Below, piece after piece: positions 1 to 36,265 of a stretch of DNA of 36,265 nucleotides. The stretch is from assembly GCA_016931895.1 (NCBI GenBank), contig JAFGDY010000259.1, positions 1-36,265 on the forward strand, given 5' to 3'. This stretch comes from Anaerolineae bacterium. Lineage in GTDB: Bacteria; Chloroflexota; Anaerolineae; 4572-78; J111. Position numbers and translations under genes: made by a program. Numbering within the stretch: position 1 is the stretch's first letter; the number at the start of each line of letters is the position of its first letter. The notes under the pieces were generated by a model, which had not been told where the DNA came from, did no database searches, and saw only the letters and a program-made list of their open reading frames with translations.

Positions 1-1
1 C

Positions 2-397
2 AATCATTTATTAGTGATGTTGAATATTTTTGATCAGCGTGTTCAGGATGTCCCCATCCGGCCAATATATAACATTGGCGAGAAGTCGGGTATTCGTCTT
101 TGGAAAGTGGCGCCACGGATAGCATGGTTGTTAATCAAATCTTTTTTCTGGCGGATGAAAGAGAAATACATTATCCGTGATTTTCATCCATTGGTATTTT
201 TTTATTTAATGGGCCTGATTTTATTTCCGGCCGGGTTTATCATTGGCTTGTACCTGGTTTTCTACCGGCTTTTTGTCGGGCCGGTCGTGGCGACCAGCGC
301 CTTGTTTGCCCTGTTTCTTTTTGTTTCAGGCCTGCAATCTCTTTTTTTCGCCATGTGGTTTGACCAGGAATACAATAAAGATTTGAAAGTACGATGA
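2..397 (+). CDS. GT2 family glycosyltransferase, C-terminal fragment (5' end outside window)
   Basis: The reading frame is open to the left window edge, so this is the last ~131 residues of a longer protein; GTG at 14 and ATG at 17 are internal codons. The visible part has an amphipathic stretch (IRLWKVAPRIAWLLIKSFFWRMKEKY) broken by charged residues, followed by two strongly hydrophobic segments (about FFYLMGLILFPAGFIIGLYL and VVATSALFALFLFVSGL) and a short charged tail. This is the usual C-terminal layout of membrane-anchored polyprenyl-phosphate (dolichol-phosphate-mannose-like) GT2 enzymes, which load a sugar onto a lipid carrier at the cytoplasmic face. The catalytic GT-A domain is not in the window, so the family call rests on the tail alone. 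The stop is one base before the ATG of the next gene, implying an operon. Confidence 0.6.
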   Translation, partial: NHLLVMLNIFDQRVQDVPIRPIYNIGEKSGIRLWKVAPRIAWLLIKSFFWRMKEKYIIRDFHPLVFFYLMGLILFPAGFIIGLYLVFYRLFVGPVVATSALFALFLFVSGLQSLFFAMWFDQEYNKDLKVR

Positions 398-398
398 T

Positions 399-1427
399 AT
401 GCGTGTATTAATTGATGTTGGGCATCCGGGGCATGTTCATTTTTATAAACACGTCATCTGGAATTTGCAGAAACAAGGACACGAAGTTTTGATTTCGGCG
501 CGGGATAAGGATGTGACTCTGGCCTTATTGGATTATTATCAATTTCCCTATCGCGTGCTTTCCGCCATTGGCAAAGGTTTTTGGGGATTGGCCGCTGAAT
601 TTTTAAAACGGGAATGGGCCTTGTTGCGGTTGATGCAGGAATTTAAGCCTGATGTTGTTACTGAAATTGGCGGGTTATTCATTGCGCCGGTCTGTAAATT
701 GTTGCGTAAACCCTCCCTTGTTTTCACCGATAGTGAACCTGTCCCTTTAGACCGGTATTTAACCTACCCTTTTGCCAGCGCCATCTATACGCCCGACTGT
801 TTTATGCGCGACCTGGGAAAACGCCACGCGCGTTATGCGGGCTACCATGAATTGGCTTATCTTCATCCAAATTATTTTAAACCTGATGCGGGCGTATTGG
901 ATGAACTTGGCGTATCCAAAGATGAACCCTTCATTGTCCTGCGTTTTGTGGCCTGGAAAGCCAGCCACGATATTGGTCAGTATGGGTTCTCTATTGAATT
1001 TAAGCGAGAGATTGTGCAAACGTTTGGCCGTTATGGACGGGTGTTCATTACTTCGGAAACGCCATTGCCGGAGGAGTTTGAACCTTATCGCATCACAGTT
1101 CCCCCTCATCGCATTCACGATGTTCTTTATTATACCCGTCTTTTTATGGGAGACGGAGCTACGATGGCCACAGAGGCCGGTATTTTGGGCACCCCGGCGG
1201 TAAGAGCCTCATCAATGGCCTTGAGTATGGGCAATTTTGTGGAGTTAATGGAGCGGTATAATTTGGTATATTCGTACTACAACCCCACCCAGGCATTAAG
1301 TAAAGCCGTGGAATTTTTAGAGCAGAAAGACGCCAAAAAAGAATGGCGGCAGCGAAGAGAAAAATTGCTGGCAGAAAAAATTGATGTCACCCGTTTTCTT
1401 GTAAACGTAATTCAGAATCATCAATGA
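399..1427 (+). CDS. DUF354 domain-containing protein (GT-B-like)
   Basis: 342 residues starting MRVLIDVGHPGHVHFYK, the signature N-terminus of DUF354 proteins. These resemble the UDP-GlcNAc 2-epimerase/GT-B fold and occur in archaeal and bacterial surface-polysaccharide clusters. The N-terminal Rossmann half has the GHPGHVHF loop (residues 8-15). The C-terminal half has the sugar-nucleotide-type stretch GDGATMATEAGILGTPAVR around residues 250-270, equivalent to the nucleotide-binding loop of GT-B enzymes. It starts one base after the preceding GT2 stop and precedes pseB by 36 bases, so it is probably co-transcribed with the pseudaminic acid genes. The biochemical activity of the family is not firmly established; a glycosyltransferase or epimerase role is inference. 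Confidence 0.8.
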   Translation: MRVLIDVGHPGHVHFYKHVIWNLQKQGHEVLISARDKDVTLALLDYYQFPYRVLSAIGKGFWGLAAEFLKREWALLRLMQEFKPDVVTEIGGLFIAPVCKLLRKPSLVFTDSEPVPLDRYLTYPFASAIYTPDCFMRDLGKRHARYAGYHELAYLHPNYFKPDAGVLDELGVSKDEPFIVLRFVAWKASHDIGQYGFSIEFKREIVQTFGRYGRVFITSETPLPEEFEPYRITVPPHRIHDVLYYTRLFMGDGATMATEAGILGTPAVRASSMALSMGNFVELMERYNLVYSYYNPTQALSKAVEFLEQKDAKKEWRQRREKLLAEKIDVTRFLVNVIQNHQ

Positions 1428-1463
1428 ATCCGGTTTTGTGACTCCAATTTTGAACGAGGTATT

Positions 1464-2444
1464 ATGAACTGGCAGAGTAAAACTATTTTAATCACTGGCG
1501 GGACAGGCTCCTTTGGTAAAAAATTTACAGAAGTTATGCTGCGCGATTATCAGCCCCAAAAACTAATTATTTACAGCCGTGATGAATTGAAACAGCACGA
1601 GATGCGCTTAGTTTATCCCGATACGGAAGACTCGCCCATGCGTTATTTTATCGGCGATGTGCGCGATAAAGACCGCCTGTACCGGGCTATGCAAGAGGTG
1701 GATATTGTGGTGCATGCCGCAGCTCTCAAACAGGTGCCCGCATGCGAGTACAACCCCCTGGAAGCGGTAAAGACAAATATTGACGGCGCAGCAAACATTA
1801 TTGACGCCGCTATTGATGCCGGGGTTAACAAAGTGATAGCCCTCAGCACCGATAAAGCGGTCAATCCGGTCAACCTGTACGGGGCCACAAAATTAGTGGC
1901 TGAAAAATTATTTGTGCAAGCTAACGCCTATTCTGGCGAGGTGGGCGCCCGCTTTAGTTGCGTACGATACGGTAATGTGGTAGGAAGCCGGGGGAGTGTA
2001 ATCCCTTTATTCAAAAGGCAACGTAAAACCGGTTACATCACCCTTACCGATAAAAATATGACCCGTTTTTGGATTACGCTGGAGCAAGGCGTAAACTTTG
2101 TTATCCAGGCGATTGAATTGAGTCATGGCGGCGAAGTGTTTGTGCCCAAAATTCCCAGCATGCGCGTTGTTGATTTGGCCGATGTCATTGCCCCGGAGTG
2201 TGAGCATAAGATAATTGGTATCAGGCCCGGTGAAAAGCTGCACGAGATGCTGGTTTCGCTGGCCGAATCGCGTCATACCCTGGAGTTTGACGATATGTAT
2301 CTTATCCAGCCCGTTCATCCCTGGTGGGAACAATCGGCGTATGAGGGCGCGACTCCTATGGCTAGGGGAACAAAATTTTCCAGCGATACTAATGAATGGT
2401 GGTTAACCAAAGATGAATTACGCCAAATGCTTGATGAGGCTTAA
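1464..2444 (+). CDS. pseB: UDP-N-acetylglucosamine 4,6-dehydratase (inverting), first step of pseudaminic acid synthesis
   Basis: This extended short-chain dehydrogenase/reductase of 326 residues converts UDP-GlcNAc to UDP-2-acetamido-2,6-dideoxy-beta-L-arabino-hex-4-ulose by dehydration with C5 epimerisation. The NAD(P)-binding glycine motif GGTGSFG is at residues 12-18. The active-site run STDKAV (128-133) supplies Asp130 and Lys131, and YGATK (139-143) supplies Tyr139 and Lys143. These correspond to D132, K133, Y141 and K145 of Helicobacter FlaA1/PseB. YSRDELKQHEM (37-47) is also typical of PseB rather than retaining dehydratases. The length is normal for the family. A GAGG ribosome-binding site lies just upstream of the ATG. 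The stop is two bases before pseC. Confidence 0.95.
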   Translation: MNWQSKTILITGGTGSFGKKFTEVMLRDYQPQKLIIYSRDELKQHEMRLVYPDTEDSPMRYFIGDVRDKDRLYRAMQEVDIVVHAAALKQVPACEYNPLEAVKTNIDGAANIIDAAIDAGVNKVIALSTDKAVNPVNLYGATKLVAEKLFVQANAYSGEVGARFSCVRYGNVVGSRGSVIPLFKRQRKTGYITLTDKNMTRFWITLEQGVNFVIQAIELSHGGEVFVPKIPSMRVVDLADVIAPECEHKIIGIRPGEKLHEMLVSLAESRHTLEFDDMYLIQPVHPWWEQSAYEGATPMARGTKFSSDTNEWWLTKDELRQMLDEA

Positions 2445-2446
2445 TT

Positions 2447-3634
2447 ATGCAATTAGCCATTAATGGCGGCCCGCCAATACGTTCAGAAGTTTTGCCTTAT
2501 GGCCATCAGGTTATTGATGAAGCTGACATTGCAGCGGTTGAACAAGTTTTGCGGGGCGATTGGTTGACCACCGGCCCTACCGTGGCCGAGTTTGAAGCCG
2601 CTTTTGCTAACAAAGTTAAAACCACCTGCGCCATAGCGGTTAGCTCTGGAACAGCGGCTTTGCATGCGGCCATGTATGCCCTTAACATTAAACCCGGGGA
2701 TGAAGTGATTCTGCCGCCTCTGACATTTGCCGCGACAGCCAATTGTGTGGTTTTTCAGGGAGGAACGCCTGTTTTTGCCGACGTTGATTCTGAAACATTG
2801 CTGTTGGCCCCGGAGCAGGTTGAAGCAAAAATCACTGCCCGAACCAGGGCCATCATTGCCGTAGACTATGCCGGGCAACCGTGTGATTACGATGCCCTGT
2901 GCGCGATTGCTAATCAACATCATCTGCCCCTGGTGGCAGACGCTTGCCATGCCCTGGGCGGCAGTTACAAAACCCGTCCGGTGGGGGGGCTGGCAGATTT
3001 GAATGTCTTCAGTTTGCATCCGGTCAAACATATCACCACCGGCGAGGGAGGAGTTATTACCACCGATAACCCCGATTTTGCTCAACGAATGCGCATGTTC
3101 CGTAATCATGGAATTACCAGCGATTACCAACAACGTGAGGCGCAGGGTTCCTGGTTTTATGAAATGATAGATTTGGGCTATAACTATCGGCTGCCCGATA
3201 TAAATTGCGCCCTGGGCCTGAGCCAGCTTCGCAAACTGGAGACGTGGGTCGCGCGCCGGCAGGCAATTGCCCACCAATATGACCAGGCCCTGGCCGATAT
3301 TCCGGCCATCGCCCTCCTACCAGTCCGGCCCCAGGTTAGCCATGCTTATCACCTCTATGTTATTCGTCTTAACCTGGACCAATTGCAAGTTGACCGGTCG
3401 GTAATTTTTAAGGCCCTACGGGCCGAGAGAATAGGGGTGAATGTGCATTACATCCCGGTGCATTTACATCCTTTCTATCGTCGGCATTTAAAAACCGGGC
3501 CGGGGTTGTGCCCTGTAGCCGAAGCAGCCTATGAGCAATTGATGTCACTCCCCCTCTTCCCGGCCATGACCAACCAGGATGTGGATGATGTCATTAAGGC
3601 AATACACAAAGTTATAACAGCCTACCATATTTGA
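2447..3634 (+). CDS. pseC: UDP-4-amino-4,6-dideoxy-N-acetyl-beta-L-altrosamine transaminase
   Basis: DegT/DnrJ/EryC1/StrS-family PLP aminotransferase of 395 residues, acting on the PseB keto-sugar to install the C4 amino group from glutamate. Visible family motifs are GDWLTTGPTVAEFE (37-50), SSGTAALHAA (66-75, phosphate binding), VADACHALGG (163-172, with Asp165 against the pyridine nitrogen) and FSLHPVKHITTGEGG (188-202). The internal-aldimine lysine is predicted as Lys194. The SLHPVK context matches PseC more closely than the generic sugar aminotransferases. It starts two bases after pseB, and the order pseB-pseC is the standard one, which strengthens the specific call. Confidence 0.94.
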   Translation: MQLAINGGPPIRSEVLPYGHQVIDEADIAAVEQVLRGDWLTTGPTVAEFEAAFANKVKTTCAIAVSSGTAALHAAMYALNIKPGDEVILPPLTFAATANCVVFQGGTPVFADVDSETLLLAPEQVEAKITARTRAIIAVDYAGQPCDYDALCAIANQHHLPLVADACHALGGSYKTRPVGGLADLNVFSLHPVKHITTGEGGVITTDNPDFAQRMRMFRNHGITSDYQQREAQGSWFYEMIDLGYNYRLPDINCALGLSQLRKLETWVARRQAIAHQYDQALADIPAIALLPVRPQVSHAYHLYVIRLNLDQLQVDRSVIFKALRAERIGVNVHYIPVHLHPFYRRHLKTGPGLCPVAEAAYEQLMSLPLFPAMTNQDVDDVIKAIHKVITAYHI

Positions 3635-3643
3635 GGGGGTGAT

Positions 3644-4285
3644 ATGTCAAAATTGACTGAACAAATGAAAACCTGGGCAAACACATTTGGCCAGGAATAC
3701 ACCAATAGAAATGCTATGTCGTTAGAAGAGATGGAGGCTTTGTACAAAAGCCGGTATGGCCTGACCAGAACCGAATTGAATCAGAGGTTTTTAAAAGGAA
3801 TAGACCCTTCCATTCGGATTCTGGAAGTTGGCTCCAATGTGGGCAATCAGTTGTTATGTTTGCAGCAGATGGGCTTCCGTAATCTTTATGGGATAGAATT
3901 ACAAAGTTATGCGGTTGAGCTTTCCAAATCGCGCACCCGGCAAATTAATATCATTGAGGGGTCGGCCTTTGATATTCCCTACGAGGACGATTACTTTGAT
4001 TTGGTTTTTACTTCCGGGGTGCTTATCCATATCAGCCCGGCTGATATGGCCGGGGCGTTACAAGAAATATACAGATGTGCCAAACATTATATTTGGGGAT
4101 TTGAGTATTACGCTGATGCGTACACTGAAATTTCATACAGGGAGCACGCGAACCTGCTCTGGAAAACCAATTTTGCCAAACTATATCTTGATTTATTTGC
4201 TGATTTGGCCTTGGTTAAAGAAGAAAAAATTTATCACCTTGATAGTGATAATGTAGATTCAATGTTTCTGCTCAAGAAAGTATAA
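3644..4285 (+). CDS. Pseudaminic acid biosynthesis-associated methylase (class I SAM methyltransferase)
   Basis: 213 residues. The SAM-binding motif I is ILEVGSNVGNQ (around 60-70), followed by the acidic loop GIELQSYAVE and a post-I/motif II region YFDLVFTSGVLIHI. The N-terminus (LTEQMKTWANTFGQEYTNRN) and the internal WGFEYYADAYTEISYREHANLLWKTNFAKLY stretch (given here only as the region about 145-180) match the small family I know as the pseudaminic-acid-associated methylase (TIGR03587), found next to pse genes. The substrate is unproven; O- or N-methylation of the nonulosonic acid or its UDP precursor is a reasonable inference from the family's context. A GGGGGTG ribosome-binding site precedes the ATG, and pseF-like starts six bases after the stop. 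Confidence 0.85.
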   Translation: MSKLTEQMKTWANTFGQEYTNRNAMSLEEMEALYKSRYGLTRTELNQRFLKGIDPSIRILEVGSNVGNQLLCLQQMGFRNLYGIELQSYAVELSKSRTRQINIIEGSAFDIPYEDDYFDLVFTSGVLIHISPADMAGALQEIYRCAKHYIWGFEYYADAYTEISYREHANLLWKTNFAKLYLDLFADLALVKEEKIYHLDSDNVDSMFLLKKV

Positions 4286-4290
4286 AACGG

Positions 4291-5022
4291 ATGCGTGTTG
4301 TTGCCATTACCCAGGCCCGTATGGGCAGCACCCGTTTACCGGGTAAAGTGCTTAAACCTATTGGTGAAAAAACAATGCTGGCGCGGGTAATAAACCGGGC
4401 CAAACAGGCTTGTCTTGTGAACGAGGTGGTTGTGGCCACCACGGTTGAACCGGCGGACCAGGCTATTGTGGCCGAGTGCAAACATCTTGGCGTATCTTAC
4501 TTTTGTGGGAGTGAAGAGGATGTTTTGGATAGATTTTATCAGGCCGCGCAGGCTCACCGGGCTGAAGGAGTGGTTCGTATCACGGCCGATTGTCCCTTTA
4601 TTGAACCAACGGTGATAGACAAGGTTGTTAGTGTATTTCTGGCAAAACAACCCGATTATGCCAGTAACGTTTTGGAGCGCACTTACCCCCGGGGCCTGGA
4701 TGTGGAAGTGATGAAGTTTGAAACCTTGAGTTTGGCCTGGCAAGAAGCAGTTGAAATTTATCAACGAGTGCATGTAACCCCCTATATTTATCAAAACCCT
4801 GATAAGTTTTCTTTGTTGGCTATTACGGCTGAGACAAACCACAGTGATTATCGTTGGACAGTAGATACGCCTGAAGATTTGGAATTTGCCCAATCCATAT
4901 ATGCTCGATTAGATAATAACGAAACTTTTAACTGGCAAGATGTACTCAGCTTATTGGCTCAAGAACCCGACCTGATAGATTTGAATCGTCGTATTTGCCA
5001 GAAATCATTACAAGACGCATGA
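4291..5022 (+). CDS. pseF: SpsF-type cytidylyltransferase, probable CMP-pseudaminic acid synthetase
   Basis: 243 residues with the nucleotidyltransferase signature QARMGSTRLPGKVL at residues 8-21, where the Arg/Lys residues grip the CTP phosphates. The second signature is VVRITADCPFIEP, whose Asp should coordinate metal. Sequence style is that of the SpsF group (COG1861) rather than the NeuA/Campylobacter PseF group. SpsF-type enzymes serve as the CMP-transfer step in Bacillus spore-coat and related pseudaminic acid clusters. Because no other cytidylyltransferase is present and the gene directly precedes pseG, I assign the CMP activation of pseudaminic acid; this substrate call is inference. 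The TGA overlaps the pseG ATG by four bases (ATGA), indicating translational coupling. Confidence 0.8.
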   Translation: MRVVAITQARMGSTRLPGKVLKPIGEKTMLARVINRAKQACLVNEVVVATTVEPADQAIVAECKHLGVSYFCGSEEDVLDRFYQAAQAHRAEGVVRITADCPFIEPTVIDKVVSVFLAKQPDYASNVLERTYPRGLDVEVMKFETLSLAWQEAVEIYQRVHVTPYIYQNPDKFSLLAITAETNHSDYRWTVDTPEDLEFAQSIYARLDNNETFNWQDVLSLLAQEPDLIDLNRRICQKSLQDA

Positions 5023-6059
5023 CTGCTGGAACAAAAAGACTGGTTATCCGGGCCGACGCCAATACCCGCATTGGTTCCGGCCACGTAATGCGCTGCCTGG
5101 CTCTGGCTCAGGCCTGGCAGGACGCCGGCGGCAGCGTGAGTTTTGTGATGGCAGCGGCCAATACCGCCCTTGCAGACCGTTTAACATCTGAGGGGATGGC
5201 CTGGGTTAATTTGCCGGTTGAGCCGGGCAGTGTTGAGGATGCAACCCAGACGGCGAACCTGGCCCATGAGCAGAAAGCGTTGTGGGTGGTGGTTGATGGG
5301 TATCACTTTTTGGCCGGTTATCAACGCATCATCAAAGAATCAGGGTTAAAACTTTTGTACCTTGATGATTACGGCCACGCCCATCATTATTACGCCGATG
5401 TGGTGTTGAATCAAAATATCTATGCCCATGAGGGTTTGTATGCTCATCGAGAGGCGTCCACCCAACTGTTGTTGGGAACGCCCTACATCCTTTTACGGCG
5501 AGAGTTTACGCAATGGCGCAATTGGGCCAGAGAAATTTCTCAAACGGGACGCAAGATATTGGTCACGCTTGGCGGCGCCGACCCGGAGAATGTTACGCTG
5601 GCCGTGGTGCAGGCTTTAGAGAAGGTTCCCATTGAAAACTTGGCAGCGGTTGTTGTGATTGGCGCAAACAATCCTCACGAGGCAGAACTTCGCTCGGCGC
5701 TCAATTGTTCCTCTTTGTCCATCTGTTTGCGGAAGGATGTGCTGAATATGCCTGAACTTATGGCCTGGGCCGATATTGCCATAGCTGCCGCCGGGAGTAC
5801 GGCCTGGGAACTTGCTTTTATGGGCTTGCCCAGCCTGCTCCTGGTTCTGGCCGATAATCAACATCCCGTGGCCAAATGCCTGGACGCCAGGAAAATTGCC
5901 ATTCATTTAGATGGTCACAATCTTTCTGACCAAATAAGTCAGGCCGCCCAGCAATTATCGGCAGTAAGAGTGCGGCAGTCTATGTCGCAACTGGGACGCG
6001 ATTTAGTGGATGGTGAGGGATGCCAGAGAGTGTTGAGGCAGTTAAAAAATTTAACCTAA
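5019..6059 (+). CDS. pseG: UDP-2,4-diacetamido-2,4,6-trideoxy-beta-L-altropyranose hydrolase
   Basis: 346 residues, a GT-B-fold hydrolase that removes UDP to release 6-deoxy-AltdiNAc for condensation by PseI. The N-terminal signature RADANTRIGSGHVMRCLALA (residues 11-30) contains the catalytic base His22, equivalent to His17 of Campylobacter PseG. The C-terminal half holds the UDP-binding loop AAGSTAWELAFMGLPSLLL-type sequence. I chose ATG at 5019, which overlaps the previous stop as ATGA, over a TTG at 4995 that would add eight unaligned residues. The 3' end overlaps the acetyltransferase gene by 40 bases. Length is typical; some homologues fuse a PseH domain at the C-terminus, and here it is a separate, overlapping gene. 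Confidence 0.94.
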   Translation: MTAGTKRLVIRADANTRIGSGHVMRCLALAQAWQDAGGSVSFVMAAANTALADRLTSEGMAWVNLPVEPGSVEDATQTANLAHEQKALWVVVDGYHFLAGYQRIIKESGLKLLYLDDYGHAHHYYADVVLNQNIYAHEGLYAHREASTQLLLGTPYILLRREFTQWRNWAREISQTGRKILVTLGGADPENVTLAVVQALEKVPIENLAAVVVIGANNPHEAELRSALNCSSLSICLRKDVLNMPELMAWADIAIAAAGSTAWELAFMGLPSLLLVLADNQHPVAKCLDARKIAIHLDGHNLSDQISQAAQQLSAVRVRQSMSQLGRDLVDGEGCQRVLRQLKNLT

Positions 6060-6532
6060 AATTAAGACCGGCTCAAAAAAGTGATTGCCAATTAATTTGG
6101 GAATGGGCCAACGACCCGGAGGCGCGTAAAGTATCCTTTTCTTCAGATTTTATTCCATGGGAGCAACATCTGGCCTGGTTTCAGCAAAAGCTCACCGACT
6201 CAAAAGTTCTCCTTTTTTTGGCCCTGAATGAGCAGGATATACCCATTGGGCAAGTTCGTTATGAGATTGATGAGAAGAATGAGGCGGTGATTTCTATCAG
6301 TGTGGCCAAAGAGTTTCGCGGCCAGGGTTATGGCCCTGCCCTCATTGAGCGTGGTGGTGAAAAACTTTTTGCCTTGACCAGGGTGGGGGTTGTGCATGCC
6401 TATGTGACCCCACCCAATCACGCCTCTGTTCGCGCTTTTATCACGGCAGGTTTTGAGCAGGTAGGAACAACAGTTATTAAAGGACAACAGGCCTTACACT
6501 TTGTTTGGCAGAGAGATAGAAATAGCCAATAG
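6020..6532 (+). CDS. pseH: GNAT acetyltransferase, PseH-like (UDP-4-amino-sugar N-acetyltransferase)
   Basis: 170 residues of the Acetyltransf_3/GNAT type. Visible features are LRPAQKSDCQLIWEWANDPE at the N-terminus, WEQHLAWFQQKL (about 49-60), and the acetyl-CoA pyrophosphate loop RGQGYG in ISVAKEFRGQGYGPALIE. It should transfer acetyl from acetyl-CoA to the C4 amine made by PseC. The gene begins 40 bases inside the end of pseG in another frame, with GTGAGGG just upstream of the ATG acting as ribosome-binding site. Specificity is assigned from position between pseG and the amidotransferase gene and from the absence of another GNAT enzyme in the pathway. Another acyl group is possible. Confidence 0.85.
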   Translation: MPESVEAVKKFNLKLRPAQKSDCQLIWEWANDPEARKVSFSSDFIPWEQHLAWFQQKLTDSKVLLFLALNEQDIPIGQVRYEIDEKNEAVISISVAKEFRGQGYGPALIERGGEKLFALTRVGVVHAYVTPPNHASVRAFITAGFEQVGTTVIKGQQALHFVWQRDRNSQ

Positions 6533-6557
6533 TGTTCAACCTTTAGGAGAATGTAAA

Positions 6558-7805
6558 ATGAGATATATTAAATATTGTAAACGCTGTATTATGCCTGAAA
6601 CCAAACCAGACCTTTACATTGATGAGACGGGCGTTTGTAATGCCTGCCGCAATTATGAACGGCGGCAGGAGATAGATTGGGACCAACGCCGGCAAGAGCT
6701 GCTTGCTATTCTTGAGCGTTATCGTTCTAAGAATGGCAATAACTATGACTGCGTTATCCCTGTCAGCGGCGGTAAAGACAGCCATTATCAAACGCTCCGC
6801 ATATTAGAACTGGGCATGAACCCCCTATGCGTTACGGCTACCACGGATAAACTATCCGCCATCGGCAGGCGAAATATTGAAAACCTGAAACTCCAGGGTG
6901 TTGATTACGTTGAGGTGACTGTCAATCCGGTGGTGAGACGAAACATAAACCGCTTGGCTCTCACCCAGGTGGGAGACATCTCGTGGCCTGAGCATGTTAC
7001 CATTTTTACTATCCCGGTACGTATTGCGGTTCAGTTCAATATTCCGTTGATTGTTTGGGGAGAAAACTCCCAGAATGAGTATGGCGGTCCGGCGGCGGCG
7101 GCAGAAAACAATGTATTAACCCGCCGTTGGTTAGAAGAATTTGGCGGGTTGTTGGGACTGCGTGTTTCAGACTTGATTGGACAGGCAGGTATTGAGGCCA
7201 GACACCTTATCCAATATACCTACCCCTCCGACGAGGAGTTGCAGCGGTCAGGCGTCACCGGCATCTTTTTAGGGTATTACCTGCCCTGGGATGGGTATGG
7301 GAACGCCCTCTTCTCGCAGGCGCATGGATTTGAAACTTATCACCAACCGGTGGAGGGGTCGCTGGTAAATTATGAGAACCTGGATAATGCGCAGACCGGC
7401 ATCCACGATTATTTTAAATTCTTAAAATATGGTTTTGGCCGGGCCACTGATTTGGCGTGCATGCATGTCCGGCGCGGCCGTCTTTCAAGAAACGATGCGG
7501 TTAAATTGGTCAAAAAGCACGACGGGAAATTTCCGTGGGTATACCTGGGCGTGCCCCTTGAGGAAATTTTGGATGATATTGATATGAGCCTGGATGAATT
7601 TGTTGGGGTTTGTGACCGTTTTACCAACAAAAAACTTTTTGTTTGTGACACGCGCGGCAACCTGGTTAAGGACCGGCATGGCAATCTTACCAAAATTAAT
7701 TATGATAACGTGGCTAGCGACGACGAGACAACAACCCTGGAGCGCCTTACCCTGGGATACCGCATGCTGGCAGGTTCTGAGGTAGGCGCCAAATTACAAG
7801 ATTGA
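6558..7805 (+). CDS. pseA: N-acetyl sugar amidotransferase (PseA/WbpG family)
   Basis: 415 residues. A four-cysteine zinc-ribbon-like motif lies at the N-terminus (Cys7, Cys10, Cys27, Cys30), followed by the ATP pyrophosphatase P-loop SGGKDS at residues 70-75. The GENSQNEYGGP stretch further on is typical of the WbpG/PseA/PtmG group (TIGR03573). These enzymes activate an N-acetyl group on a sugar with ATP and replace its oxygen with ammonia, giving an acetamidino group as in Pse5Ac7Am, LPS amidino sugars or legionaminic derivatives. I chose the ATG at 6558 because it has an AGGAGA site seven bases upstream; a longer start at 6501 inside pseH adds an unaligned leader. HisH and HisF homologues follow directly and should supply the ammonia. 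Confidence 0.92.
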   Translation: MRYIKYCKRCIMPETKPDLYIDETGVCNACRNYERRQEIDWDQRRQELLAILERYRSKNGNNYDCVIPVSGGKDSHYQTLRILELGMNPLCVTATTDKLSAIGRRNIENLKLQGVDYVEVTVNPVVRRNINRLALTQVGDISWPEHVTIFTIPVRIAVQFNIPLIVWGENSQNEYGGPAAAAENNVLTRRWLEEFGGLLGLRVSDLIGQAGIEARHLIQYTYPSDEELQRSGVTGIFLGYYLPWDGYGNALFSQAHGFETYHQPVEGSLVNYENLDNAQTGIHDYFKFLKYGFGRATDLACMHVRRGRLSRNDAVKLVKKHDGKFPWVYLGVPLEEILDDIDMSLDEFVGVCDRFTNKKLFVCDTRGNLVKDRHGNLTKINYDNVASDDETTTLERLTLGYRMLAGSEVGAKLQD

Positions 7806-7826
7806 GGGTGAATTGCGAGTAGCGTG

Positions 7827-8444
7827 ATGAATAAAGTGGCTATTGTTGATTACGGCATGTGCAACCTGGACTCCGTGGCCCGGGCCGTGGAAGAATGTGG
7901 CGGCCAGCCGATGGTCACTGACGAGGCCGGTGATTTTGAGATTGCTCATCGTATCATCTTGCCCGGCGTGGGGGCCTTTCCCGACGCGATGCGTAACATC
8001 AGGCAGCGGTCGCTTGATGAAATCCTGGCGGAACAGGTGTTTGGTAAACAAATCCCTTTTTTGGGAATTTGTTTGGGCATGCAGTTGTTGGCGACAAAAG
8101 GTTGGGAAGGCGGTGAAACCGCCGGTTTAGGCTGGATTGAGGGGGAGGTGCAGCGGTTGCAGCCGCTTGATAATACCACTCGCATTCCCCATATTGGCTG
8201 GAATGAAGTCATTTTTAACCGGACCTCCTGGCTATTTGAGGGGGTGCCATCGGGTAAGGATTTTTATTTTGTCCATAGTTACCATTTTGGCTGCGCCAAA
8301 CCTCAAAATATCCTGGCCTATACTCCTTATTGCGGTCAGTTTGTCTCCGCGGTAGGCCGTGATTGGATTTGGGGGGTGCAATTTCATCCAGAAAAAAGCC
8401 AGCAGTTGGGATTTCAGGTCCTTAAGAACTTTTTGGCTATTTGA
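7827..8444 (+). CDS. hisH: HisH-like glutamine amidotransferase subunit for sugar amidation
   Basis: 205 residues, class I glutaminase. The nucleophile elbow GICLGMQLL contains Cys82, and the C-terminal GVQFHPEKSQ supplies His187 and Glu189, completing the triad. The oxyanion-hole loop PGVGAF is at 46-51. The sequence is a normal HisH, but its neighbours are PseA and a HisF homologue and no other histidine genes are present. It is therefore most likely the HisH2-type subunit that hydrolyses glutamine and feeds ammonia through HisF to PseA. ATG at 7827 is preferred; a GTG three bases earlier would add one residue. The gene starts 21 bases after pseA. Confidence 0.88.
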   Translation: MNKVAIVDYGMCNLDSVARAVEECGGQPMVTDEAGDFEIAHRIILPGVGAFPDAMRNIRQRSLDEILAEQVFGKQIPFLGICLGMQLLATKGWEGGETAGLGWIEGEVQRLQPLDNTTRIPHIGWNEVIFNRTSWLFEGVPSGKDFYFVHSYHFGCAKPQNILAYTPYCGQFVSAVGRDWIWGVQFHPEKSQQLGFQVLKNFLAI

Positions 8445-8454
8445 GGGACAGTTT

Positions 8455-9210
8455 ATGCTCAAAGTGCGGATTATGCCCACGCTCCTATTTAAAGATGTGG
8501 GCCTGGTTAAAGGCGTGAGTTTTGATTCTTGGCGGCGAGTGGGCAGCGCCATGCAGGCCATCAAGGTTTATAATATGCGCGGGGTTGATGAATTGGTTTT
8601 TTTGGATATTACGGCTACAAATGACGAGCGCCCGCCCGACTTTGAAACAGTGGATGACCTGGCCGATGAATGTTTTATGCCCATGACCGTTGGCGGCGGC
8701 GTGCGTACTATAGATGATGTCCGGCACATGCTTCAGGTTGGCGCGGATAAGGTCTCCATCAATACCGCCGCGGTGGAAAACCCCGCCCTGATTAGACAGG
8801 CCGCGCAAAAGTTTGGGGTTCAGTGCGTTGTTGTGTCTATTGATGCCAAACAAACAGGCCGGGGGTATGAGGTGTATACCCATTCAGGAACGCAACCGGC
8901 AGGACTTGAGCCGGTGATGTGGGCCCGAGAGGTTGAAAAATTGGGCGCAGGCGAAATTCTGTTGACTTCGATTGATTGTGATGGAACGATGACCGGCTAT
9001 GACCTTGAACTAACCCGTGCCGTCAGTGAAGCTGTGTCTATCCCGGTCATTGCTTCGGGTGGCGCAGGAAATTATGAACATATGGTTGAAGCATTGCGAG
9101 AAGGAAAAGCCTCAGCGTTGGCAGCTGCCAGTATCTTTCACTTTACGCAACAAACACCATTGGAAGCAAAACACTATCTTCAAGAGCGCGGTTTTAAGGT
9201 GCGTTTGTAG
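8455..9210 (+). CDS. hisF: HisF-like ammonia-channel subunit for sugar amidation (cyclase paralogue)
   Basis: 251 residues of the (beta/alpha)8 HisF fold. The phosphate-binding loops MTVGGGVR and IASGGAGNYEHM are intact, as is the half-barrel motif VVSIDAK holding the Asp equivalent to D130. The N-terminal strand reads MPTLLFKD where histidine-pathway HisF has IPCLDVKD, so the catalytic Asp11 is Leu11. This fits a paralogue that passes ammonia from HisH rather than making imidazole glycerol phosphate. The start is ATG at 8455 with a TGAGGGA site; it aligns residue for residue with canonical HisF, and the upstream in-frame extension overlaps hisH and has no counterpart. Confidence 0.9.
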   Translation: MLKVRIMPTLLFKDVGLVKGVSFDSWRRVGSAMQAIKVYNMRGVDELVFLDITATNDERPPDFETVDDLADECFMPMTVGGGVRTIDDVRHMLQVGADKVSINTAAVENPALIRQAAQKFGVQCVVVSIDAKQTGRGYEVYTHSGTQPAGLEPVMWAREVEKLGAGEILLTSIDCDGTMTGYDLELTRAVSEAVSIPVIASGGAGNYEHMVEALREGKASALAAASIFHFTQQTPLEAKHYLQERGFKVRL

Positions 9211-9242
9211 GTTTATTATTTTGATAGGGAATAGATTTTATC

Positions 9243-10655
9243 ATGAATATTGTTTTAATTAATGTTTCTGTGCGGCCTTATATGGATAAGGCCTACTTTC
9301 CAACCGGACTTGCTTATGTTGCCACGGCATTGAAACGAAATGGATATGAATTCGACATTATTGACCTTGAGGCGCATCGCCATTCTGATGCAGAATTGGC
9401 AGAATTGCTTGGCAAAAAATCTTATAAAGTTATCGCCTTGGGGACCCTGGTTTCCGGATATAAGTATGCTAAAAAAGTGGTGTCTATTGCCAAAAGAACA
9501 AATCCTGGAGCTACGATCATTGCCGGCAATTCCGTGGCATCTTCCATTCCGGAACATCTGCTAACGTATACAGAGGTGGATATTGCCGTCAAGGGCGAAG
9601 GTGACATCACCATAATCAACATTATGAAAGCTTTAGAAGGCAAAACCTCTCTGTCAGATGTAAAGGGGATTGTTTTTCTGGATGATGGTCACATGGTGGA
9701 TACAGGCTATGCCGAAATCATCAAAGATATTAATACAATTCCTTTTCCGGACTGGGATTTGTTTGATATGAATTTGTATCTCAGCAAGTCCATTCAGGAT
9801 GTGCCTGAACCTTATCCGATACCCAAGGAACAAATAAAAGCCTTTGTAGTGAACACCGCTCGCGGCTGCCCTTTTGGCTGCTCGTTCTGCTATCATGTGT
9901 TTCAATACGCCAAGTATCGGTATCGCTCTCCCGAATCAATTATTGCAGAAGTGGCGACCCTTCAGGAAAAATATGGCATCAATTACATTAATTTCTTTGA
10001 TGAACTCACCTTTTTGAGTATAAAGCAGACGGAAGCATTTGCAGATGCTTTACTCTCCAGTGACTTAAAATTCTATTGGAATGCCGACATACGCGGCAAT
10101 CTTTTCACTGAGAATAATTTAGATCTTTTGTTCAAACTAAAAGAGGGCGGCTGTCAAAGTTTTGGCTATTCTCTGGAGTCAGGGAATCCGGAAATTCTCA
10201 AAACTATGAATAAAAAGTTAAAAGTAGAAGATTTCAAAAAGCAAAAAAGAGCACTGGACAAAGCAGGAATCAAGACTTTTACCAGTCTTGTTCTGGGGTA
10301 TCCTCAAGAAACGGTAGAAACCCTTAAGGATACATTTGATGTTTGTTATGAACTTAATCTTTACTCCAGCGCGGGATATCTTTTACCCCAGCCCGGCACT
10401 CCTATGTTTGAGGTGGCTAAACAAAAAGGGTTCGCTGATGATTTGGAATCATATTTGATGCAAATGGGAGATCGACAGGACCTGAGATTTAATATGACTA
10501 ATATACCTGACCACGTGTTAGAAAAAGAGGTAAACAAATATCTCCGGCGTATTTCTGATAAAATAGGCTTAGGGTTAACAGATGAACAACTTGTAAAAAC
10601 GTTTTCGTTTATTTTATCAGATGAAGATCGTTCGAATGACTATCAAAATCAATAA
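9243..10655 (+). CDS. B12-binding domain radical SAM protein in the pseudaminic acid operon
   Basis: 470 residues. Residues 1-140 have the cobalamin-binding fold pattern (YFPTGLAYVATALKRNGYE, IIAGNSVASSIPE, VKGEGD). A radical SAM barrel follows, with the cluster motif CPFGCSFC giving Cys209, Cys213 and Cys216. Downstream are the radical SAM stretch YINFFDELTF and the typical ...YSLESGNPEILKTMNKK and LVLGYPQET segments. B12-radical SAM enzymes often methylate unactivated carbons or phosphinates, but some do ring contractions or other chemistry. The actual reaction is unknown. Its end overlaps the pseI start, so it is made with the pathway, suggesting a carbon-level modification of the sugar or its precursor. 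By eye the gene looks richer in A and T than its neighbours. Confidence 0.85.
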   Translation: MNIVLINVSVRPYMDKAYFPTGLAYVATALKRNGYEFDIIDLEAHRHSDAELAELLGKKSYKVIALGTLVSGYKYAKKVVSIAKRTNPGATIIAGNSVASSIPEHLLTYTEVDIAVKGEGDITIINIMKALEGKTSLSDVKGIVFLDDGHMVDTGYAEIIKDINTIPFPDWDLFDMNLYLSKSIQDVPEPYPIPKEQIKAFVVNTARGCPFGCSFCYHVFQYAKYRYRSPESIIAEVATLQEKYGINYINFFDELTFLSIKQTEAFADALLSSDLKFYWNADIRGNLFTENNLDLLFKLKEGGCQSFGYSLESGNPEILKTMNKKLKVEDFKKQKRALDKAGIKTFTSLVLGYPQETVETLKDTFDVCYELNLYSSAGYLLPQPGTPMFEVAKQKGFADDLESYLMQMGDRQDLRFNMTNIPDHVLEKEVNKYLRRISDKIGLGLTDEQLVKTFSFILSDEDRSNDYQNQ

Positions 10656-11685
10656 CCGTTTCATTGGACCCGGCAGCCCGGTTTATATCATCGCCGAAAT
10701 GTCGGCCAATCATAACCAGGATTTTGCCCGGGCAGTTAAACTGCTTGAAGCGGCCAAAGAGGCTGGCGCCGATGCGGTCAAACTCCAAACGTATACCCCG
10801 GATACAATAACCATTGACTGCGATAATGAATATTTTCAAATTGGGGCAGGGACTATTTGGGCCGGTCGTAAGCTTTATGAACTCTATGGACAGGCTTATA
10901 CCCCCTGGGAATGGCAGCCCAAGTTGAAAGCGCTGGCCGATGAGTTAGACCTGGCCCTTTTTTCCACTCCTTTTGATAAAACGGCTGTGGATTTTTTAGA
11001 AGCAATGGAGGTGCCGGCCTACAAGATTGCCTCGTTTGAAGTGATAGATTTGCCCCTTATCCGGCGCATTGCTCAAACCGGCAAGCCCATTATCATGTCT
11101 ACCGGCATGGGCACCCTGGCCGAGATTGATGAGGCGGTTCAGACCATTCGGGCGGCGGGCAACGCCCAACTGGTTTTGCTCAAATGCACCAGCGCCTATC
11201 CCGCTCCCCCGGCGGAGATGAATCTGCGGACGGTTCCTCATTTAGCCGAGGCGTTTGGGGTGCCCGCTGGATTGTCTGACCATACTTTGGGGATTGCCGT
11301 GCCGGTAGCGGCGGTGGCCCTGGGAGCGACGGTGGTGGAAAAACATTTGACCCTCTCCCGTAATATCCCCGGCCCTGACAGCGCCTTTTCCCTGGAGCCG
11401 CACGAATTTAAGGCGATGGTTGAGGCTGTTCGGGTGGCCGAGCAGGCATTGGGCCAGGTATCTTATGAAGTCACGCCACCAGAGATGAACAGCCGGATTT
11501 TTCGTCGTTCTCTATTTGTGGTGCAGGATGTGCTGGCGGGTGAAGTTTTTACCGAGATGAATGTCCGTTCAATCCGCCCCGGGCATGGTTTGCATCCTCG
11601 TTATCTGGATGAAGTGCTGGGGCGACACGCCGCGCGTGATATTAAAAAGGGCACGCCTTTACAGTGGGAATTGTGCGGGACGTGA
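10636..11685 (+). CDS. pseI: Pseudaminic acid synthase
   Basis: 349 residues from ATG 10636 (a second ATG at 10621 would add five residues). The N-terminal TIM-barrel NeuB domain carries AEMSANHNQDFARAVKLLEA, with the SANHN motif diagnostic of PseI against the AEIGVNHNG of sialic acid synthases. ADAVKLQTYTPDT, MSTGMGTLAEIDEA, LKCTSAYPAP and LSDHTLG follow. The C-terminal SAF/antifreeze-like domain begins near residue 285 (RRSLFVVQDVLAGE...). It condenses 6-deoxy-AltdiNAc with phosphoenolpyruvate to make pseudaminic acid. The gene overlaps the radical SAM gene by 20 bases without a clear ribosome-binding site of its own, so translation is probably coupled. Confidence 0.95.
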   Translation: MTIKINNRFIGPGSPVYIIAEMSANHNQDFARAVKLLEAAKEAGADAVKLQTYTPDTITIDCDNEYFQIGAGTIWAGRKLYELYGQAYTPWEWQPKLKALADELDLALFSTPFDKTAVDFLEAMEVPAYKIASFEVIDLPLIRRIAQTGKPIIMSTGMGTLAEIDEAVQTIRAAGNAQLVLLKCTSAYPAPPAEMNLRTVPHLAEAFGVPAGLSDHTLGIAVPVAAVALGATVVEKHLTLSRNIPGPDSAFSLEPHEFKAMVEAVRVAEQALGQVSYEVTPPEMNSRIFRRSLFVVQDVLAGEVFTEMNVRSIRPGHGLHPRYLDEVLGRHAARDIKKGTPLQWELCGT

Positions 11686-11717
11686 TGCTCTCATTTTGAC
11701 AGCAGGAGGAATTATCC

Positions 11718-12377
11718 GTGTCTACCTTGGCAAAATGGCAGGCATATTGGCAAGGACAAACAACACCCCTGTATGGAGAAGGTACCGATGAGTACCACCA
11801 GCGTTATGCTGCGGAATTAAAAATCCTTTTTGCGGATATACATCCCCAACGTGTCTTGGAGATTGGCTGCGGTAATGGGGCGCTTTATCCTTATATGGGT
11901 CTTGAGCAGGCGCAGTATAAAGGTATAGATTTTTCAGACTCTATGCTGGCTCTTTTCAAAAAAGAGCATCCTCAAGTTGAGCTAGAATGCGCCGACGGCG
12001 CTTCATATCAGGATGATCACAAATATGATTTAATCATCTCAATGGGGGTGGTTCAATATTTTAATCACGGCATGCTTGAGAACCATTTTATAAATGCTAA
12101 ATCAATGATGCACTCAGAATCCCGGTTTATCTGTGCTTCTGTGCCCTGGAAAACGCAGCGTTTTAACTTTTACGTTGGTGACTTAGCCCTAAAACGAACT
12201 GGAGGAGGGCTACTGCTGTGGCTTCGCTCCCTTTTTTTAAACCGGCTGGGTAAAATGGGCACCTGGTATAGCCTGCGAGATTTCAGAAAGTTGGCAGGCA
12301 GGTATAGCATGTCTGTAAAATTTTTTGGCTCAGTGCATTATATGTACAGGTTTCATGCGGTGATGAAACCCAAATAG
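11718..12377 (+). CDS. Class I SAM-dependent methyltransferase
   Basis: 219 residues. Motif I is VLEIGCGNGALYPYM (about 44-58). The acidic end of strand 2 is GIDFSDSMLALF, and motif II/IV is YDLIISMGVVQYF. The fold call is firm, the substrate unknown. It starts with GTG at 11718, supported by an excellent AGGAGGA site at 11704-11710 seven bases upstream. It sits 32 bases after pseI and closes the nonulosonic acid block, so it may methylate the finished sugar or the glycan carrying it. It differs in sequence from the pseudaminic-acid-associated methylase earlier in the operon, so the cluster has two distinct methyltransferases. Confidence 0.8.
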   Translation: MSTLAKWQAYWQGQTTPLYGEGTDEYHQRYAAELKILFADIHPQRVLEIGCGNGALYPYMGLEQAQYKGIDFSDSMLALFKKEHPQVELECADGASYQDDHKYDLIISMGVVQYFNHGMLENHFINAKSMMHSESRFICASVPWKTQRFNFYVGDLALKRTGGGLLLWLRSLFLNRLGKMGTWYSLRDFRKLAGRYSMSVKFFGSVHYMYRFHAVMKPK

Positions 12378-12526
12378 CGTTGTTTTGGGGAGAGTGCGTT
12401 CAAAATTTTTGGAAAGCACAGGGGGAATTGGGGGGACGCCCACCCACAACCCCTGGTCCTCCTAAAATGTCGGGCAGACCCCTTTGGGGACGTATTTATA
12501 ACAAGGGATTTACGTCAAAAGATAAA
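12378..12526 (+). repeat. 149-base non-coding spacer with G- and C-rich tracts, possible REP-like remnant
   Basis: This is the longest gap between genes in the first 27 kb. It contains runs such as GGGGGAATTGGGGGGACGCC and a CCCC-TTT-GGGG mini-hairpin at 12479-12489 followed by ACGT. An open frame runs through it into the next gene (from TTG at 12380), but its proline/glycine-rich translation has no counterpart in the FemAB family. I read it as non-coding. The strand-asymmetric G tracts and the short hairpin look like the edge of a small repeated element; only a genome-wide search could show that. Confidence 0.3.
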
Positions 12527-13576
12527 ATGAGTCCATACCAGATCAGGTTGTTAAAACCCGACGAGTATCAGGCGTGGGATTGCCTGGTTGCCACCGCCCA
12601 AACGGGTAGTATCTTTAATAGTACTGCTTGGTTGAATGCTGTCGCCCGGTTATTTAACCGTGAACTGAGAATATGGGGCGTTTATCGTAATGAAGAATTG
12701 GTTGCTGGAACAGGGCTTGTCTCCTTTAAACTGCTGTCCTTTATAAAAGTGGCCGGCTTTCTCCCGATAACGCCTTATAATTCCATTATTATTCAACCCC
12801 GAGATAGCGATAAAGAAGCGCGGTGCGCCTCCTATAGGTTAGCGGTTCTGGAGTTATTAGCCAGAGTTTTAGCCACAGAAGCGGATGTTGTTGACATTAT
12901 AAACCATCCGGCTCTGACAGATATCCGTCCTTTTAGTTGGCTTGGTTGGAGCAGTAAGATTCGTTATACTTATCTGATTGATATTTCTAAGCCGGGTCAA
13001 CTATGGGAACAGACTTATGAGGCTTTTCGTCGCCAAGTGCGCAAGTGTGAGCGGGAGAAAATTGAGTTGGAATGTAACGCAGATTCCAAAACTCTTTACC
13101 AACTCTATCATGGCACCTATGAAAAACAGGGTCGCCGGATTTATGTTGACGAAAGCTCATTTTGTGGCTTGTGTGAAGTGCTTAAAGCCGAAGCGCGTTT
13201 GGCCATATATATCGCCAGGCGGGAGGGTCAGGCAATCTCCGGGTTGGGAATTGTGAAGGATTATCGAGGAGTCATTCATGAGTGGGTAGCCGGTACAAAC
13301 CCTGAATACCTGAAATTGGGGGTCGCCTCTTTTATGTTATGGACGGTGATAGAGCAATTAGCCAGGGAGGGCTTTACCTGTTTTGATTTGAATGGGGCAA
13401 ATGTGCCGGCTATTGCCCGTCATAAAAGCCAACTGGGGGGACGGTTAACCCCCTATTATGAAATCCGAACCCAAACGGCCAGAGCCAAGCTCTTTGAGTG
13501 GGGGCAGCAAAAAGCGCAGGTTGTTGGAGGGCTTGATTGGCTCAAGCAGAAATTACTGAATCCTGGGCGTATTTGA
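12527..13576 (+). CDS. FemAB/GNAT-like aminoacyl- or acyl-transferase
   Basis: 349 residues from ATG 12527. The protein shows the tandem-GNAT FemAB layout: a first half ending near FRRQVRKCEREKIELEC (about 163-180), the characteristic Arg-rich helix before the second GNAT domain, then IYIARREGQAISGLGIVKDY and the terminal motif FDLNGANVPAIARHKSQLGG. These proteins (Acetyltransf_6/FemAB) include peptidoglycan cross-bridge enzymes, but the versions in exopolysaccharide clusters are thought to acylate or aminoacylate surface glycans. Followed after 15 bases by a polysaccharide deacetylase, a pairing familiar from exosortase-linked exopolysaccharide loci. The exact donor and acceptor cannot be read from sequence. 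Confidence 0.75.
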   Translation: MSPYQIRLLKPDEYQAWDCLVATAQTGSIFNSTAWLNAVARLFNRELRIWGVYRNEELVAGTGLVSFKLLSFIKVAGFLPITPYNSIIIQPRDSDKEARCASYRLAVLELLARVLATEADVVDIINHPALTDIRPFSWLGWSSKIRYTYLIDISKPGQLWEQTYEAFRRQVRKCEREKIELECNADSKTLYQLYHGTYEKQGRRIYVDESSFCGLCEVLKAEARLAIYIARREGQAISGLGIVKDYRGVIHEWVAGTNPEYLKLGVASFMLWTVIEQLAREGFTCFDLNGANVPAIARHKSQLGGRLTPYYEIRTQTARAKLFEWGQQKAQVVGGLDWLKQKLLNPGRI

Positions 13577-13591
13577 AAGGCATAACCCGGT

Positions 13592-14545
13592 ATGAAGTTA
13601 AATGTTGACCCCTCAATCTCAATTCAGTGGCCTGACGGATGTTCCTTTGCCCTGGCCCTTTCCCACGATGTGGATCGGGTAACCAAACGATGGCAATTTA
13701 TATACTATATTGCCCGCGCCATAGCCCGGCGGCGGCTTGACCAATTTCAAAAACAGATTAACTCAATTGGAGCCTGGCTACGCGGGGATGACCCCTACTG
13801 GAATTTTGAGCGAATGATGGAATTGGAGGATAATCTTGGGGTTCGCTCCACATTTTTTTTTATGGACGAGCGAGGCAAAGTCAGATTAAGCAACCCTAAA
13901 TCTTTCATCCTCTTTTGGGGACGTTATACGTTAGATAACCCGCGCTTGCAACAGGCGATTCGCGAATTGGATAGGGCGGGTTGGGAGATAGGCGTGCATG
14001 GCTCGTATCACTCTTACCGGGATGGGGCGTTGCTGGAACAGGAAAAGAAAAGGCTTGAAGCAATTGTTGGACATCCCATTGCCGGCACGCGGCAGCATTA
14101 CTTAAATCTGCAAATACCCGAAACCTGGTATATTCATGCTCAATTAGGGTTTGCCTATGATTCCACTCTGGGATATGCCAATCAAGTTGGCTTGCGTTGG
14201 GGAACATGCTGGCCGTTCTATCCGTTTGACCCGCTAACCGGGACTAAAATACCCGTTTTGCAAATCCCGTTTGCCATCATGGATGGCCCGCTTATGCGTT
14301 GCCCTAACCCCTGGCAGGAAGCGATACATCTTGTTGATCACGTTGAAGCAGCCAAAGGTGTGTTAACGCTAGATTGGCATCAACGGATGTTCAATAAGTG
14401 GGAAGCGGAAGATTATCAGGGCATGTATATCCGTATCATCCAGGAATGTCAGCAGCGTGGGGCGTGGATTGTCCCTCTGGGCAGCATCCGCGCTTGGTGG
14501 CAAGACCATAATGCTCAATATCAACCTGAACATCCTGAGTTTTGA
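13592..14545 (+). CDS. Polysaccharide deacetylase family (NodB homology) protein
   Basis: 317 residues. NodB motifs can be traced: motif 1 as LSHDVDR near residues 25-31 (His-Asp-Val-Asp rather than the usual TFDD), TFFFMDERG on the second strand, motif 2 as EIGVHGSYHSY with the two metal-binding histidines, motif 3 as GTRQHYL, and a late LTLDWHQRMF with the catalytic-histidine region. No signal peptide is seen, so it may act in the cytoplasm on a lipid-linked or nucleotide sugar, or be exported by another route. The SHDVD version is a recognised subgroup in polysaccharide clusters. It sits between the FemAB-like gene and the flippase, consistent with N-deacetylation of a glycan unit before acylation. 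Confidence 0.82.
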   Translation: MKLNVDPSISIQWPDGCSFALALSHDVDRVTKRWQFIYYIARAIARRRLDQFQKQINSIGAWLRGDDPYWNFERMMELEDNLGVRSTFFFMDERGKVRLSNPKSFILFWGRYTLDNPRLQQAIRELDRAGWEIGVHGSYHSYRDGALLEQEKKRLEAIVGHPIAGTRQHYLNLQIPETWYIHAQLGFAYDSTLGYANQVGLRWGTCWPFYPFDPLTGTKIPVLQIPFAIMDGPLMRCPNPWQEAIHLVDHVEAAKGVLTLDWHQRMFNKWEAEDYQGMYIRIIQECQQRGAWIVPLGSIRAWWQDHNAQYQPEHPEF

Positions 14546-14552
14546 GGTATCT

Positions 14553-16034
14553 TTGACCATTAAAAAACTTCTGCAAATAGACCGTTACTGGCAAGGGGTA
14601 AAAAATAATAAACTTGTCACAAATGCTGGGCTTTACATTTCGGGCAATGTGGTGCAAAAAGCGTTTGCCTTTTTATTAATCCCGCTTTGGGCCCGTTTTC
14701 TTACACCCGAAGATTATGGCATTACCGGCACCCTGACGGTGTATGGTGGGGTATTATATACTTTGTTATTGATGGGGTTACAGGGTTCGGCCACACGTCA
14801 TTACTATGATTACCTGGATGATATAACTGAACAAAAAAGTTACGTCACTTCGGTGGTGATATTTCAAATGGCCCTGCCAGGGGTTGTTGTTGTCGCTTTA
14901 AATATATGGGGGCCAGCGCTTTGGTCAGGTTATATAGGCAGCACAATTCCTTTTGATCCGTATGTGCGTTTGATGTTGTGGGCCACTTATACCTTGTCTT
15001 TAACCCAAATTCCAATATCTCTTTACCAGGCCCAACAAAAGGCCCGCGAGTTTGTATATATTCAATACGGCAAATTTGGGCTAGACGTAGTAGCCACCGT
15101 TATTCTGGTAGTTATCCTGGGCTTAAGGGCCTATGGGATGATGTTGAGCCAACTTACGGTCAGCCTCATCACTGCCCTGATTGTGCTGTACCTGTTTAGA
15201 AAAAACTGGTTTACCTGGCGTTTTAAATGGGCCTATGTGCGGATGAGCCTGGTTTTTGGTTTACCGTTAGTGCCCCATGCCATTTTTGGACAAATCCTAT
15301 TGGCCGCCGACCGTTTTATTATGGACGGTTTTGTCTCCCTGGCCGAAATAGGTTTGTATAATGTTGGTTATATGATGGGAATGTCGATGCTCGTGTTGGT
15401 GGGGGGGATCAATCAGGCCTGGGTACCCTATTATTATAACCTTATGCAAACCGAACTTCAACCCGGGCCAAAAATTATTAAAGTTGTATCTATTTATGTG
15501 GTCTTGACCGGAGGTATTTGTCTATTGGGGGTGCTGTTCATCGGTGAGGCGGTTTATATCCTGATGCCGCCAACCTACTATCATGCGGTATTCTATGTGC
15601 CGCCAATTTTGTTTGGATATTTACTGATAGGTTTCTATTATTTGGCGGTTTCGCCTCTCTTTTACTATGGCAAAACAACCATCATTCCATTTTTAACCGG
15701 CCTGGCCGCCGGATTAAATATTGTGTTCAATCTATGGCTGATACCACGCTATGGCGCAATTGCGGCAGCATGGACAACCACAGTCACCCAGGGTGTGCTC
15801 TTCTTTCTGGTCTTTTTTGTGGGACAAAAATATCAACATCTTAATTATCCTCTGGGGAAATATGGGGCGGTTGTTTTGATTGTTTTGACAGCAACGCTGG
15901 TTACTTCGCGCCTGGGCATATTTGAGGGGGGGGCATTGTTAATGAAGTTTGCTTTGGTTATTGCCTATGGTATTATTGCCTACCTGGTCTTAATTGGGCC
16001 TAATATCGGTGGTCAAAAAACATCTTTGAGTTAG
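14553..16034 (+). CDS. Wzx-type lipopolysaccharide/polysaccharide flippase (MOP superfamily)
   Basis: 493 residues with about a dozen or more hydrophobic segments. It begins with the typical amphipathic start LVTNAGLYISGNVVQKAFAF and the motif ARFLTPEDYGITGTL near residue 50, both usual in Wzx/RfbX flippases. The C-terminal half has GLYNVGYMMGMSM and the IVFNLWLIPRYGAIAAAWTT stretch of the polysaccharide-synthesis C-terminal domain. It should flip undecaprenyl-linked oligosaccharide across the membrane. I placed the start at TTG 14553, which has GAGG five bases upstream and avoids overlap; ATG 14511 would add 14 residues and overlap the deacetylase gene by 35 bases, and cannot be excluded. 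No Wzy polymerase is recognised in the window. Confidence 0.88.
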   Translation: MTIKKLLQIDRYWQGVKNNKLVTNAGLYISGNVVQKAFAFLLIPLWARFLTPEDYGITGTLTVYGGVLYTLLLMGLQGSATRHYYDYLDDITEQKSYVTSVVIFQMALPGVVVVALNIWGPALWSGYIGSTIPFDPYVRLMLWATYTLSLTQIPISLYQAQQKAREFVYIQYGKFGLDVVATVILVVILGLRAYGMMLSQLTVSLITALIVLYLFRKNWFTWRFKWAYVRMSLVFGLPLVPHAIFGQILLAADRFIMDGFVSLAEIGLYNVGYMMGMSMLVLVGGINQAWVPYYYNLMQTELQPGPKIIKVVSIYVVLTGGICLLGVLFIGEAVYILMPPTYYHAVFYVPPILFGYLLIGFYYLAVSPLFYYGKTTIIPFLTGLAAGLNIVFNLWLIPRYGAIAAAWTTTVTQGVLFFLVFFVGQKYQHLNYPLGKYGAVVLIVLTATLVTSRLGIFEGGALLMKFALVIAYGIIAYLVLIGPNIGGQKTSLS

Positions 16035-16038
16035 GGTT

Positions 16039-17934
16039 ATGGAAAGCTCTACAAATTTACACATTCTAACCCCCCTGAGTCATCAAACTATAAACGCGCT
16101 GGTAAAGACGGGGATGGCGGTTGATGGCGATATAATTACTGACTTTTGTAATTTTCCCTTTATGGTTTATAAGGTTGGGGCAGAGCAAACTTATCTGGAT
16201 ATCACCGCCGATTTATTGGTGGTGCCTGATTATTGGGCAGTAGCGCGGGAGTGGTTGTTTCAATTCACGGCGCAAACTCATTTACAAGACATATTGGCGA
16301 TTGATGGTTATAGCATCTGGTGGACCTTAATCTATGCTAAAGCGGAACCCAGTTTATCGGATTTTAGCAATTCTTTTGCCTGGATTGATTTTTTATCAGC
16401 CGTGTACAGGCAGTTTCAACCCAAAATGATAACTATTTATGGCTCGCATGAGGTTATCATTCAAATAGCCCGCCAGCTTTTTACCGGAGCCGCTCTTCAA
16501 ATTAAACCTAAAATGGTAAAGCATGCAGGCCGGACTATTTTTCCCTCTTCCCATCTGATTTTGCTAGTTGTTCGGGTAGGGCTGAGTATTGTCTGTATGA
16601 TTTACAATCTGCTCAGGCATCCCGACATTTGTTTCTTTTCATCTGCAAATTCAATCCGAAACAAGGCAATTGGTCAGAAGCAGGAACTGCGGGATGTGTA
16701 TATGGGAGAAATTGCTCAATTATTGCAGACTCGAGGGAAACGGATAACATTTGTTGAGCGATATGCGGTAAATGCTTTGTGGCGCGGGCTGTGGTTCCGG
16801 CGCTTGTTTTTTTCCAGCGACCTGCTACTGGCTTTGAGCCATCCTCGTCTCAATTGGCTGGTTGGTCATTATTATATTGTTCGTAAGTGGCAGAAAGTGT
16901 GGGCAGAGGGTCAATCATCTTTGGCTGCTTATATGCGCTACCAGGAATATGATATCTCCTCATCGCTTCTGCCGTTGGTACGGGAGGCGTTTTTTAAGGC
17001 GGCTCATCTGGAGAGTGGCGTTAAATTGTGGTATTGGCTGCTGAAGTGCTGGCGTCCCAAACTACTGTTTATAGATTGCGCTTATTGCACGCTGGTAACG
17101 CCGGTAAATATAGCCGCCAAGTTATTACGTATCCCAACAGTTGAACAGCAACACGGCATCATTGGTCAAAATCATATCTCATATCGTATTCCGCCCCATC
17201 TAAGAAATAAGTCGCAACTTCCGCTGTGTGACTTTTTGGTGGCCTGGGGAGATTATGCCAAACGTGTGGTAGTGGAGTCGGCAGTTTATACTGCCGATAA
17301 CGTTGTGGTCTGTGGATTTCCCCGGCTGGATTCGTTGTTAAAATCGTTTACGCCTCGGGGGGATATATTGACCCGGTTGAATATTCCCGCAACCGCGCCG
17401 GTTATACTTTATGCCTCCAATCCGACTGTTCAGGGCCTCTATCCTGAAATTTTGGATAGCATTCAAAAAACGTTTACTTCTCCAGTTTATTGGATTATTA
17501 AGTTACATCCGGCTGAAAAAACGCGTCTACTATGGCAACATGCCATTAAACAGCGTCATCTTAAGCAAGTGATAGTCATAGAAGAAGAAGTGGATTTTTA
17601 TACGCTATTGGCTGCCGCCGATTTACATATTAGTTTCTGTTCTACCACGATGGTTGAGGCAAGCGTGTTTGGTAAGCCCAATCTCGGCCTTGATTTGCCC
17701 ACTACGCTTGATCCAATTGGATATACCAAAGCAGGCGCTTATTTACCCGTTGCGCCGCATCAAGTAGGACAGATGGTTAATACATTGCTGCAAGATAAAG
17801 CCCAAATGGAACTTCTTTTGCAAAAACAAGAGGCGTTTGCCAAAGATTGGTGCCGGCATGAAGGGAAGGCGGTTGAATGTACCGTGGATTTTATCGAAGC
17901 CCAATTGGACAAGGCGCAAAATTTAGAAGCATGA
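16039..17934 (+). CDS. Large GT-B-like transferase with HP motif (possible nonulosonic acid transferase)
   Basis: 631 residues. The first ~350 residues are unfamiliar, with a short hydrophobic helix at about 180-200 (HLILLVVRVGLSIVCMIYN). The second part looks like the two Rossmann halves of a GT-B enzyme: VEQQHGIIGQNH near 370, VVCGFPRLDSL, VILYASNPTVQGLY, then IIKLHPAEK with His490-Pro491 and STTMVEASVFGKPNLGLD with Ser535-Thr536. HP plus a downstream Ser/Thr pair is the CMP-binding arrangement known from bacterial sialyl- and Kdo-transferases and from CDP-glycerol transferases. Given the CMP-pseudaminic acid genes upstream, transfer of that sugar is attractive but unproven. It starts four bases after the flippase stop. 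Confidence 0.55.
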   Translation: MESSTNLHILTPLSHQTINALVKTGMAVDGDIITDFCNFPFMVYKVGAEQTYLDITADLLVVPDYWAVAREWLFQFTAQTHLQDILAIDGYSIWWTLIYAKAEPSLSDFSNSFAWIDFLSAVYRQFQPKMITIYGSHEVIIQIARQLFTGAALQIKPKMVKHAGRTIFPSSHLILLVVRVGLSIVCMIYNLLRHPDICFFSSANSIRNKAIGQKQELRDVYMGEIAQLLQTRGKRITFVERYAVNALWRGLWFRRLFFSSDLLLALSHPRLNWLVGHYYIVRKWQKVWAEGQSSLAAYMRYQEYDISSSLLPLVREAFFKAAHLESGVKLWYWLLKCWRPKLLFIDCAYCTLVTPVNIAAKLLRIPTVEQQHGIIGQNHISYRIPPHLRNKSQLPLCDFLVAWGDYAKRVVVESAVYTADNVVVCGFPRLDSLLKSFTPRGDILTRLNIPATAPVILYASNPTVQGLYPEILDSIQKTFTSPVYWIIKLHPAEKTRLLWQHAIKQRHLKQVIVIEEEVDFYTLLAAADLHISFCSTTMVEASVFGKPNLGLDLPTTLDPIGYTKAGAYLPVAPHQVGQMVNTLLQDKAQMELLLQKQEAFAKDWCRHEGKAVECTVDFIEAQLDKAQNLEA

Positions 17935-17968
17935 GTTTATAATCTGTTTAACGGAGTTTTGCTGCGTT

Positions 17969-19891
17969 ATGATTTGTGATTTGTCTACATCAAGTTGGGG
18001 ACGCCGTCTGCTGGTTATGGCTGTTTTTATATTCCTTTTGCTGGCAATGTGGACCCTATCATCTTACCTGTGGGACCAATATCGTGTTGTCAGAGACGTG
18101 CAAAACTTTTATTGGATGGCCCGCGCTCAGGACCCAACCTTGTTTGCCACAGACTATCTCTACATTTCAAACGAAGTCATGTTCCAGATTGATGTATGGG
18201 GCTTTCACCTCTTGCTCTATCCCCTTAGCCTGGGTTATGGTTTATTTTTCTACCTGGCCAGCGCGTTCATTGATTACGTTTGGTTAACCAAGTTATCTAT
18301 TCTGGTACTGGCGCCAATCTGCCTTATTTACTTATTCAAGCTGGGCCGGTGGCTAGAGAACAATTTAACCGGGTTCAGCTTGGGCCTTCTTTTTATTTTT
18401 TTTATCCTTGCTTCTCCCCAATCCATCTCAATTTTTACCGGCTTGCAAAGAGCCTTTGCCCTTCCCTTGTTAATTGTTTTTCTGTATTACTTGACCCGCC
18501 AACAATATCTTGGCGCCGCTTTGCTGCTTTTGATGGGCGCGCTCATCTATTTGCCTTGCTTCCCGCTGATGGTTATAACTTATGGCTTATCATTGGTTAA
18601 AATTGAACATCCCTTTAAATTATCGTTTATCAATCGTTCCGGGTTAGTGCCCTTTATAGTGGTTCTCTTGCTGGCAGCGGCAATTGTGGCTTTAGCTTTG
18701 GCGGTTCCACTTGGCTGGTTATCTCCCTCCACTGCGGCGGTCTCCACCTCTGAGATTCAGGCACAACCTTCTCTTTCTCAGAATCCGTTACATCAATCCG
18801 GCGGCTCTGTGCCTTTGTTCATTGGGTTCCCTTTTTTGGGCCGGGCCGGCATTTTTGATACCGGAGCCGACGTGACCAATTTTCTGGTGTTGTTGATATT
18901 ATCCTTTTTGATTTACAAAGTGGTTGGCCGCTCATCGCTACGGCGAGCGCCCGGTACGGTGTGGCATCTGTTGGCAGCCGGGATTATTATGTACCTGCTT
19001 TCTTTGTTTTTTGTGTTTGCTTTATCGTCTAATGCCTTGTATTGGCCCTCGCGTTATACCCGTAGCGCGCTTTTTGTGACGCCCCTTTTTTTCGTCGGCC
19101 TGAACTGGGTGGATTTTATCCGTTACCTTCCTGACTGGTTGGCAAAAAATGTCCGGTTAATTATTTTTTTTATTTTCACCCTGGGTTTAGCGTTGGGCAT
19201 TGTCTTTTTTCTTTCGCCCAACCAGGCCATGCTTATCCCCACGTTTTGGCTGATGGGGTTAATGGTCATCGGTATCCTAGTTCCCTTGCTGGCCAGTGTT
19301 TTATTTTGGCTAGTTTTCTCGTGGCAGGCGTCGCCAAAGACTCCATTTTCCCAACATCTGCTTAAGTGGGGAAGCGCGATTGTATTAGCTGGCGCTGTGG
19401 TTTATCTGGCAACAATCTATACCAAAACTCTGGGTCTTAAAACTCACAACCCTTCGCCGGACGAGCGTAATCTTTATGCATACATTGCTTCTTTGCCAAA
19501 AGATACGGTTTTGGCCGGCGACCCCGACATAATGGAGGGCATCCCTCTTTTTTCCAAACGCAGTGTATTGTTTCGCAGCCTATTCCCCGACCCCAATGCC
19601 CCTTTTATTCAATATTTTGACGCCCAATACGCCGCCACCCCTCAACCCATGCTGGAATTTTGCCAACAATACGATGTCGGTTATCTGGTGTTAAATATGC
19701 AAGATTTTGTTCCCGATTATCTGGCTAAAGAACAATTTTTTTACCAACCCTGGAACGATGAAATTGTAAAATTGGTCACTCATCGTTCCACCTTTATTAT
19801 GCCTCAAGTGCCGGCGGTTTTTGCCAGCGGCCCCTACCGGGTCATCAAATGTGATGCGGACACCTTACTGGCTGGCGCTTCATCAAAGTGA
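17969..19891 (+). CDS. Polytopic membrane protein, GT-C-like, family not recognised
   Basis: 640 residues. A first transmembrane helix near residues 12-32 is followed by an extracytoplasmic loop with RDVQNFYWMARAQDPTLFATDY, comparable to the Asp-bearing first loop of GT-C glycosyltransferases. Roughly a dozen further hydrophobic segments run to about residue 500, after which a soluble C-terminal domain (PSPDERNLYAYIASLPKDTV onward) ends the protein. That domain resembles the tails of lipid-linked-sugar transferases and YfhO-like proteins. I do not recognise a named family; a role in adding a sugar outside the membrane is inference from architecture and from five similar neighbours. GGAG lies about a dozen bases before the ATG. 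The stop is three bases before the next start. Confidence 0.7.
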   Translation: MICDLSTSSWGRRLLVMAVFIFLLLAMWTLSSYLWDQYRVVRDVQNFYWMARAQDPTLFATDYLYISNEVMFQIDVWGFHLLLYPLSLGYGLFFYLASAFIDYVWLTKLSILVLAPICLIYLFKLGRWLENNLTGFSLGLLFIFFILASPQSISIFTGLQRAFALPLLIVFLYYLTRQQYLGAALLLLMGALIYLPCFPLMVITYGLSLVKIEHPFKLSFINRSGLVPFIVVLLLAAAIVALALAVPLGWLSPSTAAVSTSEIQAQPSLSQNPLHQSGGSVPLFIGFPFLGRAGIFDTGADVTNFLVLLILSFLIYKVVGRSSLRRAPGTVWHLLAAGIIMYLLSLFFVFALSSNALYWPSRYTRSALFVTPLFFVGLNWVDFIRYLPDWLAKNVRLIIFFIFTLGLALGIVFFLSPNQAMLIPTFWLMGLMVIGILVPLLASVLFWLVFSWQASPKTPFSQHLLKWGSAIVLAGAVVYLATIYTKTLGLKTHNPSPDERNLYAYIASLPKDTVLAGDPDIMEGIPLFSKRSVLFRSLFPDPNAPFIQYFDAQYAATPQPMLEFCQQYDVGYLVLNMQDFVPDYLAKEQFFYQPWNDEIVKLVTHRSTFIMPQVPAVFASGPYRVIKCDADTLLAGASSK

Positions 19892-19894
19892 GTT

Positions 19895-21400
19895 ATGGTT
19901 TCCAAAATTCAACGGCAACGGTCAATCTCCCCGGCGCTGATTGGCCTGCTGTTAACACTTATTGCCTACAATATCTTTTTTATAGCCTACAACCTGCAAA
20001 AACACGCCACCTTTCAAACGGCCGGTTTTGACCTGGGCATTTGGGGGCAAAAGGTATGGAACATGGCGCATGGCCGCCCCTTTCTCATCACCGCCTATCA
20101 TGAAATTGGCAGCGTTAGCCTGGGCGACCACGTAGACCCCATTGGTTTGCTCTTCGCCCCGCTTTACGCTCTGTTTCCTGCGCCGCAAACCTTAATTATT
20201 ATTCAGGTTATCATCGTTTCGACGGGCGCTATACCCGTTTATTGGCTCGCTCAAACCAAATTACATAGCCACATAGCCGGCCTGGTTTTTGCCGTTATCT
20301 ATTTGCTGTTCCCGGCCCTGCAGGGAGCCATTACTTTCGACGTCCACGGCATCACCCTGGCCGCCCCCTTATTGGCCTGGGCGCTGTGGGCCTTGTTTAA
20401 ACGCCATTATCGTTTTTTTATGGTTATGGCCGTTTTGGCGATGGCCTGCCAGGAAGACGTGCCGCTTCTGATTTTTATGATGGGTTTGTACCTGGCCGCT
20501 ATCCAACGAAATTGGCGTATCGGGGGGCTAACCGTTGTTCTCAGCCTGTTCTGGTTTGTCATGGCCAATTTTATCATTATTCCCGCTTTTAGTTTGGCAG
20601 GCAATAACCTTCATTTCTATCGTTACCAGGCTTTAGGCGATAACCTGGGAGAGATCATGACCACAATGTTGACCCGACCTGATATAGTTATCCAACAGAT
20701 TTTTTCCGGCGACAAACAATTTTACTGGCTTCGCCTGACCATGCCCACCACTTTTATCGCCTTACTCGACCCCCTGACTTTGCTAATGGCTTTGCCCGCC
20801 CTGTTGATCAATACGCTCTCCACCTACCCTCCCACCTACCAACTTGACCGTTTTCATTCGTCAGCGCCTATAGTTCCTTTTGTGGTTGTGGCCGGCATCA
20901 ATGGCCTGTCCCGTCTCATTAAATTCGCTACCCCCAAATTCAAACACATTAAACCGGCTTTTTTGCAAAATTCACTGTTAATGTTAATGCTGCTGGTCAC
21001 GCTCATTTATCAAGCCCAATTTGGCCACACGCCGTTGGGCCGTTATTTTGATTGGCCCGTGGTTACCGGGCATCACCAAAAAGCTGAACAAATGCTCCGC
21101 CTTATTCCATCCCAAGCCGCCGTGGCTGCCCAAAATAACCTGGTGCCGCGCTTGAGTCAGCGCCAATGGATTTTTATCCTGCCCAAAGTGTCGCACCAGG
21201 GTAAGCCAGCCGATTACCTTGCCCTGGATATGCAGAGCAGTCTCACGCCCTATCGGTATGTTGAAGAATATTGCGCCCAACTGGCCAAATTTGTGGATAA
21301 TCCTGATTATGGCCTGATTTTTAGCGATGACGGTCTGCTCCTTTTTAAACGGAACGTGTCTGATATAGTCACATTTAAAGCACAGCCGCCTTGCCCATGA
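19895..21400 (+). CDS. DUF2079 domain-containing polytopic membrane protein
   Basis: 501 residues, with the DUF2079 N-terminal signature FQTAGFDLGIWGQKVWNMAHGRPF (positions about 38-61, key residues Asp47 and the Trp pair) followed by GDHVDPIGLLFAPLYALFP in the first outside loop. Six or more hydrophobic segments follow. A C-terminal soluble part begins near YFDWPVVTGHHQKAEQMLRL and contains the recurrent PRLSQRQWIFILPK stretch. DUF2079 proteins are distant GT-C-like integral membrane proteins of unknown substrate, frequent in Chloroflexota, Actinomycetota and cyanobacteria. The stop codon overlaps the next ATG (ATGA), so the two are translationally coupled. Confidence 0.88.
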   Translation: MVSKIQRQRSISPALIGLLLTLIAYNIFFIAYNLQKHATFQTAGFDLGIWGQKVWNMAHGRPFLITAYHEIGSVSLGDHVDPIGLLFAPLYALFPAPQTLIIIQVIIVSTGAIPVYWLAQTKLHSHIAGLVFAVIYLLFPALQGAITFDVHGITLAAPLLAWALWALFKRHYRFFMVMAVLAMACQEDVPLLIFMMGLYLAAIQRNWRIGGLTVVLSLFWFVMANFIIIPAFSLAGNNLHFYRYQALGDNLGEIMTTMLTRPDIVIQQIFSGDKQFYWLRLTMPTTFIALLDPLTLLMALPALLINTLSTYPPTYQLDRFHSSAPIVPFVVVAGINGLSRLIKFATPKFKHIKPAFLQNSLLMLMLLVTLIYQAQFGHTPLGRYFDWPVVTGHHQKAEQMLRLIPSQAAVAAQNNLVPRLSQRQWIFILPKVSHQGKPADYLALDMQSSLTPYRYVEEYCAQLAKFVDNPDYGLIFSDDGLLLFKRNVSDIVTFKAQPPCP

Positions 21401-22521
21401 AGCCATCAAGAATAAACCCCAAACCCGGCAACCAATTTTGGAAACACTTTGGCCCCACCCTGTTGGTATTGGGCGTAACCGTTGCTTTTACCCTGCTTGT
21501 TCTGGCAACTAACCAATGGAACCCGCTGGCCTTTGTCCGCCTGGGCACGCGCTACAGCCAGGGCGACCCCCACGGCACGATTGGCTACGATGGCCAATTT
21601 GTTTACCACATTGCCCTCAACCCCTTAAACGCCGCTCCCTATCTCGACCTCCCGGCCTATCGTTACCAGCGTATTCTTTATCCGCTTACGGTTGGATTAG
21701 TGAGCCTTAGCCAACCTGCGCTTATTCCCTGGGTATTAATCGGCCTCAACATTCTGGCCCTGGCCGCCGGCACGTACATCATAGGGCTTCTCCTGGCCCG
21801 GCAGAGGTTGAGCCGGTGGTACGCCGTTACCGTGGGGCTTTTTGCCGGGCAATTGGTCAGCCTGCGCCTGGCCCTCAACGAACCTTTTTCCTTAACTTTA
21901 GCCATCGCCGCCCTCTACGCCTTTGAAACAGAACGGCCTCGTTGGGGCGCATGCTTTTTGGCGTTGAGTGTGCTTAGTAAAGAAACAGCCCTGGCTTTTG
22001 TGGGCGGTTACTTGTTTTATTTTTTACTCAAAAAACAATGGCGATTGCTAACCGAAACCGGCCTGATCAGCCTGGGGCCATTTGTCTTGCTGCAAATCGT
22101 CCTCTGGTTTGCTTTTGGTCAAATCGGTTTGCGCTCCGGGGGACACGGGGCCACCGCCTTCAGCTTTATCCCCTTTGGGGGTCTGCTTGCTTTTGGCTTA
22201 AACGAACCCGAAACTTTAATCATAGTCCTGTTAATGTTGGGGCCGTTGGTTATTATCCCCACGGCGGCGCTCATTGTTGTTCTGGTTCGTTATTTCTGGC
22301 GAAAGCAATTCACTCCGGTTGCAATTATTCTGGTTTTACATGTTATAATGATCATCACTTTGCCCTTTTCAACCTACGCCGACCTGCCCGGCGTCTTGCG
22401 TTTGTCCAGCGGCCTGGTAGTGGCTACGGTTGCTTTTGCGGCGGTCGCTCGATCCCGTAAGATACTCAACTATTCGGCCCTGTGGAACGCTTCGTTGGTG
22501 TATCTTAGATTTTTTGGCTAA
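21397..22521 (+). CDS. AZOBR_p60025-like cell-surface glycopolymer membrane protein
   Basis: 374 residues from ATG 21397, which overlaps the preceding TGA; a TTG at 21391 is less likely. After the first transmembrane helix the loop GTRYSQGDPHGTIGYDGQFVYHIA (about residues 51-74, with GYDGQFVY as the core) leads to RYQRILYPL and then seven or eight hydrophobic segments containing SLRLALNEPFSLTLAI and LSVLSKETALAF. This pattern matches a family I recall named after Azospirillum AZOBR_p60025, linked to cell-surface glycopolymer formation. Enzymatic activity is not known; a GT-C-like transferase is inference. Five bases separate it from the next gene. Confidence 0.78.
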   Translation: MKPSRINPKPGNQFWKHFGPTLLVLGVTVAFTLLVLATNQWNPLAFVRLGTRYSQGDPHGTIGYDGQFVYHIALNPLNAAPYLDLPAYRYQRILYPLTVGLVSLSQPALIPWVLIGLNILALAAGTYIIGLLLARQRLSRWYAVTVGLFAGQLVSLRLALNEPFSLTLAIAALYAFETERPRWGACFLALSVLSKETALAFVGGYLFYFLLKKQWRLLTETGLISLGPFVLLQIVLWFAFGQIGLRSGGHGATAFSFIPFGGLLAFGLNEPETLIIVLLMLGPLVIIPTAALIVVLVRYFWRKQFTPVAIILVLHVIMIITLPFSTYADLPGVLRLSSGLVVATVAFAAVARSRKILNYSALWNASLVYLRFFG

Positions 22522-22526
22522 GAAAA

Positions 22527-23522
22527 ATGTTCTCTTTTGGCAGTAAACGCCTCAATCAATTTCTATTAATTCTACTCCTTTTTCTCAACGCCCGCGTTTT
22601 GATGTTGTTAGTTTTGCCTGCCGACAACCTGACCCTCTACGGCGATTACCCCTACTATTTTGACCTGGGGCGACTTTTTGGCGAGTTGGGCTATTGGCCG
22701 TTCATTCACTACTGGTCCGAATACCCGCCGCTCTTTCCCTCTTTTAACCTGGCAATTTATGAATTGAGTGGCGGCATTTTTAAAAATTACGTGGTCTGGC
22801 TTGGCCTGTTCTTGCTGCTATTTGAAGCGGGGATATTGGTCTTGCTCTATCTGCTGTCAAACAACGGCCGGGATGCCGACGCCGGGCCAGTCGGTTGGGT
22901 TTATGCCCTGCTGTATGTTCCTCTCTTTATCTGGCTAAGGCATTACGACCCTCTGGCCGTCTTCTTTTTTCTGCTGGCCCTGTTTACCTTGCTGCGTGGT
23001 CGCTCTTGGTGGCTGACCGGGTTGATCATTGGCGTCGGAACAATGATAAAATTTTTCCCTGTTTTGCTGCTGATACCCATCTGGTGGCTGCGTGGTTGGC
23101 AAACCGCCTTAAAAAGCGGCTTGGTGATTTTGCTGGTCATCATTATTATTTTTGGCCCGCTTTTGCTCCTGAGTCCAGATTATACCCTGGCCTCTTTGCT
23201 GGCCCAGTCTAGCAAATCATCCTGGCAAACGGTGTGGGCCTTGCTCGATGGCAATGTAGATAATACCGGCAGTTTCGGCCCCCTTGAAGATCATTTTGAC
23301 CTGGCTAAAGCAACAGAAACTCTCTACCATCCTTCACGCCTGTCCCCCTGGCTGACCCTGCTCTCTTTTGGGTTACTGGGGATATTCATTCTGACGCGCC
23401 CGCTGGTCAGAAACAAAAAAAATAGTTTAATCATCACCTCGCTGGTTTTGCTGATATTTTTCTGTGGGCCAAAGGCTGGAGTCCCCAGTGGCAGCTTTAT
23501 CTTTTGCCCCTGCTCCTGTTAA
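22527..23522 (+). CDS. GT87-like (DUF2029) membrane glycosyltransferase, truncated by frameshift
   Basis: 331 residues in this frame. The N-terminus has LYGDYPYYFDLGRLFGELGYWPF and SEYPPLFPSFNLAIYEL, the first-loop pattern of GT87/PIG-M-like polyprenyl-phosphate-mannose transferases; LRHYDPLAVFFFLLALF, MIKFFPVLLLIPIWWL and several other hydrophobic segments follow. The frame holds to about base 23457, then reads the unlikely CGPKAGVPSGSFIFCPCSC tail to a stop. One base out of frame, the sequence continues as a normal membrane protein to 23722 (see next entry). The intact gene would be about 398 residues. Either the strain carries a real frameshift or the five-T run at 23457-23461 was miscounted during sequencing. 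Confidence 0.75.
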   Translation: MFSFGSKRLNQFLLILLLFLNARVLMLLVLPADNLTLYGDYPYYFDLGRLFGELGYWPFIHYWSEYPPLFPSFNLAIYELSGGIFKNYVVWLGLFLLLFEAGILVLLYLLSNNGRDADAGPVGWVYALLYVPLFIWLRHYDPLAVFFFLLALFTLLRGRSWWLTGLIIGVGTMIKFFPVLLLIPIWWLRGWQTALKSGLVILLVIIIIFGPLLLLSPDYTLASLLAQSSKSSWQTVWALLDGNVDNTGSFGPLEDHFDLAKATETLYHPSRLSPWLTLLSFGLLGIFILTRPLVRNKKNSLIITSLVLLIFFCGPKAGVPSGSFIFCPCSC

Positions 23523-23722
23523 GCCTGCCGTTGGGACGGGCCGTGGTATTTATGTTGGCCCTGAGTTGGATTAACCTGCTGGAGTGGCCCATTATTCTCT
23601 CGCGGGGCCTGGTTGACCTTTTGCCGTTGACCATCATGGCCCGGACGCTGGTGCTTATCTTATTAGCTTGGGAGTTGTATCGGCACATGGACAAACCGGT
23701 TGTCCCTAAAACAGTTATCTGA
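23462..23722 (+). pseudogene. Out-of-frame C-terminal part of the preceding GT87-like gene
   Basis: Reading in the -1 frame from CTG 23462 gives LWAKGWSPQWQLYLLPLLL and then two hydrophobic helices, ending KPVVPKTVI. The WAKGWSPQWQ stretch is characteristic of the late loop in GT87-like proteins and joins naturally onto the preceding SLVLLIF helix if one T were added to the run at 23457-23461. In this frame the first stop upstream is at 23423, so the shift must occur after it. The TGA at 23720-23722 overlaps the ATG of the next gene as TGATG, the same coupling seen elsewhere here, showing that this frame is the one evolution preserved. A TTG-started 72-residue protein from 23504 is a less likely reading. 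Confidence 0.75.
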
Positions 23723-25446
23723 TGAAATCCATCTCATTTACCTCAAAATCTGTTTGGAGAGATTTAGCCCTCCTTTTTGTGTTGGCCCTGCTCATCCGTT
23801 TATTGGCCGCTTTGCCGCAGCAGCAACCCAATTATATGGATGCCGCTTATTATTACGTTAATGCCCTCAACTTGGCTGCCGGGCGCGGTTTTGTGGAAGA
23901 TTTTGTCTGGATTTACCTGGACCATCCAACCCCGCCCCCTCATCCCAGCCATCTCTATTGGCTGCCGCTGCCGTCTATCCTGGCCTGGGCGGGGATGGCG
24001 TTAGGCGGCACTACGTACCGGGCCGCTCAGGTATCTTTTGTTATCGCCTCGGCGTTGTTGGCTCCCATCACCTACATTGCCACTTACATTTTGTCAAGGC
24101 AGCGCTGGCAAAGCTGGCTAGCTGGATTGTTAATGATCTTTAGCGGTTTCTATTTTCCATTCTGGACGGCCATTGACAATTTTACGCCCTTTGCCGTGTT
24201 TGGGTCGCTGGCCTTGTTGACCGCCTGGTGGGGGATGGTAAATTACAAACCTGTCCTGAGCGAAGCCGAAGGATGGCAAATTACAAATGGCAAATTACAA
24301 ATAACAAGTTACAAATCACAAATAACAAATAACAAGTTACAAACAGTCATTCACAATTCACAATTCACAATTCACAATTCACAATTAATTATTCTTTCCG
24401 GCATCTGCGCTGGCCTGGCCCACCTCTCCCGCGCCGATGGCCCGCTCCTGCTGGTCGCCATTATCTTGACTGTTTTTTTGTATTTCATATTCCATGATAA
24501 ACTGTCCATTTCACGTTTCACGTTTCACGTTTCACGTTTTACTCTCTTCCTCCTCCTGGGCTACCTCTTAATTATGACTCCCTGGTTCATTCGCAATTGG
24601 CAGGTGGTGGGCGCGCCCTTATCCGCAGCCGGGATGCAGACCATCTGGCTGACCACTTATGACGATTTATTTAGCTATGGCCGGGAGTTGTCGCTCCAGA
24701 CGTTTTGGGCCCAGGGCCTCCAGGCGATATGGCAGGGACGCTGGTGGGCGTTGAAAACAAATTTGCAAACGGTTCTGGCGGTGTGGGGCATGGTTTTTGG
24801 GCTGCCGCTGGCCCTGATTGGGTATTGGCATTTGCGCCGTCATGTTTTGATGCAACTGGCCGGTTGGTATGCCTTGCTTCTTTTTATTGCCATGACTTTT
24901 ATTTTTGCTTTCCCCGGCGCGCGGGGCGGACTGTTTCATTCTGGAGGCGCCTTACTGCCCTTTATCTATGCCGCCGCCGCCGTGGGTTTGGACCGGTCTA
25001 TCAAGTGGGTGGTCGCTCGCCGCAGCCGTTGGGATGCGCGCCTGGCCCAACAATTTTTTGGAGTGGGTTTGGTGGTGATGGCCGTAGCCTTGAGCAGTTT
25101 CATTTATAATCAGCGCGTCCTCAAAAACAATACCTGGAACCGGGCCGATGGCCTCTATCCGGTGGTGGCCGCCTGGGTGGCCCAACAAAATCCGGAGGCA
25201 GTGGTGATGATCAATAATCCCCCGGCTTATCGTTATCACGGCGGCGGCCTGAGCGTGGCGATCCCCAATGAAGATATAGAAACTACCTTGCAGGCGGCTC
25301 GCCGCTACCGGGTGGATTATTTGATTTTGGAATATAATCATCCTGCCCCCCTGGATAAAATTTACAAACAAACGGTTGTGCATCCCCAATTATCTTTAGT
25401 TAAAACTTTTGAGGGTGTTTACATTTATAAAATTATTCAACCCTAA
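23722..25446 (+). CDS. GT39/GT-C-like membrane glycosyltransferase with repeat insertion
   Basis: 574 residues. The first transmembrane helix (LALLFVLALLIRLLAALP) is followed by the loop PNYMDAAYYYVNALNLAAGRGF, with the Asp expected to be catalytic in ArnT/PMT-like GT-C enzymes. About ten hydrophobic segments then alternate, and a soluble C-terminal domain (from about residue 470) ends with LILEYNHPAP. Between the helices LALLTAWWGM and LIILSGICAG lie about 48 residues encoded by tandem heptamers (bases 24240-24383), and a second set (bases 24509-24536) encodes SRFTFHVSRF. The frame stays open through both. Without the insert the length would be near 520, normal for the family. The start overlaps the preceding stop. 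Confidence 0.75.
   Translation: MKSISFTSKSVWRDLALLFVLALLIRLLAALPQQQPNYMDAAYYYVNALNLAAGRGFVEDFVWIYLDHPTPPPHPSHLYWLPLPSILAWAGMALGGTTYRAAQVSFVIASALLAPITYIATYILSRQRWQSWLAGLLMIFSGFYFPFWTAIDNFTPFAVFGSLALLTAWWGMVNYKPVLSEAEGWQITNGKLQITSYKSQITNNKLQTVIHNSQFTIHNSQLIILSGICAGLAHLSRADGPLLLVAIILTVFLYFIFHDKLSISRFTFHVSRFTLFLLLGYLLIMTPWFIRNWQVVGAPLSAAGMQTIWLTTYDDLFSYGRELSLQTFWAQGLQAIWQGRWWALKTNLQTVLAVWGMVFGLPLALIGYWHLRRHVLMQLAGWYALLLFIAMTFIFAFPGARGGLFHSGGALLPFIYAAAAVGLDRSIKWVVARRSRWDARLAQQFFGVGLVVMAVALSSFIYNQRVLKNNTWNRADGLYPVVAAWVAQQNPEAVVMINNPPAYRYHGGGLSVAIPNEDIETTLQAARRYRVDYLILEYNHPAPLDKIYKQTVVHPQLSLVKTFEGVYIYKIIQP
24240..24383 (+). repeat. Composite heptamer repeat array inside a coding sequence
   Basis: From 24278 to 24340 lie nine consecutive 7-base units of the AAATTAC type (AAATTAC, AAATGGC, AAATTAC, AAATAAC, AAGTTAC, AAATCAC, AAATAAC, AAATAAC, AAGTTAC). 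An eight-base joint follows, then five perfect ATTCACA units at 24349-24383. One more AAATTAC at 24240-24246 is separated from the array by an element containing CCTGAGCGAAGCCGAAGG (about 24250-24276). Because 21 bases make seven codons, the protein shows a matching seven-residue repeat (QITNGKL, QITSYKS, QITNNKL). I recall these heptamers and the CCTGAGCGAAG element as dispersed intergenic repeats in several phyla including Chloroflexota. Confidence 0.9.
24509..24536 (+). repeat. Four tandem TTTCACG heptamers inside the same gene
   Basis: Four perfect copies of TTTCACG run end to end and are translated in frame as part of a short loop between two transmembrane helices of the GT-C-like protein. 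The unit shares the TTCAC core with the ATTCACA array about 125 bases upstream, so both probably arose from one repeat family. The host frame is preserved. Confidence 0.9.
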
Positions 25447-25447
25447 A

Positions 25448-27046
25448 ATGTCTTATATTTCGCGTTTACAAAGTTTAATTTTTTACCTGGGCGTTGCTTT
25501 TGCCGTGGGCCTGTTTTACCTGGTTGTTTCCCGGTGGGGTTTTGGTTTTTCCGGTTTCCCCCTGGACGATGCCTGGATTCATCAAACGTATGCCCGTAAC
25601 CTGGCTCGCAGCGGCCAACTGGCTTTTACGCCGGGGGTGCCCAGCGCCGGTTCTACCGCGCCGCTCTGGTCATTTTTGTTGAGCGTGGGTTACTGGCTGG
25701 GTATGCCGTTTCAAATTTACACGTATAGCCTGGGCCTGATTTTTCTGGGTCTGACCGGCTGGACGGTGGCTCGTTTGGGCCGGCATCTTTTCCCCCACAG
25801 GCAAAGGATTGGTTTTTGGGCCGGTTTGTTTTGTGTTTTTGAATGGCATCTGGTATGGGCGGCTGTCTCCGGCATGGAAACGATTTTATTTGTCTGGCTG
25901 TCAACTTTTCTGGTTGAACGTTACTTATCCCTTATATCTGTCAAAACAGAAACGGAAAGTAAATCAATCGCCTCAAATTTCCAACTGTTCAGCCTGGGCC
26001 TTTTGGGCGGCCTTTTAGTCCTCACCCGTCCCGAAGGATTGGGGTTGCTCGGATTGATAGGTTTGGCTGTGGCTTATCGCTGGCGTCAAGCTCAGGCCAA
26101 AATAGGTGATTTATTGTTAGCCTGGATTTCGCTGGCTGTTGGGGCAGGCGTTCTGCTACTTCCCTACCTGGCCTTTCATCTTTGGATGACCGGCCTGCCC
26201 TTGCCTAACACCTTTTACGCCAAGCAGGCTGAATACGGCCTGATCTTGCAAACCTACCCCCTGTGGTGGCGGCTCTTTGGCAATGTTGGCCCGGTAGTAG
26301 AATCGGTGCAGGGGGTCTTCCGGGTTATTTTTATTGGCCCGCAGATTCTTTTATTGCCGGGTTTGTGTTTGGCCGCCTGGTTAACCGTTAAGGAACGCCG
26401 GACAGAGTTGATTGTCATCTGGTTGTGGTGGCTGGGCTATCTGATGCTTTACGCCTTCAGACTGCCGGTCACTTACCAGCATGGCCGGTATCAAATGCCC
26501 GCTATCCCCTGGCTGGTCCTCTTGGGAGTATGGGGGACGTTCCACCTGGTGAATTTGTGGGCCTCTTTATCTCTGGGCAAAGGCGGGCGTTTTATTCTTC
26601 GCCTGATGGGCCGGGTTTTAACCCTGTCTTTAATTGTTTTGGTTCTGGCTTTTATCCCGGTGGGCGCCCGGGCTTACGGGCGGGACGTGCATTTTATAGA
26701 AAGTGAAATGGTGGCTGCGGCTAAATGGTTGAATGAACACACCGCGCCGGATGCCCTTATTGTCGCCCACGATATAGGCGCCATCGGCTATTTTACCCAA
26801 CGCCCCTTAATTGACCTGGCCGGCCTGATCACTCCGGAAATCATTCCCATCATCAGAGACGAAACCGCCCTGCTGGATTTTATCATCGCCGGGCAGGCTG
26901 ATTATTTGGTTACATTTCCGGCATGGTATCCTGATTTAACCCAGAACCCGTTTCTGGTGTTAATCTACCCCACCCGTGCGCCCGGGACTCGCCAGGCCGG
27001 CGGCGATAATATGGCCGTTTACCAACTTATTAAAAATAGACCCTAA
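25448..27046 (+). CDS. GT39/GT-C-like membrane glycosyltransferase
   Basis: 532 residues from ATG 25448, one base after the previous stop; the in-frame ATG at 25409 lies inside the preceding gene. Helix 1 (LIFYLGVAFAVGLFYLVVS) is followed by the outside loop GFPLDDAWIHQTYARNLARSG, whose Asp-Asp-Ala core matches the catalytic loop of GT-C polyprenyl-phosphate-sugar transferases, and by GVPSAGSTAPLWSFLLS. About nine more hydrophobic segments follow. The soluble C-terminal region carries AAKWLNEHTAPDALIVAHDIGAIGYF, a stretch common in this kind of bacterial membrane glycosyltransferase. It is the last gene of the long operon; its TAA lies inside the terminator hairpin. Substrate unknown. Confidence 0.78.
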   Translation: MSYISRLQSLIFYLGVAFAVGLFYLVVSRWGFGFSGFPLDDAWIHQTYARNLARSGQLAFTPGVPSAGSTAPLWSFLLSVGYWLGMPFQIYTYSLGLIFLGLTGWTVARLGRHLFPHRQRIGFWAGLFCVFEWHLVWAAVSGMETILFVWLSTFLVERYLSLISVKTETESKSIASNFQLFSLGLLGGLLVLTRPEGLGLLGLIGLAVAYRWRQAQAKIGDLLLAWISLAVGAGVLLLPYLAFHLWMTGLPLPNTFYAKQAEYGLILQTYPLWWRLFGNVGPVVESVQGVFRVIFIGPQILLLPGLCLAAWLTVKERRTELIVIWLWWLGYLMLYAFRLPVTYQHGRYQMPAIPWLVLLGVWGTFHLVNLWASLSLGKGGRFILRLMGRVLTLSLIVLVLAFIPVGARAYGRDVHFIESEMVAAAKWLNEHTAPDALIVAHDIGAIGYFTQRPLIDLAGLITPEIIPIIRDETALLDFIIAGQADYLVTFPAWYPDLTQNPFLVLIYPTRAPGTRQAGGDNMAVYQLIKNRP

Positions 27047-27070
27047 AGTTTGCCAAACTTTAGGGTTTTT
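27041..27070 (+). terminator. Rho-independent terminator of the glycan operon
   Basis: An 11-bp perfect stem, CCCTAAAGTTT (27041-27051) with AAACTTTAGGG (27055-27065), closes a three-base loop GCC and is followed directly by TTTTT. The stop codon of the last membrane protein gene (27044-27046) lies in the left arm. Because all genes from the window start to here are closely spaced, this is likely the end of a transcription unit exceeding 27 kb. Confidence 0.92.
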
Positions 27071-27092
27071 GGTGTCAAACCTTAAAAATTGC

Positions 27093-27122
27093 TTGCCACA
27101 AATAGATTGATTATGGTATACT
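27093..27122 (+). promoter_or_regulatory. Predicted sigma-70-type promoter of the signalling genes
   Basis: TTGCCA at 27093-27098 (four of six consensus bases) and TATACT at 27117-27122 (five of six) are separated by 18 bases. Transcription would start near 27129, leaving a leader of about 25 bases to the kinase ATG. It lies directly after the terminator, where a new promoter is required. Prediction by eye only. Confidence 0.6.
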
Positions 27123-27128
27123 ATACCA
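27114..27128. promoter_or_regulatory. 15-bp inverted repeat covering the -10 box (putative operator)
   Basis: TGGTATA-C-TATACCA is a perfect 7-bp inverted repeat around a single central base. It contains the entire predicted -10 hexamer, so a dimeric protein bound here would block the promoter. The NarL-type regulator encoded downstream is one candidate; another repressor is equally possible. Confidence 0.5.
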
Positions 27129-27153
27129 GTGTAATTGGGGTGGGGTGACCAAG

Positions 27154-28077
27154 ATGAACGAAAAAACTGCCGCCATGAAAGAATTTTTAACCACTGCTGC
27201 CTCTGTTTTGCAAGAAACCAGCCATAATTTGGAAACGTTGGCCAGTGTGGCTTTGCTAAATTATGAACAGTCGCTCTCTGACCGGGAAAACGGTCGTAGT
27301 TCCGGCGATGACAAAGCCGGTTCTCAGTTGCAACAAATCGGTCAGCAGCTTTTGAAACTGGCGGAACAGAGCAAAGCGTTACAGACCTCCCTTCGGGATG
27401 GCCTTGAGGTTGTTCTCCCCAATGACGACCATTGGTCGCGGATTAGAATTTTGCAGAGCCAGGAAGAAGAGCGCGCCCAATTGGCCCACGAGTTAGAAGA
27501 GGGGGTCGGCCAATTATTGGCCAATGCGGTTTTTGAATTGGCTTCTTGCCGGCACCTGCTCACCGGCGGCCAGGACGTAACCGGGGGGCTGGATGCCTTG
27601 CAGACAGAATTGGAGCAGGGCTTGGCCGATATACGTCACTTTATTACCGATTTGGAACCGGCCACGATTTTGGGAAATTTTGGCCTGGGCGGCGGTATCC
27701 GGCGCTACCTGGAGCAATATGAAGCCCGAACCGGCCTAAAAACCCGGCTGCGCATCAACACCAATCTGGGCCGTTTGCCCAGCATCATTGAAATGGCTAT
27801 TTTTAGGATTTTGCAAGAAATATTGCACAACGTGGCTGCTCATGCCAATGCCGCCCAGGTTGACCTAGTGATTGAAGAAAACAATGCCGCCATTGAATTC
27901 AGTGTGATTGACAACGGAGATGGCCTGGTTTCAGAAAAAATCGGCGTCTCCAGAAAGAACCTGGGCTTGGCCAGAATGGTTGACTACACTGAATTGTTAA
28001 ATGGAAATTTGCGGGTTTTAAGCGAACCGGGACGCGGGACACAGGTAATTTTATCGGTGCCTTATTCAACACTTTAA
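27154..28077 (+). CDS. NarX/DegS-type sensor kinase homologue lacking the phosphoacceptor histidine
   Basis: 307 residues from ATG 27154 (GTG at 27145 would add three). There is no transmembrane segment, so it is cytoplasmic. An N-terminal helical region (1-100) leads to the HisKA_3 dimerisation helix. There the family motif ERxRIARELHDGVGQ reads ERAQLAHELEEGVGQ, putting Glu115 where the phosphorylated His should be. The ATPase domain looks intact: N box ILQEILHNVAAHA, G1 box DNGDGL, G2 box NLGLARMVDY and C-terminal GRGTQVILSVP. It may be a pseudokinase, a phosphatase, or a partner forming heterodimers with the true kinase two genes downstream. A GGGGTGGGG tract precedes the start. Confidence 0.85.
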   Translation: MNEKTAAMKEFLTTAASVLQETSHNLETLASVALLNYEQSLSDRENGRSSGDDKAGSQLQQIGQQLLKLAEQSKALQTSLRDGLEVVLPNDDHWSRIRILQSQEEERAQLAHELEEGVGQLLANAVFELASCRHLLTGGQDVTGGLDALQTELEQGLADIRHFITDLEPATILGNFGLGGGIRRYLEQYEARTGLKTRLRINTNLGRLPSIIEMAIFRILQEILHNVAAHANAAQVDLVIEENNAAIEFSVIDNGDGLVSEKIGVSRKNLGLARMVDYTELLNGNLRVLSEPGRGTQVILSVPYSTL

Positions 28078-28098
28078 CTATCAGGGAGATTAATTGAA

Positions 28099-28788
28099 AT
28101 GGCTAAAACAAGTGTCATGCTGGTTGACGATCATTCTCTATTTCGACAGGGACTACGCCGGGTTCTTGAAGCAGAAGAGGATTTAGAAGTGATTATGGAA
28201 GTGGCCGATGGAGAAGAAGCCTTACGCCTGGCTAAACAACTTGCGCCGGATGTAGTGATTATGGACATTAATCTGCCCCGCATGAATGGCTTGCAGGTGA
28301 CGCGAGAGTTGAAGCACGCGGTGCCCGAAATAGCCATCATTATGCTTACGGCTTATCATGATGATGAGCAGATTTTCCATTCGGTTCGCGCCGGGGCAGC
28401 CGCCTATTTCCCCAAAGATGTTACCCCGCGTCGTTTGGTAGAAGCTGTGCGGCAAGTCAGTCAAGGAAATTATGTAATTGATGACGAAGTGCTTGACAAA
28501 CCGGAGGTAGCCTCCTGGCTCTTGCAGCAGTTTGATAAAGTGGCCTACATTGACGGCTTGCCCAACGAGATGTTCGCCCCCCTCTCGCCGCGAGAAATGG
28601 AAATTTTGCAGCACATCGCCAAGGGTCAAAGCAATAAAGAGGTGGCCTACGAGCTGGGCATTAGCCGCCAGACCGTCAAAAACCATATGACCAGCATCCT
28701 CAGAAAACTGGCCGTAAACGACCGTACCCAGGCCGCCCTCTATGCCGTGCGCCGGGGTTGGATTCGCTTACACGATGAAGAAGAATAA
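28099..28788 (+). CDS. NarL/LuxR-family response regulator
   Basis: 229 residues. The receiver domain (1-120) has the acidic pair Asp10-Asp11 in MLVDDHS, the phosphoacceptor Asp56 in VVIMDINLPRMNG, the Thr of IIMLTAYHD and Lys106 in YFPKD. After a linker of about 40 residues, the GerE-type helix-turn-helix begins at LSPREMEILQHIAKGQSNKE and includes VAYELGISRQTVKNHMTSIL as the recognition unit. It should bind DNA as a dimer on phosphorylation and switch genes on or off. A strong AGGGAG site lies nine bases before the ATG. It sits between two kinase genes on the same strand, and the giant TadE gene downstream is a plausible target. Confidence 0.95.
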   Translation: MAKTSVMLVDDHSLFRQGLRRVLEAEEDLEVIMEVADGEEALRLAKQLAPDVVIMDINLPRMNGLQVTRELKHAVPEIAIIMLTAYHDDEQIFHSVRAGAAAYFPKDVTPRRLVEAVRQVSQGNYVIDDEVLDKPEVASWLLQQFDKVAYIDGLPNEMFAPLSPREMEILQHIAKGQSNKEVAYELGISRQTVKNHMTSILRKLAVNDRTQAALYAVRRGWIRLHDEEE

Positions 28789-28825
28789 GACATAGCGGTA
28801 GCAGAAGATAAGGAGACTTTGTAGG

Positions 28826-29920
28826 ATGGAATTGCGCGCTTTGATGGCCAATGAAGATGCCGCTCCCGTGGAAGCGGCGGCTACGCCGGCCGATATCCTG
28901 GGCCAGACCGGCCAGGAGTACGAACAAATCCAAAAAGAGCTAAAAGAAATAGATATCTTGATCAAACAGAGTACGGCTGAAGTGGAGAAACTGGCCCAAC
29001 GCAACGCCCAACTCACCAATAAAGTGCGGACCATGGAGAGCAACATTGACACCGTTCCACGTCAGGATATTAAAGAAATCTACACGGCGGCCCAAGAAGC
29101 CCAGATGCGCCTCTTTATGATGCGCGGCCAGGTGGAGCAATTGCAGAGCCGGCAAGAGAACCTGAAACGGTTTGCCGACAGTTTGCACCGGGTTTTAGAA
29201 GTTTCCGGCAGCCTCTTGCCTGCCGGCGGCGAGGCCAGCAGTGTAAAAAGTAGTGAGCATGATCCCCAGAGCAATGCCATTGTTAAAATTATTGACGCCC
29301 AGGAAACCGAGCGACAACATCTATCTAACCAGTTACATGATGGCCCGGCCCAATCGCTCACCAACCTCATTCTCCAGGCCGAAATCTGTGAGCGCCTGTT
29401 CGACTCTGACCCCATGCGGGCCAGGGCCGAATTGACCGAACTCAAACACGCGGTCAGCGATACCTTCCAAAAAGTGCGCGGCTTTATTTTTGACCTCCGG
29501 CCGATGATGCTCGATGACCTGGGCCTGACGCCTACGCTCAAAAAGAGCATTGAGGATTACCAGGAAAAAACCGGCCTGGCCTGTAACTTGACCATCAGCG
29601 GCAAAGATACCCGCCTGCCGCCCCATACCGAAGTCACAGTGTTTCGGATTATCCAGCAGTCGCTGAACAATGTGCGCGACCATGCCCAGGCTACCCACGT
29701 GCAAATAGCCGTGGACGTAGCCGTTGATAAAATCACCGCCTCGGTTGAGGATGACGGCGTTGGCTTTGACGTGACCGAAGCCCTCTCTGCTTCGCAGCAG
29801 CGTAAGACCATTGGTTTGAGCACTATGCAGGAACGGATTGAGATGTTAGGCGGCGAATTGAAAATTGACAGCTCGCCAAACAAAGGCACCCGCATAGATT
29901 TTTGGCTCCCGGCAGCTTAA
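28826..29920 (+). CDS. DegS-like cytoplasmic sensor histidine kinase
   Basis: 364 residues without a transmembrane segment. Residues about 25-120 are rich in Glu, Gln, Leu and Lys and should form a long coiled coil, as in the DegS sensor domain. The DHp motif is ERQHLSNQLHDGPAQ with His171 as phosphoacceptor; HDGPAQ is the form typical of DegS. The ATPase domain follows with VFRIIQQSLNNVRDHA (N box), DDGVGF (G1) and IGLSTMQERIEMLGG (G2), ending GTRIDFWLP. It probably phosphorylates the regulator encoded just upstream. AGGAG lies ten bases before the ATG at 28826. The DegS likeness suggests a soluble internal signal rather than an external one. Confidence 0.93.
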   Translation: MELRALMANEDAAPVEAAATPADILGQTGQEYEQIQKELKEIDILIKQSTAEVEKLAQRNAQLTNKVRTMESNIDTVPRQDIKEIYTAAQEAQMRLFMMRGQVEQLQSRQENLKRFADSLHRVLEVSGSLLPAGGEASSVKSSEHDPQSNAIVKIIDAQETERQHLSNQLHDGPAQSLTNLILQAEICERLFDSDPMRARAELTELKHAVSDTFQKVRGFIFDLRPMMLDDLGLTPTLKKSIEDYQEKTGLACNLTISGKDTRLPPHTEVTVFRIIQQSLNNVRDHAQATHVQIAVDVAVDKITASVEDDGVGFDVTEALSASQQRKTIGLSTMQERIEMLGGELKIDSSPNKGTRIDFWLPAA

Positions 29921-30042
29921 ACCTGACCCGCCAACACCGGGCCATTCCCCAGGACCGGGTTTTCCTAAACTGTTGTCCTACCTCCTGCATTTTTTGGGCT
30001 GCCCATAACTATCCCCGGCCCCCAAATCCGGGCCAGGCCCAA

Positions 30043-30054
30043 TGACCTTGGTCA
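30043..30054. promoter_or_regulatory. Inverted repeat upstream of the -35 box (putative activator site)
   Basis: TGACC-TT-GGTCA is a 5-bp inverted repeat with a two-base centre ending two bases before the -35 hexamer. This is the usual place for an activator that touches RNA polymerase. The NarL-type regulator encoded 1.3 kb upstream is the nearest candidate; no binding consensus is known to me for it. Confidence 0.4.
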
Positions 30055-30056
30055 CA

Positions 30057-30085
30057 TTGACACCCCCCCGGTTAGAATCTATAAT
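30057..30085 (+). promoter_or_regulatory. Consensus sigma-70-type promoter
   Basis: TTGACA at 30057-30062 and TATAAT at 30080-30085 are both perfect matches to the housekeeping consensus with the optimal 17-base spacer. The spacer begins with a run of C residues. Transcription should start near 30092, giving a 150-base untranslated leader for the TadE-fusion gene. Confidence 0.85.
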
Positions 30086-30242
30086 TTTGTTTGACAAAAA
30101 AGTGAGGTTTGGTAAAAAGCGTCCAAAACCTTAAAATTAGTTGGTCACTTTATCCAACCGTATCTTTTCGGGGCAGAGTTAGACTTTATGAGTAGACAAC
30201 TGGCTAAATTTATTTGACTATTATGGTTTAAGGAGTCTGGAC

Positions 30243-33200
30243 GTGGTACGAAAAAGTCTAAAAGGTCAAAGTCTGGTAGAATTTGCCTTGATTTTGCCCC
30301 TGCTGCTGATGCTTTTGTTGGGTGTTGTTGAAGGCGCGCGCATTATCTGGGCTTATATTACGGTGCAAAATGCCGCCAGAGAGGCGGCCCGGTACGCCGT
30401 CACCGGGCGGCCTTTTGCCTGTTCCAGCGATCCTGGGGCCGACGATGTGCCAGCCGCTTATAATCCGGCAAATTATTGCGATGATGTAAGCCGGGGCGAT
30501 CCCTGGTCCCCTCAAGTGTTAACCTCAACCCGGGTGAAGGCTATTAAAGAGGAGGCGGCCAAGCATGGTAATACTTTGAACGTTACCATTATGGCCACCG
30601 GTAGTTTGCAGATGTTTAACGATCATCGGGAAACGCCAGGGGCTTTTGGGGTGGCCGTTATGGGCCAGGATGCCACCAATCAGGGCGGGCTGGCCGACTA
30701 TGCCGGACAGCCCGGCTGGGATGTTAGAGTAGAAACCTACTACAATGTTATCATGTTCGATCCCATCTACGACTTCATCATGGGCGGAAATAGCGTTCAC
30801 CTGGCCGGGCAGGTAGAGTTGCAGAACGAAGGCATAGACCCCAGCGTGAGCGGCTATACCGGTGGCATAACATTTCAATCCGATAGCTGCGCCCCTAACT
30901 GCGGGTCAAGTACGGTACCCTATATTTCGGTTCAGGATGAGTTCAACGACTTTTCCGAACCCCAGGGCAGTAACTTTAGTGTTTCCGTAAACGACCACCA
31001 GGCCAATACCGCCTATAAACTATGGTTCGTTCACCAAGCCGACCCGGCGCATGTTTATTCGCTTGATTTTGTCACCGATAACCTGGGCAGCAAACTTTTG
31101 AACTTTGTGATTTCAGCCTCGGCCCGGCCTTCTCCGGCCGGCCCGGAATACAAAATCTATACCACCCTGGCCAGTAATACCACGCCGGTGGCCGCCTGCC
31201 TGAGCGATTTGCCCACCAACGCCCCCTGTTTTCAGGTTACTATGGGCGATGCCACCGTGGAAGTGCGCAATATCAACAGCGGCGAACACAGGCAACAACC
31301 GCTGGCCCAGGCCCGCTGGCCCATTAGCTCCTCTATTCCCATTTACCTTTATGGGCATGATGTTAATACCGACTATACCATGAAGTTTAACAACCTGAAC
31401 AGCACCGCGGCCCCGGGCGAATTGTTATTTGATGGCTCCCCTACCACAATCATTCCTACGGATAGTCAATTTGGCACCAATGAAAATAACGAACCCGGCT
31501 ATTACATTGCCACCGGCTACCTGCCCGGTAACTTGACCATTGCTTCCGAAGGCCCGCTGGGGGCTGTGGCCTCCTCCACCCTTGAACTGCGGGCCGCCGA
31601 TATGAGCATTGCCGGCGAGTTGCCGGGTGTATGGCATCCCGCGGACGACATCCTATATCTTACCCTCCTGGATCATGCCCCCTTGCAGCAATACCAAGTT
31701 GTTTTTGAGGATGGTGTTACCCCGCCCTTTACGGTTCGGGCTGATGAGCGGGGGGAACTCAACTTGAGTTATGTTGTGCCTTACGGCATCCAGGAACCCT
31801 GCGCCCAAGTACCCGAGCCTGGTTGCCAACCTGTTCCGGTTGACCTTTACACCCTGGATTATAACCGGGGGCCAAACCCCAACCATATTGCCGGGCGCAC
31901 CGTTTCTATTTTCACCCCCAATGACCCTTACATCAACGTGCCCGGGGGCAGTCGGTGGCCGGCCGGTTCGCCCATCATTATTCAACTGCGACGGCACCTG
32001 GCCTTTCATGAATACGATGTCTATCTCCAGCAAGGGCCGGTTGATAGCCCCAGTTTTTCTGCTCCTATTAGATTGGGCATCAACACCCATGAAAATGGGG
32101 ATTACAATATTATGGATTATACCCTGCCCATCTCTTATAGCGGCTACTATGTGATCCGTTCTATTGACCCGGCTTTCCCGGATCAAGAAGTGGCGGCTTT
32201 TGATATTGAGATTATGGACAAACCCTATATCACCATTGACAAGGGGAATCGCTGGCCGCCCAACACCGAAATCACCATCCGTTTAAAAAATCACCCACCC
32301 CTGCCCCACGAAGTATGGGTAGACAAAGGTGGCGCCTATGAAACGTTTTTGGGCAACGTTACGGTGTATAGTGACGGCGAAGGGCCGGTAGAGTATACCA
32401 TCCCCCTCACCATGCCCACCAGAACTAACCCCGACTATTATCCCATTCAATCTTATCGTAATGGGGCCTTGATTGCCGAAACCAAGCTTGAAGTGGCCCC
32501 GGCCGATCTGTGGATTTCTCATATTGACGTGCCCGATGTTACCTTTGATATTGAAATTCCCATTACCCTGACCATTGCCAACCTCACTGCCGTGACCGTG
32601 GCCGATACCTACTTTGATACCGACATTTACGTTGACCCGGAGGCCGCGCCCAATCCTCTTGATCCGGGCTTGCCGCCAGGCGACTACAAAAACTGGTTGC
32701 AGGATGTGCCGCCTAATGGTTCGGTTACGGTTAACGATACGATTGTGCTCTTTGGCCAGGAAAGCCATCAAATTTTTGGCCGGGTTGATACCACCGGCTG
32801 GGTGGCCGAAACCGACGAATCCAACAATGTTACGCCTCTGCCCATTGACGCGGCCTGCCCGGTTAAGATAGTTGATGAGTTTTTGGGCGATGGCCTGGCC
32901 GACTGGACCCAAACCGGTTTTGGCGATAGCGGCCCCACTTGCCCCACCCTGCCCGACCTGCCGCCTGTGGGCGGGGGCGGAGACATATTGTTGGAGCGCA
33001 ATTGGGATGGGAGCAGTGTGGATGGCTTTAGCGTGGTCTATAATCCCTTTGGCACCTCGGGCATTGACACCGGCAGAACTCAATTCGGCACCCAGTCCAG
33101 GGGTGATCCGGCTGCCAACTCCCTGGCCGTGCGGATTAGAGGGCGGCAAAACAGCAATCCGGTCTCCCTGGGCGCCTCGATCCAATTTGCCAATACCCAG

Positions 33201-36128
33201 CCCAGCGTAACCATTGCTTTTGATCACCAACTTGGTTTGTTTGGCATAGATAGTAACGAGTGGGCTGAGTATTACCTGTATATAGACGGCGCGCCGTACG
33301 ATGGCGGCACCGGCAACGGCTGGTTGCTGCGCACAAACGGCAATGGCGCCAGCAGCCAATACTATCCGGCCGATAGTGATTGGCCCAGGTTCATTAGCAC
33401 CATCCCCCTGGCGCCCGGCACCCATACCTTTACCTTTGGGGCCAAAGTTGGCGCATCCGGCAACTGGGGGAACCGGTCTATTGATAACACCGGAGAATCG
33501 GTCTATGCTTATATAGATAGCCTATTGATCACCGAAAGCAGTGGCGCGCCAACCGTACCGCCCGATCCTGCCGGCATAATTTGGTCGGCCCATTACGACA
33601 GCGATGCCGAGTTGTTTGCCTTTGCCAAGGATGCCTTTTATGGTTACACCAGCTCGGGTGATGAAGACCCCAGCGGAACCTACGACAACGGCGAAGGGGC
33701 CTGGGCCAACGGCTCTTTGTATACCAAACTGGGCCGCACCAGCGGCAGCTCAACCTATACTTCTATGACCGGCGGCTGGTCTCGCCCCTTTACCGTGCCT
33801 GCCGGCGGCGGCTGTGTGACCGTTCAGGGTTACTACCGTTTGAAGTTTTCCGACTTATACGAAAATACTGAGACCGGCGAGGTATTGCTGGCGGTTGACG
33901 ATGGCGGCAGCCCCCGGCTGTTGGCCAGCGCCACCGGGGGATCGGGAGCAGTTGACACCGGTTGGCTGCCTTTTAAGGAATCTTTTACCTTGCCCCCGGG
34001 CAGCCATACCCTGATTTTGGGCGGCTATAACAACCAGGCTACTGAGAATGGTGAAATAACCGAAATCTGGTTTGACGACGTATATGTGGTGGATTCCGGC
34101 TCCGGCGTTTCAACCAGCACCCAAACCGAAAGCAGCGGCTCCTTGATCCTGACCAATAAAGGCTCAACCGGGCACAGCACCATTGGCGTGTCCAACGACA
34201 ACGCCACCGGCTCCGGTTATCACTTTATGCACCGCACCGTGGGCAGCGGCCCCTTTGAAGTATATTTTCGGGTTGACCAGGTTCCGCCTAACGGCAGCAA
34301 TGGCCTGGCCGGTTTGGAAATACGGGGGGACCATTTGCGCGGTTCATCGGAAAAAATAATGTTTGTTCTGCGCGGCGATGGCAGCCTGAGACTCTATACC
34401 CGGGTGAACGGCGGCTCCACCGTGAACGCCAAAACCCGCTCGGGCGTTTCCGCCCCGGTTTGGCTGAAGATTGCGCGCAATGGGGATGAATTTAAGCTCT
34501 ATTACGTGGTCAGCGGCAGTGAGACCCCCCCCACCGACTGGGGCGACCCCTGGGAAACGCTGACCGGTTTTATCATGCCCGCCTCGGTTGAAGTGGGCAT
34601 GGTCAATGCGCCCGGCAGCAGCAGCACCGCCTATGCGGCCAGGTTCAAGCATTTCAACCTCTGCGCCGCCTCTGCGCCCGGCGGCTCGTCTACCGGCGGC
34701 AAAGGTTATTTGGGCAGCCGGTGCGGCCAGGTGGAAGAAAACGGCAACGGCCTGGTGGTGGTTGACGCCGTGAACACTATTCTCAACCAGGCCGGCGCAG
34801 GCCACACCTGGAAAGAGATTGCGCAGGACGATGTTTTGGGCGAACCTTCTATGGAAGGCCTGGAAGCCAGCCTCGATACCGGCGCCAACCTGGCTGCCGG
34901 CGCCGGCCCGCACGCCACCTACCAGGTCAATTTTGAAACGGCCGGCGCCTATTATGTATGGGTTGGCGGTTGGGGGCCAAACAGTAACGGCGACGACGTG
35001 CACGTGGGCTTGAACGGCGCTGCGGTAGGCGTGGTTGACGGCTTCCCCACCGGTGGCAGCGCGCCCGGCTGGAAGCAGATGTCCGGCTCTATGTCCATCA
35101 ATGCCGGCATCAACACCATTGACCTGTGGGTCAAAGAAGATGGGGCCAGGGTGTTCAAAATCCTGTTGACCAACGATAGCAGCTTTGTCCCACCCCCCGA
35201 GGGCATTTCCCAGTCGGCTTGCTCCATCATTGTGCAACCGGAAGGCCCGCCTTTGTTGGAAACGTGCGAGTACCCCTTGCAAAAAGGCGACTTTGAGGGG
35301 GCCTATCTGGAAGTATACAATACCTGGCCCACCTCCGGGTTAGCTACGTTTACCTTTGCCGGCTACAATAGTAACCGCGGCGTCTTGTTCCCCATCAGTA
35401 CCATCAGGGTGCCCACGCTGTATCAGGACTTTAACCTGCCGACGAAGATTATGAGCCATACCACGGCGGCGCTTTCTTTGAAGAAAGCCGTTAGCCTGAA
35501 TGGGGCCAGCCATCCCGATGATAAACTCTACTTTGAGTTGAGGCGAGTGTCGGACGGCCATACCCTGGTTGGCCCGCTGCTGTTGGCCGATGGCCAGGAT
35601 AGAACTACAGACATGCCGCCTATTCCAGATTTTGACCCATTTCATAACGCGCCTGATCTGTGGACCGCGTATAGTGAAGATGTCTTTGCCGGCCTGAATC
35701 CTCTCTCTTTTGTGGAGCCTGGCGACGCGGTGCGCGCCTACTTCTACGCGCCTAAAGGGGCGGCAGAGAGTTCTACCGACTTTTACATAGACAACCTTAA
35801 CCTGGCCGTTTGCACCGTGCAACCCGAACCGGACCAAACCCCGGGCCTGGGCAAGATCAGCGGCAAAACCCTGCAAGGCAGCACGCCTTTGCTGGGGGCC
35901 GACGTTTGGGCTTATGCGGATGCGGCGGACGATGGCGTGCCCGGCCCGGTGTTCCAGACCCAGAGCATCCAGGACGGCACGTATCGCTTCTACAATTTGC
36001 CGCCCGGCAAATATCTGGTCTACGCCCAAATTAAAACGGCCGCCGGTACTTTCTTTGATACCCGCCGGGTTGAAGTTTATCCAAATACCGAGTCGCGCAA
36101 CGTTGTTTTGAACATCCAAACCAGTTAA
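30243..36128 (+). CDS. Giant TadE-like surface protein with Ig-like repeats, CARDB and carbohydrate-binding-like domains
   Basis: 1961 residues from GTG 30243, with AGGAG seven bases upstream. The N-terminus, KGQSLVEFALILPLLLMLLL, is a TadE pseudopilin signal: prepilin-peptidase cleavage is expected after Gly8, leaving Glu13 at +5 before the hydrophobic helix. Residues 60-200 resemble the TadE outside domain. Four Ig-like modules carry the recurring (R/V)W(P/H) then I.L..H pattern near residues 358, 463, 571 and 670. A CARDB-like domain spans about 752-873 (VTVADTYFDTDIYVD, WVAETDESNNV). Beta-rich carbohydrate-binding or concanavalin-like domains lie at about 915-1100, 1110-1290, 1300-1475 and 1500-1650. 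A carboxypeptidase-regulatory-like fold closes the protein (ISGKTLQGSTPLLGADVWAY, YRFYNLPPGKYLVYAQ). It is probably exported, membrane-anchored and adhesive. Confidence 0.85.
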   Translation: MVRKSLKGQSLVEFALILPLLLMLLLGVVEGARIIWAYITVQNAAREAARYAVTGRPFACSSDPGADDVPAAYNPANYCDDVSRGDPWSPQVLTSTRVKAIKEEAAKHGNTLNVTIMATGSLQMFNDHRETPGAFGVAVMGQDATNQGGLADYAGQPGWDVRVETYYNVIMFDPIYDFIMGGNSVHLAGQVELQNEGIDPSVSGYTGGITFQSDSCAPNCGSSTVPYISVQDEFNDFSEPQGSNFSVSVNDHQANTAYKLWFVHQADPAHVYSLDFVTDNLGSKLLNFVISASARPSPAGPEYKIYTTLASNTTPVAACLSDLPTNAPCFQVTMGDATVEVRNINSGEHRQQPLAQARWPISSSIPIYLYGHDVNTDYTMKFNNLNSTAAPGELLFDGSPTTIIPTDSQFGTNENNEPGYYIATGYLPGNLTIASEGPLGAVASSTLELRAADMSIAGELPGVWHPADDILYLTLLDHAPLQQYQVVFEDGVTPPFTVRADERGELNLSYVVPYGIQEPCAQVPEPGCQPVPVDLYTLDYNRGPNPNHIAGRTVSIFTPNDPYINVPGGSRWPAGSPIIIQLRRHLAFHEYDVYLQQGPVDSPSFSAPIRLGINTHENGDYNIMDYTLPISYSGYYVIRSIDPAFPDQEVAAFDIEIMDKPYITIDKGNRWPPNTEITIRLKNHPPLPHEVWVDKGGAYETFLGNVTVYSDGEGPVEYTIPLTMPTRTNPDYYPIQSYRNGALIAETKLEVAPADLWISHIDVPDVTFDIEIPITLTIANLTAVTVADTYFDTDIYVDPEAAPNPLDPGLPPGDYKNWLQDVPPNGSVTVNDTIVLFGQESHQIFGRVDTTGWVAETDESNNVTPLPIDAACPVKIVDEFLGDGLADWTQTGFGDSGPTCPTLPDLPPVGGGGDILLERNWDGSSVDGFSVVYNPFGTSGIDTGRTQFGTQSRGDPAANSLAVRIRGRQNSNPVSLGASIQFANTQPSVTIAFDHQLGLFGIDSNEWAEYYLYIDGAPYDGGTGNGWLLRTNGNGASSQYYPADSDWPRFISTIPLAPGTHTFTFGAKVGASGNWGNRSIDNTGESVYAYIDSLLITESSGAPTVPPDPAGIIWSAHYDSDAELFAFAKDAFYGYTSSGDEDPSGTYDNGEGAWANGSLYTKLGRTSGSSTYTSMTGGWSRPFTVPAGGGCVTVQGYYRLKFSDLYENTETGEVLLAVDDGGSPRLLASATGGSGAVDTGWLPFKESFTLPPGSHTLILGGYNNQATENGEITEIWFDDVYVVDSGSGVSTSTQTESSGSLILTNKGSTGHSTIGVSNDNATGSGYHFMHRTVGSGPFEVYFRVDQVPPNGSNGLAGLEIRGDHLRGSSEKIMFVLRGDGSLRLYTRVNGGSTVNAKTRSGVSAPVWLKIARNGDEFKLYYVVSGSETPPTDWGDPWETLTGFIMPASVEVGMVNAPGSSSTAYAARFKHFNLCAASAPGGSSTGGKGYLGSRCGQVEENGNGLVVVDAVNTILNQAGAGHTWKEIAQDDVLGEPSMEGLEASLDTGANLAAGAGPHATYQVNFETAGAYYVWVGGWGPNSNGDDVHVGLNGAAVGVVDGFPTGGSAPGWKQMSGSMSINAGINTIDLWVKEDGARVFKILLTNDSSFVPPPEGISQSACSIIVQPEGPPLLETCEYPLQKGDFEGAYLEVYNTWPTSGLATFTFAGYNSNRGVLFPISTIRVPTLYQDFNLPTKIMSHTTAALSLKKAVSLNGASHPDDKLYFELRRVSDGHTLVGPLLLADGQDRTTDMPPIPDFDPFHNAPDLWTAYSEDVFAGLNPLSFVEPGDAVRAYFYAPKGAAESSTDFYIDNLNLAVCTVQPEPDQTPGLGKISGKTLQGSTPLLGADVWAYADAADDGVPGPVFQTQSIQDGTYRFYNLPPGKYLVYAQIKTAAGTFFDTRRVEVYPNTESRNVVLNIQTS

Positions 36129-36265
36129 TATAGTGCAGCGGTTTCCGGTAAGCAAGGTATAATGTCTGGTGATTACCCACATGTCATTAGTATGAGAAAA
36201 ACGTGGTAATATAAAAAGACAGGACACGGCAGATCGATTGTCATTAGGTCTCAAGACCGTCTCGG
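36129..36265. other. Terminal 137 bases, no gene seen
   Basis: No coding sequence or T-tailed hairpin can be supported. A TATAAT at 36158-36163 lacks a convincing -35 partner. GGTCT-CA-AGACC at 36247-36258 is a 5-bp inverted repeat that could be part of a regulatory site or terminator continuing past the window edge. Confidence 0.4.

Follow-up and report, generated by a model that had tools for sequence, protein, structure and literature searches.

Analysis of the window, i.e., the whole stretch of 36,265 nt studied here, led to an ORF for a GT-C membrane glycosyltransferase in which several seven-base repeat arrays and a dispersed 18-bp element are read in frame. The features concerned are the following:

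23722-25446, + strand: host ORF, 574 aa, GT-C membrane glycosyltransferase; one open frame holds all repeats
24238-24390, + strand: loop 1 insert, residues about 173-223 (51 residues)
24240-24246, + strand: lone AAATTAC copy, seen in the sequence, preceding the 18-bp element
24255-24272, + strand: dispersed 18-bp element CCTGAGCGAAGCCGAAGG, read as part of PVLSEAEG
24277-24343, + strand: array 1, AAATTAC-like, 9.6 degenerate copies at period 7 (Tandem Repeats Finder)
24349-24386, + strand: array 2, ATTCACA, 5.4 copies at 100%, read as an IHNSQFT repeat (Tandem Repeats Finder)
24509-24539, + strand: array 3, TTTCACG, in loop 2, 4.4 copies at 100%, read as an SRFTFHV repeat (Tandem Repeats Finder)

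A Pfam search of the host protein returned zero families, and the family assignment therefore rests on a fold search against solved structures, of which the best matches were AglB, ArnT, AftA, and PglB, all of them GT-C transferases. Both features of membership are present, namely the membrane fold and an acidic residue in the first large loop (D40), which would have the catalytic role that such a residue plays in GT-C enzymes. D40 and R237-A-D-G240 are among the residues invariant in 43 sequences. The AlphaFold2 model built on the same number of aligned sequences has a mean pLDDT of 91.4; stretches below 50 are confined to residues 179-212, where they take up most of the range, and the loop 1 insert is the sole low-confidence part of the model. 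Helices 154-173 and 217-236 flank loop 1, and helices 241-258 and 263-296 flank loop 2. The order of the helices suggests that D40 and R237-A-D-G240 face outward; together with the positive residues and the place of the invariant residues, it also suggests that both loops are cytoplasmic. Polysaccharide genes adjoin the host gene. Directly upstream, a GT87-like gene (Pfam GT87, 22527-23719) loses its frame near 23460-23470 and its protein resumes in another frame to about 23719, which points to a broken gene or else to a sequencing error.

The original prediction, that heptamer arrays and the element were captured in frame inside a membrane glycosyltransferase, is borne out, as all of them fall within the open frame. 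Likewise, the period of seven bases is read as a protein repeat of seven residues in arrays 2 and 3. The predicted span (24240-24536) ended 3 bases before the end of the last array (24539). Its placement of the repeats in loops holds for the long insert, which is unstructured between two helices, but array 3 lies where a loop gives way to a helix and codes for the first part of helix 263-296, which is not a floppy loop. No period-7 array with a score of at least 16 was found in the window beyond these three, and no exact inverted partner of at least 7 bases was found within 150 bp of the ATTCACA array.

A homologue of the host gene was found in 64 of 150 related genomes, and most alignments break at residues ~170-178 and 220-226. 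Across an alignment of 30 proteins, loop 1 is 51 residues long in the window protein, 21-38 in six, and 4-16 in 23, so that the same residues are not found at this place across distant genera. In the single genome of the same genus (G001), a homologue was undetectable. Judged from these alignments, the loop 1 insert is not ancestral, and the prediction that repeat DNA captured in frame had made new protein sequence agrees with the homologues, which are without those residues.

Concerning the homologues themselves, we scanned them for arrays with a detector of our own design (fixed lag, match +1, mismatch -2, cut-off 12 to 16 per run). At lag 7, the 30 aligned homologues gave 26 arrays, of which 25 fell within the two loops and the other preceded the real start. 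In a larger set of 81, made of 80 Chloroflexota records, the best of 169 loci recognized by two conserved peptide patterns, plus the window gene, 28 arrays were detected: five in loop 1, 22 in loop 2, and one at the N terminus; the rest of the core gene sequence, 106 kb, had none. The two loops thus hold 27 of the 28 arrays in 11% of the DNA, as measured with loop borders that were drawn after the first 30 homologues had been inspected. The two sets overlap (e.g., G006 and G010) and are not independent. Periods 3-6, 8-13, 15, and 16 gave 0-2 arrays each in the 81 homologues and period 14, a multiple of 7, gave 17; codon shuffles of the loops yielded zero lag-7 arrays in 200 rounds. Arrays are carried by 19 of the 81 homologues, each with units of its own, and what had been noticed as the case of a single gene is therefore a recurrent one. 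The units in the loops include ATTTACG and TCACGCC, CAGCCGT, GTTTCGG, TGCAAAA, GTTCAAA, and CCAATCT, among others. On a tree from one FastTree run, several branches of which are weak, the 17 carriers of loop 2 arrays need at least 14 state changes, and sister tips bear different units. Specifically, G006 and G010, which are congeneric species, carry unlike arrays at matching loops of the host gene, and their arrays also differ at matching loops of a nearby membrane gene of 754/768 aa. Opposite the CCAATCT array of G006, the loop of G010 holds decayed, period-7-like sequence.

As contingency loci are described, the host gene joins a perfect repeat tract with a surface-polysaccharide cluster, and the unit length is not divisible by three. 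Slippage by one 7-bp unit could accordingly shift the frame and switch a surface-polysaccharide transferase off and on. However, the ORF is open through both loops in all 81 homologues, with no off-frame allele among them, the arrays are short (mostly 3-5 copies) and lie mid-gene, and others occur in the housekeeping genes for PurL and TrpC. Phase variation finds no support here and we regard it as highly improbable.

The units of the window are widely dispersed. In the source genome (G000; 6.06 Mb in 320 contigs), a 20-base WTTCACR pattern had 45 matches against 0 for the reversed pattern, three AAATTAC copies with up to 3 mismatches had 27 against 1 for the reversed control, and the pattern CCTGAGCGAAGYCGAAGG for the 18-bp element with up to 2 mismatches had 14 against 0, counts beyond chance. 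Additionally, 759,710 sampled bases of this genome contained 21 lag-7 arrays, with 0 in a first-order Markov control. The ATTCACA unit forms 16 array sites (control 0), array 3 of the window is the sole exact site found for three TTTCACG copies, and the most abundant unit found is ACGACCA, with 300 pattern matches (control 0). Among 100 relatives, CCTGAGCGAAGCCGAAGG occurs exactly in 29, TTTCACG in 20, and ATTCACA in 11, with the control 0 in all. Two features of heptameric simple sequence repeats are thus present, i.e., direct seven-base units beyond chance and a unit dispersed at many sites. Concerning the element, two copies of CCTGAGCGAAG in one large membrane protein (L037, 12567-12584 and 12889-12906) yield PERSRR in one frame and LSEVEG in another, which indicates that the peptide is not what is kept. 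Period 8 was also raised in the sample from G006 and G010 (L053-L070), with 7 arrays against 0-1 for the other periods that are not multiples of 7, and in the trpC gene of G006 an 8-base repeat follows a heptamer array.

The expectation that such repeats are normally intergenic depends on the unit. It fails for ATTCACA, with 12 of the 16 array sites in the source genome genic and four non-genic, and it holds for heptamer arrays overall, since 17 of the 21 arrays in the unbiased sample of that genome are non-genic and four are genic. Similarly, 5 of 26 arrays are genic in 340,000 bp of G006 and G010, and with about 92% open sequence the arrays are under-represented in genes overall. The 16 ATTCACA sites were classed by reading the surrounding regions. 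In the unbiased sample of the source genome and for ACGACCA, an array was called genic where an ORF stays open through it and spans at least 200 codons, 50 or more of them on each side of the array, so that doubtful ORFs can enter and broken genes count as non-genic; loci chosen for having matches (L037, L051, L052, and L067) were left out of the unbiased counts. In a genome of another family (G081), 6 of 21 TTTCACG arrays lie in open frames, some of them doubtful, by the requirement of 50 codons on each side only and over 20 of its contigs with TTTCACG arrays. ACGACCA sites are genic in at most 4 of the 20 inspected among the matches listed for the source genome, one of the four calls (L270) being a doubtful ORF of 213 aa. 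The genic share of ACGACCA differs from the 14 of 19 for ATTCACA-type arrays (12 of 16 from the exact pattern search plus 2 of 3 from the random sample; Fisher p 0.001).

According to our reading, ACGACCA is stop-free on both strands; as it is mostly intergenic nonetheless, stop and frame filters alone are insufficient to set the location. An inverted partner sharing at least 7 bases lies near 13 of 18 non-genic ACGACCA arrays, while 14 of 15 genic WTTCACR-type arrays lack one. It is possible that the cost of a hairpin inside genes keeps ACGACCA out. ACGACCA-type heptamers, seen at L278 (1447-1511), L282 (1482-1624), and L285 (1412-1541), among others, often form inverted pairs between genes, resembling hairpins or terminators.

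Hosts of ATTCACA arrays identified by Pfam in the source genome are a P-type ATPase, a penicillin-binding protein, PurL, an AddB/UvrD-like helicase, an RHS protein, and a PMT-like transferase, while the remaining host genes encode large multi-helix proteins. In relatives, heptamers are found in RecJ, TrpC, a histidine kinase, an alpha-mannosidase, and a cyclase/AAA protein. Many-helix proteins make up 8 of 12 WTTCACR-family host genes in the source genome compared with 39 of 209 among sampled ORFs that are 400 aa or longer; seven of the eight have at least 6 hydrophobic peaks and the window gene was scored differently, by its AlphaFold2 helices. One 1205-aa many-helix membrane protein of G006 (L067, 7620-11234, - strand) bears seven separate in-frame heptamer arrays. 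Between two fixed motifs, TrpC of G006 is 14 residues longer than that of G010 from the same genus.

The repeated use of the same two loops and the enrichment of many-helix membrane hosts, together with the ordered helix modelled for the TTTCACG segment, could also be read as the mark of a selected loop, whose residues aid folding, partner binding, or the pacing of membrane insertion and for which heptamers are a convenient source. Such a function is very unlikely, given that 23 of the 30 homologues lack the loop 1 insert, close species have unrelated peptides, and similar inserts occur in the soluble enzymes PurL, TrpC, and RecJ.

The array of PurL bears on how a single array originates. It is common to the source genome and G001 of the same genus, missing in six other relatives that cover the site, and its edges grade into degenerate units, as do those of array 1 in the window. 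Fading edges of this kind, inheritance within a genus, and the decayed sequence of G010 opposite the array of G006 are in agreement with birth in place, by which heptamer-like seeds in loops and spacers are grown, mutated, and replaced unit by unit through slippage, with no copying between sites; loops would be struck often because they are unconstrained. For a single array this is a serious rival, and it may act together with spread. As the only process it is possible but rather unlikely, because it predicts unrelated units, yet one unit is found at many unlinked sites (45 and 300 matches against 0), and TTTCACG and ATTCACA recur in 20 and 11 of the 100 relatives where the control is 0 in all.

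We favor, as the probable explanation, that heptamer arrays persist in genes where they are stop-free, keep the frame, and fall in a tolerant loop. They would constitute a dispersed and rapidly turning-over class of repeats in these Anaerolineae genomes, arising at, or being copied to, many sites, where slippage would then lengthen or shorten them. A period of seven bases runs through all three frames, so the sense strand must be free of stops in each; survival in a gene would further require that the whole insert keeps the frame and lies in a tolerant surface loop. The two GT-C loops would be such tolerant sites, which different heptamers therefore occupy repeatedly, presumably by tolerance rather than by benefit, and what spreads would be DNA and not a selected peptide. 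The copying step between sites is likewise one that we infer. A search of TrpC, PurL, and the G006/G010 cluster for a clean-ended pair of empty and filled sites found none, the loops being too divergent for end points to be set. Visual inspection of the regions around the array and element sites revealed no common flank, and neither a larger mobile unit nor a source enzyme was found.

A broader, unlikely alternative is a class-wide system that makes copies of heptamers from a shared vocabulary of units, with ATTCACA-type units entering transcribed DNA in one sense. As ATTCACA is sense-oriented in genes, where stops compel it, and also at four 5'-flanking sites, copying may target RNA or a single strand of transcribed DNA; ACGACCA-type units with an inverted partner would be excluded from genes, and unpaired units would enter. 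If this were true, the same protein loops would be constantly supplied with new peptides that keep the frame, throughout a bacterial class.

Whichever process supplies them, these arrays bear on why the unit is seven bases, how heptamers spread, and whether they touch proteins, and they lie in conserved enzymes against the expectation that repeats in genes have unit lengths divisible by three. The same loops have been struck many times independently, and the intact frame is a direct readout of selection, so that it becomes possible to measure how often new peptides are inserted, where they originate, and how well they are tolerated. This uncultured Chloroflexota bacterium and its relatives show that junk repeats can add new stretches to proteins, and annotators and builders of protein families should treat such segments as arrivals of DNA and not as conserved domains.

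The palindromic elements of Rickettsia are short selfish DNA of fixed sequence that is tolerated in frame in unrelated protein genes, and they offer the best analogy for selfish in-frame DNA, although the arrays described here are unpaired heptamers of many units. The 18-bp CCTGAGCGAAG element comes nearer to that idea but is palindromic at its ends only. A closer relation in unit length is found with other bacterial heptamers, as far as the cited accounts describe them: TAACTGA in Beggiatoaceae, cyanobacteria, and Bacteroidetes (PMC4679880), GGGAATC in Xanthomonas, and GGGGA(C/T)T in Nostoc (PMC4692102). According to Mrazek, cited in PMC4679880, heptamers outnumber every other class of long-unit repeat in most bacterial genomes that are rich in repeats, and repeats in coding sequence favor units divisible by three (Mrazek, cited by MacGregor, PMC4679880). 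The arrays studied here share with the heptamers of these accounts direct arrays of seven bases, genome-specific units, many sites, fast turnover, and no known mechanism of copying. However, those heptamers are mostly intergenic (22 of 24 mapped sets in Microcystis, PMC4679880; 93% in one Xanthomonas, PMC4692102), whereas ATTCACA is mostly genic and sits in conserved enzymes, and different units recur here in the same protein loops across a class. In Borgs, tandem repeats also lie in ORFs, where they make new and often disordered segments and are enriched in membrane or extracellular proteins, but the units in ORFs are, in the cited report, all divisible by three, unlike the unit of seven described here (PMC9879509). 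Among open-licence PMC papers, we found none on in-frame heptamer arrays in Chloroflexota. Finally, all four non-genic ATTCACA sites (L152, L154, L162, and L163), a small number, stand upstream of a gene start on the sense strand, which recalls the TAACTGA case.

Follow-up and report, generated by a model that had tools for sequence, protein, structure and literature searches.

The DNA analysed here (the window) is an entire contig (C259) of 36,265 bases from a genome of 6.06 Mb in 320 contigs. Near its right-hand end lies an open reading frame of 1961 codons that starts with GTG, contains no internal stop and terminates 137 bases before the contig end. It is preceded by two histidine kinase genes with a response regulator gene between them (Table 1). 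For the two kinases, Pfam reports HisKA_3/HATPase and a DegS-like part, and no sensor domain.

Table 1. Features of the giant TadE gene and of the genes directly upstream; numbers in brackets are residues of the encoded protein.
Feature	Position	Strand	Basis
Second histidine kinase	27145..28077	+	Upstream; conserved in several relatives
NarL-type response regulator	28099..28788	+	Upstream; conserved
DegS-type histidine kinase	28826..29920	+	Directly upstream; conserved
Shine-Dalgarno-like AAGGAG	30230..30235	+	Sequence; 7 nt ahead of the GTG start
Giant TadE modular pilin gene	30243..36128	+	1961 aa; conserved family
Class III leader, predicted cut after Gly8 (G↓QSLVEF)	30243..30266	+	Sequence; homologues keep GQ/AQ.LVEF
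TadE N-terminal helix (PF07811)	30264..30392	+	Pfam; single helix of ~46 residues in the model
Complete TadE pilin module (9–205)	30267..30857	+	HHalign; homologue identity
Ig-like module 1 (222–346)	30906..31280	+	HHalign between modules
Ig-like module 2 (347–450)	31281..31592	+	HHalign between modules
Ig-like module 3 (451–560)	31593..31922	+	HHalign between modules
Ig-like module 4 (561–662)	31923..32228	+	HHalign between modules; model
Ig-like module 5 (663–752)	32229..32498	+	HHalign between modules; model
CARDB domain (753–875)	32499..32867	+	Pfam matches in the family; best conserved block of the extension
Variable insert (905–1253)	32955..34001	+	Partial or missing in homologues; low model confidence
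ConA-like/DUF1349 lectin-type fold (1254–1478)	34002..34676	+	VIA-align; DUF1349 in 7 members
CBM6-like/GH115_C domain (1492–1644)	34716..35174	+	VIA-align; Pfam in 7 members
MAM-like jellyroll (1676–1858)	35268..35816	+	Z about 13 to meprin; stretch 793–975 of the model
Carboxypeptidase-regulatory/transthyretin-like C-terminus (1865–1961)	35835..36125	+	Pfam in the family; pLDDT about 90

The N-terminal part of the encoded protein is that of a Tad pseudopilin. PF07811 (TadE) matches residues 8–50 above the cut-off (E = 3e-17), and the leader is of canonical class III type (KG↓QSLVEF) with Glu at +5, giving the G↓XXXXE pattern followed by a hydrophobic helix. This helix is the only hydrophobic segment in the protein, and an LPXTG-like motif, for which the protein was inspected, was not seen. 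When the pilin module of the family was aligned by HHalign with a comparison set of short TadE proteins (about 115–170 aa), residues 8–198 covered nearly the full template (probability 99.9%, E = 1.5e-32), which indicates that the globular TadE part is present in addition to the helix. The idea that the TadE match reflects a mere generic hydrophobic helix was rejected on this ground. A sequence search of the module against PDB chains returned no match up to E = 1. Judged from these sequence comparisons, the protein begins as a complete TadE pseudopilin whose prepilin cleavage motif is intact, and continues into a long extension.

Residues 222–752 of the extension consist of five Ig-like modules of ~100 residues, which are mutually homologous (pairwise HHalign probability 95–98.5%). 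An earlier reading of this DNA made without database searches (the sequence-only reading) had counted four related modules with RWP/VWH motifs; those four correspond to modules 2–5, and the count rises to five with the first module, from which the RWP motif is absent. The CARDB domain that the same reading placed behind these modules is recognized by Pfam in the corresponding half of 12 of the 21 family members (best E = 2e-11), though the sequence of the giant protein alone gives no score. Its several lectin-like β domains likewise have counterparts in fold comparisons by VIA-align: the ConA-like/DUF1349 fold gives Z = 16.5 to 3mep and 13–15 to GH43 C-terminal domains, the CBM6-like fold gives Z = 12.2 (rmsd 2.5) to CBM6E, and a MAM-like jellyroll follows. 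These folds are of types found in glycan-binding or polysaccharide-processing proteins. The proposed carboxypeptidase-regulatory-like fold at the C-terminus is confirmed by CarboxypepD_reg matches in family members. Pfam also identifies DUF1349, GH115_C (seven members, best E = 7.8e-15) and, in single members, PA14 and GLEYA; in the giant protein itself, GH115_C and CarboxypepD_reg are sub-threshold.

Two AlphaFold models (mean pLDDT 69.5 and 58.3) contain a 46-residue helix, a pilin-like α/β part and β-sandwich beads, with low confidence in the variable stretch within about residues 884–1298. Fold matches of residues 8–902 to complement, α2-macroglobulin and transglutaminase were rejected as signs of kinship, as the rmsd is large and the matches are those of generic tandem Ig-type arrays. 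The head profile searched against PDB chains yielded a weak NOMO2 match alone (E = 0.0095). By domain matches and predicted folds, the protein runs from TadE through a stalk of five Ig-like modules and CARDB to a head in which ConA-like, CBM6-like and MAM-like domains are combined, and ends in a TTR-like domain.

The same fusion recurs in many genomes. Among the relatives searched, 50 of 61 genomes have a match at E ≤ 0.001, the long matches lying mainly in the same order, and 14 proteins of 1422–2356 aa are collinear end to end. A scan of named genomes added Anaerolineae, Ardenticatenia and one Thermoflexus MAG, including shorter forms of about 1050–1310 aa, so that collinear homologues of ~1050–2357 aa are found in Anaerolineae, Ardenticatenia and Thermoflexus-type Chloroflexota. 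Identity among homologues is 31–51% in the pilin module and 26–41% in CARDB. The pilin, CARDB, jellyroll and C-terminus are near-universal, the Ig modules are retained in closer homologues, GH115_C is variably present, and residues 905–1285 vary. With a profile built from the C-terminal 290 residues, about 25 of 298 genomes of the class have matches at E < 1e-50, nearly all in ORFs of 1068–2357 aa; the other matches are weaker, mostly partial and to the jellyroll. In a phylum-wide sample, just three TadE matches, among the matches listed, lie in ORFs of >1000 aa. No report of a giant TadE in Chloroflexota was found in the open-licence literature.

In one MAG (G036, contig C160), the family is represented by two adjacent genes (L153, 1084–2787 and 2890–5061). 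The first encodes 567 aa comprising TadE, Ig-type modules and CARDB (E = 2.6e-13). The second encodes 723 aa, of which the N-terminus resembles a signal peptide; CBM96 (E = 5.6e-36) is present together with the C-terminal region of the family (35% identity to the homologue L087, E = 1e-39). A TadE part encoded as a separate gene, which would have undermined the fusion, was absent from the homologues examined; the split relative separates the C-terminal head only and keeps TadE joined to the Ig modules and CARDB. This arrangement supports the division of the giant protein into stalk and head, and its CBM96 domain suggests that the likely ligand of the head is a carbohydrate.

The genome also encodes the machinery of a Tad pilus, according to an inventory compiled from searches of the genome. 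A lack of Tad export or peptidase genes, which would have counted against the sequence-only reading, is therefore not the case. Contig C246 carries a BNR-like gene, P227 (a 227-aa membrane protein), a 452-aa TadE, an 882-aa Tad-vWA protein, a kinase, two response regulators, a second TadE (943 aa), CpaB/RcpC, TadZ, TadA, TadB and TadC; partners for a Tad tip complex, TadE2 and a vWA-Tad protein (TadG), are encoded in addition to the core genes. The single A24 prepilin peptidase of the genome is on C36, and Flp-type pilins are on several contigs, with none seen between CpaB and TadZ. A search of the genome for secretin gave no match, which fits, but does not prove, a monoderm-type envelope.

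Relatives with longer contigs have the order HK1–RR–HK2–giant TadE–(BNR-like)–P227–TadE2 and vWA TadG–CpaB–TadZ–TadA–TadB–TadC, in which TadE2 and TadG are sometimes reversed. Wherever sequence suffices, giant TadE precedes all other pilin genes of the tad operon, and this operon context is seen in many relatives. The window ends with HK1–RR–HK2–giant TadE and C246 starts with BNR-like–P227; because these ends match the gene order of the relatives, C259 very probably lies next to C246 in the genome, although the contig ends, compared by eye, share no overlap beyond about 13 bases.

We consider that the gene probably encodes a modular minor pilin of a Tad (type IVc) pilus, most likely an adhesive tip subunit whose head would attach to a glycan or to a matrix ligand. 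In a mechanism modelled on Streptococcus (PMC8179133), Myxococcus (PMC12075869) and Caulobacter (PMC13170226), the protein would be exported by Sec, held in the membrane via its N-terminal helix and cut after Gly8 by the A24 peptidase. The pilin module may then form a tip complex with TadE2 and the vWA TadG, which would prime Flp polymerization by TadA/TadB/TadC; extension of the pilus would carry the stalk and head outward to the ligand. Expression of the operon probably depends on regulation by the adjacent HK–RR–HK genes. Against a tip role for the TadE protein, Herrou et al. assign the variable domain to the TadG-like subunit and not to TadE (PMC12075869), and TadG here also has a vWA domain, so that either could be the tip-capping subunit. 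A subunit of ~1950 residues would, moreover, have to travel through both the assembly machine and the envelope.

The sequence-only reading had left the choice between a pilus-tip and a membrane-anchored adhesin, and an adhesin of this general kind is supported. A surface adhesin that is anchored by the TadE helix and does not become part of a pilus could make do with one N-terminal hydrophobic segment, no other anchor or LPXTG-like motif is present, and the stalk is long. It is nevertheless unlikely, as the complete pilin module is conserved with its cleavage motif and globular part, which a plain anchor would not need, and the first place in the tad operon, by TadE2 and TadG, is conserved as well. 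Because of this operon position, a role at the pilus tip appears more likely than that of a mere membrane anchor.

A protein that acts chiefly as a mechanosensor or assembly primer, with head contact signalled via the pilus and answered by the HK–RR genes, would account for the presence of HK–RR–HK beside giant TadE in several relatives, and elsewhere Tad pili are reported to take part in surface sensing (PMC13170226). This appears distinctly improbable: the two kinases of the window have no sensor domain reported by Pfam, adjacency by itself is weak evidence, and Thermoflexus-type loci have giant TadE without HK–RR–HK genes in the stretch examined. Still more improbable is the reading in which the pilus bears a head that acts as an enzyme or processes glycans and is not an adhesin. 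Enzymes do occur among the fold matches, e.g., PL7 alginate lyases and VvEG16, but the best ones are DUF1349, GH43 C-terminal accessory domains, CBM6 and MAM, and the Pfam names in the family (GH115_C, DUF1349, PA14, GLEYA) include no catalytic domain. An assembly chimera or misread frame, to which nothing but the nearby contig end lends any colour, was ruled out, given an open frame of this length and the recurrence of the fusion in many assemblies made independently, some of which have just 7 or 10 contigs.

The pilus-tip adhesin favoured here has precedents. PilB and PilC of S. sanguinis are modular pilins that present vWA and lectin modules (PMC8179133, PMC10191384); as in the giant protein, a small pilin module is followed by a functional one, the known modules include lectin-type and PF13620 modules, and exposure at the tip is likely (PMC8179133). 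Because the family has CARDB, DUF1349, GH115_C and CarboxypepD_reg together with matching folds, the giant protein is, by its domain content, a modular pilin in the same sense, i.e., a pilin module joined to domains not specific to pilus biology (PMC8179133). Whereas the modular type IV pilins of the 2021 survey belong to one pilin class (the IPR012902 set) and reach at most 860 residues (PMC8179133), the giant family has the TadE of a Tad system as its carrier, measures about 1050–2357 aa, bears its several head domains on a long stalk, and is conserved across orders.

Tad minor pilins are known to build tips that expose variable domains (PMC12075869). In KilLMN of Myxococcus (PMC12075869) and CpaJ/CpaK/CpaL of Caulobacter, which include vWA (PMC13170226), TadE/TadF/TadG-like minor pilins prime the pilus as proposed here; however, the big variable domain is on the TadG/KilN/CpaL subunit, whereas here it is on TadE and TadG has a separate vWA. 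Ordinary TadE proteins (PF07811) share the signal, helix and globular pilin module with the giant form, which has about 1750 extra residues. Chloroflexales have rcpC–tadZABC, tadEEG and flp, with two TadE, TadG and the same core genes (PMC7332563); the part of that paper dealing with these genes gives gene names only, and does not describe TadE sizes or a giant form. GhpA of Aureispira and the DUF11 filaments of Litorilinea (PMC13319060) are also long arrays of Ig-fold beads on the cell surface, and GhpA is among the fold matches. These grappling-hook filament proteins differ in anchoring, size and module families, and the GhpA match is of a generic kind, as expected of tandem Ig arrays. The architecture was proposed to be new, which appears to hold for its extreme length, TadE as the carrier, the module set and the clade-wide conservation; a module on a pilin and variable Tad tips were already known (PMC8179133, PMC12075869). 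The family would bring modular pilins to Tad pili in Chloroflexota, with TadE as a possible carrier and a length more than double that of the largest case in the 2021 survey.

More tentatively, and with the odds somewhat against it, the stalk-and-head pilin might be a lineage-wide device in which the head is either fused or supplied as a separately secreted carbohydrate-binding protein. Tad pili of the whole clade could then display an exchangeable head for glycan recognition, borne on TadE and not on TadG and reaching tens of nanometres past the end of the filament. Most Chloroflexota of this group have not been cultured and, to our knowledge, little is known about their attachment to surfaces or flocs. 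The clade-wide, operon-linked set and the split homologue offer material for testing the construction and ligands of Tad tips.

Several minor observations concern other genes. Some Chloroflexota TadE proteins outside this family (L134, whose sequence includes a run of X, L145, L110 and L112) have different long tails, made of Calx-β-like repeats (assigned by eye) or of Thr/Pro-rich linkers with repeated domains. The 943-aa TadE of C246 (L012, 10124–12955) has four Big_9/cadherin-like repeats and shares 59% identity over 457 aa with the 452-aa TadE encoded in that locus, which suggests that one TadE gained an adhesin-like tail beside a short paralogue. P227 (L012, 1870–2553) and its relatives are ~200–265 aa long, single-pass-like and without a Pfam family, and in nearly every locus examined they are placed between giant TadE and TadE2/TadG; P227 is a candidate new Tad component of Chloroflexota. 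A second TadA-type ATPase (479 aa) is encoded on C99 (L015, 7068–8507), and T2SSF-type platform proteins were found on C246 only. Upstream in the window (1464–11685), a pseudaminic acid cluster has PseB, PseC, PseG and PseI above and a PseH-like protein below the NCBIfam cut-offs, accompanied by WbuX-type amidotransferase and HisH-like genes, and might supply sugar for glycosylation of the surface or the pilus.
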